Origin: Bdellovibrio bacteriovorus
GTDB taxonomy: Bacteria; Bdellovibrionota; Bdellovibrionia; Bdellovibrionales; Bdellovibrionaceae
Length of the DNA stretch: 51,667 nt
Assembly: GCF_001592755.1 (NCBI RefSeq)
Contig: NZ_LUKF01000005.1
Span: 1-51,667, forward strand
Direction: 5' to 3'
In this document: one piece after another, positions 1 through 51,667 of the stretch
Layout of the letters: each line of letters opens with the position of its first letter
How positions within the stretch are numbered: the first letter of the stretch is position 1
Made by a program: the position numbers and the translations under genes
Notes under the pieces: generated by a model
Database searches by the model: none
Told to the model about the DNA's origin: nothing
The model's input: the letters and a program-made list of their open reading frames with translations, nothing else

Positions 1-53
1 ATTTATTAATAGTAAACTTTAGTTATAATTAGTAATTTCAATAATTTACGAGT

Positions 54-98
54 TTCGTGTTCAAAATATCAAGAATATTTTGAAAAATTGAACACGAA
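54..98. repeat. Long inverted repeat downstream of the EEP gene
   Basis: TTCGTGTTCAA (54-64) is the exact reverse complement of TTGAACACGAA (88-98). Inside it a second pair, TTCAAAATAT (60-69) and ATATTTTGAA, can form an alternative stem. It lies just beyond the stop codon of the minus-strand gene ending at 112, so it may be a transcription terminator for that gene. There is no clean U-tract after the stem in that direction, so a protein-binding site or a terminator for a gene outside the window is also possible. Confidence 0.5.
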
Positions 99-111
99 GA
101 AGGCGGTCCAT

Positions 112-903
112 TTAAGGCTGTAAGATAAGATTCGGATCGGTGGGCTTATTGGGATCACCGACCTTCAAACGAATCTCTAATGGAAAATGATCTGAACTAA
201 TAATCGTGTGATGCACTTGAGCTTTGATAACATCAAAGCCTCTGACGAAAACGTGATCAAGCTTTAAAAGACGTCCGTCGTTTTCTAGATCCAAATGCTC
301 TAAGTTTAAATCTCTGAAAATACTTTTCATGATGAGATAGCGTTTCACGTTCCATGTGTTGAAGTCGCCGGCAAGCACAATGGGACCTTTGAATTCACTC
401 ATCTTCGCAGCAATTTCATACAGTGACGCCGTAAAGGCTTTTAGCGTGACGAAGTTAAGAACGTGCGTGCAGACGAAAAGAGCTTTGGTGCCGCCGAAAT
501 CGTATTCATTAAAAAGGGTCAGCTTTGGAGTGAGCCAGAAGAGCTCTCTGGTTTTTGCGCGGATAAAATCGACAGATGCGGGTGGAAGTTTTGCTCCGAT
601 AGCAACACCCGTACTTCTTAAGTCTTTTTTGTAGTGAAAGCTTTGAGCCAGGTGCCATTCGTAAGTTGCAAAATCCTGCTGCCAGATTTTGGGCATTTTA
701 TCGTCGACCAAAGCTTCTTGAAGAAGGATAAAGTCTTTTCCCTCACCTAGCTTTCGAAAGTCTTTTTCAAAGATATGGGCTTTTTGTCCCTTATACACAT
801 TCCATACGAAAATATCGAACTCTGAAGTCGGAGCTGGCAGATTTTGCGCTTCTCCGATTTTCAGAAGGACTTTTTCTTTCGTAGGTATGATGTATGGAAC
901 CAT
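112..903 (-). CDS. Endonuclease/exonuclease/phosphatase (EEP) family protein
   Basis: The 263-residue protein shows the EEP-superfamily signature in order: an Asn near the start (N35 in VWNVYKG), the metal-binding Glu in LLQEA (E63), GDFNTW with D180 and N182, and the terminal SDHFPLEI with D238-H239. These residues bind Mg2+ and catalyse phosphodiester cleavage in nucleases and phospholipases alike, so the substrate cannot be read from sequence. There is no signal peptide, so it probably acts in the cytoplasm. The ATG lies only 3 nt after the stop of the cysteine synthase gene, so the two are probably co-transcribed and translationally coupled; no strong Shine-Dalgarno is visible. Confidence 0.85.
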   Translation of the reverse strand: MVPYIIPTKEKVLLKIGEAQNLPAPTSEFDIFVWNVYKGQKAHIFEKDFRKLGEGKDFILLQEALVDDKMPKIWQQDFATYEWHLAQSFHYKKDLRSTGVAIGAKLPPASVDFIRAKTRELFWLTPKLTLFNEYDFGGTKALFVCTHVLNFVTLKAFTASLYEIAAKMSEFKGPIVLAGDFNTWNVKRYLIMKSIFRDLNLEHLDLENDGRLLKLDHVFVRGFDVIKAQVHHTIISSDHFPLEIRLKVGDPNKPTDPNLILQP

Positions 904-906
904 TCT

Positions 907-1896
907 TTATTTCACCCGACTTAAATAGCTTTCATCCACCGTCGTAACTTGAAGCGACTGCGCTTCTTGTCTTTCTTGTTCAGCTAGCATCGTTGAAAGA
1001 TATCTTTCCGTGTAGCTTGGAACAATCACGACGATGTTCTTTCCACGATTTTCTTCTTTCTGCGCCAGACGAAGTCCTGCAGCGATCGCGGCCCCTGATG
1101 ATATTCCAACCGGAATACCTTCTTTTTTGATCACTTCTCGAGCAACTTTCATGGATTCTTCAGACGACACTTGCTCAACTCCATCAACGACAGAGCGATC
1201 CATTACACTAGGAACAAATCCTGCGCCCAACCCTTGGATTTTATGTGGACCCGGCTTCCCACCAGAAAGCACGGCGCTTTCAACGGGTTCTACCGCGATC
1301 ATTTTTACTGAAGGTTTTTTAGCTTTAAGTACTTGGCCAACACCTGTGATCGTGCCAGACGTTCCGACACCGCTGACTACGATATCAACTCCCCCGTCTG
1401 TGTCGTTCCAGATTTCATTCGCTGTTGTTTGCTTATGAATTTCTGGATTTGCCGGGTTATCAAACTGGCGAGGTGTCCAGGTGTTTGGATTTTTTTCCGC
1501 AAGCTCCATGGATTTTGCGATTGCCCCTTTCATACCCAGGGGGCCTGGAGTTAATACGATTTTTGCACCAAGCAATAGCAAGAGAGTTCGTCTTTCTTGC
1601 GACATTGTTTCAGGCATCACCAGCGTGATGGAATAACCTTTCGCCGCAGCTACAAAGGCCAAGGCGATCCCCGTGTTACCGGAGGTGGGCTCTAAGATCT
1701 CCATCCCGGGCTTAAGCTTTCCCGTGCGTTCAGCATCTTCAATCATCGCAAGACCGATACGATCTTTCACCGAACCCAGTGGATTGAAAAATTCAAGTTT
1801 AAGAAGAAGTCGCCCCGGAAGCCCCTTCCCGATTCTTTGCATTTCGATCAGTGGGGTTTGTCCGATGGTCTTTGTGATGTCTGAGTATATTTTCAT
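907..1896 (-). CDS. cysK: Cysteine synthase (O-acetylserine sulfhydrylase)
   Basis: A PLP-dependent beta-family enzyme that makes L-cysteine from O-acetylserine and sulfide in the cytosol. The PLP lysine is K44 in NPLGSVKDR, the substrate-binding loop PTSGNTG is at about 70-76, and the glycine-rich phosphate cup GTSGTITG lies near 180. The length (329 aa) is slightly above the usual 310-325 because of a polar C-terminal tail (roughly 305-329). The start is ATG with an AGAGG motif about 6 nt upstream. It is followed 3 nt later by the EEP gene and diverges from nrfH. CysK and CysM cannot be separated with certainty, but the SGNTG loop and length favour CysK-type. Confidence 0.92.
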   Translation of the reverse strand: MKIYSDITKTIGQTPLIEMQRIGKGLPGRLLLKLEFFNPLGSVKDRIGLAMIEDAERTGKLKPGMEILEPTSGNTGIALAFVAAAKGYSITLVMPETMSQERRTLLLLLGAKIVLTPGPLGMKGAIAKSMELAEKNPNTWTPRQFDNPANPEIHKQTTANEIWNDTDGGVDIVVSGVGTSGTITGVGQVLKAKKPSVKMIAVEPVESAVLSGGKPGPHKIQGLGAGFVPSVMDRSVVDGVEQVSSEESMKVAREVIKKEGIPVGISSGAAIAAGLRLAQKEENRGKNIVVIVPSYTERYLSTMLAEQERQEAQSLQVTTVDESYLSRVK

Positions 1897-2120
1897 GAGA
1901 GCCTCTGCTAAGGATGTTCTAAAGGGCCTTAATAAAGAATACTCCCAAGGTAGAGGATGTTAAAGATTTACTTCTGCCGGTCGAGGAAAATAAACTCAGT
2001 GTATAGATTTGAGAATCAACTCCTAACAAACATCTGTCATATTGCAGGCAGTCCACGAGCATTTTCATATTGATAACGTATTAATAATAATGTGAATTTG
2101 TTTATAGGAGCTTTTGACCC
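1897..2120. promoter_or_regulatory. Divergent cysK / nrfHA intergenic region
   Basis: This 224-nt spacer must hold promoters in both directions. On the plus side a strong Shine-Dalgarno AGGAG (2106-2110) lies 10 nt before the nrfH ATG. An imperfect FNR-like dyad TTGAT-N5-ATTAA is at 2070-2084. It is one base too long and has one mismatch against TTGAT-N4-ATCAA, so it is only suggestive of anaerobic or nitrosative control. The AT-rich TAATAATAAT just downstream could serve as a -10. No riboswitch is recognised. Confidence 0.35.
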
Positions 2121-2567
2121 ATGAGTAAACTGAACATCATCTTTCTGATTCTCTTTGGAGTTGTCCTAGGACTGGGCTGCTACTCGTTCATTTACGCCAA
2201 GGGCTACTCCTATATGTCGGATGATCCCAAGGCCTGCGTGAATTGCCATATTATGAATGAAAATATGGACTCATGGATTAAGGGCACGCACCATCACGTC
2301 GCAAAATGCAATGATTGCCATCTTCCGCACAACATCGTCGGTAAATATGCAGTGAAGGCTTTGAATGGCTTTAATCACTCTGCGGCTTTTACTCTGCAAA
2401 ACTTCCCCGATCCCATTCGTATTCGTGAGCACAGCCTGAAAGTCGTTAAAAGCTCATGCTTAAGCTGTCATCAGCCCATGGTTCAAGCGATGAATCATGG
2501 TGGCAAAAATATCAATGAAGAGACCAATTGCCTGCATTGTCACCGCAACGTTGGACACGTGAAATAG
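2121..2567 (+). CDS. nrfH: Cytochrome c nitrite reductase small subunit (tetraheme quinol dehydrogenase)
   Basis: NrfH anchors NrfA to the cytoplasmic membrane and passes electrons from menaquinol to it. The protein has one N-terminal membrane helix (about residues 4-26) followed by four CxxCH heme c sites: CVNCH (39-43), CNDCH, CLSCH and CLHCH. The first is followed by IM, matching the Met that ligates heme 1 in characterised NrfH. The 148-aa length is typical of the NapC/NirT/NrfH family's short tetraheme members. The stop overlaps the AGGAG that serves nrfA, whose ATG is 10 nt downstream, so the two are co-expressed. Confidence 0.95.
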   Translation: MSKLNIIFLILFGVVLGLGCYSFIYAKGYSYMSDDPKACVNCHIMNENMDSWIKGTHHHVAKCNDCHLPHNIVGKYAVKALNGFNHSAAFTLQNFPDPIRIREHSLKVVKSSCLSCHQPMVQAMNHGGKNINEETNCLHCHRNVGHVK

Positions 2568-2576
2568 GAGTTCATT

Positions 2577-3965
2577 ATGACAAAATCAAAAGGGATTTTT
2601 CTAGCTGTCGGAGGAGCTGCCATAGCCACAGTCTTGTTGACGGCTCTTCTAGTGAATATCTTTGAGCGCAAAACGGAAGCGAAGAATGTTTTCTATCGCG
2701 TAGTGGAACTTACGGATGACATGGATGATCCAGCGATTTGGGGGAAGAACTTTCCTCATCAGTATGATTCTTATCTGCGCACGGCAGATATGCGCCGAAC
2801 GAAGTACGGTGGTTCTGAGGCTTTTCCTCATGTGCCGACAGAAAAAGATCCTCGTGATGTCGTATCTCAACAAAAGCTGGATGAGGACCCTCGCTTGAAA
2901 ATCATGTGGGCGGGCTATGCGTTTTCTAAAGACTTCCGCGAAGAACGTGGACACGCTTATATGCTTTCGGATCAGATCTTTACGGAAAGACAGAATGTCA
3001 CGAAACAACCGGGGACTTGTTTGAACTGTCATGCTTCGACTTACGTGCTTTATAAAAAATTAGGTGATGGCGACATCACTAAAGGTTTTGAAGAGATGAA
3101 CAAGATTCCATATAAAGAAATCGTTCACTCTGTGAATCACCCCGTCTCTTGTATTGACTGTCATGACCCTTCGACGATGTCTTTGCGTGTGACTCGCCCG
3201 GCATTTATTGAAGGCATTCGTGCTTTCAAAGCGACTCAAGGAATTAAAGAATACGACGTGAACAAGATGGCGACTCGTCAAGAGATGCGCACCTTCGTGT
3301 GCGGTCAGTGTCACGTCGAGTACTACTTCAAAGGTGCTGATAAACGTCTGACTTATCCTTGGGCCGATGGTCTTAAAGCCGATCAAATTTTGGAATACTA
3401 TAAAAAAGACAGTCATAAAGACTGGGTGCATGCTGAAACTGGGGCGGCTGTTTTAAAAGCACAACATCCCGAGTTTGAAATGTTCAATCAGGGAACACAT
3501 GCGCGCGCGGGTGTGGCTTGCGTTGATTGTCACATGCCTTATGAACGTATGGGTGCCATGAAAATCACGAACCATCATGTGCAAAGCCCTCTGCTCAATA
3601 TCAACAAGGCCTGCCAAACTTGCCATAACGTTCCCGAAGCAGAGCTGAAAGCGCGAGCTGAAACCATCCAAGATCGTCATATGGAGCTTCGTAATATCGC
3701 GTTTGATGCGCTGGTTGATTATATCAAGGATCTTAAAGAGTTTAAGGACGTTGATTTGACGAAGACTCCGAATAAAAAGTTGGCGGAGGCTCGCGATTTA
3801 CAAAAGCAGGCTCAATTCTTATTTGATTTTGTCGAAGCTGAAAACTCTTCAGGCTTCCATGCTCCTCAGGAATCTGCTCGCGTATTAGGTCTCTCAATTG
3901 AAAAAGTCCGCGAAGGTCAAAAAATAGTCGCTGAACTTCGAAGAGAAATGAAAACCACGAAATAA
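2577..3965 (+). CDS. nrfA: Ammonia-forming cytochrome c nitrite reductase, CxxCH-type active-site heme
   Basis: Periplasmic pentaheme enzyme that reduces nitrite to ammonium with six electrons. An N-terminal signal or anchor helix covers about 7-28. Heme sites are C148LNCH152, C192IDCH, C242GQCH, C315VDCH and C346QTCH. Active-site residues by alignment with E. coli NrfA are R124 (in RGHAY), Y249 (after heme 3) and H297 (in KAQHPE). The calcium ligands E248/Y249 and K294/Q296 are also present. The first heme motif ends in His rather than the classical Lys, placing it in the CxxCH minority of NrfA. Start: ATG with AGGAG 6 nt upstream. Its stop shares one base with the resB start. Confidence 0.95.
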   Translation: MTKSKGIFLAVGGAAIATVLLTALLVNIFERKTEAKNVFYRVVELTDDMDDPAIWGKNFPHQYDSYLRTADMRRTKYGGSEAFPHVPTEKDPRDVVSQQKLDEDPRLKIMWAGYAFSKDFREERGHAYMLSDQIFTERQNVTKQPGTCLNCHASTYVLYKKLGDGDITKGFEEMNKIPYKEIVHSVNHPVSCIDCHDPSTMSLRVTRPAFIEGIRAFKATQGIKEYDVNKMATRQEMRTFVCGQCHVEYYFKGADKRLTYPWADGLKADQILEYYKKDSHKDWVHAETGAAVLKAQHPEFEMFNQGTHARAGVACVDCHMPYERMGAMKITNHHVQSPLLNINKACQTCHNVPEAELKARAETIQDRHMELRNIAFDALVDYIKDLKEFKDVDLTKTPNKKLAEARDLQKQAQFLFDFVEAENSSGFHAPQESARVLGLSIEKVREGQKIVAELRREMKTTK

Positions 3966-5335
3966 TGCCTTGGTATCGTAAAGTAATTAAGAAATTAGCG
4001 TCGATGGAGTTAGCAGTTTTAATAATTGCCTCCATCGCCGTGATAATTGCTATCGGCACTGTCGTTGAAGCTAAGTACGATGCGTGGACTGCGAAGAATT
4101 TAGTCTATGCTTCCATTTGGATGTACGTTGCAATGGGAGCGCTAGTGACGAGTCTGATTGCCGTCATTGTGGATCGCTGGCCCTGGAAGCCCCGTCACGC
4201 TTCTTTTATTTTCGCGCATGTTGGAATTATCATTCTTATATACGGTTCGCTTTTAACTCAAGTTTTTGGTGTCGATGGAACTGTTCGCCTTTCAAAGACG
4301 GAAGGCCCGGTTAAAGAAGTGACTGTGCAAGACACGGACATTGTGATCTACCGCTCCCCGGATGGATCTGATTACGAAAAGATTTATACCGAAGAGGTGA
4401 ACTATTTAAAATATCCAGTAACGACAGACAAGCCCGTTTTAATCAAAAGCCGTGATCTTAATTTCGAAATATTAGAGTCTATTCCCTATTCTGTGCCGAA
4501 GCTTCAGGTCGAAGCTTCTCCGCAACCTCAAAGTGGTGCTGCGGTTCGATTTCAGTTGGCAAATCCCAATGTCAGTCAAGTGGACTGGTTAGTTCAAAGA
4601 AATGTTTTTGAAAAAGTAGAAGCCCAAGTGGGACCAGTCTTAATTACTTTAGGAGGACTCTGGGATCGCAATCCTTCCATCAATGAAATTCGCTTCAACA
4701 TCAATGAAAAAGGCTCCTTGACGTATGCACTTTATGGAAGAGATGAAACAAAACCTTTTAAACAAGGAGTTGCTAAAGAAGGTGATCTAGTTGAAACCGG
4801 ATGGATGGGTTTACAACTTCGTATTCTTCGCTATTTACCTAAAGCTGTTCAAAAATATGATGTGACTCGATTGGATCATCCGGTCCCTGGAAGCTCCCCT
4901 TCACTTCGCGTTCGTTACAACGGACAAGAAAGCTATTTATTCTTAAATGACTACGTCAAAGTGTTCACTGAAAATCGCGTGTATTTGGTTTCCTATCAGA
5001 ATCGTCGACTGCCATTGGGGTTTGAAATTTCCCTCGATGAATTTAGAAAAACTGATTATCCGGGCACGATGCGCGCGATGGCTTATCAAAGTGCTGTTAA
5101 TTATGATGGTGGAAATAAGGCGCTTATTTCTATGAATGAGCCTTTGAAGTATAAAAAGTTTTATATCTATCAGGCGAGTTTTGAGGAAGGGCCTAATGGG
5201 ATTGTGAAGGCTTCTGTTCTCTCAGTGAACCATGATCCGGGTCGCGTCTGGAAGTATTTTGGCTCTGCAATAATGTGTCTAGGAATAGTCCTTTTATTTT
5301 ACTTCCGTAAACGAAAGAATGCTCAACCATCGTAG
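3965..5335 (+). CDS. resB: ResB-like cytochrome c biogenesis protein
   Basis: ResB (Ccs1) works with ResC/CcsA in system II cytochrome c maturation, delivering heme to apocytochromes outside the membrane. The protein has three hydrophobic segments in the first 105 residues (one begins after MELA, one spans about 46-70, one contains FIFAHVGIIILIYG with a conserved-type His). A large extracytoplasmic domain follows, then a last helix (about 428-447) before a basic tail. The start ATG overlaps the nrfA stop (TAATG), so it is translationally coupled and probably matures NrfH/NrfA. No ccsA-like partner is next to it in this window; the partner must be elsewhere. Confidence 0.85.
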   Translation: MPWYRKVIKKLASMELAVLIIASIAVIIAIGTVVEAKYDAWTAKNLVYASIWMYVAMGALVTSLIAVIVDRWPWKPRHASFIFAHVGIIILIYGSLLTQVFGVDGTVRLSKTEGPVKEVTVQDTDIVIYRSPDGSDYEKIYTEEVNYLKYPVTTDKPVLIKSRDLNFEILESIPYSVPKLQVEASPQPQSGAAVRFQLANPNVSQVDWLVQRNVFEKVEAQVGPVLITLGGLWDRNPSINEIRFNINEKGSLTYALYGRDETKPFKQGVAKEGDLVETGWMGLQLRILRYLPKAVQKYDVTRLDHPVPGSSPSLRVRYNGQESYLFLNDYVKVFTENRVYLVSYQNRRLPLGFEISLDEFRKTDYPGTMRAMAYQSAVNYDGGNKALISMNEPLKYKKFYIYQASFEEGPNGIVKASVLSVNHDPGRVWKYFGSAIMCLGIVLLFYFRKRKNAQPS

Positions 5336-5408
5336 TATTTTGATACTCCGAAACAATTTGCTCCTTATGTACTCTTAAAAAATCTCCAGAAACTCCGATA
5401 AGTTATTC

Positions 5409-8400
5409 GTGGAAAAGCTTATTCGGTTCGTTTTTGGTACAAGTTTCTTCTGCGTCCTATTGCTAGGGCTCACGTCGTGTATTGATACGAGCATGTTCAA
5501 CAATATGTCTTTGATCCCTGCAGAGCTGACAATTATCGATGGCGGTGTCGAGAAAAAAGTTCCTGTAGGAGACTCCTCTCTTCTCACTAAAGATACTGCC
5601 ATCAAAATCATCGGCGTTACGAAACCGAATTCAAAAGTTAAAATTTATACTTCTGCTGCAGACCCGGCTTGTCAGTTTGAACCTCAAGATAGCGACATTA
5701 TCGGCACTGGAGACGCTCGTGGAATTGATTTTAGCATTGATCTAAGCACACTGCCTGAAGGTCGCCATGTTATCTGCATGTACGTAGAAAATCCAGCGGG
5801 CACCACCTGGTCGAAGCTTACAGAGATCATTATTAAAAGATCCGTTCAAGCGTTTTCGGGTCTTCACGTATTACCTGCAGACCGCAGTACTGCGCGACAG
5901 CCCGAATTTGCAGGTGTTGCTGAAAAAGATGTACAACTGGCCCTTTATGCGGGAGGAACTTGTAGTGGCGTCGCACTAGAATATCTGAAAGCAGACTCCT
6001 CAGGCAATTTCTCGATTCCTCTTTCCGCTTTAAATTCTTTGCTGGTCGATGGTCACTTCACTTATTCGATTCTTGCGACTGATGTTTTAGGTAACACTCG
6101 TTGCTCGCCAGGTGTGGGCTACACTTTAGACACCACTATCTCCGCGACGGTGATCAATGCTGTTCTTCCTGCGAGTCCATCGAACAACGATTCACCGACC
6201 ATCGATGGAACTACAGAAGAGAATTCTCTGGTTGAGTTATTTAATTCAAGTACTTGCACAGGGAGTGCGATTGGTAGCTATAGCACGAATACGTCAGGAG
6301 CTTTTTTACTAAATCTTGCCACACCACTCACTGTGGAAGATACCTATGCTTTAACCGTTAAAGTCACCGATGACCTTGGAAACTTTGAATGCTTTAGTGC
6401 TCAAAAGCAGGATTATATCTATGATGTCACACCACCTGCTCTTAGTATTGTGTCTCCCGCAGCGAACTCGTCTTTCCAAAATAATTTTACTCTAGATTTA
6501 ACTTGTGAAGAAGCGGCCGCGATCGTTGTTGGCGGCGACGTGAGCTCTTCTATTTCGCAGAGCTGCACAGGAGGCACGCTCTCTTTGTCACCGTCGCTAT
6601 CTGGAGTAGATGGTGCCAAGACAGTTACTGTCACCGCGACAGATGCGGCGGGAAATGTAACAACCCGAAATCTTAATTTAATAAAAGATACGACTCCACC
6701 GGCACTTCCTACAGTGACTCGTTACTCTGCAAGTCCTACTTCCGCGGACTTTGTCACAATGACGGTTTCAAGCTGTGCCGATGTAGCACAAGTTCTGGCG
6801 AAAGAAGACTCTTCCATCCCTACGGGCGCGGAGGCGAATTGGGTTTCTTGTACAACGGCGGCTGGTGGCATTTCCTTTAATTTAAGTACGGCCGGGACAC
6901 AAGGAACTCGAAACGTTCGTGTCTTTGTTCGCGATGCCACAGGAAATATTCAACCTTCATTTGCAAGTGTGCTCGTAGATTACGATACACTTCCTCCTTC
7001 GATTTCACTTAATGCAATTCCCGGTTTCTTAGGAACGAATAGCTACTACGAATTCAAATGGACTCTGTCTGAAGGAAATGTGCCGGCAGGCGCTCAGTTT
7101 ACTTTAGAGTACAGTCAGAACTCGGGTTCCTCTTGGACTTCTCTTTCGACTACACCTGTTGGCATCACTGGTGCTGTGAACAGCAAAATTTATAAGTACA
7201 AACAATATTTACCGTCTACTCCGGGCGCGACGATTTTTAGAGTTCGCTTAACAGATGCCACGGGTCAGACTGGATATGGAAGTCAGGCATCCATTCTACT
7301 TTATGATATTACTCCACCAGAAATTACAGCGCATTCATTCTTGATTGCGGGTTCAGAGGGACCAGTGACAACTTATAATCCGTTTGTGAAGGTGAGTTTT
7401 TCTGCAACGGATAACCAGACTCCCGTGACTCAGTTTTGTTTAAAAAATGATTCCGCTGTTCCTGCGTTAAGTAATGCATGTTGGATCGCGATTGATGCTC
7501 CGGGTGTCGGTGTTCCCGTTGACCTCAACGTCACACTGACTGACTACGATCATTTGGTGGACTGGCGTCAGGGCACCTATACAGTCTATTTATGGATCCG
7601 CGATCAGGCGGGAAATATTTCTAGCAATGTGGGGCCTGTAAATAATGGGACGGACCGAATCGCAGTCACTTATTCACCTATTCCAGATCCTACTTTGACG
7701 GAATTGATTGTTGCTAAAGATGCTTCGGCGACCGTTCAGCCTGATCCTTGGGATCTTGTGACGACACCGGGAACTTCTTTGTATTTAAAATGGAAGCAGA
7801 AAGTCTATCACGGCACAGCCGCAGTAAGTCTTTGGTATACTTTGAATGGAACTGACTTCACGTTGATTGAAGAAAATGCGGAATCAGGTTCTGTTCTGTC
7901 ATGCAGTGCCGCTGGTGCCGTGGATGCTTGTACTTATAACTGGAGTTCGCCTGTACCGGTCAATACGACTTATATGATTCAAGTTCGTGTCACTGATGGT
8001 ATTGGTCAAACTACGACCAAGAATACAGTTTACATTAGCAACCCGAACTTCCGCCCCATTGCGGGAAATACTGATCCCGGTACGAATGGCTCTGCGAAGA
8101 AAGCGGCGTTCCGTGGACTAACGCCAGACAGTGGGTCTTTCGTAGTGACTCGAAATGGTTTGTTATTCTTCAGAGACGTCGCTCGTGGACTTCTGATGGT
8201 GGATCCCAATAATGGAGTTCAAAAAATTGCATTAAAACTTACAGACACGAGTACGGGCGATGGCGGCTCTTTGGCTTCCGCAACTTCGCAGGGAATTTTA
8301 AAGATTGCTTTGGACTTTGAAGATCGCGTTTTAGTCTTTGAACCTGACCGCATTCGCAGAATTGATACACGAGCATCGCCGATGACAATCGAATCTATCA

Positions 8401-10202
8401 TTGGTGCTTTTAACGATGGGCGCGTTGGCACGAATGCGGCTGACTATGTTGCAGATCCTCATGATGTGAAGATCAAACTTCATCCGACGACGAAAATGTA
8501 TGGTATGGGTTCGCCTTATCTGAACTTCTTCGCACTCCCTAATGGCGACATTTACTTCCAGACGGAAGCGATTTTCGCGACAAGAGCCGCCGGCGCGCGC
8601 ATTCGCGTTTATCGTGGTAGCGCGGTTGAACCCTACGTCGACACTTTGCGAGTCGGCGGTGCTGGTGATTATCAAGATCCTTCAACGGATATTGGCGCTT
8701 GGGATCTTGGGACGCTTAATTTTATTTATGATCCGTTTTCTTATGTCGTTTCTAAAGCTTATGTTTCGGTGAATCATCAGATACCGGGATGTAACTATTT
8801 TTACTTTTCGCAAGTAAGCCCAACAACTTTACAGTCTCTGGGAAGCGGCCATCCCGTGTCACCCTTCTCTCCTTGTACAGCCGCATACCGGGTTCAAGGC
8901 ATGAACGGACAAATGTACTCCATGAACCGCATCAATCCATGGGCATTTCAAATTGTAAAATTCGATGGAAGCTCCGGGTGGAACGTGGTGGTGGGCTCCG
9001 GCGAACGCAGCAGCTGTGCAGATGGTACGGCTGCGGGGTCTTGTCCGATTATTCCCAATGATCTTTTCGTTTCCCAGACTGGACAAGTCTATTTTAGGGA
9101 TGATGGACAAATTCGTATTGTAGGCAGTGATAATCGCGTTTACACACTTTTTGGATACAACCTAAGTAGCGGTGATGGTGGTCATCCTATGGAGGCTCGT
9201 CTCAATGAAATTGCTTCTATTGATCATGGCGTGAATGACAAAGTGGTTGTGCTCGACACTCAAGGAGGAAGATTCCGTGAAGTGAATTTCAAAGGAACTC
9301 CAGGCATCACAACAATTGCAGGAACGGGCTCAGACGCTCCGGGATCCATCACTCCATTAGGAGTTGCAGCCAATACAAGTCCGATCGGCATGGGATGGTC
9401 TGCACCAGGCCGATTTGTAACCAATCCGACGAATGGAGATGTTTATTGGTACTGTGGCGGATCGCATAGTATTTGTCGACTCAATCGCGCCAGCAACGTA
9501 TGGCAAAATGTTTTCACTCTCGGCGGAACAGTTCCTTATGAGACAGCCGCAGGATATTTTTACTGGGATCTTGATATTCCTACTTACCCTCTTGCACCAC
9601 TTGCTTTTTACAATAACTCATTACTTGTTGGTCTTGATTCTTGGGGCGGCACTGAACACTTCAGAAGAGTTTGGCGGGAGTTTGATCTGACTAATGGGTA
9701 TTCACGATTTACCTTAGGAAATGGAAATTACGTGTCTGCCGCAACCTGTAACAACGGATCTTCGGCTTCTTGTATTCCAGAGTACTACTACTTCTCATGG
9801 GGTGCCGGAGCTGGAAGCCCGATTCATCAAACCAATATCGCGGGTAACAACTATTGGCTCTTCCTGAACAACGGGCAAAAGGACGTTATTCGTGTAGGCG
9901 CAGGCAGCGTGACCAAGATGTTCTCTCTCTCTGTAAGAGCTCAATCGATTTTCTACAAATCGCCGTATCTTTATTACTGCTCGGCTCCTGAAAACGGTCC
10001 GGCAAAACTTTATCGCAAAAACTTCAACTCCCCTTTTACGGAAGTGGAACTCATTCTGCCACATGGAAGTGCTTGCACTGGAAACAAAATTATTTTCAAA
10101 AATGGTGCAGGAACAGAGCCTGATCGACTGGTATTCCCGATTCGACAAAATGGTATTTTTGGTTTGTCGGAGTTTTTGGATCCGGAAAATTACGTTCCGT
10201 AA
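5409..10202 (+). CDS. Giant lipoprotein with Ig-like repeats and a C-terminal NHL/beta-propeller-like region
   Basis: The GTG-started, 1597-residue protein begins with a lipoprotein signal peptide whose lipobox LTSC places the acylated Cys at residue 24. Residues about 40-870 are bacterial Ig-like modules joined by D(T/V)TPP-type linkers (near 339, 428, 526 and 633). Two early modules share a pattern CxGxAxxxxxxxxSGxFxxxL. From about 880 to the end the sequence changes to Gly/Asp-rich blades such as IAGNTDPG and IAGTGSDAPG, typical of NHL-like six- or more-bladed propellers. It is probably tethered to the outer membrane and may face the cell surface, binding a protein or glycan. No catalytic motif is seen. 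The ligand is unknown. A palindrome overlaps the stop codon. Confidence 0.8.
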   Translation: MEKLIRFVFGTSFFCVLLLGLTSCIDTSMFNNMSLIPAELTIIDGGVEKKVPVGDSSLLTKDTAIKIIGVTKPNSKVKIYTSAADPACQFEPQDSDIIGTGDARGIDFSIDLSTLPEGRHVICMYVENPAGTTWSKLTEIIIKRSVQAFSGLHVLPADRSTARQPEFAGVAEKDVQLALYAGGTCSGVALEYLKADSSGNFSIPLSALNSLLVDGHFTYSILATDVLGNTRCSPGVGYTLDTTISATVINAVLPASPSNNDSPTIDGTTEENSLVELFNSSTCTGSAIGSYSTNTSGAFLLNLATPLTVEDTYALTVKVTDDLGNFECFSAQKQDYIYDVTPPALSIVSPAANSSFQNNFTLDLTCEEAAAIVVGGDVSSSISQSCTGGTLSLSPSLSGVDGAKTVTVTATDAAGNVTTRNLNLIKDTTPPALPTVTRYSASPTSADFVTMTVSSCADVAQVLAKEDSSIPTGAEANWVSCTTAAGGISFNLSTAGTQGTRNVRVFVRDATGNIQPSFASVLVDYDTLPPSISLNAIPGFLGTNSYYEFKWTLSEGNVPAGAQFTLEYSQNSGSSWTSLSTTPVGITGAVNSKIYKYKQYLPSTPGATIFRVRLTDATGQTGYGSQASILLYDITPPEITAHSFLIAGSEGPVTTYNPFVKVSFSATDNQTPVTQFCLKNDSAVPALSNACWIAIDAPGVGVPVDLNVTLTDYDHLVDWRQGTYTVYLWIRDQAGNISSNVGPVNNGTDRIAVTYSPIPDPTLTELIVAKDASATVQPDPWDLVTTPGTSLYLKWKQKVYHGTAAVSLWYTLNGTDFTLIEENAESGSVLSCSAAGAVDACTYNWSSPVPVNTTYMIQVRVTDGIGQTTTKNTVYISNPNFRPIAGNTDPGTNGSAKKAAFRGLTPDSGSFVVTRNGLLFFRDVARGLLMVDPNNGVQKIALKLTDTSTGDGGSLASATSQGILKIALDFEDRVLVFEPDRIRRIDTRASPMTIESIIGAFNDGRVGTNAADYVADPHDVKIKLHPTTKMYGMGSPYLNFFALPNGDIYFQTEAIFATRAAGARIRVYRGSAVEPYVDTLRVGGAGDYQDPSTDIGAWDLGTLNFIYDPFSYVVSKAYVSVNHQIPGCNYFYFSQVSPTTLQSLGSGHPVSPFSPCTAAYRVQGMNGQMYSMNRINPWAFQIVKFDGSSGWNVVVGSGERSSCADGTAAGSCPIIPNDLFVSQTGQVYFRDDGQIRIVGSDNRVYTLFGYNLSSGDGGHPMEARLNEIASIDHGVNDKVVVLDTQGGRFREVNFKGTPGITTIAGTGSDAPGSITPLGVAANTSPIGMGWSAPGRFVTNPTNGDVYWYCGGSHSICRLNRASNVWQNVFTLGGTVPYETAAGYFYWDLDIPTYPLAPLAFYNNSLLVGLDSWGGTEHFRRVWREFDLTNGYSRFTLGNGNYVSAATCNNGSSASCIPEYYYFSWGAGAGSPIHQTNIAGNNYWLFLNNGQKDVIRVGAGSVTKMFSLSVRAQSIFYKSPYLYYCSAPENGPAKLYRKNFNSPFTEVELILPHGSACTGNKIIFKNGAGTEPDRLVFPIRQNGIFGLSEFLDPENYVP

Positions 10203-10207
10203 TTTTC
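10185..10207 (+). terminator. 10-bp palindrome overlapping the stop codon of the giant lipoprotein gene
   Basis: GAAAATTACG (10185-10194) and CGTAATTTTC (10198-10207) are perfect inverted repeats around a 3-nt loop; the TAA stop is 10200-10202. The 3' arm carries a run of four T and is followed by ATTTG. This resembles an AT-rich intrinsic terminator hairpin, but the stem is GC-poor, so termination is only inferred. Confidence 0.5.
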
Positions 10208-10351
10208 ATTTGTATCCGCGCAAAAATCTTTACTGAATTTTCCTGTTTATTGTCAAACATCTAAACATTCCTTTAAATTGAAACGTTTTGTACGCATCTT
10301 GTGACCTTACCTATCGCCTCTGGCATAATGACCTTTGTGGAGGCGAACATC

Positions 10352-10816
10352 ATGATGAAGTTCTTTATTCTGCTTGTACTACTGACTACGTTTTTAACCT
10401 TCAAGGCGTATGCGGATTCCGCTGTGGGTGTTGTCATTGGAGATCCGACGGGTGTGTCTGGAAGACTGGGTTTAGATGGTAAACATTCCCTCGAAGGAGC
10501 TCTTGCATATTCATCAGGTCATTATGACGGGCTTCATATCCACGCCACTTACCTTTGGGATCGCGCTCGCACTTTTGCCGTGCAGCGTGGCGGTCCGATT
10601 GAGACGTATTACGGTCTTGGGGTGCGGTTGATTAACTTTAATAAGGGTGAACACGATGGCGAGCTTGCCATCGGACCGCGAGCCCCGCTGGGTCTGCTTT
10701 ATAATATCGACAATCCGGACATTGAGATCTTTGGGGAGGTGTCCCTCGCGGTAGATTTAATGCCGGAAACGAATGTGGACTTGGATTTGGGAATTGGGGT
10801 GCGGTTGAGATTTTAA
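10352..10816 (+). CDS. Small exported protein, probable outer-membrane beta-barrel
   Basis: I start this at the ATGATG at 10352 because GTGGAGG lies just upstream and a clean signal peptide follows (about 20 hydrophobic residues ending AYADS). The upstream in-frame ATG at 10301 would put 17 extra residues before the signal. The mature part of about 130 residues alternates polar and hydrophobic residues, is Gly-rich, and ends in ...GVRLRF with a terminal Phe, as in many barrel proteins recognised by the BAM complex. No named family was recognised. A CATAAT at 10324-10329 could be a -10 element. The gene stands alone between the giant lipoprotein and the glycan locus. Confidence 0.7.
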   Translation: MMKFFILLVLLTTFLTFKAYADSAVGVVIGDPTGVSGRLGLDGKHSLEGALAYSSGHYDGLHIHATYLWDRARTFAVQRGGPIETYYGLGVRLINFNKGEHDGELAIGPRAPLGLLYNIDNPDIEIFGEVSLAVDLMPETNVDLDLGIGVRLRF

Positions 10817-10929
10817 GTCCTTGATATAAGCGAATGTTAACCACTGCTGCCATTATCGTTTCGCATCATGTTGAAGGAAGAAAAAGCGATACAATTTGTA
10901 AACTTTTATTTAGCTTAAGTCACCTTAAC

Positions 10930-11886
10930 ATGAGACTTAACATGCCGACCAATAGCCCTAAGAAACTCCTAAGTATCGTGAGTCCTGTCTACAGGGCTGA
11001 GAAAATCGTACATTTATTAGTCGAAACAATCGAAAGCTCACTAGGCCATTTCCAAGGAAGTTTTGAAATCATTCTTGTCGAGGATGGGAGTCCCGACGGA
11101 AGCTGGACTGCCATTGAAGAAGTCTGCCGAAATAATCCAAGAGTGAAGGGTATAAAACTCAGCCGCAACTTCGGGCAGCATGCCGCTATTACTGCCGGCC
11201 TACAATCATGTTCGGGAGAGTGGATCGTAGTAATGGACTGCGACCTCCAAGACAGGCCTGAGGAAATTGTGCAATTGTACAAAAAAGCTCAAGAAGGTTT
11301 TGATATCGTTCTTGCTCAAAGAATTGAGCGCCAAGATCATCTTTTTAAAAAAAGTTTATCAAAATTATTTTATAAAATCTTATCTGCTCTAACCGGCACG
11401 ACTTTTGATCCATCTATAGCAAACTTTGGAATATACCGAAGTAAAGTCATCGATGCCGTCCGCAGCATGAACGAGCCAATTCGCTTTTTCCCGGTAATGA
11501 TAAAGTGGTGCGGCTTCAAGTCTACTTCGCTACCGGTTCAACACGCCTCAAGACAGGACGGCGGCTCTACCTATAGTTTTTCTAAGCTTTGCGCACTTGG
11601 GCTCGACATTGTTCTTGCCCACTCAGATAAACCTCTTCGCATGGTTGCTGGTTTGGGGTTGGGTATGTCGGGCATATCACTTCTACTAATGATCGCAGTC
11701 ATCATCCGGGCTTTGACAAACGGATTCGCTGTATTGGGTTACGCCAGCCTTGTTACCCTGATGCTTTTTTGCACCGGCATGATTGTCTTCATACTGGGAA
11801 TTATTGGCCTTTACATCGGCAAAATTTTTGAGGCTACTAAGCAGCGTCCGATTTATTTAGTTTCCGAAAGGCATAACTTTGAATAA
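10930..11886 (+). CDS. GT2 glycosyltransferase, ArnC/GtrB-like polyprenyl-phosphate sugar synthase
   Basis: The N-terminal GT-A domain has VSPVYRAEK, the nucleotide-binding LVEDGSPDGSW, and the DxD-type VMDCDLQDRPEE. Two C-terminal membrane helices follow. This layout matches DPMS/ArnC/GtrB enzymes that move a sugar from a nucleotide to undecaprenyl phosphate on the inner face of the membrane. The open frame extends to 10834, but conservation begins only near the ATGs at 10930 or 10942; neither has a strong Shine-Dalgarno. It overlaps the formyltransferase gene by 8 nt. As in the arn system, a GT2 beside a sugar formyltransferase suggests that the transferred sugar carries a formamido group; this is inference. 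Confidence 0.85.
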   Translation: MRLNMPTNSPKKLLSIVSPVYRAEKIVHLLVETIESSLGHFQGSFEIILVEDGSPDGSWTAIEEVCRNNPRVKGIKLSRNFGQHAAITAGLQSCSGEWIVVMDCDLQDRPEEIVQLYKKAQEGFDIVLAQRIERQDHLFKKSLSKLFYKILSALTGTTFDPSIANFGIYRSKVIDAVRSMNEPIRFFPVMIKWCGFKSTSLPVQHASRQDGGSTYSFSKLCALGLDIVLAHSDKPLRMVAGLGLGMSGISLLLMIAVIIRALTNGFAVLGYASLVTLMLFCTGMIVFILGIIGLYIGKIFEATKQRPIYLVSERHNFE

Positions 11887-12781
11887 ACCTGATAAAAAGG
11901 TCATACTTTTTCTAATGACCGAAAAAGGTCTTCGGGTCTTAAACAGAATAATTGCTGATTTTACATCAGAAAGAATTTCCTTTGTCGTAACATGCAAAGA
12001 CCCGGCCGTAGATAATGACTTCCACAGTGACATAGTCGAAACATGCAGTAAAAACAATATTGAAGTTTACACTAAATTGCCCCAAAAAATTGCAACAGAA
12101 AACGAACTTTATATCGCGATCTCCTGGAGAACTCTCATTCCTATTTCGGACGGAAAAAGGTTGGTAGTTTTTCACGACTCACTACTCCCTCGTTATCGAG
12201 GTTTCAACCCGTTGGTTTCGGCCCTAATTAACGGTGAAACAACAATTGGCGCCACCGCATTAATCGCTGATGAAAAGTATGACCGCGGAAAAATTCTTTT
12301 ACAGAAGAGCGCAAAAATTGAGTATCCAATAAAGATCCAAACCGCAATTCAACGTATTGCTGGCATATACGAAGAACTCGCTACAGATATTGTTAGCAAC
12401 TTTCTTTCAGGTAAAAAAATGGAAGAAATCGAGCAAAACGAAGAGAATGCAACATATAGTATATGGCGAGATGAGGAAGACTACAAAATTGACTGGCACT
12501 TTGATGCAAAACGCATCCTTCGCCAGATAGATGCAGTGGGTTATCCTTACAAAGGGGCATCCACAACTCTCGAACAAAAAACAGTACGTATCATGTCTGC
12601 TGAAGCAGTAGATTCTTTGCTCTTTGAAAACAATTCTCCCGGGAAGATTTTCGAGATTGAAGGCGGTTATCCGATTGTCTTATGCGGAAGGGGCCAATTA
12701 AAAATAACCGATCTTCGTGATGAATACGGACAAAGTTTACTGCCCTTGAAAAAACTGAAGCTTCGCTTCGGTGCAAAGTAG
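11879..12781 (+). CDS. Methionyl-tRNA-formyltransferase-like sugar N-formyltransferase
   Basis: The formyl-transferase domain is visible in FHDSLLPRYRGFNPL (H99), INGETTIGATAL and DEKYDRGKIL (D135). These are equivalents of the catalytic His and Asp of Fmt and ArnA, which use N10-formyl-THF. The Asn two residues before the His in classical enzymes is Val97 here. The locus context and lack of any translation genes argue for a sugar amine substrate rather than Met-tRNA. A C-terminal Fmt_C-like region follows (about 200-300). The start is TTG at 11879, supported by AAAGG about 7 nt upstream and the 8-nt overlap with the GT2. The 4-amino-sugar enzymes at 15-18 kb could supply the substrate. Confidence 0.8.
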   Translation: MNKPDKKVILFLMTEKGLRVLNRIIADFTSERISFVVTCKDPAVDNDFHSDIVETCSKNNIEVYTKLPQKIATENELYIAISWRTLIPISDGKRLVVFHDSLLPRYRGFNPLVSALINGETTIGATALIADEKYDRGKILLQKSAKIEYPIKIQTAIQRIAGIYEELATDIVSNFLSGKKMEEIEQNEENATYSIWRDEEDYKIDWHFDAKRILRQIDAVGYPYKGASTTLEQKTVRIMSAEAVDSLLFENNSPGKIFEIEGGYPIVLCGRGQLKITDLRDEYGQSLLPLKKLKLRFGAK

Positions 12782-12796
12782 ACCGGAGCTGAATAA

Positions 12797-13606
12797 ATGT
12801 CTGAATTTCAAAAAATCGATGGCATATACTTTTCCGAATCAAAAAAGAACGTCTCCTATCCAGAACAGGGAAATGATACTTACTTTGAAATTGAAGACAA
12901 AAGTTTCTGGTTTAAACATAGAAATTTGATCATCGAAAAGGTCCTGAAAAAGTATGTTCCGGAAATGATCGACTTTTATGACTTGGGAGGAGGCAACGGT
13001 TTTGTTGCACAAAAAATTGCTTCCATGGGCTATAGCGTGACCCTAGTTGAGGCCGGGAGCGGTGTGTTTAATGCGTTAAAAAGAGGAATTGATAATGTAT
13101 ATTGTGCGGATATAGTTGGCTTCAAATCGACGAAGCCAAATGCCGTTGTTGGCTTGTTTGATGTCATCGAACATTTTGACAAACCCGAAAACGTTTACAA
13201 AAGCATCCACGAAAACATGCCAGGGGTTTCAAAGCTGATATTAACTGTACCTGCCTACAATTGGCTATGGTCGGACGAGGACATTAGAGCTGGTCACTTT
13301 CGAAGATACACAATGACAAGCCTGAGAAAAGAACTGAATGACGCTGGCTACGAAGTCGTTTTTTCCTCCTACTTCTTTAGCTTCCTCATCCTTCCGATCT
13401 TCCTTTTCAGAACAGTTCCTTACTTGCTACGAAAGATGAGTCGCGAACAAAAAAATAAGGCAGGTATTCAAGAGCACAGGTCATCACACATTGGGCAAAT
13501 TCAGAACTTAGTGGAAAAACTATTATCAGTTGAAGGCAGCCTGCTTGGAAAAATTCCATTTGGAGGCTCAATTATTGTAGTGGCTAAAAATAAAAAACAG
13601 ATTTAA
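12797..13606 (+). CDS. Class I SAM-dependent methyltransferase
   Basis: The 269-residue protein has the SAM-binding motif I YDLGGGNGFVAQ (about 55-66), an acidic loop LVEA, and the later FDVIEHFDKPENV of the Methyltransf_11/23 type. It probably methylates a glycan or lipid-linked intermediate. A hydrophobic stretch (SSYFFSFLILPIFLF, about 193-207) could attach it to the membrane. GGAG lies 9 nt before the ATG, and the gene begins 15 nt after the formyltransferase stop, so the two are in one operon. Its TAA overlaps, in TTAA, the stop of the convergent minus-strand gene. Confidence 0.82.
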   Translation: MSEFQKIDGIYFSESKKNVSYPEQGNDTYFEIEDKSFWFKHRNLIIEKVLKKYVPEMIDFYDLGGGNGFVAQKIASMGYSVTLVEAGSGVFNALKRGIDNVYCADIVGFKSTKPNAVVGLFDVIEHFDKPENVYKSIHENMPGVSKLILTVPAYNWLWSDEDIRAGHFRRYTMTSLRKELNDAGYEVVFSSYFFSFLILPIFLFRTVPYLLRKMSREQKNKAGIQEHRSSHIGQIQNLVEKLLSVEGSLLGKIPFGGSIIVVAKNKKQI

Positions 13607-15423
13607 TCACCGAGATTGCTTTTATTACATTTTCCGTTTTCCAATAATTTTTCTACGAGATTTTCTTTGGGTTTGTAGACAATTTGCTCAAAGGTTTCGA
13701 AGTAATCAGACTTAGGCGACCGAAACGATCCCACTATTTCGTAATCACTGGCAAGGTTGATATCAAATTGCTCCAATACTTCTGCGGATATGGACCTTGG
13801 GCCATTGGGCTCAATCAACAACCATGCAACTCCTAGATTCGAACATGAAACACGAGACAAGCCTCTTTTTGCATGCAATACGCTTCCCGGATAGCCACCA
13901 ATTAACCATGGATACGCTAGCGACCTTGCATTAACGATGAAACTAAACGAAGGGTTTCTTCCAGAAAGATCCAGCACAGGAGTCTTATCCTTAAAGCGGC
14001 TATCTCTCATTAGCCCCTGAAGATTTGCAATATAAAGTGCTGACTCAGAATTTAGTTTCCAATCAGTATTCCGAAAATGAGCGGGTACTGAATTATTCCA
14101 AAGAGACGTAGGCTGCCGGTATGGCTTTACAGTTGCCACATATAAAACCGCACAAGCGATAATCTGACTCAGAAAAGCAGCTGTAGAGAAACAATGCCAC
14201 GAAGGAATCTTGCTCTTGGAAGAGCATAGCGAGAGACAGGCGACAATCCAAAACAGACCCGCACTGCACGAAACCAAAAAGTAGTTATTATTCGTACCAA
14301 AGGAGTAGATATAAGGCATGAATAAGAACAAACAGAATGGAACGAGGTTTCTTTTCGCAGTAATAAACTTTCTATCTATCGAGTATGATCTAACAAGCAT
14401 ACCAAATGCTAGAGCAACAACCAAAACCGTAGGGCGAGCATCCTCAAGGACTGGAAGTATGTACCGAGCCAAGACAACAAAGACAAGCAGGACTGCGGCT
14501 GATTCAGCTAAGTTCACCAAGCCACTGTTCGGTTGCCGCAACTTAACGAACAAACCAGGAAGAGTTGACAAGAGGCCGATGGAAAATATACCTATCAACT
14601 CCAATTTACTGAAATCAAATTTATACAATCTAAACATTTCATAAAACGAATGCCCGCCATCCAGCGCCTGAAGATCCGCTATCCCTTCAGCAACACGCAC
14701 CAATAAGAACTGAGATATTGACCCATCAATAACGATGGCAAGCACCCACAAGAGAGTAATGGAAATACTACCCGCAACGAACGCCCCTAGGATGAAACGC
14801 CTAGAAGTGCCTGCGTATACTAGAATCGATAAAGCCAACAAGAACGCCGAAGTAGGCTTAGCCATAAAACAAAGAAAGCCAGCGACTCCAATTAAGCCCC
14901 AACCGAACCACGAGAACACCTGTGGTTTTTGTTCGATAAACAAAACTCCAGCACAGGCAAGCAGCAACGACTGAAAGTTCAATGTGTTGTAATTAGGAGT
15001 TGGCAACCAGAGATGAAAGATCAACAGCGCTGTTATTGAGAATGCAAAAGACAGTGCATGCTTTGCCATCCTTGACTGCGCGTCTAAAAAGGCCTGCCTA
15101 TATGCCGGAAGAGAAAAAACTTTTTCGAAAACTAGCCAAGAAACACCCAACGTAAACAAGAAATTAGCTTGGCGCAGCGCTATAATATCTCCATTGAACA
15201 ATAAGTACAATGGATGATAGACAAACCCGAACTGAGTAGTCCCAGTAGCGAATGTGTATGGGTCGGATATCCAGTTAAGATAGAAGCCTTCGTCGGTAAA
15301 CTCAATACCATATTTCGATGCATATAAACCAAAGGAAACTATAAGCATTGTGAGCAAAAGAGATGTTCCTATGTACATCCAACCACAACTCTTACTTAAG
15401 GCGCTACACTTCAACCGATACAC
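13603..15423 (-). CDS. Polytopic membrane protein, GT-C-like (ArnT/GT39-type) glycosyltransferase
   Basis: After a first membrane helix the protein has an acidic motif, IEFTDEGFYLNWI, like the conserved Asp/Glu in the first periplasmic loop of GT-C enzymes. About ten more hydrophobic segments follow, then a soluble C-terminal domain of some 150 residues. GT-C enzymes move sugars from polyprenyl-phosphate donors to acceptors on the outer face of the inner membrane. The product of the nearby GT2 could be its donor (inference). The start is GTG at 15423 with AGGGAT 6 nt upstream, sharing a base with the TAG of the dehydratase gene. An ATG at residue 16 is an alternative. It is the last gene of a three-gene minus-strand operon. 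Confidence 0.65.
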   Translation of the reverse strand: MYRLKCSALSKSCGWMYIGTSLLLTMLIVSFGLYASKYGIEFTDEGFYLNWISDPYTFATGTTQFGFVYHPLYLLFNGDIIALRQANFLFTLGVSWLVFEKVFSLPAYRQAFLDAQSRMAKHALSFAFSITALLIFHLWLPTPNYNTLNFQSLLLACAGVLFIEQKPQVFSWFGWGLIGVAGFLCFMAKPTSAFLLALSILVYAGTSRRFILGAFVAGSISITLLWVLAIVIDGSISQFLLVRVAEGIADLQALDGGHSFYEMFRLYKFDFSKLELIGIFSIGLLSTLPGLFVKLRQPNSGLVNLAESAAVLLVFVVLARYILPVLEDARPTVLVVALAFGMLVRSYSIDRKFITAKRNLVPFCLFLFMPYIYSFGTNNNYFLVSCSAGLFWIVACLSLCSSKSKIPSWHCFSTAAFLSQIIACAVLYVATVKPYRQPTSLWNNSVPAHFRNTDWKLNSESALYIANLQGLMRDSRFKDKTPVLDLSGRNPSFSFIVNARSLAYPWLIGGYPGSVLHAKRGLSRVSCSNLGVAWLLIEPNGPRSISAEVLEQFDINLASDYEIVGSFRSPKSDYFETFEQIVYKPKENLVEKLLENGKCNKSNLGD

Positions 15424-17285
15424 TATTCATCCCTGCCAACATTAGGGACATACTCTGCAACGAGCCTTTTTAAAATCCGTTTCGCGCCGTCTTCTTTTTG
15501 CGCCAGACATAATGTACGCAACTCCTCCAAGGACTCACGAAGGAAGTTCACCTCAAGACTATACTCTTTAGCCGTCATAATTCGAGGATGAGCAGTCCAC
15601 GAAACATTACTTCCGATCAAAAGCTCTTCATACAGCTTTTCGCCAGGCCGCAGCCCAGTAAACTCGATGCTGATGTCGCCCAATCCGGTCTCCGGATTAC
15701 GCACTTCCAGACCACTGAGCTCAATCATTTTTTTCGCTAAGTCTACAATTTTAACTGCTTCCCCCATATCAAGTACAAAGACATCCCCCCCTTTTCCCAT
15801 CGCACCAGCCTGCAACACTAGCTGTGCTGCTTCGGGAATTGTCATAAAATAACGAGTGATATTTGGGTGCGTCACCGTCACGGGACCACCAAAACGTATC
15901 TGCTCCCGAAATAAGGGGACCACAGAGCCTGAAGATCCCAAAACATTGCCGAAGCGGACCATACAAAAACGTGTAACATGGGATTTATCCTGCGAAAGCC
16001 CTTGCAATACCAGCTCTGCAAGACGCTTTGACGCCCCCATAATATTGGTGGGTCTTACGGCCTTGTCTGTGGATATTAGCACAAATGTTTCCACTTTGGA
16101 TTTAATAGCGGCCTCAGAAGCAGACAATGTTCCAAACACATTATTCATAATTCCGGCGACAACGTTGCACTCAACAAGGGGCACATGTTTGTATGCGGCT
16201 GCGTGGTAGATTGTCTGGACCCCATGCTTTTTCATTACTGTTTCCAGATGCTCAGAATTAAGAACATCCCCCAATATAGGCACAACCTCAAAGTGCACCC
16301 GATGTTTCAAAATGTCTTGCTCAACTTTATAAAGAGCATACTCTGCCTGTTCATACATGATCAGCTTTTTAGGAGTATTCATGATGATCTGGCGACATAA
16401 CTCGGAGCCAATAGATCCCCCGGCACCAGTGACCATGACGACTTTATCGCGGATGCACGACTTAATAAGGTCTTCAAATGGAGGAACAGGATCTCGTCCT
16501 AAAAGATCCTCAACCCCAACCTCACGAATATCCTCTACGCGAACAACCCCGTTCACCAGAGCGCCAAGGCCCGGCAGGGTCTTCATGACGATACCCTCAT
16601 TTTCAAAGTGCTTGATAATCGCTCGCCTGCGGGAACGACTGGCGGATGGCATTGCCAGCAACAACTGGCGACAATTTTTCCTGCGCATCACCTCAATTGC
16701 ATCATTTGGGTCATAGACCCGAATGCCGGCAACGTTGGTTCCTTGAAGTTCTGCATTGTCATCAAAGAACACCGTCGGTCGGAACTCAGTTCCGGACAGT
16801 AAAGCCAATGCAGTCTGAAGACCAGCTTGACCGGCTCCGTAGATTGCAACGGCTTGCCTGCGGTCAGAATTACGCCCAAAGCTAAGCATAACACCACGAG
16901 CAAAGAAGCGACTGAAGGCAATATAGGAAAATGCAATCACCCAATAAATAAGCACGGAAGAACGGGGTAAAGCGGATGCTCTTCCCATTACAACCACGGC
17001 AGTCAACATCAGCACGGACAGGGTAACACCATAAAAGACCGTATAAATAAACTTGTCGTTTAAAAATCGGATAACCGAGCGGTACAATCCCAAACGAACG
17101 AAAATTGGAATCGTCACAAAAGGCACAACGAAAAAGAGCCACGAATACTCACCTACATCCGGCTTCAAAGTTCCCATTCTTAATGCAACAGACGACCAAA
17201 GAGCCAAAGGCAACAAGATCGCATCACTCAGAAGCATGATTAGGATCTTAATCTTTCGTGGAAGCAGAGTAATGCGAGCGAACAT
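15423..17285 (-). CDS. Membrane-anchored UDP-GlcNAc 4,6-dehydratase (WbpM/PglF/CapD type)
   Basis: The 620-residue protein has four N-terminal membrane helices (about 13-130), a first Rossmann-like domain (AIYGAGQAGLQT, 148-158), and a C-terminal extended SDR domain with TGAGGSIGSE (286-295). The active site has T406-D407-K408 and MGASK (416-420). This TDK...MxxxK arrangement replaces the usual YxxxK and is normal for WbpM, PglF and FlaA1-like dehydratases. It converts UDP-GlcNAc to the 4-keto-6-deoxy sugar at the inner membrane. The gene begins directly at the end of the aminotransferase gene (1-nt overlap), which would use its product. Confidence 0.92.
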   Translation of the reverse strand: MFARITLLPRKIKILIMLLSDAILLPLALWSSVALRMGTLKPDVGEYSWLFFVVPFVTIPIFVRLGLYRSVIRFLNDKFIYTVFYGVTLSVLMLTAVVVMGRASALPRSSVLIYWVIAFSYIAFSRFFARGVMLSFGRNSDRRQAVAIYGAGQAGLQTALALLSGTEFRPTVFFDDNAELQGTNVAGIRVYDPNDAIEVMRRKNCRQLLLAMPSASRSRRRAIIKHFENEGIVMKTLPGLGALVNGVVRVEDIREVGVEDLLGRDPVPPFEDLIKSCIRDKVVMVTGAGGSIGSELCRQIIMNTPKKLIMYEQAEYALYKVEQDILKHRVHFEVVPILGDVLNSEHLETVMKKHGVQTIYHAAAYKHVPLVECNVVAGIMNNVFGTLSASEAAIKSKVETFVLISTDKAVRPTNIMGASKRLAELVLQGLSQDKSHVTRFCMVRFGNVLGSSGSVVPLFREQIRFGGPVTVTHPNITRYFMTIPEAAQLVLQAGAMGKGGDVFVLDMGEAVKIVDLAKKMIELSGLEVRNPETGLGDISIEFTGLRPGEKLYEELLIGSNVSWTAHPRIMTAKEYSLEVNFLRESLEELRTLCLAQKEDGAKRILKRLVAEYVPNVGRDE

Positions 17286-18496
17286 TATTTACATGCCTCT
17301 TTCATAACTTTCCGGATGGCACTGACTGCTTCCTCAACATAGGAATTGTCGAGTGTTGGATGAACCAGGAACATCAAGCTAACTTCACCCAAATGTTGAG
17401 CGTGAGGCAATCGTTCTTTCGGTCCCAAACCAGCACCTGTAAACGCCTTCTCCAAATAAATTTCGCTGCAGCTGCCGGAGAAACAAGGAACACCTTCTGC
17501 ATTAATAGCAGCCATGATCTTATCACGACTCCAATCTATCTTGAGCTGTTCAGGTACGACAGAAACATAGAATTTATAATAGGAGTGAAAAATATCTTTG
17601 CCAGGCAAAGTCACTTTCAAACAAGGAATATCAGCCAAGCCTTTCTGGAGAGACAACGCCAGATGTCTGCGTTTATCTATCCACCCTGCAAGCTTCGCCA
17701 ACTGGATACGTCCTACAGCCGCCTGTATTTCCGTCATACGCCAGTTGGTTCCAAAACTTTCATGCAACCACCGGAATCCAGGCGGATGAGGCCTGCGATA
17801 GACAGCTTCATAACTTTTGCCATGATCTTTAAAGGCCCAAAGTCTTTCATAGATGTCACTGTCATTCAATAGAAGAAGCCCGCCCTCTCCCGTCGTAGAG
17901 ATGATCTTGTCCTGACAAAAAGAGAAAGCCGACATATCACCAATAGACCCGACCAAGCGACCTTTGTATTTAGCACCATGCGCCTGCGCACAATCCTCAA
18001 TCACTTTCAATCCATGTTCTTTTGCCAACGCCATCAGACCGTCCATATCGCAGGGCCAACCCGCCAAGTGGACTGGAATAATAGCTTTCGTTTTTGAAGT
18101 AATAGCGTTTTTAACGGCCTCTACTGAAAGATTTTGTGATACAGGATCCACGTCCACGATAATCGGAGTAGCACCCACGCGAACGATACAACTGGCAGAG
18201 GCAATGAATGTTCGAGAAGTTGTAATCACTTCGTCTCCAGGTCCGATATTGTACCCGATTAAAGCCAGTTCCAAAGCCAAAGTTCCGTTGCTAAGGGCGA
18301 TCCCATGCTTCATCCCGTGATATCTGGCAAACTCTTCCTCAAACTGCTTTGTTTCAGTGCCGGTCCAGTAGTTCACTTTTCCAGAGCGTATAATATCGAC
18401 AGTCTTCTGCACTTCATCCTCCGCATAGAACGGCCAAGGAGCCATCGGAGTTTTTTTTACTGGAGTTCCGCCATCAATCGCCAAAAGATCTGCCAT
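17285..18496 (-). CDS. DegT/DnrJ/EryC1-family PLP sugar aminotransferase
   Basis: The PLP Schiff-base lysine is K197 in FSFCQDKIISTTGEGG. The cofactor Asp and following residues are in VIEDCAQAHG (about 165-174), and SNGTLALELAL binds the phosphate. With 403 residues it fits the family that aminates 4-keto (or 3-keto) nucleotide sugars with glutamate. Directly upstream of a 4,6-dehydratase, a PglE-like 4-amination is the simplest reading. It heads the minus-strand operon, divergent from the acyltransferase at 18653 across a 156-nt spacer. Confidence 0.9.
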   Translation of the reverse strand: MADLLAIDGGTPVKKTPMAPWPFYAEDEVQKTVDIIRSGKVNYWTGTETKQFEEEFARYHGMKHGIALSNGTLALELALIGYNIGPGDEVITTSRTFIASASCIVRVGATPIIVDVDPVSQNLSVEAVKNAITSKTKAIIPVHLAGWPCDMDGLMALAKEHGLKVIEDCAQAHGAKYKGRLVGSIGDMSAFSFCQDKIISTTGEGGLLLLNDSDIYERLWAFKDHGKSYEAVYRRPHPPGFRWLHESFGTNWRMTEIQAAVGRIQLAKLAGWIDKRRHLALSLQKGLADIPCLKVTLPGKDIFHSYYKFYVSVVPEQLKIDWSRDKIMAAINAEGVPCFSGSCSEIYLEKAFTGAGLGPKERLPHAQHLGEVSLMFLVHPTLDNSYVEEAVSAIRKVMKEACK

Positions 18497-18652
18497 GAGT
18501 TCTTTCCCTTTTCTAGAATGCGAAGAAGTCTAATAAAGATTCTTCTTTTCGTCGCCAAAATATCGTACCCTCTCGAAGCATAGGCGCGCCGCACTAACGG
18601 AGCTTGTGATTAAGCGCAATATCAAATAGCCTTAACTCATTGAGGTAGGCTT
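18497..18652. promoter_or_regulatory. Divergent spacer between aminotransferase and acyltransferase genes
   Basis: This 156-nt spacer separates two outward-facing transcription units and must contain their promoters. A small dyad GAAGAA...TTCTTC lies near 18519-18546 on the aminotransferase side. On the plus side GAGGT (7 nt before the ATG at 18653) is the ribosome binding site. No clear -35/-10 pair could be assigned by eye. Confidence 0.3.
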
Positions 18653-19276
18653 ATGGAAAGCATTTTAGTTTTTGGCTGCGGTGGACACTCAAAAGTAGTT
18701 TCCGATGTCATTCAAAGAGAAGGTAACTATAGAATTGCGGCCTACTACGACGAAAACCCAAAAAATAAAATGTTTCTGGGCACTCCGGTCTACTCTACGA
18801 AGGCCGATCTACAGACTGCCATGATCTCAGGAAATATTAAATCCGCAGCGATTGCCATTGGCAGCAATGAGGTACGTAGAAAATTCTCCCTCATGGCTCA
18901 AGATCTGGGACTTAAACTTCCAGTTATCGTCGACCCCTCCGCAATCATCAGTCAAAATGTGCGCTTGGGCAGGGGCACCGTTGTTATGCCGGGGGCCATC
19001 GTTAACACAGACACTCAAATTCTGGAGGGTACTATTCTCAATACTGCTTCGGTCGTGGAGCATGACTGTGTGATTGGAGCCTATACACATATTGCCCCGG
19101 GGAGCGTCCTGTGCGGCGGGGTCCATGTGGGTGAAATGAGCCTTATAGGGGCTCGCACCGTCGCAATTCCGCTTACGAAGATTGGCGCCTATTGCTCGAT
19201 TGGAGCTGGGTCAGTAGTGGTTCGAGAGATTCCCAATAACTCCTGTGCCTATGGAAATCCAGCACGTGCTAAGTAA
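18653..19276 (+). CDS. NeuD/PglD-family sugar O/N-acyltransferase
   Basis: The N-terminus has the Rossmann-like FGCGGHSKVV (about 7-16) that binds the UDP-sugar in PglD. A left-handed beta-helix of hexapeptide repeats fills about 95-200 and contains VVEHDCVIG, whose His corresponds to the catalytic base. It ends with the typical GNPAR. With the dehydratase and aminotransferase next door, this gives the PglF-PglE-PglD set that makes UDP-N,N'-diacetylbacillosamine or a related 4-acylamido sugar. The acyl group cannot be told from sequence. Start: ATG with GAGGT upstream. The end overlaps the flippase gene by about 26 nt. Confidence 0.88.
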   Translation: MESILVFGCGGHSKVVSDVIQREGNYRIAAYYDENPKNKMFLGTPVYSTKADLQTAMISGNIKSAAIAIGSNEVRRKFSLMAQDLGLKLPVIVDPSAIISQNVRLGRGTVVMPGAIVNTDTQILEGTILNTASVVEHDCVIGAYTHIAPGSVLCGGVHVGEMSLIGARTVAIPLTKIGAYCSIGAGSVVVREIPNNSCAYGNPARAK

Positions 19277-20549
19277 AATAAATAGGGTCCTTCGCACGTC
19301 ACTGGGCATCATATCGTCCCAGACTTTGAATATTCTGTTCGTTCCGGTACTGGCCCGAATCTATACCCCAGAGCAGTATGCACAGTTTGGCCTGTTGCTC
19401 TCACTGGTTGTCGTCCTTGCAGGCGCTGCCTCAGGAAAATATGCAGAAGCAATATCAACTGCAAAACATGACTCGACTGCAAACGCACTAGGAGAAGTCG
19501 CTTTGCGACTTTCTTTCTTATCAAACCTCACTTTCGCCCCCCTCTTGATTGCGATCGCGCTGCTAACTCATAATAATATTAGTTTCGCATTACTCTCAAT
19601 TCTAAGCGTGTATTCAGTTTCATTGACCAATGTTGCCACTCAGGTTTTGATTCGGAGACAACGCTATACTCAGTATACAATCCTTATTTTCTTGATGCTT
19701 GGTTTGATTCCGTTACTGCAGTTTATTTTCAAAGGCCTCCCAGGCAATGGGTTGTTACTCGGAGCTTGTGCCGCCCACTCCATTGCCGCGGTTGCCTCAT
19801 TTACATTCATTCCTTCAGCAATGTGGCCTAAATCCTGGCGGACTTCGCAAAGAGTCAAGGCCGTTGCCACAATCTATCGATCTTTCCCTCAATTTGCTTT
19901 GCCAAGCTTCTTTCTTTCCACACTAAGAACTCGGCTGCCGTACTTCGCATTGGCTGGTCTGCCGGCAAAACAATTCCTTGGCCTCTTCGCCCAGACAGAT
20001 CGCCTGCTTGGCGCGCCGACAACACTCATGACAACCGCCTTACGCCCCTTGGCGACTGAGGCGCTGTCTCGTAAAAACTCCTCCTCAGCATTGCTACGCA
20101 AGTATCTGCTCATGCAATGGATTTTGTTGATACCTCCGACGGTCCTTGTATATAAAAATGCGGAACCAATCGTTGCCCTTCTGCTTGGGCCAGGATGGGG
20201 TGGTGCCACTGAAGTGCTTAAAATCATGCTTTTCCCATCATTTCTTATGATGACCACTACATGGCTTGACCGATTTTACGATTTTTCCAAGCAGCATCAC
20301 ATTGTCTTCAAAACCGAAATCGCTTTTGGGGTTTTTGCCCTGTTGGCCTTGGTTGTCTGGGGACCGGTTCTTAACAAGCCGCTCGTTGCTCTATCCGTCT
20401 TTAGCGCAATCACCAGCATCTACTACCTCACGTGGACCTGCAGCCTGATGAGGGTTTACAATATCCCTTGGAAGAACATTACTATCGTTTTGGCGGCGCT
20501 GTGCTCATCAATTCTTCTGTGGATGCTTGTGATTCCCACTTTCGGATAA
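19251..20549 (+). CDS. Wzx-like oligosaccharide flippase (MOP superfamily)
   Basis: The protein has about twelve hydrophobic segments. Its N-terminus, with ...LFVPVLARIYTPEQYAQFGLL, is typical of the RfbX/Wzx branch of the MOP exporters, which flip undecaprenyl-linked repeat units across the inner membrane. I start it at the ATG at 19251; the open frame also allows GTG at 19245. Neither has a Shine-Dalgarno, which fits coupling to the acyltransferase gene that it overlaps. It is one of two flippases in the window (see 30261), pointing to more than one lipid-linked glycan. Confidence 0.82.
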   Translation: MEIQHVLSKINRVLRTSLGIISSQTLNILFVPVLARIYTPEQYAQFGLLLSLVVVLAGAASGKYAEAISTAKHDSTANALGEVALRLSFLSNLTFAPLLIAIALLTHNNISFALLSILSVYSVSLTNVATQVLIRRQRYTQYTILIFLMLGLIPLLQFIFKGLPGNGLLLGACAAHSIAAVASFTFIPSAMWPKSWRTSQRVKAVATIYRSFPQFALPSFFLSTLRTRLPYFALAGLPAKQFLGLFAQTDRLLGAPTTLMTTALRPLATEALSRKNSSSALLRKYLLMQWILLIPPTVLVYKNAEPIVALLLGPGWGGATEVLKIMLFPSFLMMTTTWLDRFYDFSKQHHIVFKTEIAFGVFALLALVVWGPVLNKPLVALSVFSAITSIYYLTWTCSLMRVYNIPWKNITIVLAALCSSILLWMLVIPTFG

Positions 20550-20608
20550 TTTCCTGGAGCTAAAATAAACATTTGCCCTCGGTGGTCATCCATTAATAAG
20601 ATCGGCCC

Positions 20609-22927
20609 ATGTTGAGTGCCATTTTACTGCTCGGTATTGCTGTCATCCTTTCTCTGGAGAGCATTCGTCTCTGCAAACGTTTTCCATGGAGGACGGAGTT
20701 CAGTCACTTGCACTGGGGATTGGGCGCAGTTTTGGCACCTTTTATTTGGGGTCTAACTCTGCTGCTAGCAATGTCACTGACTCCCGGTTCATCCGGAATC
20801 CTTCACCTTGCCCTGAGTTTCATCTTCTTTTTCCTGACGACCCGTTCTGTGACCCTGCTCTTGCCAGCATCAGGGGCGTCGAAGGTCTCTCCGCCAGCGA
20901 CCCATGAGAAGCATCGTTGGGTTTTCATTGCTCTTGCCGCGACTGGTTTCATCCTTTTCATGCTTGCGTTGACGACGACCCCACTTACACAAAATGACGG
21001 CCTTGAGTATCTGATTGTCGGGAAGCACCTCTTTCAAACTCACGACATTTTCTTGTACCCCCTGATATCTCCAGAGAAAAATCCTTTAAACTTTTACGGC
21101 CCTTGGACTCACCCCCCACTTTATCCAGCCCTGCTTTATGCCGCGAATCTCATCCAGGACAACATCTATGATATCGGTCTGACCCGCTGGATATCTCCGT
21201 GGTTTTATCTGTCGTCCATTTTCCTGGTTGCGGCCATCACATGGAGATCCTCCAAGAACCTTGCGCTTCTTTCCTTCACTCTGTGCTTAAGTGTGCCGCT
21301 GTGGAGTCTTGGAGCCACTACTGCCCTTATTGATGCCAGCACCCTTTCTGCCTACATTGCGCTTTTCGTCGCAGTATGTGCCCTCAAACCAGATCAGAAA
21401 TCCTATCCCCTCATTGTCGGGATGATTTCCGGATTTGGAATGTGGGCTCACTCCCAGGCTGTATTGAATCCCTTGGTGTTCGGAATTGGCTTTCTATATC
21501 TTTATAGAACCATGCCTGGTCGTTATATCAAAAACAGCCTCATTGCGGGCTGTACAGCCATTTTGATCGGTGGCATTTACTACATCCGTAATACCGTCCT
21601 ATTTGGAAATCCTATCAAGGACGCCTCACCGGTTGCACAACTTTCCGGGCTCGACATGAATCCATATTTTATGGTTTCACGAGGCTACTATCACTTCATC
21701 GATGTACTGCGCTTCGGATATCTGAAGATGTGGTTTAACTATGAAGCCTACAACCTTATTCCGTGGATATTTTTATTCGCCCTGAGTCTATACATTTGCA
21801 GTACTCTCAAGCCTGAGAGCTCAAAGAACAGTTCATTTTTGAACTTAAGCTTATTGATCACGCTGGGACTTTTTGCTTCTATCGTGGCTATCTCTCTTTT
21901 GGGAACGGCCCACTACATCAAGAATGAACGCTATCAAATGATTCTCCTGCCTCTGATGATTTGCTTTGCGATGCAGACCCTTGCTCTGAATCCAATAAAG
22001 TCCCGTAACGTAAAGATCATCCTCCAAGGCCTCCTCGGTCTGACCTTTACTCTTTCGTTGGCGGGTCAAATCCTGTTCTTGAAAAAAAGCTGGGCCGAAC
22101 CAAAGCAATCAGAGCTTCGCAAGTCCTTCATGGAAACATCAGCATTTCTGCGCTCATGGAAAGACCTGTCCTTAAACGGTAAAATTCTTTCATACAAACC
22201 TGCGGATTCATTCCTCAATGACATCCCTACCACTTCACATGTGGATCCGGTTCTTATTCCTCTTTACCAAATTAAAGACGCAGCAGAGGCCTGGGCTTGG
22301 CTTAAGGCGAATAAATTCGGCTATGTCTATGTTCCGACCTATATTCAACCGACGGAATACAACACGGCCCTCATTCGAATTATCGGAAATCCTGCTTATA
22401 CAAAACTACTTGGCGAAGGCCCCGAATCGCAGCTTTATCAAATCAACCAGACCGCCAGTGCTGCCGAATATGTATCGCTGAAATCCATCGGCACACAAAC
22501 CGAGGCTCTGATTACATTGGGTGGACGAAAAGATCTGCTGACAATCCCTTTGGGACCACTGAAAGGTATTTCGCCGGTTATAAAGTATCTTCGTGAATTG
22601 ACCCAACAGCAGTCGACGACATTTTCACTGGAAGGTCGCTCTTTGCCAACGTCTGAACCACTGGTTTTGAAAACACAACTCGCAGGTTTTGGCCGAGTCA
22701 GCCTGCACGCCGCTTTTCTGGACAAAGACAACCAAGTCATCAAAAAAACAAATCTTCCTGACATTGCACTGATGAATCCAAAAGTCCCTTTTACCATGGA
22801 ACGACAGTTCTTTGTCCCTTCTGGAACTCATAACATTGTTATCAAAGTTAAGAGCCGAGGTCTTGATTATACTGATGACGCCAAAGTGGATCTCTTTATT
22901 CTGACAGGAACGTCATCCCATGACTGA
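20609..22927 (+). CDS. Large GT-C-like membrane protein, first of a paralogous tandem pair
   Basis: The 772-residue protein has about eleven hydrophobic segments in the first 510 residues and then a soluble C-terminal part. After the fourth helix it carries PLTQNDGLEYLIVGKHLF and later FYGPWTHPPLYPALLY. The ND..E in the first large loop followed by a HPP motif is like the catalytic loop of GT39/PMT-like GT-C enzymes, so a polyprenyl-phosphate-sugar-dependent transferase is likely. The last 150 residues look beta-rich and could bind carbohydrate. Its TGA overlaps the start of the next gene by 8 nt. The same motifs recur there, showing a duplication. Confidence 0.6.
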   Translation: MLSAILLLGIAVILSLESIRLCKRFPWRTEFSHLHWGLGAVLAPFIWGLTLLLAMSLTPGSSGILHLALSFIFFFLTTRSVTLLLPASGASKVSPPATHEKHRWVFIALAATGFILFMLALTTTPLTQNDGLEYLIVGKHLFQTHDIFLYPLISPEKNPLNFYGPWTHPPLYPALLYAANLIQDNIYDIGLTRWISPWFYLSSIFLVAAITWRSSKNLALLSFTLCLSVPLWSLGATTALIDASTLSAYIALFVAVCALKPDQKSYPLIVGMISGFGMWAHSQAVLNPLVFGIGFLYLYRTMPGRYIKNSLIAGCTAILIGGIYYIRNTVLFGNPIKDASPVAQLSGLDMNPYFMVSRGYYHFIDVLRFGYLKMWFNYEAYNLIPWIFLFALSLYICSTLKPESSKNSSFLNLSLLITLGLFASIVAISLLGTAHYIKNERYQMILLPLMICFAMQTLALNPIKSRNVKIILQGLLGLTFTLSLAGQILFLKKSWAEPKQSELRKSFMETSAFLRSWKDLSLNGKILSYKPADSFLNDIPTTSHVDPVLIPLYQIKDAAEAWAWLKANKFGYVYVPTYIQPTEYNTALIRIIGNPAYTKLLGEGPESQLYQINQTASAAEYVSLKSIGTQTEALITLGGRKDLLTIPLGPLKGISPVIKYLRELTQQQSTTFSLEGRSLPTSEPLVLKTQLAGFGRVSLHAAFLDKDNQVIKKTNLPDIALMNPKVPFTMERQFFVPSGTHNIVIKVKSRGLDYTDDAKVDLFILTGTSSHD

Positions 22928-25283
22928 GGTTTCAGCTCTTGATATCGCGTTCTTTATCGGCGTACTTCTTTCATCTTCTATCTTAGGAGTGCTTGTTTCT
23001 GCATGCCTGCCTTGGAAAACGTCAATTCCCCAGAAGGGAGTTATTGCCTTTGGCCTGACTCTCGCACCATTTATCTGCGGAATCTTAAGTATCAGCGTTC
23101 TGTTGATTCTTCCAGGGGCATCTCAAGCCACTCATGTGGCCACTATTTTCGGCGCAATATTTATTTTGGGAGCAACCCTTGCCATCAGCCGTCGGGCCAA
23201 AATAAGACCACCAGCGACACTCAAAAAATCCTTCCAGCTCGACACCCTTTTTATCGCATTTTTCTTCATCAGCATCCTTTTGATCTATGACTCACTGACC
23301 TTGCCACTTACGCAGAATGATGCCTTAGAGTACGCCACCGTCGGAAGAGAGATCTTTTTCAAGCGAACACTGCACTTCTATCCTCTATTGGACACGACTC
23401 AAAGTGTTTCAGGTTTCTATGCCCCCTGGACACACCCTCCCTTCTACGTCGCTCAAATATATTTCACTCAAGTACTTCAAGGTCATGCGGACTTTCCAGG
23501 GCTTATGAGACTCTTGGCGCCATGGATGCTGATTGTGACCTCTGCTTTACTAAGCAGTTTGGTCACTGGAAAATCCGACAAAGGGAGGCTGACTGGCCTT
23601 CTCTTTATCACGACTCCACTGATATATCTTGGTGCGAACTCTTCGCTGATCGATATGTTGCCAATCTCGGGGGCCTGCTTGGTTTTTGCCTCGATTTTGT
23701 ACCTGCGTGATTCTTTGGCAAAATGGATTGTGGTTGGCATCCTCATGGGAATCACCTTGTGGACTCATTCTCAGGCTCTCCTGTTAGTACCGATATTCCT
23801 TGGGGTTATCTCTCTGGAAAAAATCCTTCAACGCAAGTGGATTGAGGCAGCCTATGCACCCGCCGTAGTTCTTACAGTATCACTGCTTGTCGGCTTCTAT
23901 CCTTATCTGAAAAATTTTCGCCTTTTTGGGTCGTTCATCAGTGACAGCCCTCCGGTTGTCAGCCTGAAGTTCTTGCATTGGGACGAATACTTTTTCCTGG
24001 CTCGGGGGATCGATACATTCACTTCCCAGATTCAATACGGACTTCTTAAAGGATGGAGCAACCTTGCGTCCTACGGTGTCCTCTTTTGGCTGGCGGCAGC
24101 GGGGACTGTTTTTTTCATTCTGAGCTTTAAAAACAAAAAAAATCCTGCCTCTGCCTATAGTGACGAGTCTGCCCCTTCGCTCTTGAGTGGTATCATCCTG
24201 ATTACTTACCACACGGGGGTCATTCTCTCGATCCTGCTGGGTTTAAATATCATGATTAAAAATGATCGCTATCTGCTGCTGATCAGCCCTTTTGCAGCAG
24301 TCCTGGGCGGATATGCGCTATTCCTGGTAAGCAACTCTCTCAAGAACCGCCTCCCACTCCCCCGACTGATCAATCCGATAATTGCAGCTGGCTTTTGCCT
24401 TCAGGGATGGCTTTATCACATCTACCGAGAGCGCTCTTTCCCGGCCGGAGAAAAAACCGAATATACAGAACGCCTAAAATCACGCCCCGAATATAATCTT
24501 ATTTTTACAGCAAAAGATTCAATGCCAAAAAATGCAATTGTATACACGACTAAGCCTGCAGACCTTTACTATTCTGACCGGAGAATGATAACTCATACGG
24601 ATCCTTCTTTAATAAGCTTTTACAACAGCAAGACTGCAGAAGAAGGCTATAGTGCACTTTTGAATCTTGGCATCACCCATATCCATCAACCGGACTTTCT
24701 GCTTCCAACTGTTATCTACAGCCCGCTTTTACAAATCATGGCGAACCCAAAAATGTCGACTCTTCAAGAGTCTTTCTCTGGCCACCAAGTTTACAAACTT
24801 GAACCAGCCGCACGTTTGATGGCTTTCGAGTCTGTGTCTTTCATGCCTGCCTCGAGCTCCTGGAAGCAGGATACCGGTATTGATTTTGGAGGAAGCAAAT
24901 CCTTCGCCTATCTAAAGTTAGACGATGCCATTTTTTCAGGAGAGAATGTCGAAACTCGTTCTCTATTTCAGAAAGAATTGAAAACAACCATCTCAAGTCC
25001 GATTTTGCACCTGACGGATCGACAGAGAATGTCCAAGGAAATAAGAATTTCTTTAACTCTTCGAGGCCAAGCGTACGTCAAATTATGGCTCACAAAAATC
25101 AGTGGCAACAAGGAGGACAGAATTCTCTTAGGAGATCTAACCCTAGCAGATACAGATCTGCAATTCCAACGCCGTGAAACAATTGCTTCCGACGCCCAAG
25201 CCATCATAGTTTCCATTGATCAAATGGGAGCTTCCACTCTCTCAATCGAAAAAATTACTATTGATTTTTACGAAGAAAACTAA
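22920..25283 (+). CDS. Large GT-C-like membrane protein, second of the paralogous tandem pair
   Basis: The 787-residue protein mirrors its upstream neighbour. It has similar hydrophobic segments, PLTQNDALEYATVGREIFF, FYAPWTHPPFYVAQIYF and WTHSQALL in the same order, and a soluble tail of about 240 residues. Sequence identity is clear in the motifs but otherwise moderate, so the duplication is old. It is probably also a membrane glycosyltransferase using a lipid-linked sugar. Its ATG lies inside the end of the upstream gene (8-nt overlap), so translation is coupled. Its 3' end overlaps the convergent O-antigen ligase-like gene by 26 nt. Confidence 0.6.
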   Translation: MTEVSALDIAFFIGVLLSSSILGVLVSACLPWKTSIPQKGVIAFGLTLAPFICGILSISVLLILPGASQATHVATIFGAIFILGATLAISRRAKIRPPATLKKSFQLDTLFIAFFFISILLIYDSLTLPLTQNDALEYATVGREIFFKRTLHFYPLLDTTQSVSGFYAPWTHPPFYVAQIYFTQVLQGHADFPGLMRLLAPWMLIVTSALLSSLVTGKSDKGRLTGLLFITTPLIYLGANSSLIDMLPISGACLVFASILYLRDSLAKWIVVGILMGITLWTHSQALLLVPIFLGVISLEKILQRKWIEAAYAPAVVLTVSLLVGFYPYLKNFRLFGSFISDSPPVVSLKFLHWDEYFFLARGIDTFTSQIQYGLLKGWSNLASYGVLFWLAAAGTVFFILSFKNKKNPASAYSDESAPSLLSGIILITYHTGVILSILLGLNIMIKNDRYLLLISPFAAVLGGYALFLVSNSLKNRLPLPRLINPIIAAGFCLQGWLYHIYRERSFPAGEKTEYTERLKSRPEYNLIFTAKDSMPKNAIVYTTKPADLYYSDRRMITHTDPSLISFYNSKTAEEGYSALLNLGITHIHQPDFLLPTVIYSPLLQIMANPKMSTLQESFSGHQVYKLEPAARLMAFESVSFMPASSSWKQDTGIDFGGSKSFAYLKLDDAIFSGENVETRSLFQKELKTTISSPILHLTDRQRMSKEIRISLTLRGQAYVKLWLTKISGNKEDRILLGDLTLADTDLQFQRRETIASDAQAIIVSIDQMGASTLSIEKITIDFYEEN

Positions 25284-26511
25284 GCTCGAGATCCTTCTGA
25301 TCACACAGACTGCACAGAACCAAAAGCACACCCAGAAATTGAGGGTTCGAAACCAAAATATCACCAGAAATCAAAGCATGGGGTACCGCAGCAGCAGCTA
25401 TAAAACTCACCCCCGTGACCACACCTAGATTTCCAGCTTTGACGATAAGACGCATAATAAAACAAAAAATTGCCACAGACAAAATCAACCCTAAGATTCC
25501 CGATACCAACCACTCTGAAAAAATAGTCAAATGCGGATAATCATAGATCGTGCAATCATTGAAGTGGCAGGCGAAAACTTTATGGTATGCAAACCCCATA
25601 GGCTTGAACCAGCTCTGCTTGGAAATCAAGTCCCATCCCATAGCCCAACGATCCACGCGGGACAAAAATCCTAAAAGGTTATCAACACTCATCGACTCCA
25701 AAAGATACTTCATGAAAACATTAAAATAAGTGACCTTAAAAACCACGAGCATCACAACAAGAACAGAGGCACCAGTCAGCAGAAGCTTCCAGGTTTTCTT
25801 GGTTCTTCCGTTCTTAATGGCACCAATAGCAAAGAAGCTGCCCATCACCAGCGGAGCCATAATCAGAATCCGGCGGGATCCTGAAGCAATCGAACAAACT
25901 GCAAACAATGTGAACATCAGCAGATAAAGCAGCCTCTTCGGTTTAGCATTTTTCCCGTAGATCAGCTTACCCAAGGCGAGCAGAGCAGCAAAGAGCATCG
26001 TAAATGCAAAAATGTTATAATCGGACTTCAAGCTGGCGGCCTGGGGATATGGCATGTTCATAAAGGGAACTTCACTACCTCTCATTAAGAGAGACATTTT
26101 AATTAAAGCCAGAATCGAAAGAATCAATGTGACCGGAATCAAAGCAAATGTGAAGCCATCATACATAGCCGTATTTCGCTCCGGTGATGTTCGCCCCAAA
26201 AGATAAACTGATATGAGAACCAGAGCGCCCACGATACCTCTCACTACCTCAAATACAAATGGCGTGCCGGTTGTAAATAAAGAAAAGACATATGTAAGAA
26301 GTAAAACCGAAAAAGCACCGATAAGAAAATTGAAGTATCTTAAATCCGCGCAACGAACTTTACTCAGCACGAACAAACAAAATGGAACTAGAGTAAGTAA
26401 AGACAAATACAGGACAGCCGAAGGAAGCACGGACGCCAAAAATGGAGTCGCCAAAGCAATCCCCGCATAAAACCCGATGTCCTTTTTAAAAAACAGATTT
26501 CTTTCGCTCAC
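25258..26511 (-). CDS. O-antigen ligase/polymerase-like membrane protein (Wzy_C-type)
   Basis: The 417-residue protein has about ten to twelve hydrophobic segments. A large periplasmic loop near residues 290-340 contains the R-x-x-W...G pattern (FLSRVDRWAMGWDLI, then PMGFAYH). A short segment SGSRRILIM (about 215-223) precedes it. These are usual for the O-antigen ligase/Wzy superfamily, which joins lipid-linked glycans to lipid A-core or polymerises repeats. Ligase and polymerase cannot be distinguished. The start is GTG at 26511 with a GGAT motif about 9 nt upstream. It is convergent with, and overlaps, the tandem GT-C gene. Confidence 0.68.
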   Translation of the reverse strand: MSERNLFFKKDIGFYAGIALATPFLASVLPSAVLYLSLLTLVPFCLFVLSKVRCADLRYFNFLIGAFSVLLLTYVFSLFTTGTPFVFEVVRGIVGALVLISVYLLGRTSPERNTAMYDGFTFALIPVTLILSILALIKMSLLMRGSEVPFMNMPYPQAASLKSDYNIFAFTMLFAALLALGKLIYGKNAKPKRLLYLLMFTLFAVCSIASGSRRILIMAPLVMGSFFAIGAIKNGRTKKTWKLLLTGASVLVVMLVVFKVTYFNVFMKYLLESMSVDNLLGFLSRVDRWAMGWDLISKQSWFKPMGFAYHKVFACHFNDCTIYDYPHLTIFSEWLVSGILGLILSVAIFCFIMRLIVKAGNLGVVTGVSFIAAAAVPHALISGDILVSNPQFLGVLLVLCSLCDQKDLELSFLRKNQ

Positions 26512-26577
26512 TAAAAGTATCCAATGTATAACCTGAAGTCGGCGTGAGGTTCTTTTTGAAAACAGATTGAGTCTACA

Positions 26578-28518
26578 CTATTTGAATATTATATCCAGAA
26601 AATCTACATGCTCTTTCACATATTTCGAACGCAAATGATTTCCGTCCATATAGCGAAGATCCCCTCCTGCATCAAAGTAGGAGCATATTCCGGACGTGCA
26701 CAATCCTTTATTACCATCCACCAAGACAGCTCCTGTTTCGCGAGAAATCTCGGTCAATATATTTCGAACAGATCGAGATCTATTGAGGAAGAATTCCTCA
26801 GCCACCGAATAGTCTGACGTTTCTCCCAAGAAAAACACCCTATCATAGATCACACGGGGAATATTCTCTACGGAACTGACGATAGGTAGAATGATGAAAA
26901 CCTTTTTTCCCTTCCCCTGTAGGTGAGAAACAATCTTGCCAAAAGAAGAGAATATCTCGTTTATCTCAGATGACTGCATGGGGCTACGTCCCCATCTTGC
27001 ACCCGGGACTTGGGTTAAAGCCATCCGCGGTTTCTTATCGATTGAAGCACCGACGAAATAATCCACCCAGATGCTACCGAAAACCACAGTCTTGGTTGAA
27101 GGCTTGTTGGCTTCGGCCAGCGCCTGCTCCCAAAATTTTGGGCAAGCAAAACCAGCTGCCATGCGATCCACTGCTGGCAGTGGTGGACATCCTCCGGTCG
27201 TAACAAAGGTCACCGTCATCGAAGCGTCTTTTTCATGATTGGCTTTAACCCTTGGCCACCATTGCTGAACGTGAGAGTCTCCTACAAATAGAATGCGATC
27301 TTCAGTTTTCCCTTCTAGTATACAGGGCCTGATCTTTCCAAAGAAATCCAAACCATTACAACTGGACGGGAAACCCCAGTCCTTCATGGCTTCTTCTATC
27401 TTGAGCAAGTCTGAAACACTTCCTTTGGAGCGAGAGCGGATACCTTCCTGCTGATAAATATAACCGCATCCGATAATAACCGCGGCAAACAACACCACCC
27501 CGAAAGTAATCAACTTCCGGCTAAATCCCTGTCTTGTACCTTCGACAAAACGGTATGACAACAAACTTAAACCGATTATAGACACAATTGAGAGCCCCAG
27601 TAGCAACAGATCCAAGTCATATTTTTGCTGCGACAGATACCAAGACGAAAAAGGCCAATGCCAAAGATACAAAGAATAAGACCAGTAACCTGTCTTCTGT
27701 AAAAACTTATTTTCAACCCAATAACCGGATGGCTGAGCTAAAAGAACAAATACCGTCCCCAAGACTGGCCAGAAGGCATGCAATCCGGGATAAGAAATTT
27801 CGCCCGTATAAAAAACAGCGCAAAGGAGGCACAACAATACTCCAACGACGGCAAGAACATTTGCCGTCAATCGCCTCATCTGGATATGCGATACGAATAC
27901 GAGACCACCTGCTATCATCTCCCACGCCCGCGTAGGTAAAAGATAGAATGCTGGAGACGGACGAACTTCAGCAAAATAACAGCTTAGTAAAAACGAAACC
28001 ACAAAAGAGGCCCACAAAAATGCCGTAAGCGCCTTCCTCCTGGGAGCAATACGGTAAACAGCCCAAAGAAGCAGGGGCAGCAGCATATAAAACTGCCACT
28101 CCACCGACAAAGACCATGTATGCAGCAAAATATTGGAGTGAGAATCCGAATCAAAGTATCCGCTGGAACGCCAATAATAAATATTGGACAAAAACAGTAA
28201 AGATGAAACTGCCGACTTGGAAAAACTGAGATAGTCCAAACTTGAAAGTAGGAACCACCCGCTTACAGTCAGAATGAATACAAACACCAATAAGGCAGGA
28301 AAAATCCTTTTAAAGCGCGCGGCAATAAAGGACCCATAGGAAAATGAACCCTTTTCCAACTGGCTCAAAATGATTTTGGTCATTAGAAAACCAGAAATAA
28401 CAAAGAATACGTCAACCCCAATAAAACCTCCGGAAAAACCAGGAATTTTAAAGTGATACAAAATAACCAAAATGACAGCTAGCGCCCTTAGCGCGTTGAT
28501 GTCTTTCCTAAACAGCAT
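26578..28518 (-). CDS. OafA-like acyltransferase 3 with C-terminal SGNH domain
   Basis: The N-terminal acyltransferase-3 domain (about 1-365, ten helices) begins RKDINALRALAVILVILYHF, with the conserved R and H, followed by GGFIGVDVFFVISGFLM. The C-terminal SGNH domain has block I VGDSHVQQWW and the terminal D-x-x-H in MDGNHLR. Fused AT3-SGNH proteins such as OafA and WecH-like enzymes add acetyl groups to O-antigen or other surface glycans across the inner membrane. All catalytic residues are visible, so it should be active. Its ATG overlaps the upstream polymerase-like gene by 11 nt. Confidence 0.92.
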   Translation of the reverse strand: MLFRKDINALRALAVILVILYHFKIPGFSGGFIGVDVFFVISGFLMTKIILSQLEKGSFSYGSFIAARFKRIFPALLVFVFILTVSGWFLLSSLDYLSFSKSAVSSLLFLSNIYYWRSSGYFDSDSHSNILLHTWSLSVEWQFYMLLPLLLWAVYRIAPRRKALTAFLWASFVVSFLLSCYFAEVRPSPAFYLLPTRAWEMIAGGLVFVSHIQMRRLTANVLAVVGVLLCLLCAVFYTGEISYPGLHAFWPVLGTVFVLLAQPSGYWVENKFLQKTGYWSYSLYLWHWPFSSWYLSQQKYDLDLLLLGLSIVSIIGLSLLSYRFVEGTRQGFSRKLITFGVVLFAAVIIGCGYIYQQEGIRSRSKGSVSDLLKIEEAMKDWGFPSSCNGLDFFGKIRPCILEGKTEDRILFVGDSHVQQWWPRVKANHEKDASMTVTFVTTGGCPPLPAVDRMAAGFACPKFWEQALAEANKPSTKTVVFGSIWVDYFVGASIDKKPRMALTQVPGARWGRSPMQSSEINEIFSSFGKIVSHLQGKGKKVFIILPIVSSVENIPRVIYDRVFFLGETSDYSVAEEFFLNRSRSVRNILTEISRETGAVLVDGNKGLCTSGICSYFDAGGDLRYMDGNHLRSKYVKEHVDFLDIIFK

Positions 28519-30112
28519 TACGGTCCCTTTGCTTCAACTTATCTACAAAACTCATCAAGAACAGAATAATCCATCCAGCAATCAACCCATGGGAAAGCAA
28601 AACCGTTCCAAAATCAGAAATCAAAAAATTATAGGATGAAACAACCATCAATCCCACGGCAAGTGGCCTTAGTCGTGAAGGGCAAAAAGCCATCAGTAAT
28701 GAGAACACAACATCAACCACAAGCACAACGGAAACTGCCAACAAAAGGCCCAAGAGTCCCCAATAAGCCGGATAAGCCATCATGAACCCGGTAGGCGCAG
28801 TTCCCGTGCTAGTTTTGTCTCCTCCCAGATATACCGAGGCATAATGCTGGAAAACCTGTTCCGGCATGTTGATATGCTTGTCCAAGAACCGATTGGCCAA
28901 TGGCAACGCGCCCATTCCTGGGCTGCCGTGATCAAGCACGTACATATTATGCCAAATGGACACTTGGAAAGGAGTCACAAAGGCACGATAGAAAAGAGCC
29001 TCGGCATAAATTACGCCGCGACTTCTTTCTGCACCCTTGTTTTGTTCTGCACCCTTTTTCTCAACCGCACCGAGCTTGACGTCATTGGGAAAAGTTTTTA
29101 GGGGATAAAGGCTCAGGTCCTTTCCGGAACAACCAATATCAAGACGCTCTTTCAAATAATCTAAAACATTGTGAGATATTCCCAAAGAAATGACTTTCCT
29201 GGCGCCAACGGATTCCAACAACTGGGCGCTCTTCTCACACACTCCCATCTGTAAACTGCAAGATGCAAAGTCGTAGTTCCGACCAACGGAATTACCCCGC
29301 TCTTTGCTCAGCTCGAAGGCGACCAAAATGCATCCCAAAAACACTAGAGAAGACAAAACGCCTACAAAGCGCATGAACCAGGAATTATTCCAAAGGGCAA
29401 CAGTCACAGTAAGCATAAGAATCGAGGGGATCAGCATTCCCTTGGCACCAATCAACAAGGCCGAAAGAACTGCCCCCACAAAGACCGCCACCATCGCTAC
29501 TGCATAAATGTATTGGCCTTTTCTGATCGCAATAACCCCGACCATGAAAGACATGGATACCAGAAAAGGAGCCGCCACGTTAGCCACCGCTCCATAAGAG
29601 TATGCTGCGGCAGCCATGCCGACGAACTTCAAACTAAATTCTCTGGCCAACAAAGTGAGTTGAGGATCAAAGAGCAAGGCATAGAGCGCAGTACAGGAAA
29701 AAGGAACTTTACTAAGATAAACAACAACAAGAGGGATAATTACTATCAACCCCGCCAATACATCCTGTATTTTAAAACCTTCCGCTTGCGCGAAGGCTCC
29801 GGGCGGATCCATACGCCGTGTAAGGAACAACCAAAGAAGATTAGCTAAAACGAATACGTGGACAAAAATCCCCAAACTCCACGCCGTCTGGATTCTTTCG
29901 ACCACAACTGTGGAGAAAAGCACCAAAGGCCATTGGTAACAAAGGTGAACGAAACCAATCAGGACAAATGCGAAGCGCGCGGGTGCTTTTCCACGGACCC
30001 TGCAAAGAAAGAAAATTCCAACAGAGGTCAAAGCCGCAACTACCAAATTAAAAACGAAGTAAACCGAAAGCTCGGGCGTTAGCAATTCAAGGGGTTGTAA
30101 CAATGGGGACAT
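28508..30112 (-). CDS. Polytopic membrane protein, probable O-antigen polymerase (Wzy-like)
   Basis: The 534-residue protein has about twelve hydrophobic segments. A long extracytoplasmic loop (about 285-430) carries ALFYRAFVTPFQVSIWHNMY. It is followed by GTAPTGFMMAYPAYWGLLG, a pattern seen in polysaccharide repeat-unit polymerases. That loop also holds a short internal repeat, KKGAEQ-NKGAER. No catalytic motif proves the call; Wzy proteins are poorly conserved. GGAGG lies 10 nt before the ATG. It is co-transcribed with the acyltransferase gene and divergent from the second flippase, which supports a Wzx/Wzy role. Confidence 0.5.
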   Translation of the reverse strand: MSPLLQPLELLTPELSVYFVFNLVVAALTSVGIFFLCRVRGKAPARFAFVLIGFVHLCYQWPLVLFSTVVVERIQTAWSLGIFVHVFVLANLLWLFLTRRMDPPGAFAQAEGFKIQDVLAGLIVIIPLVVVYLSKVPFSCTALYALLFDPQLTLLAREFSLKFVGMAAAAYSYGAVANVAAPFLVSMSFMVGVIAIRKGQYIYAVAMVAVFVGAVLSALLIGAKGMLIPSILMLTVTVALWNNSWFMRFVGVLSSLVFLGCILVAFELSKERGNSVGRNYDFASCSLQMGVCEKSAQLLESVGARKVISLGISHNVLDYLKERLDIGCSGKDLSLYPLKTFPNDVKLGAVEKKGAEQNKGAERSRGVIYAEALFYRAFVTPFQVSIWHNMYVLDHGSPGMGALPLANRFLDKHINMPEQVFQHYASVYLGGDKTSTGTAPTGFMMAYPAYWGLLGLLLAVSVVLVVDVVFSLLMAFCPSRLRPLAVGLMVVSSYNFLISDFGTVLLSHGLIAGWIILFLMSFVDKLKQRDRNAV

Positions 30113-30260
30113 AGTGACAGCGCCTCCAGACGATCTTCAGACAATCCAAATAAGCAACCATGAAGACCATGACATTTCAAGGACTTCTCGGGTATATATT
30201 CTTCGTGGAAATAAAAATATATTTGCCTGCAAGGTCTGCACGGAACGATAGTAATATAGA

Positions 30261-31466
30261 ATGAAAAAGAGGCATTTTATCTCCAACTATCTCAATTTAG
30301 GCATCCTGGCAATTTCCGGTTTTGCTGCAAACTTAATTTGCGACCACTACTTTGGAAGTGAGATTGTCGGAGTCCTGAATACGTCGACATCCTTGTATAT
30401 TATCCTAACTCAATGCGCCGCTTGGGGGCAACAAGCCTACCTGCAATCCCAACTACCACTGTGCCAAACCGACTCTGAGATAAAGGAAAAGCTCACCCTT
30501 TCACTCTTTTCAAGCCTTTCAATGTCGATTCTTTTCGCTGCTGTCGCGGTACTTTTAACTCTTGCCTTCAACAAAACCGAATACACCCTTCTAGCACTCA
30601 GCACTTTGGCAATGGGTCCGGCAAAAACGCTGACATTTTCACAATTGGGCTTAGGCAGATATCACCGATTCGCGATGTGCAGTTCCGCCCGACCGGCTTT
30701 CTTTCTGATCTCCATAGCAATCCTAGGTGTTCTGGGACAGGCGAGCTTCTTGGGAGCTGCATTTCTCGCAGCGGAGCTGCTGACTTTGCTTGTAGCAACC
30801 CTTATGACCTCCCAACACATCAGCCGGTCAATTCCTTCAAAACAGAACCTGCTTGACAACCTTCGTCATAACTCTGCCAATTTCATCAGCATCATGACAA
30901 TGGAACTGAACACGCGTCTGGATATTATCGTGATTTCATTTTTGGGCTCCAAAGAGCAAGTCGCAATCTATTCAGTTGCCCTGATCTTCTTTGAGGGCTT
31001 CTACCAGGCTCTGGTGGTCATCAGAAATATCATCTCCAAAACTCTAACCAAATTACACTTTTCATCTTCAAACGAACTTAAGCTCTTCGCAAAACAGACC
31101 GCCAAAAAGGTATATCTTTTTGCGATGGCTATGGGAATCAGTGCATTCGTCACCATTCCTTGGCTGATTAAAATATATAAGAATCAGGATCTGTATTTAG
31201 AAAGTATCGCTCTGGCCTACACCGTAATTGCGGTACAAACCGCATTAGCTGGCCTGCTTGTCTTTGATAATTTTCTGGGCGTTATCAACAAGCCACAACT
31301 GTATCTAAAACAAAAGTCTTTTATCCTGCTGTTTAACTTGATAGCTCAACCGGTGTTTTTCTTATCGATGGGCTTGATGGGGTCGGCAATTGCGACTTCT
31401 TTAAGTTACTTGTGTTCGGCAGCTCTGAACTATTTAGCCATTAGCACATCCCGAGCGGCCGCCTGA
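30261..31466 (+). CDS. Second Wzx-like flippase (MOP superfamily)
   Basis: The 401-residue protein has about twelve hydrophobic segments with N-terminal NYLNLGILAISGFAANLI and a central RLDIIVISFLGSKEQVAIYSVA, the usual Wzx/polysaccharide-transporter helix-7 region. It probably flips a lipid-linked oligosaccharide. The ATG has no good Shine-Dalgarno, so translation could be weak or start on a near-leaderless message. It is a single-gene plus-strand unit between two minus-strand blocks; the stop is 4 nt from the convergent amidotransferase gene. Confidence 0.8.
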   Translation: MKKRHFISNYLNLGILAISGFAANLICDHYFGSEIVGVLNTSTSLYIILTQCAAWGQQAYLQSQLPLCQTDSEIKEKLTLSLFSSLSMSILFAAVAVLLTLAFNKTEYTLLALSTLAMGPAKTLTFSQLGLGRYHRFAMCSSARPAFFLISIAILGVLGQASFLGAAFLAAELLTLLVATLMTSQHISRSIPSKQNLLDNLRHNSANFISIMTMELNTRLDIIVISFLGSKEQVAIYSVALIFFEGFYQALVVIRNIISKTLTKLHFSSSNELKLFAKQTAKKVYLFAMAMGISAFVTIPWLIKIYKNQDLYLESIALAYTVIAVQTALAGLLVFDNFLGVINKPQLYLKQKSFILLFNLIAQPVFFLSMGLMGSAIATSLSYLCSAALNYLAISTSRAAA

Positions 31467-31470
31467 TATT

Positions 31471-33417
31471 TTAATATAATTTAGGAACTCTGGTGATGGC
31501 TTTGGCAACTTCAATTGCATCAAGTCCAAGAACGTCACAATACCATGCAAAGGACTCCGGACGAGGGTGATTGTCTCTCTCGATCAACGCCTTGGCCTGG
31601 TCAATCGTCAAATGACCTTCACGAATCTGATTTGCACGAAGAGTGTCGTTCTCAGAGAAGCCAACAACAGAGTGATAAATGAAATTATAGAATGGGGCTG
31701 TCCCATCACCAATACGCCAGCTGGTTTCACAGTCTGGTGAGTACTCCCAGTCATACCGCTTCAAAGTGGCATCCACGACATTTTCATTCCACTCTACATA
31801 ATCAAAAAGATTAAGATAAGTGCGTGGATAAACGTAATAGCTGAGGTAGCCAGTGAACGTATCCCACAGAGAGGCATTCCAATAGCCCGGATTTACTGCA
31901 AACTCGGTTCCATAAAAACTCAGCATTTTAAGTTTATTCGACGTTGACATGCTATAGGCCATTGAAGAGTTTTCACCACTTTGCTCAGCGCCCGCAAATC
32001 TGGTTTTAAAGCCAGTCTTTTCAAGCTTGTTTTCGCCCATAACATTCAAATGCAAACCGTTTTCTTTTTTTACTTTTTCTGCATAGTAGAAGTAATGCTT
32101 ATCCCCTGCCATGAACAAAGGAATCGTCCCCAACGAAGGACGTCGAAGCCATGCGGAAACGTTGTCTTTGATATACTTTCTTTTCTTTTCAATATCCGCA
32201 GACACAATAAGGTGTTCAACTTTCAAATCTCCACACATGCGAGACTGATTGCGGCGAGCCAGATCCGTTACCATACCCCAGTCGTAGGTAAAGGCAGAGG
32301 CCTTCAACCCCAATTCCTTCACAACGGTATGCAGAGTGAAACAGCTGTCGCGGCCACCACTCAGACTGACCAAGACCTTATCTTGAGTACCGCCCTTAGA
32401 AAGGCGATTATACAGGTCATTCTTGGACAACTTGGGCTTCGCGCTTTGGTATCCAGCACAAATTGAACACGCACCAGCAGAATCGAATGCAATGCCTGGA
32501 AACGTTGAAGGTAACAGACACTTCGTACAACGTTTTACGTTCTTGGTGGCATCGCTAACGAACCTGAATTCACTTTCAAGAATACGCCCCAGCTCAACCA
32601 CATTAACATGGCTTGTATATTCTGTAGTTTGAACCTTGGTCACTTCTTTCAAAGGTGCGGATGACTCCGGCATACCGAAAGAAATCTCTTCTTTGGTAAC
32701 ATCGTAAATTCCGCCCTTTGTGTTACGGTGATCGTAAACAAAGACATTAGGAAACAACAGCTGAGTTGCTTCGTACTGCTCCTGCAGTGGAAGGGCTCTT
32801 TTTTCAGAAGAGAAATACCAGCGCTCATCACGATTCTGCAAATACAGTGAACCGTTAGATGAGAATAAAATACTCAGTCCCCACTTGGCAGAATAAATTG
32901 CGAAGTTGTTCGCGCCTTTGATCTCCTCATTGAAGGCACGCATGACTTTCGAGAAATCGAACGTGTCCGCAGAATCAGAAAGCTTACTTAGAAAACCAAC
33001 TGATGCGTAGGTATCCAAAGGTAAAGCGCAGATATCAGAAGATATCCCTTCTTTAACCTCTTTTTCATTTGTGATGATACCATTATGAACAACAATCCAG
33101 TCCTTGTAGACTACCGGCTGATTGTTCGCAGAATCCCCTGTGCCACCATGAGTCGCCAGACGAGTATGGCCAAAGACAAGCTCAGGCTTGCCGGATGCAG
33201 ATACGAAACTGCGGAAGCTTTTGTATTCGTCCGACCGGATGGCCTTATGAAACGGAAGAGAGAGCTTTCCAAAACGCAAATCCCGTCCGGCATAATCAAG
33301 GGCAGCAAAACCGAAGGCATCATGACCCCGGCGTTCCAGGACCTTCGCCATTGCCTCAAACTCTTCTATAGAATTTGAGCCTCCAAGATTTCCAATGACC
33401 CCAGCAATACCACACAT
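31471..33417 (-). CDS. Class II glutaminase fused to WbpG/PseA-like N-acetyl-sugar amidotransferase
   Basis: Residues 1 to about 230 are an Ntn-type glutamine amidotransferase: catalytic C2 (MCGIAGVIG), RRGHDAFGFA, FGHTRLATHG and VHNGIITN. From about 290 the protein is an N-acetyl-sugar amidotransferase with CTKC...CSIC (a zinc-finger-like site from 293), the ATP-pyrophosphatase loop SLSGGRDS (about 352-359), and GENKLEKTGFKTRF further on. WbpG and PseA turn an N-acetyl group of a nucleotide sugar into an acetamidino group, and WbpG normally takes ammonia from a separate HisH-like class I glutaminase. Here the ammonia source is fused and of another class. The adjacent UDP-GlcNAc dehydrogenase suggests an acidic aminosugar substrate (inference). 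Confidence 0.85.
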   Translation of the reverse strand: MCGIAGVIGNLGGSNSIEEFEAMAKVLERRGHDAFGFAALDYAGRDLRFGKLSLPFHKAIRSDEYKSFRSFVSASGKPELVFGHTRLATHGGTGDSANNQPVVYKDWIVVHNGIITNEKEVKEGISSDICALPLDTYASVGFLSKLSDSADTFDFSKVMRAFNEEIKGANNFAIYSAKWGLSILFSSNGSLYLQNRDERWYFSSEKRALPLQEQYEATQLLFPNVFVYDHRNTKGGIYDVTKEEISFGMPESSAPLKEVTKVQTTEYTSHVNVVELGRILESEFRFVSDATKNVKRCTKCLLPSTFPGIAFDSAGACSICAGYQSAKPKLSKNDLYNRLSKGGTQDKVLVSLSGGRDSCFTLHTVVKELGLKASAFTYDWGMVTDLARRNQSRMCGDLKVEHLIVSADIEKKRKYIKDNVSAWLRRPSLGTIPLFMAGDKHYFYYAEKVKKENGLHLNVMGENKLEKTGFKTRFAGAEQSGENSSMAYSMSTSNKLKMLSFYGTEFAVNPGYWNASLWDTFTGYLSYYVYPRTYLNLFDYVEWNENVVDATLKRYDWEYSPDCETSWRIGDGTAPFYNFIYHSVVGFSENDTLRANQIREGHLTIDQAKALIERDNHPRPESFAWYCDVLGLDAIEVAKAITRVPKLY

Positions 33418-33420
33418 ACC

Positions 33421-34377
33421 TTATTCTCCGTAAAATACCTTCTGCTTCAGCAATGCCAAGCTACGCTCTTGATTGACACGAATTCGATCCAACATCTCAA
33501 CGACCAGCCCAAGAATAAACAGGAACAATGCCGTGCCCAATAAGAACCCACCGCTGAATCCAGCCCACAAATAGCCGGTAAACTTTCCAGTTTGCATAAA
33601 ATGAGCAATGAACACCGCAAAAAGAGATCCGCCAATTGCAAACAACACAGAAGCCATACTCCAAAACAGTTTCAGAGGGTAATAGCTCAGATACGCTCGC
33701 CCAATGATCTTGGAGGTGTTCAAAGCGTACTTCGCAATGCTGTGAGCCATACGACTTTTACGTCCCTCGAAGTACTTCACGCGCGAGGGTACTTCCTGAA
33801 TGCGGAAACGTTTATAGGACAAGTCCAAAAACACTTCTTGAGTATAAGTGAACTGACCAAAAAGATTGAGATTCAAAAGACACTGCTTTGAGTAGGCACG
33901 GAAGCCGCAGGCCACGTCGTAATACGAAGAACCCGTCAATGAACTGATCAGCTTTGACATTTGACGATTTCCCCAAAGCTTCACTGGAGGTATGCCCTGA
34001 GGCAGATACTCGTCAGAGATAAAACGTGAAGCCGTAACAAAATCGGCTCGACCATCAACAATCGGCGCGATCAGTTTTGGAATATCATTGGGGTCAAACT
34101 GGCCGTCACCATCCGTAGTAACCATGAGATCCATCTTATTTCTAAGACTCCACTCAACTGCACTTTGAAAAGCAATACCAAGCCCCTTATTTACCCCATG
34201 GGAGACAACCTCCGCCCCCGCTTCACGAGCAAGCTGAGCGGTATTATCTTTAGAGCCGTCATCGATCACAAGGACGACAACCTTGGACACCCTATCAAGA
34301 TTTCTAGGGATAGAGCGGACGACGGTAGCGATCGTTTCGCTCTCGTTCAAACATGGGATAGCCACTACCAGATTCAT
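33421..34377 (-). CDS. GT2 glycosyltransferase with two C-terminal membrane helices
   Basis: The GT-A domain shows IPCLNESETI, LVIDDGSKDNT and the metal-binding TTDGDGQFDPNDI, as in dolichol-phosphate-mannose synthase-like enzymes. Two hydrophobic helices at about 240-300 anchor it. At 318 residues it could make a polyprenyl-phosphate sugar for the GT-C proteins of this locus, or add a sugar directly. The ATG lies 18 nt after the dehydrogenase stop and 3 nt separate its stop from the amidotransferase start, so the three are one operon. Confidence 0.85.
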   Translation of the reverse strand: MNLVVAIPCLNESETIATVVRSIPRNLDRVSKVVVLVIDDGSKDNTAQLAREAGAEVVSHGVNKGLGIAFQSAVEWSLRNKMDLMVTTDGDGQFDPNDIPKLIAPIVDGRADFVTASRFISDEYLPQGIPPVKLWGNRQMSKLISSLTGSSYYDVACGFRAYSKQCLLNLNLFGQFTYTQEVFLDLSYKRFRIQEVPSRVKYFEGRKSRMAHSIAKYALNTSKIIGRAYLSYYPLKLFWSMASVLFAIGGSLFAVFIAHFMQTGKFTGYLWAGFSGGFLLGTALFLFILGLVVEMLDRIRVNQERSLALLKQKVFYGE

Positions 34378-34395
34378 ACAACCTCAAATATAAAA

Positions 34396-35697
34396 TTATG
34401 CGTGTACCACATTGTCATGATGTCCACGGTACTTTCCGCGTGTATCAACAATCAGCTTGGCATTTTTCTGAATCATGTCGTAGTCAAACACATCATGATC
34501 AGTCGCAACAACCACACAATCATATTCTTTTAGTGTGGCCGCCGTGACATCAACAGAGCTCAACTCAAATTTGTGCTCACGCATTTTTGGGAATACTGGG
34601 ACATGAGGATCTGCATAACTGATGTTAGCGCCATTATCACGCAGTCTTTCCATCAAAAATACAGACGGAGACTCACGCATATCATCAATGTTTTTCTTAT
34701 AAGAAATTCCCAGCACCAGAACTTTTGCTGCTTTAACTGACTTCAAGCGATCATTAAGCGCCAGTGCAATCTTCTTCATAACGTAGGCTGGCATTGAGTT
34801 ATTAATCTCCCCTGCCAATTCGATGAAGCGAGTGTGAACCCCAAATTCACGAGCTTTCCAAGTCAAATAGAATGGATCGATAGGAATACAGTGACCACCG
34901 ATCCCCGGCCCTGGACGATATGCAACGAAACCAAATGGTTTGGTTGCTGCTGCATCAATAACTTCATGAATGTCGATGCCCATTTTGTCAGCGACAATTT
35001 TCATCTCGTTCACCAGACCGATATTTACCGCACGGTGAATGTTCTCAAGAAGTTTAGTCATCTCAGCAGCCTTCGTTGAACTTACCGGAACTACTTTATC
35101 GATCACGCCACCATATAGTTCCACACCAACTTCAAGACATGCCGGCGTTGAGCCGCCAACCACTTTAGGAATTGTTTTGGTGTTGAAGTGGGGATTGCCC
35201 GGATCTTCACGTTCTGGAGAGAATACCAAAAAGACATCCTTACCAACGGTGAATCCACGCGCTTCAATACGGGGTCTTAGTTCTTCTTCAGTTGTTCCCG
35301 GATAAGTTGTGCTTTCCAAAGATACAACCTGCCCTTTTCTCAGGTAAGGAACAAGGCTGTCCATTGTATTCAAAACAAAACTCAAATCCGGCTCGCGGTA
35401 TTTATTCAGAGGCGTTGGCACGCAAAGAATAATGGCATCAACTTTTGCTATTTCTGCAAAATTTGTCGTCGCCGTAAAGTTCTTACTGGAAGCCTGTTTT
35501 ACCGATGCGCTGGAAATGTGCTCAATATAGCTTTCGCCCGCTTTGATCTTTGTTACTTTAGTTTCATCAATATCGAAACCAACAACAGAAAAATTTTCTT
35601 CAGAAAAACGAAGTGCCAAAGGAAGGCCTACATACCCCAGACCGACAATCCCAATGACAGCTTTTTTAACCTTCAAGTCATTCGCCAAAGAACTCAT
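34396..35697 (-). CDS. wbpA: UDP-N-acetylglucosamine 6-dehydrogenase-like nucleotide-sugar dehydrogenase
   Basis: An NAD-dependent UDP-glucose/GDP-mannose dehydrogenase family member. It has [11 protein letters not shown] (NAD loop near 20), [10 protein letters not shown] and the catalytic C270 in [16 protein letters not shown]. It oxidises C6 of a UDP-sugar to the uronic acid in two NAD+ steps. The spacing and the [11 protein letters not shown] signature resemble WbpA/WecC-type enzymes for N-acetyl sugars more than UDP-glucose dehydrogenase, so UDP-GlcNAc to UDP-GlcNAcA is the best guess. GAGGG lies 4-5 nt before the ATG. It heads an operon with GT2 and the fused amidotransferase, 130 nt after the phosphoglycosyltransferase gene. 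Confidence 0.85.
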
Positions 35698-35827
35698 ACA
35701 CCCTCTTCAATAATATAGAGAAAGGATAATAAACCCGAGTATTTATATAAGTAAACGAATTCCCCTTAGAGAGACTGTTATGATGCAACACCACATCAGT
35801 GACGCTAGAACTCAGATAACCGAAATC

Positions 35828-36424
35828 TTAATTCTGGGATGAACCGCGAAATTTTTCCGTCGTAGCAGAGCCCGCTGAACTGATGCCTTCGCGTATTAAA
35901 ACTTTTTTAACAGTCTTAAAGAGAATCTTCATATCCAAAACAAATGATCTGTTATCGACATACCAAACGTCCAACTTGAACTTATCTTCCCAACTTAGGC
36001 TGTTTCGACCATTTACCTGCGCCCAACCAGTAATACCGGGGCGAACCTCATGTCGGCGAGCCTGGAACTCATTATACAACGGAAGATATTCTGCATGAAA
36101 AGGTCGCGGACCAACGAAGCTGATATCACCCACGAGAAGATTATAAAAACTGGGCAGCTCGTCCAGACTACTAGCACGCAGAAACTTTCCAAAGGAAGTG
36201 AGTCGCTGTTCATCAGGCAACAATTGCCCGTGAGCATCGACCTGATTTGTCATAGAACGAAACTTCCATAGATAAAAGACTTTCCCACCCAGCCCTCCTC
36301 GAGCCTGCTTAAATAACACGGGCGGTCCTAGTTTGATACGAACTAAAAGTGCAGTTACGAAGAGTACAGGCAGCCATAACGGGGAGAACACAAACAGCAG
36401 GATCAAATCAAAACATCGCTTCAT
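35828..36424 (-). CDS. Monotopic phosphoglycosyltransferase (PglC/WcaJ-type initiating sugar transferase)
   Basis: The 198-residue protein has one re-entrant N-terminal hydrophobic segment (about 6-28), LWKFRSMT, the catalytic Asp-Glu dyad D88-E89 in SSLDELPSF, GDISFVGPRP and RPGITGWAQVNGR. The short length is like PglC, which moves phospho-diNAcBac from UDP to undecaprenyl phosphate to begin a lipid-linked glycan. The 4-aminosugar enzymes at 15-19 kb make such a role plausible here. Its ATG overlaps the stop of the aldo/keto reductase-like gene (ATGA), so the two are coupled. The last 20 residues are a polar tail. Confidence 0.92.
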   Translation of the reverse strand: MKRCFDLILLFVFSPLWLPVLFVTALLVRIKLGPPVLFKQARGGLGGKVFYLWKFRSMTNQVDAHGQLLPDEQRLTSFGKFLRASSLDELPSFYNLLVGDISFVGPRPFHAEYLPLYNEFQARRHEVRPGITGWAQVNGRNSLSWEDKFKLDVWYVDNRSFVLDMKILFKTVKKVLIREGISSAGSATTEKFRGSSQN

Positions 36425-37158
36425 GAATTGCTCGCAAAATCACGAATATGCTCTAACTTTGAAATACTAATAATAGCACCCTCAATACCCTGATGACTAA
36501 GAGCCCATTCAAATAGCTCTCGGGCCGTTTTGTTCGTATTCTTGAGAGCTTCTCCAGCAGCCAATGGCCGTAAAATATAAGATTTCTTACCAAGCTTTGC
36601 AGCCAGCTCGATAGATTTATCGTATTCTGTTTCAATCACGTTACGATAAACTACCAGCCCGTCAATACATTCTATCCGAATAGCGCTATTTGCGAATGGA
36701 ACAGAATAAGGAAAACACATAAATTGCTTTATCTTATTTTGAAGTTTGAGATCTTCAACTTCCTTCGCTAAACAAGGACAAGCAGCTATAAAGTCTCTAA
36801 TTCTAATCTGATCCTCATTCAGATTCAGCCTCCACATCCACTGAACTACAGACAAATGAGCAGTCTGCAAATCCGAAAGATAGTCGTTCACCTTTTTAGT
36901 CAGACGGCCTACTTCAAAACCAACATCCCCGAAACTAGGCTCTGCAAGCTTCACAATATGCTCAAATTCTACATGAGGATGCTTTTTCTTTAAAAAACTA
37001 AGAGCCTCTTTTAATAAAGGATAACTCTCGTATTCCGAAGAGCTATGGAGTTTACGAACTCCCAACGAGTGTGCCTCGCAAAAAAATTGTACCCAAAATG
37101 AAACGTCCAGAGTCACTTCATGCAGGCGCATTGTCCCCAGAACTAGCTTATTGACCAT
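36421..37158 (-). CDS. Aldo/keto reductase-like protein with a degenerate catalytic tetrad
   Basis: The fold is recognisable from LVLGTMRL at the start, GVRKLHSSSEYESYPLLKEAL, EHIVKLAEP and the late RELFEWALSHQGIEGAIISI. Of the D-Y-K-H tetrad, Tyr (in SEY) and Lys (in HIVKL) remain. The Asp position is His (LHSS instead of FDTA), and the usual His is Trp (VQWMWR instead of LQLHRP). It may be a non-enzymatic relative or have altered chemistry. I chose the ATG at 37158: GGAAG lies upstream and conservation begins there; an upstream in-frame start at 37212 would overlap the previous gene. It sits between the TauD-like and PGT genes in one operon. Confidence 0.75.
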   Translation of the reverse strand: MVNKLVLGTMRLHEVTLDVSFWVQFFCEAHSLGVRKLHSSSEYESYPLLKEALSFLKKKHPHVEFEHIVKLAEPSFGDVGFEVGRLTKKVNDYLSDLQTAHLSVVQWMWRLNLNEDQIRIRDFIAACPCLAKEVEDLKLQNKIKQFMCFPYSVPFANSAIRIECIDGLVVYRNVIETEYDKSIELAAKLGKKSYILRPLAAGEALKNTNKTARELFEWALSHQGIEGAIISISKLEHIRDFASNS

Positions 37159-37178
37159 TTGGCTTTCTTCCGTACTTA

Positions 37179-37958
37179 TTAGAAAACACCGACATTCATC
37201 GCACACTTCCAAATAAAGCGTTCAGATTCTTTGGTGGCAGCAAAAGAGTTTCTTCCATGAAGAAGCTCGTCATCTTTCCACATAACGGAATCTCCGGGTT
37301 GCAATTTTACAGCCAATGTTTTTGCTTTAATTGCCGAAGAGGATAAAAGATAACTATGAAACTCTTCAACCATGTTACGAGTTTCCGCGCCGATTTCAGA
37401 AGAAACACAATAATAGTTCCAATTAACATGTAACTTAGCGCCTTTCTGGCAAATGATACACTCGGAACGAGAGTCGCCAGATCTCGAATGAGACACAGGA
37501 CGAGACATCAACTTTTCCAAAAGAACAGGATTCTCAGACTTCATACACTCAACCAGATCAACTGAGTCCAAGAAAGTAGTTTCACCGCCCGAGCCCGCAT
37601 TGGTAACACAGGCTAACAACGTCGAGTTTGGGAAGGTTGGAATATAAGAGCCATCTGTATGAAGAGGCTGAGCATTTGCAGAGTGCCGATATGCATCTGG
37701 AAAACGTGGATCAAATCGAACTTCCATCCAAACCTTGCCAGTTCTTTGCTTACTTCGGTCTCCAACATTGACATCCTCAGCTAACGCCGCAGGAGTTCCA
37801 ATAAAAGGAAATAGCGTTTCATAAAATTCCCTGACGGACTCAATCTTTTCCGCTGCCCTCAGCACGAAAACTTTAAGGTTATCGTTTTTCCAATCCTCAA
37901 CCAAGGCCTTACAGGTCTCAGCTGCAGAATCTTTGGTAAACTTCTTCTCCCACAACAT
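37179..37958 (-). CDS. TauD/TfdA-family Fe(II)/2-oxoglutarate-dependent oxygenase
   Basis: The facial triad is clear: H100-x-D102 in QPLHTDGSY and H234 in LLHGRNSF. R247 (ERFIW) is positioned to bind 2-oxoglutarate. The middle, CVTNAGSGGETTFLD, is a TauD-type lid region. It probably hydroxylates or oxidises a small molecule or a glycan precursor in the cytoplasm; the substrate is unknown. I use the ATG at 37958, which has GAGGG 8 nt upstream; an in-frame start exists 21 nt before. It is the first gene of the operon with the AKR-like and PGT genes. An oxygenase in an O-antigen-type locus is uncommon. Confidence 0.82.
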   Translation of the reverse strand: MLWEKKFTKDSAAETCKALVEDWKNDNLKVFVLRAAEKIESVREFYETLFPFIGTPAALAEDVNVGDRSKQRTGKVWMEVRFDPRFPDAYRHSANAQPLHTDGSYIPTFPNSTLLACVTNAGSGGETTFLDSVDLVECMKSENPVLLEKLMSRPVSHSRSGDSRSECIICQKGAKLHVNWNYYCVSSEIGAETRNMVEEFHSYLLSSSAIKAKTLAVKLQPGDSVMWKDDELLHGRNSFAATKESERFIWKCAMNVGVF

Positions 37959-38194
37959 ATTAGAACCCTCGCTCAACAATTGATAACTTGCCTGCTAATA
38001 CATGGCAACAATCAACTTAACCACTCCAGCCAAGGCTCCACCTAAATATTTTAAAAATCGGCCCTAGGATGCCAAGATACTAAACACATTTGAGTTCTTC
38101 GACATTGCCTACACACCGAATTCAACGCGCGCGGCGTCGAAACTTAGAAAAGACTACGGACGTCACCTATTGTACACTGCGAGCCTGAGGCCAC
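37959..38194. promoter_or_regulatory. Divergent spacer before the oxygenase operon and the ligase-like gene
   Basis: The largest gene-free stretch of the window, 236 nt, lies between two outward-facing units. A GC-rich patch (CGCGCGCGGCG, near 38129-38139) interrupts otherwise AT-rich sequence. GAGG lies 5 nt before the ATG at 38195. No promoter could be assigned by eye. Confidence 0.3.
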
Positions 38195-39400
38195 ATGTCT
38201 AAAATCGCCAACATACTACTACACGTTCTAATATTCGTCACCATCATCCACTGGAGAGCTTTTGACGCAATGATTGTACTATCGTTGTTAATTTTGATCG
38301 CAGGTCGGCCATTTTCGATAGACCAAATTGCTGGCGCACTTAAGCAAACTAAACTTTTCCATTTCTTGATAGTAGCGTGGTTACTCGTAGTTTTTATTGG
38401 GAATTATTTGTATGGAACGCCCGCAGAAGTATTAAACTTCAGATGGATTTTTGGCAGCTATATTATCTACGCCGTGAGTAGACTGAACCGAGTCAAAGAT
38501 GACTCATTTTTATCCACCACATCATTGGTCGTAACTGCAGGTGCTATTTTAGCATTCGTATATGCTTATCAATCAACCACCTCGTGGCCGTCGCAAGACA
38601 ATAGGTTCTCTGGCTTTTACCACAACCCTAACGTGTATGGCATGACTTTATCTCTTCCCTGCGTATATCTTATCGGTTGGGTGCTAACGGCCATCTTCTT
38701 TAAAAAGAAGATCTCCACCTGGAACATACTGGCGCTTGGAACTTTAACAGCCACAGTGTTTTTCACATATTCCCGCAGCTCGTGGATGGGGCTAGTATCT
38801 GCAACTTTAATGGCCGTATTTGTAATGCGCAAAAATAGAACGGTTATTCTGGGGTTCATATTTTCAATTTTAGTTGGCATAATAATGTTTCTTACAAACT
38901 TCATGAGTCTGAAGGAACGCTTACTCTACACAGGAGACTTCACGGGAGCAACTTCCACGACCGTTCGCATAGAGATCTGGAAAGCTAACATTGCCATGTT
39001 TCTCGACCAGCCCTGGTTTGGAGTTGGGTATTGGCATAACACCGAACTTCTTTCAAAATACACTACTCCAGACAAGGTTCCAGGTGACGATATATTCGCC
39101 CATGCCCATAACCAGTACCTTCAGGTACTTTCTGGAACTGGAATTATCGGGTTTACTATATACTTGCTTTTAATAGCGGTGATCGGATTTTACTTTTGGG
39201 GCAAGTATCAATCTTCAAAAGATGTCCTAGTGAAGCGAATTGCACTTTGCGCCTTTCTCTCGTTTGTCTCTTATCTTTTTACTTCATTGTCAGACTCGCC
39301 ACTTGATAGCAGAGAGACGCGAGACTTTTTTATGATTATTCTTGCAGGGAGCTTGGGAATTATTCACAACCGCACTCAGCCAGCAACTATTAACAGTTAA
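38195..39400 (+). CDS. O-antigen ligase/polymerase family protein (WaaL/Wzy_C type)
   Basis: The 401-residue membrane protein has about eleven hydrophobic segments. Key signatures of the O-antigen ligase family are GFYHNPNVYGM, FTYSRSSWMGL, RIEIWKANIAMFLDQPWFGVG, and the large-loop HAHNQYLQVLSGTGIIG with its conserved His. It could join a lipid-linked glycan to lipid A-core or polymerise it. It is a single-gene unit on the plus strand, and its TAA overlaps the stop of the convergent gene at 39397. Being next to the arabinofuranose-donor genes, it may act on that glycan. Confidence 0.85.
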   Translation: MSKIANILLHVLIFVTIIHWRAFDAMIVLSLLILIAGRPFSIDQIAGALKQTKLFHFLIVAWLLVVFIGNYLYGTPAEVLNFRWIFGSYIIYAVSRLNRVKDDSFLSTTSLVVTAGAILAFVYAYQSTTSWPSQDNRFSGFYHNPNVYGMTLSLPCVYLIGWVLTAIFFKKKISTWNILALGTLTATVFFTYSRSSWMGLVSATLMAVFVMRKNRTVILGFIFSILVGIIMFLTNFMSLKERLLYTGDFTGATSTTVRIEIWKANIAMFLDQPWFGVGYWHNTELLSKYTTPDKVPGDDIFAHAHNQYLQVLSGTGIIGFTIYLLLIAVIGFYFWGKYQSSKDVLVKRIALCAFLSFVSYLFTSLSDSPLDSRETRDFFMIILAGSLGIIHNRTQPATINS

Positions 39401-40914
39401 TAAATTTTTACTTCGACTGGTAAGTTGCCCAGCTCACCTTTGAAAGAAATCAAATCATTTTTCAGTTTGGATATTTTTTCCTCTCTTGTAAATACGGAAA
39501 CAACATCACCACCTAAAACGACATTCTTCTCCAGCAAAATAAACTCTCCTACTTTTTTCCACTCGGCAGACGGCTGAAGCCAGCTTTCATATATAAAAAG
39601 AATATCAACGCCTTTTTCATTAGCAATATCTGAAATCCAATCAAAATCGCGAGAGCTCAATCGCTTTCGCAAAGCATCTTGCGAGGCGAGGCCCCAAAGA
39701 TCCAACACTTCATACTTGTATCTTAAACCTGGAAGTCCAATGTCATTGAGTCCGACAGGTTCTTTCAAATACTTATCCATGAATTCAGCTGTAACTCCTT
39801 GCTGAAAACGTATGTTCCGAGACGCTTGATGTAATTTACTCAAGCTAAAAATATATGGCTCGCATAACCAACATAGGAATGCAAACGACAAGATGTATCG
39901 CCATCTGCTCAAGTTTGAGACAGATAGCAGACTAATGAAAAATAGAATTACGTATACCAATATGTAAACTTCATACCGAAAGAACCAACCAAATTTACCT
40001 ACGAGCAAATGCAGTACGGATGGTATAACCAAAACAGTTACACTTGCCCAAGACAATCGGTGTGTCTTACGTGCCAACAAAACATTGATAATAGTAAGAA
40101 GCAAAATGCCTAAGCCTTGTCGCGAGGTAGCGTTTGCATGAAAAGTTGACAGAACTGTTAACAAAAAACTTGTATCACTCGCCGTCTTTGCCATGACGGA
40201 TGACGGAAGAAATCCAAGCCCAATCCACTTAAGAAAAAAGGAGAATGCAACGGCAGGGAATAAAGGAAAAAGAGTCACAATACAGATCTTTTTTGGATCC
40301 CTTTTGGTGAGATAAAAAGCAACTGCAGCTGCCCAAAATACAAGCATTTCATAACGTATCATGATCGCGAAGGTTAACAAACCAACCAACTGTCCAAAGC
40401 TTTCCTGTCTTCTCTCCACTATCTCCGCAAACTGTTTAAAAATTAATGCTACGAGTAGAAGTTGAAGAACGTGTTCTAATCCGTTAAGTGCCAAGCCAAA
40501 ACCATTTATAAAAAATAGTAATAAAATAGATATTGTATAAGAAACTGCAGGCCTGATTTGAAAATTTACTAGTAGATCAAAAACCACAGCAACAAAGCAG
40601 AGAATCAAAACTGAGTTGAAAACAAAAGGAACATATTCAAAAAAATAAGTGTGCGCGAACGGGGCAAGTAGGAACGGCCAAACGATACTTGAACTTGGAG
40701 CTGAATTTTCTGACAAGTTAAACCCGTAGTGTCCCGATGCAATATTTTTAGCCAACTTCAAATGGATATAAGGATCATCAAGCGTATATGTAAAAGCTTG
40801 GAATCCTTCCGTAACCCAAGCCAAGAAAATAACTTGATACATAACTGCCGTTAGTAAGACGAAAGCTAGCCATTGCATTCTTGTTTTGCGGGACAATTCC
40901 TGAGTTTTAAACAT
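39397..40914 (-). CDS. GT-C-like membrane glycosyltransferase, candidate arabinofuranosyltransferase
   Basis: After a first helix the protein has YTLDDPYIHLKLAKNIASG. The DD...A in the first loop is characteristic of many GT-C enzymes. About ten more hydrophobic segments and a soluble C-terminal domain (from about 385) follow. I chose the ATG at 40914 (505 aa) because AGAAGGA lies just upstream; an earlier in-frame start adds 8 residues. It diverges from the three-gene polyprenyl-phospho-arabinose operon at 41037, so using that donor is a reasonable but unproven idea. Confidence 0.6.
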   Translation of the reverse strand: MFKTQELSRKTRMQWLAFVLLTAVMYQVIFLAWVTEGFQAFTYTLDDPYIHLKLAKNIASGHYGFNLSENSAPSSSIVWPFLLAPFAHTYFFEYVPFVFNSVLILCFVAVVFDLLVNFQIRPAVSYTISILLLFFINGFGLALNGLEHVLQLLLVALIFKQFAEIVERRQESFGQLVGLLTFAIMIRYEMLVFWAAAVAFYLTKRDPKKICIVTLFPLFPAVAFSFFLKWIGLGFLPSSVMAKTASDTSFLLTVLSTFHANATSRQGLGILLLTIINVLLARKTHRLSWASVTVLVIPSVLHLLVGKFGWFFRYEVYILVYVILFFISLLSVSNLSRWRYILSFAFLCWLCEPYIFSLSKLHQASRNIRFQQGVTAEFMDKYLKEPVGLNDIGLPGLRYKYEVLDLWGLASQDALRKRLSSRDFDWISDIANEKGVDILFIYESWLQPSAEWKKVGEFILLEKNVVLGGDVVSVFTREEKISKLKNDLISFKGELGNLPVEVKIY

Positions 40915-41036
40915 AGTTCCTTCTTGGCGTTTGAACAAAAGACGAACTTAGACAAGCCACTAGAAAAACTCAAGATTCGCAACTGACGCGCTGCCATTTC
41001 TTTGCTACTTTTTTTACATCCGATTAAATTGCCTTC

Positions 41037-42452
41037 ATGAGACATTATGTAGTCTGCGATTTGGATGATTGCCTTATAAAAACAGATTTGCTTTATGAAC
41101 AATGGCTTGTTCTTCTAAAATCCAAGCCGTTAGTTTTCTTACAAAGTCCTTTTTGGCTTGTAAAAGGTCGCTCTTATTTTAAATTCAAATTGTCTCAGCA
41201 TGCACCCATTTCCCCTAACCTTCTACCTTACAGGGAAGAAGTAGTTCAGTTTTTAAAAACGTCGAAAACTGATAAAAACAATCAATTAGTTCTTGCTTCA
41301 GCAAGTCCAGAGACTTGGGTGAAAGATATATCTCTCCACACTGGACTGTTTGAATCTGCGCTAGGAAGCTCTCAAGAATCAAATCTAAAGGGAGCTGCCA
41401 AGTATAAAGCCATCAGATCATCCATTGGAGAAAATACATTCACCTATATTGGCGACCACACCGCTGACTTGGAAATCTGGAAGCACTCATCGAAGGTAGT
41501 GGCAGTAAATCCTTCTGTGAGTTTACGCTCCAAAATTGCTTTACTTGCAAAACCTACCGACATTATTACTGACAAAAAAAGATCGACTTGGAATCTGACG
41601 GTCAAACAAATTCGCCCTCATCAATGGATTAAGAACGTCCTTGTCTTTTTGCCCGCATTTGCAGGTCATAAACTGGTTAGTGCGGATAATATTCAGAACG
41701 GCTTACTTGCCTTTGCAGGATTTAGCTTTGCTGCTTCGTTCGTTTACGTACTTAATGACCTCTTAGATCTTAAAGCGGATCGAAATCATCATACCAAAAA
41801 ACGTCGTCCTTTCGCTTCTGGAGACCTGCCAATAAAATGGGGACTTCTGTTACTTCCATCACTTTTGGCCGGTTGTGGAACAATGGCAGCGTTACTACCA
41901 ACTGATTTTGCCATATGGATATCGGTGTATTTGATTTTGAACTTAGCTTATTCTCTCTATCTTAAGCAGAGTGTCGTTGTTGATATTATTATCTTATCCA
42001 TGATGTATACTCTTCGCATATTCGCTGGATCAGCAGCGACGTCTGTGCCAATTTCGGAATGGTTATTAAGCTTCTCTACTTTATTCTTTTTTAGCTTGGC
42101 TTGCGTGAAAAGATACACTGAGATCATTAGAAGTAAAAACAAGATAACTCTCGACGGACGAGGCTATCGACAAGTTGACTATTCAATGGTCCAATCCCTT
42201 GGGGTTGGTTCAGGATTGATATCAATCCTAATCATTCTTTTATATCTTCAGAGCAACGACGTGAGGGCCTTATATAACAACCCCCAGAACTTATGGTTTG
42301 CAACACCTGTACTGCTATTCTGGATCTCTCGAGTTTGGATTCTCACCAATCGCGATGAAATTCATGATGATCCGGTCGTATTTGCCGTAAAAGATAAAAT
42401 TAGCTGGATCTGTCTTGGACTTCTAGGCTTAATCTTTGGGATAGCGACATAA
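41037..42452 (+). CDS. HAD phosphatase fused to UbiA-type polyprenyl-phosphate phosphoribosyltransferase
   Basis: Residues 1 to about 180 are a HAD hydrolase with motif I D8-L-D10, LASASPETW, and GDHTADLEIW. From about 190 a UbiA-family membrane prenyltransferase follows: IRPHQWIKNVLVFLP and the Mg-binding N240DLLDLKADRNH, then KKRRPFASG. The UbiA half matches Rv3806c-like enzymes that join 5-phosphoribose-diphosphate to polyprenyl phosphate. The HAD half could remove the 5-phosphate, giving polyprenyl-phospho-ribose (inference). Its TAA shares a base with the DprE1 start. About eight helices are seen in the UbiA half. Confidence 0.88.
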   Translation: MRHYVVCDLDDCLIKTDLLYEQWLVLLKSKPLVFLQSPFWLVKGRSYFKFKLSQHAPISPNLLPYREEVVQFLKTSKTDKNNQLVLASASPETWVKDISLHTGLFESALGSSQESNLKGAAKYKAIRSSIGENTFTYIGDHTADLEIWKHSSKVVAVNPSVSLRSKIALLAKPTDIITDKKRSTWNLTVKQIRPHQWIKNVLVFLPAFAGHKLVSADNIQNGLLAFAGFSFAASFVYVLNDLLDLKADRNHHTKKRRPFASGDLPIKWGLLLLPSLLAGCGTMAALLPTDFAIWISVYLILNLAYSLYLKQSVVVDIIILSMMYTLRIFAGSAATSVPISEWLLSFSTLFFFSLACVKRYTEIIRSKNKITLDGRGYRQVDYSMVQSLGVGSGLISILIILLYLQSNDVRALYNNPQNLWFATPVLLFWISRVWILTNRDEIHDDPVVFAVKDKISWICLGLLGLIFGIAT

Positions 42453-43756
42453 TGGAATACCCAAGTTGGGGATTTTATCCCGTCGTAAAAAATCAAGATA
42501 CTTACATATTACCAAACAGAATAACTTCAATCCCGAGTTTGACCACCTCTCTCCTACCTCGTGGACTGGGTCGTTCCTATGGAGACTCCTGTCTCAATGA
42601 AAACGGTACACTGATAATAACCAGTCAGCTGAATCATTTTATATCATTTGATGAGAGTTCCGGTGTTCTTTGTTGTGAAAGTGGAATTACTTTCGATGAG
42701 ATTCTTAAATTTGCTATTCCTCGTGGTTGGTTTCTTCCAGTTACGCCCGGGACTAAATTTGTGACCGTGGGCGGTGCTATTGCTAATGATGTTCATGGTA
42801 AAAATCATCATTGTGCAGGGAACTTTGGACACCACGTCCTTTCGTTTGAACTATTACGCTCGAATGGCGAAAGACTCCGCTGCTCTCGAATTGACAATAG
42901 TGACTTCTTTTTTGCCACGATCGGTGGCCTTGGACTAACAGGATTAATTACTTGGGCGGAATTTAAACTGACGAAAATCCAATCGTCATTTATTTCTCAA
43001 GAGCAGATACAGTTTGATTCATTAGCTGATTTTTTGACCTTGTCTGAACAATCCGAAAAGGATTTTGAGTTCACGGTCTCATGGGTTGACTGTGTTAACA
43101 CCGCTAAAGACGTACGGGGAATTTTCATTCGCGGCAACTATTGTAAGCCTTCGGAATCTGCAGTACTAAAGGTCCACAATACTGACACATTTAAAACTGT
43201 TCCGCTGTTTTTTCCAGAATGGATTTTAAATAGCTTTTCCATACGCGCATTTAACGAACTTTATTATAGGAAAAACCTGTCGCATCATAAAAGCAACATC
43301 GTTCACTATGAACCTTTCTTTTATCCACTAGATTCTATCTACCATTGGAATAAAATTTATGGCAAAAGAGGCTTTCTGCAGTACCAGTTCGTCATTCCGT
43401 ATAAAAACGATCAAGGCGCAGCATTGTCAGAAATATTTTCCCTGCTTCAACGCAGCCAAATGGGCTCTTTTTTGGCAGTTTTAAAAACCTTCGGTTCAAT
43501 CCCTTCAGAGGGAATGCTGTCCTTCCCGAAAGAAGGTATAACTTTAGCCTTAGATTTTCCAAACCATGGAGAGTCTTTGTATGAAGTTTTGGAACAATGC
43601 GATCAGATTGTTCGGTCTGTTAACGGTGCTGTTTACCCTGCTAAAGATGCCCGAATGCGCAAAGAAAGTTTTGCAGAGTTCTATCCCCGCCTCAATGAAT
43701 TTGAAAAGTATATCGATCCGAATTTTTCTTCTAGTCTCTGGAGACGTGTAAAATGA
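42452..43756 (+). CDS. dprE1: Decaprenylphosphoryl-beta-D-ribose 2'-oxidase (DprE1-like FAD enzyme)
   Basis: An FAD-linked oxidase that turns polyprenyl-phospho-ribose into the 2-keto form, the first half of ribose-to-arabinose epimerisation. Signatures shared with mycobacterial DprE1 are GLGRSYGD (Y43), VTPGTKFVTVGGAIANDVHGKNHH, GGLGLTG, WNKIYGKRGFLQYQFVIP and the catalytic-Lys segment YPAKDAR. At 434 aa it is slightly shorter than the 461-aa mycobacterial protein. The Cys that benzothiazinones attack (Cys387 in M. tuberculosis) aligns with Ala366 here, in ITLALDFP. It is translationally coupled on both sides (1-nt and 4-nt overlaps). Confidence 0.92.
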   Translation: MEYPSWGFYPVVKNQDTYILPNRITSIPSLTTSLLPRGLGRSYGDSCLNENGTLIITSQLNHFISFDESSGVLCCESGITFDEILKFAIPRGWFLPVTPGTKFVTVGGAIANDVHGKNHHCAGNFGHHVLSFELLRSNGERLRCSRIDNSDFFFATIGGLGLTGLITWAEFKLTKIQSSFISQEQIQFDSLADFLTLSEQSEKDFEFTVSWVDCVNTAKDVRGIFIRGNYCKPSESAVLKVHNTDTFKTVPLFFPEWILNSFSIRAFNELYYRKNLSHHKSNIVHYEPFFYPLDSIYHWNKIYGKRGFLQYQFVIPYKNDQGAALSEIFSLLQRSQMGSFLAVLKTFGSIPSEGMLSFPKEGITLALDFPNHGESLYEVLEQCDQIVRSVNGAVYPAKDARMRKESFAEFYPRLNEFEKYIDPNFSSSLWRRVK

Positions 43757-44490
43757 AAAAAATCTTAGTCATTGGTGCAACTTCAGCGATAGCCCAAGAA
43801 GTAGCTAAATTGTATGCAGCGAATAGCGAAGAGCTCATTCTCTGGGGACGCAACAGCGAGATGCTACATATCATTTCCCAAGATCTTCTCGTTCGAGGTG
43901 GTAAAAAGATATCTTCTATAAGTCATGACTTAAACGATCTTGCTATACACGAATCAAAAATTAATGAGATTTGGAACACTCACTCCAAAATCGATATAGT
44001 GTTATTAGCACATGGAGTCCTTGGAAATCCTAGAAAAGCTGAGGTTAATCAAGCTGAGATGCTTCACCTTTTAAATAGCAACTTTGTTTCTCATGTTTCT
44101 CTACTTACATTCATCTCCCAAAAAATGGTTCAACAAGGTTTTGGAACAATCGCGGTGATCTCATCTGTAGCAGGTGATAGAGGTAAACAGTCAAACTATG
44201 TGTATGGATCCGCAAAGGCCGGAATGACGGCATACACGGATGGTCTAAGAAATCGACTATTCCCTACTGGTGTCCATGTCCTGAATCTAAAGTTAGGCCC
44301 CGTGGATACACCGATGACCAAAGATCACAAAAAAACTGCGTTATTTGGAAAAGCGCCTTCGGTTGCAAAAGGTATTGTTTCCGCCATCGAAAAAAAGAAA
44401 AACACTGTCTATCTACCTATGATTTGGCGCTACATTATGATCATCATCAACAGTATTCCAGAAGCTGTATTCAAGCGTCTCAAGATTTAG
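43753..44490 (+). CDS. dprE2: Decaprenylphosphoryl-2-keto-ribose reductase (DprE2-like SDR)
   Basis: A short-chain dehydrogenase of 245 residues with GATSAIAQEVA (8-18), the LLAHGVLG motif, the catalytic Y151-x-x-x-K155 in YGSAKAG and an upstream Ser in ISSVAGD. It would reduce the 2-keto intermediate to polyprenyl-phospho-arabinose with NAD(P)H. The C-terminal hydrophobic segment (about 220-240) is like that of mycobacterial DprE2 and would keep it near the membrane. The ATG overlaps the DprE1 stop (ATGA). The TAG overlaps the stop of the convergent membrane protein gene. Confidence 0.9.
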   Translation: MKKILVIGATSAIAQEVAKLYAANSEELILWGRNSEMLHIISQDLLVRGGKKISSISHDLNDLAIHESKINEIWNTHSKIDIVLLAHGVLGNPRKAEVNQAEMLHLLNSNFVSHVSLLTFISQKMVQQGFGTIAVISSVAGDRGKQSNYVYGSAKAGMTAYTDGLRNRLFPTGVHVLNLKLGPVDTPMTKDHKKTALFGKAPSVAKGIVSAIEKKKNTVYLPMIWRYIMIIINSIPEAVFKRLKI

Positions 44491-46028
44491 CGTACTTTAC
44501 ATCTGTAGATTGTGAAATATTCCATAGCAGAAACCCGCTCGTAATGTACTCTAAATGTCGTTTTAAAGTCTTCCGAGAACAAAGGAGTATCTTGGTAAAA
44601 ACTCAAGAGACTCCACGGTTCTCCTTTTTTGGGGAAAATTAGATAAGGAACTTTACACGACTTCATGGCAGTCATTGTCGAATCAGGAAAATCTAAATGA
44701 GAGGCCTTCATGTCCATTAACGATGCGCCATCAAAAAATAGTCCTCTGCCTCTCTCCACTAAGTAAGCTTTGTAAAAAGTAGACTCGTAATTATTATTGT
44801 CGGAAAATCCTAATTCCGCGCGGCCAGGTGGCAAAACATTCAAGATAGATTTCAAGTCTCTAAACTCTTTAATTCGAACAGGGGTCTCTGAAAGCAGTTC
44901 AACCACTCTCTTCTGGCGATTCACAGCATTCAGTGCGACAGTTAACAAAAAAGCCGCAAAAATATAATTTACGCGAAGACGCTCCTCAGAACTCTTACGA
45001 TAATACTCCTCATTTGAGAGCCATAATAACACTGGGACCAGTGGCAAAAAATGATGAGGACCGGCGCCCGGTTTACTTGCCGCGATAGCTATTAGCAATG
45101 AAACGCCACAGAAGACGAAGAAAGTAATTCTATAGCGTTTTGAAAAGCCTATAAGTACTAATAGCAAAAGGAAACTGGTAATGAAGGAAACATTTTTTAC
45201 TGTGTCTGAAAATGCAAGACCATGTTTAGACGCCATTTTTAGCCAGGTTAGGTACAAATCTTCTCTGACTTGCGGAAAAAAGAATGGTGCCACCGCAACA
45301 CAAACAAAGGCTACGATGCCCGTAGCTATCTTGAATAACGATCGCTCCCGATTTCTTTCGCAATACAAAGATACAATAGGTACAAAATACAACAAGGCGT
45401 GAAGCTTACTATTGACGGATAGCCCAGCAAGAACCCCTAGCCCAACATACATTTTCCAGGTTTCAACCACACTTCTTTTAGTAACTAACAACAGTGACCA
45501 GAATACATATGTCATCAGAAACGAGTCAGGCCTATTCCAATAGCTGAAATTGTAAAATCCCAATATCACTATGGAAATCAAAGCGACCGAATAAAACTGA
45601 TCTTTTTTTGTTAGCAGAGAATCTTTCGCCAGAAGGACTATACCTAAAAACAAAAGCACTAAGTTTACAAAACCCGAAAGTTTTGAAGCAAAAATAATTG
45701 GCAATCCGCTGGATTGAAAAAAAGCCGTAACTAAATAAGGCCAAGGGCCATACAGTAGTGAGTATCTGCTCTCTGAGTCGAGCTCCGTATAAATTGGATA
45801 TCCCTGCCTCCATAATGCAGCAACGGAAGCGATATTTGCCTCTGCATGATCGAAGAACAAAGGAGTCGCGAGATACGCCAGTGCACTTCCAGCTAGCCAA
45901 ACAAAAGCCGCAATGAGTATTGTCTTGGAGGCAGCAGACATGAACTTCTGAACTTTTGTATTATTACGAATCCAATAGGAAAGAACCAATAACAGAAGAA
46001 AATTTATAAGAAGTGATGAAATCGGCAC
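44487..46028 (-). CDS. GT-C-like membrane glycosyltransferase
   Basis: The 513-residue protein has about eleven hydrophobic segments. After the second, FFDHAEANIASVAALWRQG and YSLLYGPWPYLVTAFF follow, an acidic first loop and a YGPWP motif as found in many GT39-like GT-C transferases. A soluble region of about 130 residues forms the C-terminus. The GTG start at 46028 has AAGGAG 8 nt upstream and lies 2 nt after the stop of the GT87-like gene, so the two are co-translated. It ends against dprE2. A role in moving a polyprenyl-linked sugar such as arabinofuranose is inferred only from its neighbours. Confidence 0.62.
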   Translation of the reverse strand: MPISSLLINFLLLLVLSYWIRNNTKVQKFMSAASKTILIAAFVWLAGSALAYLATPLFFDHAEANIASVAALWRQGYPIYTELDSESRYSLLYGPWPYLVTAFFQSSGLPIIFASKLSGFVNLVLLFLGIVLLAKDSLLTKKDQFYSVALISIVILGFYNFSYWNRPDSFLMTYVFWSLLLVTKRSVVETWKMYVGLGVLAGLSVNSKLHALLYFVPIVSLYCERNRERSLFKIATGIVAFVCVAVAPFFFPQVREDLYLTWLKMASKHGLAFSDTVKNVSFITSFLLLLVLIGFSKRYRITFFVFCGVSLLIAIAASKPGAGPHHFLPLVPVLLWLSNEEYYRKSSEERLRVNYIFAAFLLTVALNAVNRQKRVVELLSETPVRIKEFRDLKSILNVLPPGRAELGFSDNNNYESTFYKAYLVERGRGLFFDGASLMDMKASHLDFPDSTMTAMKSCKVPYLIFPKKGEPWSLLSFYQDTPLFSEDFKTTFRVHYERVSAMEYFTIYRCKVR

Positions 46029-46030
46029 TG

Positions 46031-47197
46031 CTACCGCTCCTTACCAGCAACTTGTTCAGTGCGATGTCGTAAAATTACAGCAAGATAAATTAATATTCCT
46101 ATATAGGCATAAATAGCGGAGTTATTCATAATGAAATCTATCCACGGATCTGATTTATCTCCGTTCAGACTTCTATGAAATATTGTAACAAGCAGTAACC
46201 ACGTTGCGGTCCGACGTCCAACCTTTTGTAACAAAGGAATCATGACAATGCATACAATAAGCAAGGAATAAGGTTTTAAACGTGGAAGCCAAAGCATTAA
46301 CAACAAATAACTCCAGCATAACCGAAGCATTCGATTGCTCTCATCTTTAATCACATTTTTCCATACTAAATAAGAAAGGTATGCAAGCAACAACACGAAG
46401 AAAGTCGCACCCGCCATCCAAAAATCATTTAACAACTTTTCACTAAGATTCTTAAAGAAAAGAAGAATCGTGATATTAGAGGCGTTCGATTCTATTTCAT
46501 TGATTGGGCTATGTTGATTTGAGTATTTACCAAGAATCTGACGGAAAAAACTATTAAATAGGTCGGGAGAGTAAAGAAAATTTATTAGAATTAAACTCAA
46601 TACACCTGCAGAGAAAAGAAAAAACACTTTTGCTTTTTGCTTAACCGTATCCCCTGCCAGTAATATCGCAGGGATTGCCATTACTGAAGGCACGACCTTA
46701 ACAAAGGCCGAGGGCGCAAGCCACAATACCCCTTCGAATTTTCTGACCGCAAAAGACCAAAGAAATAACGCAAAGAAAAGGGCTTCAAAAACCCCGATAT
46801 TACCAGTGTTGTAGTTGGAAAAGGCAGCATTATAGCCTAAAAACAGCCATGTAACGGTGATATACGGGTCCCATTTTAACTTTTGAATCAGTACAAAACT
46901 AATAAATAAAAGAATAGCAAAATGAAAAATTAAATATGTCTTGGGCCCACCAACGCAGAATGGCCTATAAGACTCTAAGAAAATGGCAGGATAAGTGAAA
47001 GATAACTCGAAGCCGAGGTTCGCTGTGATGTAAGGGTCCAATCCCTTATCGGATGCCTTAACGGCTTCACAGTAAATATGATGATCCCATCCTCCTTTGT
47101 TAGAGAAATAAACCTTCAAAGGCGTCTGAAGAACCGCAAAAGCGATCGCTCCAAATAAAAGATATTTTAAAAGATTACGAATCCTTGAATTGATCAT
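46031..47197 (-). CDS. GT87-like (DUF2029) polyprenyl-phosphate-sugar mannosyl/arabinosyltransferase family protein
   Basis: The 389-residue protein has about nine or ten hydrophobic segments. It has GGWDHHIYCEAVKA with the first-loop Asp, GLDPYITANLG, FTYPAIFL, YNTGNIGVFEAL and WLPRLKPYSLLI, in the order usual in GT87/PimE-like membrane mannosyltransferases. It probably moves one sugar from a polyprenyl-phosphate donor outside the membrane. I use the ATG at 47197; a TTG directly before it is possible. It is upstream of, and almost touching, the GT-C gene. Confidence 0.72.
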   Translation of the reverse strand: MINSRIRNLLKYLLFGAIAFAVLQTPLKVYFSNKGGWDHHIYCEAVKASDKGLDPYITANLGFELSFTYPAIFLESYRPFCVGGPKTYLIFHFAILLFISFVLIQKLKWDPYITVTWLFLGYNAAFSNYNTGNIGVFEALFFALFLWSFAVRKFEGVLWLAPSAFVKVVPSVMAIPAILLAGDTVKQKAKVFFLFSAGVLSLILINFLYSPDLFNSFFRQILGKYSNQHSPINEIESNASNITILLFFKNLSEKLLNDFWMAGATFFVLLLAYLSYLVWKNVIKDESNRMLRLCWSYLLLMLWLPRLKPYSLLIVCIVMIPLLQKVGRRTATWLLLVTIFHRSLNGDKSDPWIDFIMNNSAIYAYIGILIYLAVILRHRTEQVAGKER

Positions 47198-47279
47198 CAA
47201 TAGTTACTCTGATTTATAACCAACACGTATTTACTTTGGTATGCAAGGAACAACGATGCTGCTCTGCAACCAAATCTTA

Positions 47280-48281
47280 TTAAAGCGATTCACTAAGCAT
47301 CTTTATAGAGTAGTGGCACGTAAAATGAACTCCGTCGTTCCAGTACTTCGGCGAACCATCATCCTCATCCATACCTTGAAAAGAATCCACTACTTTGATT
47401 CCATCGGTTTCAAGGCTCTTTAGTGCCTTAATCCACTTTTGATGCTTTTCGAAAATGTCCGGGTATTCATTCTTCAGTCGAGTTAAAAATTCGGGATGAT
47501 ATGGTGTAATCAGTATTATAACGTCAACGTCGTGAAGCCTCAGACGTTTCATCTCATCGGAAAAAATTTTTAACGAATCCGGATTTTGTAATGGTTTCAA
47601 GACTCCATGAGCATAGTTTTGATACAACAAATCCACTTCTTTACGAAGACTCTCAGCTGATTCTTTTCCTTTAAAGTCTTCGGACTCACAATCAGTAATT
47701 CTGAGCTCGCTACCAGCTCCTTTACTAATCGTTGTTGCTTCCCTATTACCAATAAAATGCAGCGAAGCTTCTAAAGTATTGTGGTCAATGAGACTTTGAA
47801 GATACTTGATTTTTTGCTGAACACCTTCTTCGGTCGTTTTACTCAAAAAATACTTTCTGAGCGCCGGTGTGTTCTTAATTTTAGAATCCGTACTTTCTCC
47901 AATTAAATCAAAATAGTCCGCGAGCCAAATGACCTTCTTTAATTTTGCATTCTCTTCAGCAATTTTTAATAAAGTTAATTTGGTTATTAATTCAGCTCCA
48001 GAAACGGACAGGTTCAACGTCTTTAATCCGGTCTCTTTTTCTATCCATAAAGGAGGCGTAGTTTCTCCCCGAGATGACCCTAAAATAATTAGTTCAGTTT
48101 CCGGAAATGCTAGCACCCTTTGAGCAGCTTGATAGTAAGTATTTAAGGTCTTCTTTGAGGGCTCGACAGTTTCACATCGATAATAACATTGTGGATCTAG
48201 CGAGTAATTAATTGCTCCAACCAACACGAGGAGCAAAACTGAAAATAACCCAAACAAAATGATGGAATTCTTCGAAGTCAT
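47280..48281 (-). CDS. SGNH-like anchored protein, probable partner of the MBOAT (AlgJ/DltD-like role)
   Basis: One N-terminal helix (about 5-26) anchors an extracytoplasmic domain. Block I of SGNH enzymes is seen as IILGSSRGE, with SSR instead of GDS, and the terminal catalytic D-x-x-H is in YWNDGVHFT. The protein lies 8 nt after the MBOAT gene, with AGGAG 6 nt before its ATG. In alginate, cellulose and D-alanine systems an MBOAT hands an acyl group to such an SGNH-type partner, which puts it on the polymer. The polymer here is unknown. The family was not recognised by name. Confidence 0.68.
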   Translation of the reverse strand: MTSKNSIILFGLFSVLLLVLVGAINYSLDPQCYYRCETVEPSKKTLNTYYQAAQRVLAFPETELIILGSSRGETTPPLWIEKETGLKTLNLSVSGAELITKLTLLKIAEENAKLKKVIWLADYFDLIGESTDSKIKNTPALRKYFLSKTTEEGVQQKIKYLQSLIDHNTLEASLHFIGNREATTISKGAGSELRITDCESEDFKGKESAESLRKEVDLLYQNYAHGVLKPLQNPDSLKIFSDEMKRLRLHDVDVIILITPYHPEFLTRLKNEYPDIFEKHQKWIKALKSLETDGIKVVDSFQGMDEDDGSPKYWNDGVHFTCHYSIKMLSESL

Positions 48282-48289
48282 GTTTGCTC

Positions 48290-49702
48290 CTAAAACTGGA
48301 AGTATAGAAATGGTGATTCCTCACCCATATATGAAAGGCAGATCACGAATAGAAGAGCTAAAAGCAGGGCGTTTCGAAAGCTAGGCTTGAACTGAATCTC
48401 CCAAGTATTGCGCATAAAAAAAGCGGCACCGGACGCTACAACTAAGGCAGCAATAAACCGGTCCTTATGTCTTGCAGGAATAAGAATAATATCCCAAGAA
48501 ATATCTGCGTTTAAAAAAAACACCTTCTGCAACCACAGATTCGCTTCGTGAAAGTTTGGCGCTCGGAAAAATACCCACGCTACGCAAACGAAAAGAAAAG
48601 TTAGAGCCCATTTTAAGGACTTGAACTTCAAAAAGTCCCAACCTCTATCTTTAAAGAAACGTTCAACGGCAAGAACACCGCCATGTAAGACACCCCAAAC
48701 CACGTATGTCCAATTTGCTCCATGCCAAAGACCGCCAATCGCCATGGTTAAGAGAAGATTTCTATATGTTTTAAGTTTGCCCTCTCGATTTCCCCCTAAG
48801 GAGATGTAAAGATAATCACGCAACCACGACGATAGAGAAATATGCCATCGCTGCCAGAACTCAGTAATAGATTTTGACTTATACGGAGACTGGAAGTTTG
48901 CGGGAAACTGGATATTCATCATGAGACCCAAGCCTACCGCCATATCGGAATACCCGCTAAAATCGAAATAGAGCTGCATCGTATATCCTACCATCGCAAG
49001 CCATGCTTCAGCATTTGAAGCCGAGGCCATATTGCCTACCAATGGATCGACAACAGCCGCTATTCTGTCGGCGATAAGCATCTTTTTTGATAGACCGAAA
49101 ATAAAGAAGTAACAGCCTTTCCAAAAATTATCGGCATGGAATACATATGTAGAGGAACTCTCGAGTTGGGGCACGATCTGGTTGTGGCGCACCAGCGGTC
49201 CCGAAATTTGATGAGGAAATAGGGTCACGTACCCTGCAAACTCGAGGAGATGCGCATGGGCATCTGATGTTCTTCGATAAACATCAATGACGTAAGACAT
49301 TGATTGGAAAGTATAGAACGAAATTCCAATTGGCAAAACGAGCTGTAAAGCCGGCAGGACGGAAGCTCCACCGAATGCTGTTACAGAGCTATTCAATGTA
49401 TCTGCAAAGAAATTGTAGTACTTAAAAAAACCTAAAATCGCCAAATTGGCTGACATGGATGTTATTAAAAGTATTTTTCTATGCCGCTGGGTTTGTGCGT
49501 AATAAATAGCTTTAGCGATATAAAAATCAAGAACGACCGTGAATAGCAGAAGAAATACGTACGTTGCACTCCAGTAGCAATAGAAAAACACACTGGATAA
49601 AAACAGGAACCACAACTGAATCTTCTTTTTCTTGATTATGTAATAACCCAAGAGCGTTAACGGCAAAAACAAGAATAAGAAAATATACGAATTAAAAAGC
49701 AT
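48290..49702 (-). CDS. MBOAT-family membrane O-acyltransferase (AlgI-type)
   Basis: The protein begins MLFNSYIFLFLFLPLTL, the classical N-terminus of AlgI-like MBOATs, which decides the start at 49702 although the open frame extends 33 residues further. It has about eleven hydrophobic segments. Signatures are MSYVIDVYRR, FFPHQISGPLVRH-type (here LFPHQISGPLVRH), QLYFDFSGYSDMAVGL, FWQRWHISLSSWLRDYLYI and the catalytic-His region GGLWHGANWTYVVWG. It would take acyl groups from a cytosolic donor and pass them across the membrane to the SGNH-like protein encoded 8 nt downstream. Confidence 0.93.
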   Translation of the reverse strand: MLFNSYIFLFLFLPLTLLGYYIIKKKKIQLWFLFLSSVFFYCYWSATYVFLLLFTVVLDFYIAKAIYYAQTQRHRKILLITSMSANLAILGFFKYYNFFADTLNSSVTAFGGASVLPALQLVLPIGISFYTFQSMSYVIDVYRRTSDAHAHLLEFAGYVTLFPHQISGPLVRHNQIVPQLESSSTYVFHADNFWKGCYFFIFGLSKKMLIADRIAAVVDPLVGNMASASNAEAWLAMVGYTMQLYFDFSGYSDMAVGLGLMMNIQFPANFQSPYKSKSITEFWQRWHISLSSWLRDYLYISLGGNREGKLKTYRNLLLTMAIGGLWHGANWTYVVWGVLHGGVLAVERFFKDRGWDFLKFKSLKWALTFLFVCVAWVFFRAPNFHEANLWLQKVFFLNADISWDIILIPARHKDRFIAALVVASGAAFFMRNTWEIQFKPSFRNALLLALLFVICLSYMGEESPFLYFQF

Positions 49703-49819
49703 TAAGCATGAATAATAGAAAAGCGGCATCCTTGCAAAGCAACAAACGAGTTTGACATTTGCCGCGAGGCTCCAATAACAAATTGCCTGAAATAGCGGCA
49801 ACTTTTGAGATCATAGGTC

Positions 49820-51487
49820 TCAATCGAATAGTAAATTCCCGTAAATCTCTTCTGGAAACACAGTGTCTATGACACGCTTATCAACGAGTTCTTCTGAGTT
49901 ACGTTTACAGACATCTTTAAGATAGCCGTAAAATTCATGGTAGACAGGAATTGATTCAGAAAGAACGCCCGGAAGACAATAGATAGGCTTGTCATGAATT
50001 TCTCTTGCAATAGATTCCGCGAGATCTAAATTTTTAGTATTAAATGCGCTTACGAAAAGAGGAACTCTTCCGTAAGTTAAACGCTGAGAATCGTTCAAAG
50101 ATGAAAAACGGAAACCATCGCTCTTTTCACCCTTTGAAGTGAAGAAATCGTCACTAAAAACATGTTTTTTATAAAATGAAATTGTCATCGCCGGCTTATG
50201 ATCGCCAAAAATCAAAAATAGAACGGGCCGGTTATTCTTTTGGGCCAATCCATGAACTCGCGCTTGAAAACTCAAGAATTCGCTTAAAGATTCCTGCAAT
50301 TTGGCTTTGTAATCCGCTTCTCCCCCATCATTATTCACTTCTCTATAAGGCCCATGGGTATGAATAGTGATTAGAAAAGAAAAAGTCTTTTTGTTTTCTA
50401 TTAAATTGGCTTTGTATTGGTCTAGGGCATTTTTAAAAAGGATATCATCCTTTGGAACAATGGACATATCTGGCCAATTCATCTGTTCCAGGAAGATAGA
50501 TTTCTCAAAACCAAATTTAGGATGCACAACGTCTCTTCGCCAAAAAAAGGCGCGATTGTTATGCGAAGAAAAAGTAGCATAACCGTTTTCAGCGAAAACT
50601 CTTGGAAGCGCCATTGCGTGCGGTGAATAACTTTCTGCGAAATATTGAAAATCGATCCCTTTGTATCTTTGGCTCGGTAGTCCAGTTAAAACTTCAAATT
50701 CTGCCTCTGCAGTCATACCACCATAGACCGGCGAAATCATGGTTGATCGCGCGAATCCCACTTTCTCAAGATCAGCCATGGGGGTTACGAATTTTGCAGA
50801 AGTGCTTGTGTAACAAGACTCACAAAGAACGAGAAAAACATCTGGCATATCTTTGGAATTATGAACTGTTGCAACCTTTCGCTCACCTAAACGCACCTTA
50901 CCTTTTGCCGGAATTTGTCCCATAGGTAGAGTTAAAAATAGATGATTTAAAACGCCATTCTCTTTGATATTCGTGGCAAAGTTCCAGTCGACATAATGAA
51001 CCTTCGCAATGCGAAACAAATAATTGACCAAATTAACTGACGACTCAGTCGGTCTTCGCTCTTGCATACAAGAGGTAGTAACTAACAGCAAAATCGGAAG
51101 AAAAATAAACTGACGTTTCCTAATCGTGAAGCCTTTGAAAAAACACAAAAGCATTCCAATCGCCAAAAGAGGAATCAAAAAATCCGTATAGCTCTTTAAG
51201 AAAAGCGCTTGTTTCCATCCAAAAATATCAGAAGCTTCCAGGGCAGTATTCGTGTACGAAAGTTTCATTAAGTGAATTCGCAACAGCAAAGCTTCCAGCA
51301 AAAAAACAAACACGGCCGCAAAATATGGTCGAAGTACGAGCAAAAACGATGCGTAAATTAACCATGGTAAAAGTAATTTAGTGGGCAAGATATAATCAAA
51401 AACAAACCACTGAATAAAAAGACTCGACAAACTCAATAAGAGGAGTCCCCAAAGCATTTGCCCTTTATCAAATAGTTTAATGCGCAT
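49820..51487 (-). CDS. LtaS-like sulfatase-fold phosphoglycerol/phosphoethanolamine transferase
   Basis: Five or so hydrophobic segments (about 1-140) precede an extracytoplasmic alkaline-phosphatase-fold domain. It has PDVFLVLCES (metal-binding Glu), GGMTAEAEFEVLTG with T259 in the place of the LtaS nucleophile Thr300, THTHGPY and FGDHKP (metal ligands). Proteins of this kind transfer phosphoglycerol or phosphoethanolamine from phospholipid to a glycan, as LtaS or OpgB do. In a Gram-negative locus, decoration of a surface glycan or periplasmic glucan is more likely than lipoteichoic acid. AGGTGAAAA lies directly before the ATG. Confidence 0.83.
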   Translation of the reverse strand: MRIKLFDKGQMLWGLLLLSLSSLFIQWFVFDYILPTKLLLPWLIYASFLLVLRPYFAAVFVFLLEALLLRIHLMKLSYTNTALEASDIFGWKQALFLKSYTDFLIPLLAIGMLLCFFKGFTIRKRQFIFLPILLLVTTSCMQERRPTESSVNLVNYLFRIAKVHYVDWNFATNIKENGVLNHLFLTLPMGQIPAKGKVRLGERKVATVHNSKDMPDVFLVLCESCYTSTSAKFVTPMADLEKVGFARSTMISPVYGGMTAEAEFEVLTGLPSQRYKGIDFQYFAESYSPHAMALPRVFAENGYATFSSHNNRAFFWRRDVVHPKFGFEKSIFLEQMNWPDMSIVPKDDILFKNALDQYKANLIENKKTFSFLITIHTHGPYREVNNDGGEADYKAKLQESLSEFLSFQARVHGLAQKNNRPVLFLIFGDHKPAMTISFYKKHVFSDDFFTSKGEKSDGFRFSSLNDSQRLTYGRVPLFVSAFNTKNLDLAESIAREIHDKPIYCLPGVLSESIPVYHEFYGYLKDVCKRNSEELVDKRVIDTVFPEEIYGNLLFD

Positions 51488-51594
51488 TTTTCACCTAGAA
51501 GAAAATCTTACAGAACTTTGATGCAAAATCAAAGAAGTCAAAAAAATCACATCAAAATATCTATTTAAATTTCGTGAACCTTCTTACGACGCTA

Positions 51595-51630
51595 GTCTGG
51601 ATTAGTAAGTATTTCGCACCGAGTCCAGAC
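51595..51630. repeat. Inverted repeat GTCTGGA...TCCAGAC
   Basis: GTCTGGA (51595-51601) and TCCAGAC (51624-51630) form a perfect 7-bp dyad around a 22-nt spacer. It lies upstream of the LtaS-like gene near the window end. No U-tract follows on either side, so it is more like an operator or chance dyad than a terminator. Confidence 0.35.
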
Positions 51631-51667
51631 AGTCTGCGAGAAAAATCACGACGAAGGAAGTAAAAAA

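Follow-up and report, generated by a model that had tools for sequence, protein, structure and literature searches.

Can a single gene provide both the glutaminase and the synthetase of a sugar-modifying enzyme that is canonically paired with a separate HisH-like glutaminase? This question is raised by an open reading frame of 648 amino acids at positions 31471–33417 (minus strand) of the analysed stretch of Bdellovibrio bacteriovorus DNA (contig NZ_LUKF01000005.1; 51,667 nucleotides, hereafter referred to as the window), which starts with ATG and has the N-terminus MCGIAG. A sequence-only reading had taken it for an Ntn glutaminase joined in one chain to a WbpG/WbuX-type synthetase of the N-acetyl sugar amidotransferase (NASAT) family, and the Pfam and NCBIfam matches, the PDB profiles and the fold comparison all agree on this. 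The N-terminal half (residues 1–245; 32683–33417, minus strand) is a class II (Ntn) glutamine amidotransferase domain, matched by GATase_6 (1.2e-8) and GATase_7 (1.9e-6), both over the Pfam cut-offs and the only Pfam matches in the protein, and by the NCBIfam model of GlmS (5e-14); a further NCBIfam match, asn_synth_AEB, is confined to residues 2–128. The C-terminal half (residues 292–648; 31474–32544, minus strand) matched TIGR03573 (WbuX, N-acetyl sugar amidotransferase) over residues 295–637 (4e-23). The score of 82 bits lies below the curated cut-off of 203.2, and we therefore place this half, judging from its sequence, in a sister subfamily that is related to TIGR03573 but outside the curated family. 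A PDB search with a profile of 13 sequences retrieved GlmS for residues 1–246 (5e-20) and the Legionella NASAT 8WEX for the C-terminal half (1e-16).

A second question is whether the C-terminal half could belong to a PP-loop family that does not act on sugars. The AlphaFold2 model, built from 81 aligned sequences, reached a mean pLDDT of 89.8 and a pTM of 0.91 and is weak only at about residues 240–270, that is, at the interdomain linker (residues 246–291; 32545–32682, minus strand), which has the lowest pLDDT and is the least conserved region (mean majority share 0.22). In VIA-align comparisons, residues 293–648 of the model were superimposed on chain residues 40–430 of 8WEX with a Z of 22.4 and an rmsd of 4.3 over 311 residues, whereas the next-best PP-loop folds, NcsA, ArtA and LarE, gave a Z of 12.6 or less; the C-terminal half thus sides with the sugar enzymes. 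Its start aligns with 8WEX residue 40, and C297 and C300 fall on the zinc ligands Cys44 and Cys47. The tetracysteine of 8WEX (LpNASAT) holds zinc, its PP-loop is predicted to split ATP into AMP and PPi, and the family is defined by a CXXC...[GN]XCXXC tetracysteine and an SGGXDS PP-loop (PMC10607449). The fusion contains both, namely, C297, C300, G315–C317 and C320 (cysteine codons within 32458–32529, minus strand) and SGGRDS at residues 353–358 (32344–32361, minus strand), and the four cysteines and the PP-loop are kept in 80–81 of the 81 aligned sequences, in line with the ATP-PPi/zinc-cysteine half proposed earlier. With the NASAT family of the WbpG/WbuX/PseA type it shares, in addition to the fold, the zinc tetracysteine and the PP-loop, residues N390, W543, G586 and R599 and the setting in surface-glycan clusters. 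One fused member (L044:10001-11980) lacks three of the four zinc cysteines, with G, S and T at the positions of C300, C317 and C320, and retains the PP-loop and the glutaminase residues.

The proposed Cys2 nucleophile (codon at 33412–33414, minus strand) was borne out by the MCGI motif and by alignment with GlmS, in which C2, R86, N112, G113 and D135 of the fusion correspond to C1, R73, N98, G99 and D123, which we take to be the catalytic, glutamine-binding and oxyanion residues of GlmS. All five are kept in at least 80 of the 81 aligned fused sequences: R86, N112, G113 and D135 are invariant in 81/81, and C2 is present in 80, the single exception having a doubtful start. Likeness to GlmS and PurF is limited to the Ntn domain and these residues; the acceptor domains are unrelated, and GlmS and PurF have no ATP-PPi half. 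Members of the fused family nevertheless appear in public records as '7-cyano-7-deazaguanine synthase', 'glucosamine 6-phosphate synthetase' or 'hypothetical protein', and the first two names would make the fusion a misfiled QueC- or GlmS-like housekeeping enzyme of deazaguanine or amino-sugar synthesis. We consider this highly improbable, given that no match to the QueC family PF06508 was found at E 0.01, that TIGR00364 yielded 15.6 bits versus 150.3, that the absence of a GlmS isomerase half rules out GlmS as the identity of the whole protein, and that both the glycan-cluster context and the accessory distribution point elsewhere.

How, then, does the arrangement compare with known one-chain enzymes? 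In the AsnB family, a Cys2 Ntn glutaminase and an ATP-PPi synthetase reside in one chain; GMP synthetase and NAD synthetase also join a glutaminase to a PP-loop ATP-PPi domain, although their glutaminases are of class I (triad) or nitrilase type and their PP-loop subfamilies and substrates are different. The likeness to asparagine synthetase that had been proposed for the fusion holds for the layout but not for the parts, which are a GlmS/PurF-like N-terminal half (Z ~ 25 to PurF/GlmS, compared with 20 to AsnB in VIA-align) and a NASAT C-terminal half. Membership of the asparagine synthetase/WbpS group was rejected, as no PF00733 match was found at E 0.01, the genome search gave none to this ORF, and the fold is that of NASAT. 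Close analogues are WbpS and WbqG, AsnB-like one-chain Ntn/PP-loop sugar amidotransferases that make uronamides (PMC7468200, PMC6025236); they act on amino-uronic sugars and share with the fusion the combination of Ntn and ATP-PPi halves and the link to surface glycans, but their synthetase half is Asn_synthase.

From the domain and fold identity, the GlmS catalytic residues and the conserved zinc cysteines and PP-loop, the fusion is probably a complete one-chain glutamine-dependent sugar amidotransferase, which would most likely make an acetamidino sugar for a surface glycan. The Ntn domain would hydrolyse glutamine at Cys2, and the ammonia would travel through the interior of the protein to the NASAT-type PP-loop site; there, ATP would activate (adenylate) the carbonyl oxygen of an acyl group on the sugar with the formation of AMP and PPi, and ammonia would displace AMP. 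In the likeliest product, an N-acetylated amino sugar or amino-uronic acid would have gained an acetamidino group (sugar-N-C(=NH)-CH3), the exact substrate being one that we infer, and the adjacent polyprenyl-phosphate-type GT2 enzyme, a flippase and transferases would then build the modified sugar into the surface glycan. The activity is a predicted one, and some features weigh against it: the C-terminal half shares only ~ 20% identity with canonical NASATs, and in a genome search with TIGR03573, fused relatives scored 69–137 bits, while most stand-alone NASATs exceeded 203. The fused clade also has its own pocket (YDWG, RRN, AGDK and a W423–P427 insertion), in which the invariant or nearly invariant residues Y378, W380, R388, R389, K412, W423, P427, G438–K440, E466, N514, W567–R568 and Y577 differ from the canonical ones, so the fused enzymes may have another substrate and may even attack another acyl group.

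Is the fusion a single odd protein? Scanning GTDB genomes yielded 470 confirmed relatives, and the 80 best were fetched as loci (the neighbourhood counts of fused genes below refer to these 80); all of these 80 match the fusion essentially end to end. Their carriers belong to Bacteroidota, Ignavibacteriota, Patescibacteria and other candidate phyla, Chloroflexota, Pseudomonadota, Bacillota, Planctomycetota, Acidobacteriota, Myxococcales and Omnitrophota and, among archaea, to Methanoperedenaceae and Methanophagales. The survey of similar fusions thus revealed a widespread clade spanning many bacterial phyla and archaea, and since 92 full-length relatives have the same domain order, chance and misassembly are excluded. 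Within the phylum, the distribution is patchy, with about 13 carriers among 369 genomes (two of these genes being cut by contig ends), and 3 of the 24 genomes of the genus possess the fusion. Three full-length homologues were found in the plasmid search, on plasmids of Solidesulfovibrio and Agrobacterium, and none in the phage search. Cultured carriers include Agrobacterium sp. RAC06, Solidesulfovibrio carbinolicus, Bradyrhizobium pachyrhizi and Bosea sp. WAO. In a quick tree of 133 C-terminal domains, which has some long branches and is unsure as to the position of the root and the branching order among stand-alone clades, all 93 fused sequences lie on one side of one branch (SH-aLRT 95); by this sequence comparison, the fused C-terminal halves make up a single clade that is separate from the stand-alone NASATs. 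The nearest stand-alone protein to this clade in the tree is a C-terminal-only paralogue without the glutaminase half (L093:17809-18894); a full fusion lies 5.8 kb from it, and the gene after it is a GT2 gene of the window's type.

The source of ammonia separates the two groups further. Canonical NASATs are mostly 340–440 aa long and have HisH/HisF next door, whereas the fusion carries its own Ntn glutaminase. When flanks of about 1.5 kb were inspected around stand-alone NASATs over the cut-off in the same phylum, HisH adjoined 24 of 30, nearly always together with HisF, which agrees with the three-gene systems already known and with the pairing of the canonical enzyme with a separate HisH-like glutaminase. 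In contrast, only 7/80 fused genes have a HisH within 10 kb, no separate HisH/HisF partner genes were seen near the fusion, and in the genome of the window we found neither a HisH over the cut-off nor a canonical or other NASAT, all of which favours a self-sufficient acetamidino-forming enzyme. A simple replacement of HisH/HisF/NASAT by the fusion is, however, weakened by three of these seven loci (L041, L045 and L068) that hold both the fused gene and a separate HisH/HisF/NASAT set, a coexistence that also counts against the acetamidino reading. Two congener loci of the same surface-locus kind (L162 and L163) contain WbpA-WbpB-acetyltransferase-HisH-HisF clusters with NASATs in the vicinity (L162 has two copies); the genus therefore switches between the fused and the split form of the amidotransferase.

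Additional evidence comes from the gene run. The fusion is the last gene of a tight minus-strand run that consists, from its first gene on, of a TauD-type Fe(II)/2-oxoglutarate dioxygenase gene (37179–37979; PF02668, 5e-20), a gene for a 263-aa protein that overlaps its neighbours (36421–37212; no Pfam or NCBIfam match, aldo-keto-reductase-like by eye only), a PglC-like initiating sugar-phosphate transferase gene (35828–36424; Bac_transf, 9e-59), a nucleotide-sugar 6-dehydrogenase gene and a GT2 glycosyltransferase gene. The dioxygenase and the overlapping 263-aa gene (36421–37979) were found near none of the 80 relatives. Convergent with the fusion lies a Wzx-like flippase gene (30261–31466, plus strand), and similar flippases occur near 28–35 of the 80 relatives. 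The GT2 gene (33421–34377, minus strand) lies 3 bp upstream of the fusion, between it and the dehydrogenase gene, and belongs by Pfam, NCBIfam and ArnC structures (1e-14) to the ArnC/dolichyl-phosphate-sugar synthase type; ArnC is a polyprenyl-phosphate sugar transferase. Similar GT2 genes are the most constant neighbours, present near 57/80 relatives and within 200 bp of the fused gene in 28/80, so GT2 is likely a pathway partner, in agreement with the surface-glycan role of an acetamidino-forming fusion.

The constancy of this lipid-phosphate-type partner also bears on the substrate. The mean identity of fused C-terminal halves across phyla is 53%, compared with 38% among 27 canonical NASATs of one phylum and 20% between the groups; because the fused halves are more alike across phyla and have their own invariant residues, the clade may act on one narrow substrate. 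This substrate might be another acyl compound common to these clusters, such as the lipid-linked product of the GT2 step or a sugar with a carbamoyl or formyl group, and one subclade does lie beside NodU/CmcH-like genes (L155–L157). We find this rather improbable, as a direct link to such a substrate is absent and carbamoyltransferase-like genes occur in few loci. Somewhat broader, and still tentative, is the idea that the fused proteins constitute an enzyme family of their own, which would use a single substrate across phyla and archaea and make a sugar modification not yet described instead of acetamidino groups on assorted sugars; this idea builds on the near-invariant pocket together with the constant GT2 partner. 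In the divergent fused subclade mentioned (L014–L016; loci L155:9066-16916, L156:6436-10098 and L157:6512-10124), the carbamoyltransferase gene of NodU/CmcH type immediately precedes the fused gene in two of the three loci, and radical-SAM-like genes are nearby.

The dehydrogenase leads to a different alternative. The UDP-GlcNAc dehydrogenase earlier described as adjacent is indeed WbpA/Cap5O-like and in the same run (34396–35697, minus strand; TIGR03026, 443 bits; Cap5O, 2e-69), but it is the second gene upstream, separated from the fusion by GT2. It is 79% identical to the dehydrogenase that stands beside a fused gene and a WbpB gene (1e-91 to 3OA2) in congener G146, and it shares 82 and 78% identity with those of congeners G138 and G153, which head WbpA-WbpB-acetyltransferase-HisH-HisF clusters with a NASAT close by. 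These identities of 78–82% link the window dehydrogenase to a WbpG-type pathway, and this likeness supports, at the level of sequence, a HexNAcA-derived sugar as a possible substrate source and fits acetamidino formation. A complete WbpA-B-D-E route to a ManNAc3NAcA-type sugar finds no support here, since no close WbpB was found in this genome, though congeners have it, and this absence tells against the acetamidino reading. With a WbpA-like dehydrogenase present and WbpB missing, plain HexNAcA could be the substrate: the PP-loop half would activate the C6 carboxylate of UDP-HexNAcA, and ammonia would turn it into an amide, as in a counterpart of WbpS/WbqG with a different fold. One-chain WbpS performs this very reaction (PMC7468200, PMC6025236), and the fusion pocket is unlike that of acetamidino-forming NASATs. 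Such uronamide formation seems unlikely to us, considering that the dehydrogenase is near only 7/80 relatives despite the nearly invariant pocket, that 12/80 loci also carry an AsnB-type gene able to do the job, and that the fold is NASAT, not AsnB. The likeliest reading is that an acetamidino group is formed on a sugar that is N-acetylated and perhaps uronic; uronamide formation comes second. The amidated or acetamidino uronic acid suggested at the outset is backed by WbpA-like dehydrogenases in the genus but not by the relatives at large, and a product derived from UDP-GlcNAcA is a conjecture. Another N-acetylated substrate could be offered, to judge by gene content, by a UDP-diNAcBac-type set at 15423–19276 (PglF-like dehydratase, DegT aminotransferase and PglD/NeuD acetyltransferase), the dehydratase and aminotransferase of which share 69–78% identity with their counterparts in the surface-glycan loci of congeners.

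Is such an enzyme already known? One-chain Ntn/PP-loop sugar amidotransferases are known from the AsnB family (WbpS/WbqG), and NASATs are known as stand-alone proteins; the fused combination appears undescribed. No description of the fusion, its spread or its misnaming was found in the open-access literature searched, an absence that is no proof. A 2026 survey of the QueC superfamily lists WbpG-type proteins of 300–400 aa and, separately, Flavobacterial multidomain proteins of 900–2603 aa, and does not mention a fused class of ~ 650 aa (PMC13329287). A single crystal structure represents the NASAT family, and the paper on it calls the family's reaction probable (PMC10607449), a status partly due to the fact that the canonical enzyme also goes with HisH. 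A one-chain, glutamine-fed NASAT would be easier to assay and to crystallise, and work on it could resolve the reaction for the family as a whole. Acetamidino and amide sugars alter the charge and recognition of bacterial surfaces, and hundreds of genomes carry fused relatives under wrong names or none; as a result of this misannotation, genome-based predictions of glycan structure miss a nitrogen.

Two other regions of the window deserve mention. At 41037–44490 (plus strand), consecutive matches to decaprenyl-phosphate phosphoribosyltransferase (HAD-UbiA), DprE1 (8e-78 to the mycobacterial-type enzyme) and DprE2 resemble a polyprenyl-phosphoryl-arabinose-like pathway outside actinobacteria, which is also present in congener G146 (L149:9110-13883) and partly in G135. 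At 5409–10202 (plus strand), a 1597-aa protein with bacterial Ig-like domains (Big_13) is encoded, and cytochrome c nitrite reductase-type genes (2121–3965) adjoin its gene.

What the first reader, a model, noticed from the sequence alone, without database searches (positions are those of the whole stretch)
41037..44490. Complete polyprenyl-phospho-D-arabinofuranose operon in a Gram-negative predator-like genome
Three overlapping genes encode a UbiA-type phosphoribosyltransferase (with a HAD phosphatase), DprE1 and DprE2. This is the whole route to the arabinan donor DPA known best from mycobacteria. Signature motifs of all three are seen directly. Four membrane glycosyltransferase- or ligase-like genes (38195, 39397, 44487, 46031) flank the operon, so the locus may decorate a surface glycan with D-arabinofuranose. 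That would be notable for a predatory-type cell surface.
Basis: partly seen in the sequence, partly recalled or inferred. Interest (0 to 1): 0.85.

Follow-up and report, generated by a model that had tools for sequence, protein, structure and literature searches.

The report
Lipid-linked D-arabinofuranose operon in Bdellovibrionales
This predator-group genome carries a complete three-gene set predicted to make the same lipid-carried sugar (D-arabinofuranose) that mycobacteria use in their cell wall; such gene sets are already known to be widespread in Gram-negative bacteria, but here it comes with unclassified membrane sugar transferases found, as clear homologues, only in the seven members of the genus that own the operon.

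Summary
41037-44490 holds three overlapping same-strand genes: a HAD phosphatase fused to a Rv3806c-type UbiA phosphoribosyltransferase, a DprE1 homologue and a DprE2 homologue, with catalytic residues conserved. They most likely turn PRPP and polyprenyl phosphate into polyprenyl-P-D-arabinofuranose. The operon sits in a surface-polysaccharide locus of a Bdellovibrionales genome and occurs in 7 of 24 genomes of the genus, where DprE1 forms one clade. It is not exotic: one scan found at least 582 related DprE1 stretches in GTDB species genomes, and Kelly et al. (PNAS 2024, PMC11127046) describe this kind of system (PRP-PPPRS fusion, optional DprE1/E2, flippase, GT-C) as widespread. New here: the convergent neighbour 44487-46028 has an ArnT-like GT-C fold (Z 20, pLDDT 86), only a weak PMT_2 match, and single-sequence homologues in 5 of 24 congeners, all operon carriers. 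A second unclassified membrane family (L021:4371-5489) covers the other two carriers, so each of 7 carriers and none of 17 non-carriers has at least one. These are the best arabinofuranosyltransferase candidates. The flippase and acceptor glycan are unidentified and the product is unproven. Verdict: real, interpretation largely right, new member of a known kind.

The parts
41037..42452 (+). PRP-PPPRS fusion: N-terminal HAD phosphatase (DxD at D8/D10) + C-terminal UbiA-type polyprenyl-phosphate 5-phosphoribosyltransferase (N240 D241 D244 D248; R359, E362)
   Evidence: NF006088 563.6 bits; UbiA and HAD Pfam; PDB 8j8j 1e-30; motif residues conserved in 95-100% of 64 homologues
42452..43756 (+). 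DprE1 homologue: FAD-dependent polyprenylphosphoryl-ribose 2'-oxidase (H132, K134, Q334, Q336, K367, K418 of Mtb numbering conserved; C387 replaced by Ala)
   Evidence: NF053785 367.7 bits; PDB 4aut 8e-78; residues
43753..44490 (+). DprE2 homologue: SDR 2'-keto reductase (S138, Y151, K155)
   Evidence: PRK07102 277.6 bits over cut-off, NF053786 192.9 bits; PDB 21gq_C; residues
44487..46028 (-). GT-C membrane glycosyltransferase with ArnT-like predicted fold; best candidate arabinofuranosyltransferase
   Evidence: AlphaFold pLDDT 86.3, pTM 0.88; ArnT Z 20.2 over 438 residues; single-sequence homologues in 5/24 genus genomes, all operon-positive
46031..47200 (-). GT87-like GT-C membrane protein; second candidate transferase
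   Evidence: homologue L020:7057-8229 hits GT87 at 44.4 bits; PimE Z 12.4 with a low-confidence model; 3/24 genomes, all operon-positive
38195..39400 (+). Wzy_C-type O-antigen polymerase/ligase; a homologue flanks the operon in all 7 operon-positive genomes
   Evidence: PF04932 94.8 bits; cluster 9
39397..40938 (-). Polytopic membrane protein of unassigned family (possible GT-C); not conserved in the genus
   Evidence: no Pfam/NCBIfam hit; only in G000 among 24 genomes
35828..36424 (-). Initiating polyprenyl-phosphate sugar-1-phosphate transferase of the surrounding polysaccharide locus
   Evidence: PF02397 198.5 bits, TIGR03025 237.8 bits

Best explanation
The operon makes polyprenyl-phospho-beta-D-arabinofuranose for extracytoplasmic decoration of a surface polysaccharide. 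[quoted passage not shown] (2) The fused HAD half removes the 5'-phosphate. (3) DprE1 oxidises and DprE2 re-reduces C2, giving the D-arabino epimer. (4) An unidentified flippase exposes the donor to the periplasm. (5) A GT-C enzyme, most likely 44487-46028 and perhaps also the GT87-like 46031-47200, transfers D-Araf to the glycan built by the surrounding Wzy_C/sugar-transferase locus. Enzyme identities for steps 1-3 are shown by homology and active-site conservation; step 5 is inferred from fold and co-occurrence; step 4 and the acceptor are not identified.
For: Profiles and PDB relatives. The PPPRS, HAD, DprE1 and DprE2 catalytic residues are conserved and match by motif the residues tested by mutation in Citrobacter ORF15 (N247/D248/D251/D255, D18; PMC11127046). 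Gene overlaps suggest co-translation. The operon is conserved as a unit in 7 of 24 genus genomes with one supported DprE1 clade (100/95), though L019 has one ORF inserted. GT-C fold of 44487-46028. Single-sequence searches (E <= 1e-6 or 1e-10) find GT-C family 11 in 5 genomes and family 46 in 3, together in 7/7 carriers and 0/17 non-carriers. The hypergeometric p of 5/5 is 0.0005 without correction for kinship. The locus lies among Wzy_C, Bac_transf, UDP-sugar dehydrogenase, GT2, Polysacc_synt_2 and DegT genes.
Against: DprE1 and DprE2 fall below the NCBIfam equivalog cut-offs (368 of 500, 193 of 250). No GtrA-type flippase was found in the genome, and the putative flippase at 30261-31466 is in no other genome of the genus. 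The wider GT-C family 11 has two ~30%-identity members in G361, which lacks DprE1, and its profile also touches operon-negative G015 weakly and partially (27.6 bits), so the family is not strictly arabinose-bound. Co-occurrence may reflect block transfer of a polysaccharide locus. No sugar analysis is available.
Confidence: 0.75

Rival explanations
1. Same donor, but the acceptor is a protein: a GT-C adds D-Araf to a pilin or other envelope protein, as TfpW does in Pseudomonas aeruginosa group IV strains.
For: TfpW adds alpha-1,5-linked D-Araf to type IV pilin (PMC11841053). Bdellovibrio use type IV pili in predation (own knowledge).
Against: No pilin gene was seen next to the operon; the flanks are polysaccharide genes with a Wzy_C gene in all 7 carriers. 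Wzy_C also covers protein O-ligases, so this is not decisive.
Confidence: 0.15
2. The final sugar is not arabinofuranose: the lipid-linked ribose is used as such, or another epimer is made.
For: Citrobacter ORF12 uses Ribf or Xylf donors and a different SDR makes Xylf (PMC11127046). DprE1/E2 scores are below equivalog cut-offs.
Against: Both DprE1 and DprE2 are present with catalytic residues intact, and the paper reports DprE1/E2 homologues in Araf systems and an ORF13 homologue in Xylf systems.
Confidence: 0.07
3. The UbiA and oxidase belong to an unrelated lipid, quinone or aldonolactone pathway.
For: UbiA and FAD_binding_4 are broad superfamilies.
Against: Competing non-DPA models score about 20-37 bits against 564 and 368; the best PDB relatives are all DPA enzymes; the three genes are a conserved unit.
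Confidence: 0.03

Closest known systems
Three-component pentofuranose systems (Citrobacter youngae O1/O2 ORF12-15; Kelly et al. 2024, PMC11127046)
   Same: HAD-PRP domain N-terminal to a UbiA-type PPPRS; auxiliary epimerases; GT-C transferase; surface-polysaccharide context; ArnT is also the closest GT-C of solved structure to that system's GT136 enzyme.
   Different: Here DprE1/DprE2 replace the Xylf epimerase ORF13 (reported there for Araf systems too), no adjacent MATE flippase was recognised, and the GT-C was not shown to belong to GT136.
Mycobacterial DPA pathway (Rv3806c, Rv3807c, DprE1, DprE2, Rv3789, Emb/Aft)
   Same: Same three enzyme activities; DprE1 catalytic residues conserved.
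   Different: The phosphatase is a fused HAD instead of Rv3807c; no GtrA-type flippase found in the genome; no Emb-type enzyme was seen near the operon (genome not searched for one); BTZ-binding Cys387 is Ala; the lipid is presumably undecaprenyl phosphate.
P. aeruginosa group IV pilin arabinosylation (TfpW)
   Same: Gram-negative D-Araf route with a GT-C transferase.
   Different: That PPPRS has no PRP domain (PMC11127046); its acceptor is pilin; here the context is polysaccharide.
ArnT (PDB 5f15/5ezm)
   Same: Predicted fold of 44487-46028, Z 20.2, rmsd 6.1 over 438 residues.
   Different: About 10% identity; ArnT transfers Ara4N to lipid A; the family-11 profile matches no PDB sequence.

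Membership tests
Three-component pentofuranose glycosylation system, Araf type | PPPRS (UbiA-type) with NDxxDxxxD and a PRP/HAD domain with loop I Asp | tested here: met
   NF006088 over cut-off; N240 D241 D244 D248 in 64/64 and D8 in 97% of homologues
Three-component pentofuranose glycosylation system, Araf type | DprE1/DprE2 homologues as auxiliary epimerases | tested here: met
Three-component pentofuranose glycosylation system, Araf type | Dedicated MATE-family (or SMR/GtrA) flippase | tested here: inconclusive
   No GtrA in the genome; Wzx/MOP-like proteins at 19245 and 30261 have no relevant Pfam match and the second is not conserved; MATE family not searched genome-wide
Three-component pentofuranose glycosylation system, Araf type | GT-C fold glycosyltransferase encoded with the system | tested here: met
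   Fold of 44487-46028; homologues co-occur with the operon
Three-component pentofuranose glycosylation system, Araf type | Pentofuranose on a surface glycan | not testable with these tools
   needs glycan chemistry
DprE1 (NCBIfam NF053785 equivalog) | score over the curated cut-off of 500 bits | tested here: not met
   367.7 bits; none of the relatives with a match passes either, so it is filed as a DprE1 homologue, not as the equivalog
DprE1 (NCBIfam NF053785 equivalog) | FAD and catalytic residues H132, K134, Q334, K418 | tested here: met
DprE2 (NCBIfam NF053786 equivalog) | score over the curated cut-off of 250 bits | tested here: not met
   192.9 bits; PRK07102 SDR model is met (277.6 over 267)
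CAZy GT136 | sequence similarity to Citrobacter ORF12 | not tested
   no GT136 model or ORF12 sequence was compared
GT87 (46031-47200) | Pfam GT87 score over 25 bits | tested here: inconclusive
   window protein itself has no hit; 43%-identical homologue L020:7057-8229 scores 44.4

The most novel reading that the evidence does not exclude
44487-46028 (family 11) and the L021:4371-5489 family are two unclassified arabinofuranosyltransferase families, interchangeable partners of one DPA operon, giving some Bdellovibrio species a D-arabinofuranose-bearing surface glycan that could matter for predation, self-recognition or phage resistance.
Probability: 0.35. Interest if true: 0.6.

Novelty: new member of a known kind. 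Interest (0 to 1): 0.4.

Why it matters
It gives a predatory Gram-negative group a testable, strain-variable D-arabinofuranose surface sugar, and points to two unclassified membrane-transferase candidates tied to lipid-linked D-Araf. The Ala at the benzothiazinone-binding position in 79 of 84 DprE1 homologues suggests that the non-actinobacterial pathway escapes covalent DprE1 drugs, which helps to interpret their selectivity.

Tried and rejected
Aldonolactone-oxidase and quinone-UbiA readings were rejected on profile scores. Gene 39397-40938 as the dedicated transferase was judged unlikely: it is absent from the other 23 genomes of the genus and shows no profile relation to families 11 or 46. 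Families 11 and 46 could not be linked by profile. A GtrA flippase was not found, and 30261-31466 as a conserved flippase failed. PDB sequence searches with families 11, 42 and 46 gave nothing. The family-11 members outside the genus were checked for a nearby DPA operon and have none. The first genome search (PF04116) used an irrelevant family and only served to place the window. No paper linking Bdellovibrio with DprE1 or arabinan surfaced, which covers only open-licence papers and showed only the top 15. The model of 46031-47200 is weak (pLDDT 60).

Full report
Observation. The three ORFs exist exactly where stated and overlap by 1 and 4 nt. 41037-42452 matches the HAD-UbiA model NF006088 at 563.6 bits over its whole length, and within the UbiA half the decaprenyl-phosphate phosphoribosyltransferase models at 131-160 bits; the best solved relative is the mycobacterial enzyme 8j8j. 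42452-43756 matches DprE1 at 367.7 bits, against about 30 bits for sugar-lactone oxidases, with 4aut as best solved relative. 43753-44490 matches PRK07102 over its cut-off and DprE2 at 192.9 bits, with DprE2 21gq_C as best solved relative by a wide margin. DprE1 and DprE2 stay below the curated equivalog cut-offs, and so does DprE1 in all relatives with a match, so they are homologues and not model-certified equivalogs.

Active sites. In 64 HAD-UbiA homologues the NDxxDxxxD motif (N240, D241, D244, D248) is invariant, and R359/E362 and the HAD Asp D8 are in 97-100%. These correspond, by motif, to residues mutated in Citrobacter ORF15 (PMC11127046). In DprE1 the residues at Mtb positions H132, K134, Q334, Q336, K367 and K418 are in all 84 homologues; C387, the benzothiazinone anchor (own knowledge), is Ala in 79 of 84 including the window. 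DprE2 keeps the SDR Ser-Tyr-Lys.

Where it is. The window is contig 5 of a 3.66 Mb genome. The DprE1 gene occurs in 7 of 24 genomes of the genus, the window's included, and in 14 of the 148 genomes searched. The seven genus DprE1 proteins form one clade (100/95, 100% of bootstrap trees), so the patchiness may be loss or transfer within the genus. Family and order relatives lie elsewhere in the tree.

Not rare. In the 84 clustered loci, 59 have the HAD-UbiA gene and 62 have DprE2 on the same strand within 4.5 kb (contig ends lower these counts).

Context. The surrounding genes are polysaccharide genes: Wzy_C (38195), Bac_transf (35828), UDP-sugar dehydrogenase (34396), GT2 (33421), Polysacc_synt_2 (15423), DegT (17285). 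A Wzy_C-type homologue flanks the operon in all seven genus loci; whether it also occurs in non-carriers was not tested.

Transferase candidates. 44487-46028, convergent with the operon and overlapping it by 4 nt, has only a weak PMT_2 hit (31 bits). Its model (pLDDT 86.3, pTM 0.88, eight sequences) matches ArnT best (Foldseek 2e-5; Z 20.2 over 438 residues), with AftA, EmbB, AftD and AftB lower; all are GT-C. Single-sequence searches find homologues in 5 of 24 genus genomes, all carriers, all within the 20 kb taken around the operon. 46031-47200 is in 3 of 24, all carriers, and is GT87-like through its homologue. A third family, absent from this window (L021:4371-5489), is in 3 of 24, all carriers, and supplies the two carriers that lack the first. 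Together each of 7 carriers and none of 17 non-carriers has one. The third family's fold was not modelled, so calling it a transferase is inference. Kinship and physical linkage are not corrected for, and only 24 genomes were available. Two remote family-11 proteins occur in G361, which has no DprE1, and a weak partial profile match in operon-negative G015, so the fold family is wider than this pathway.

Missing pieces. No GtrA flippase was found in the genome. The MOP-like 30261-31466 is not conserved in the genus. The acceptor is unknown.

Comparison. Kelly et al. 2024 establish PRP-PPPRS, flippase and GT-C as a widespread system, state that Araf-containing glycans come with DprE1/E2 homologues, and do not name Bdellovibrio in the main text. 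The locus is therefore a member of a known kind; what is new is its occurrence and genus-level patchiness in this predatory group and the unclassified transferase candidates.

Verdict.

Noticed in passing
window 42452-43756 and 83 homologous loci: The benzothiazinone-anchoring Cys387 of mycobacterial DprE1 is Ala in 79 of 84 homologues from outside Actinobacteria, suggesting natural insensitivity to covalent BTZ drugs.
   Followed up: partly
window 47280-51487: MBOAT acyltransferase with an adjacent 333-aa protein of no Pfam family, and a sulfatase-family membrane protein; close homologues lie near the DPA operon in L021 (MBOAT 79%, 333-aa protein 54%) and L024 (sulfatase 73%).
   Followed up: no
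L019:8069-9331: A 421-aa ORF with no relative in the other loci is inserted between HAD-UbiA and DprE1 in one genus member, breaking the otherwise tight operon.
   Followed up: no
window 2121-5335: Cytochrome c552 (NrfA-type) nitrite reductase gene preceded by a small haem-protein-like ORF and followed by a ResB-like gene.
   Followed up: no
window 38195-51487: G+C falls from 43-46% in the left part of the window to 38-42% across the operon and its GT-C neighbours, compatible with a mobile or fast-evolving glycan locus.
   Followed up: no
L020:3094-4641 and L020:5531-7075: One genus member carries two copies of the family-11 GT-C near its DPA operon, hinting at several transferases using one donor.
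   Followed up: no
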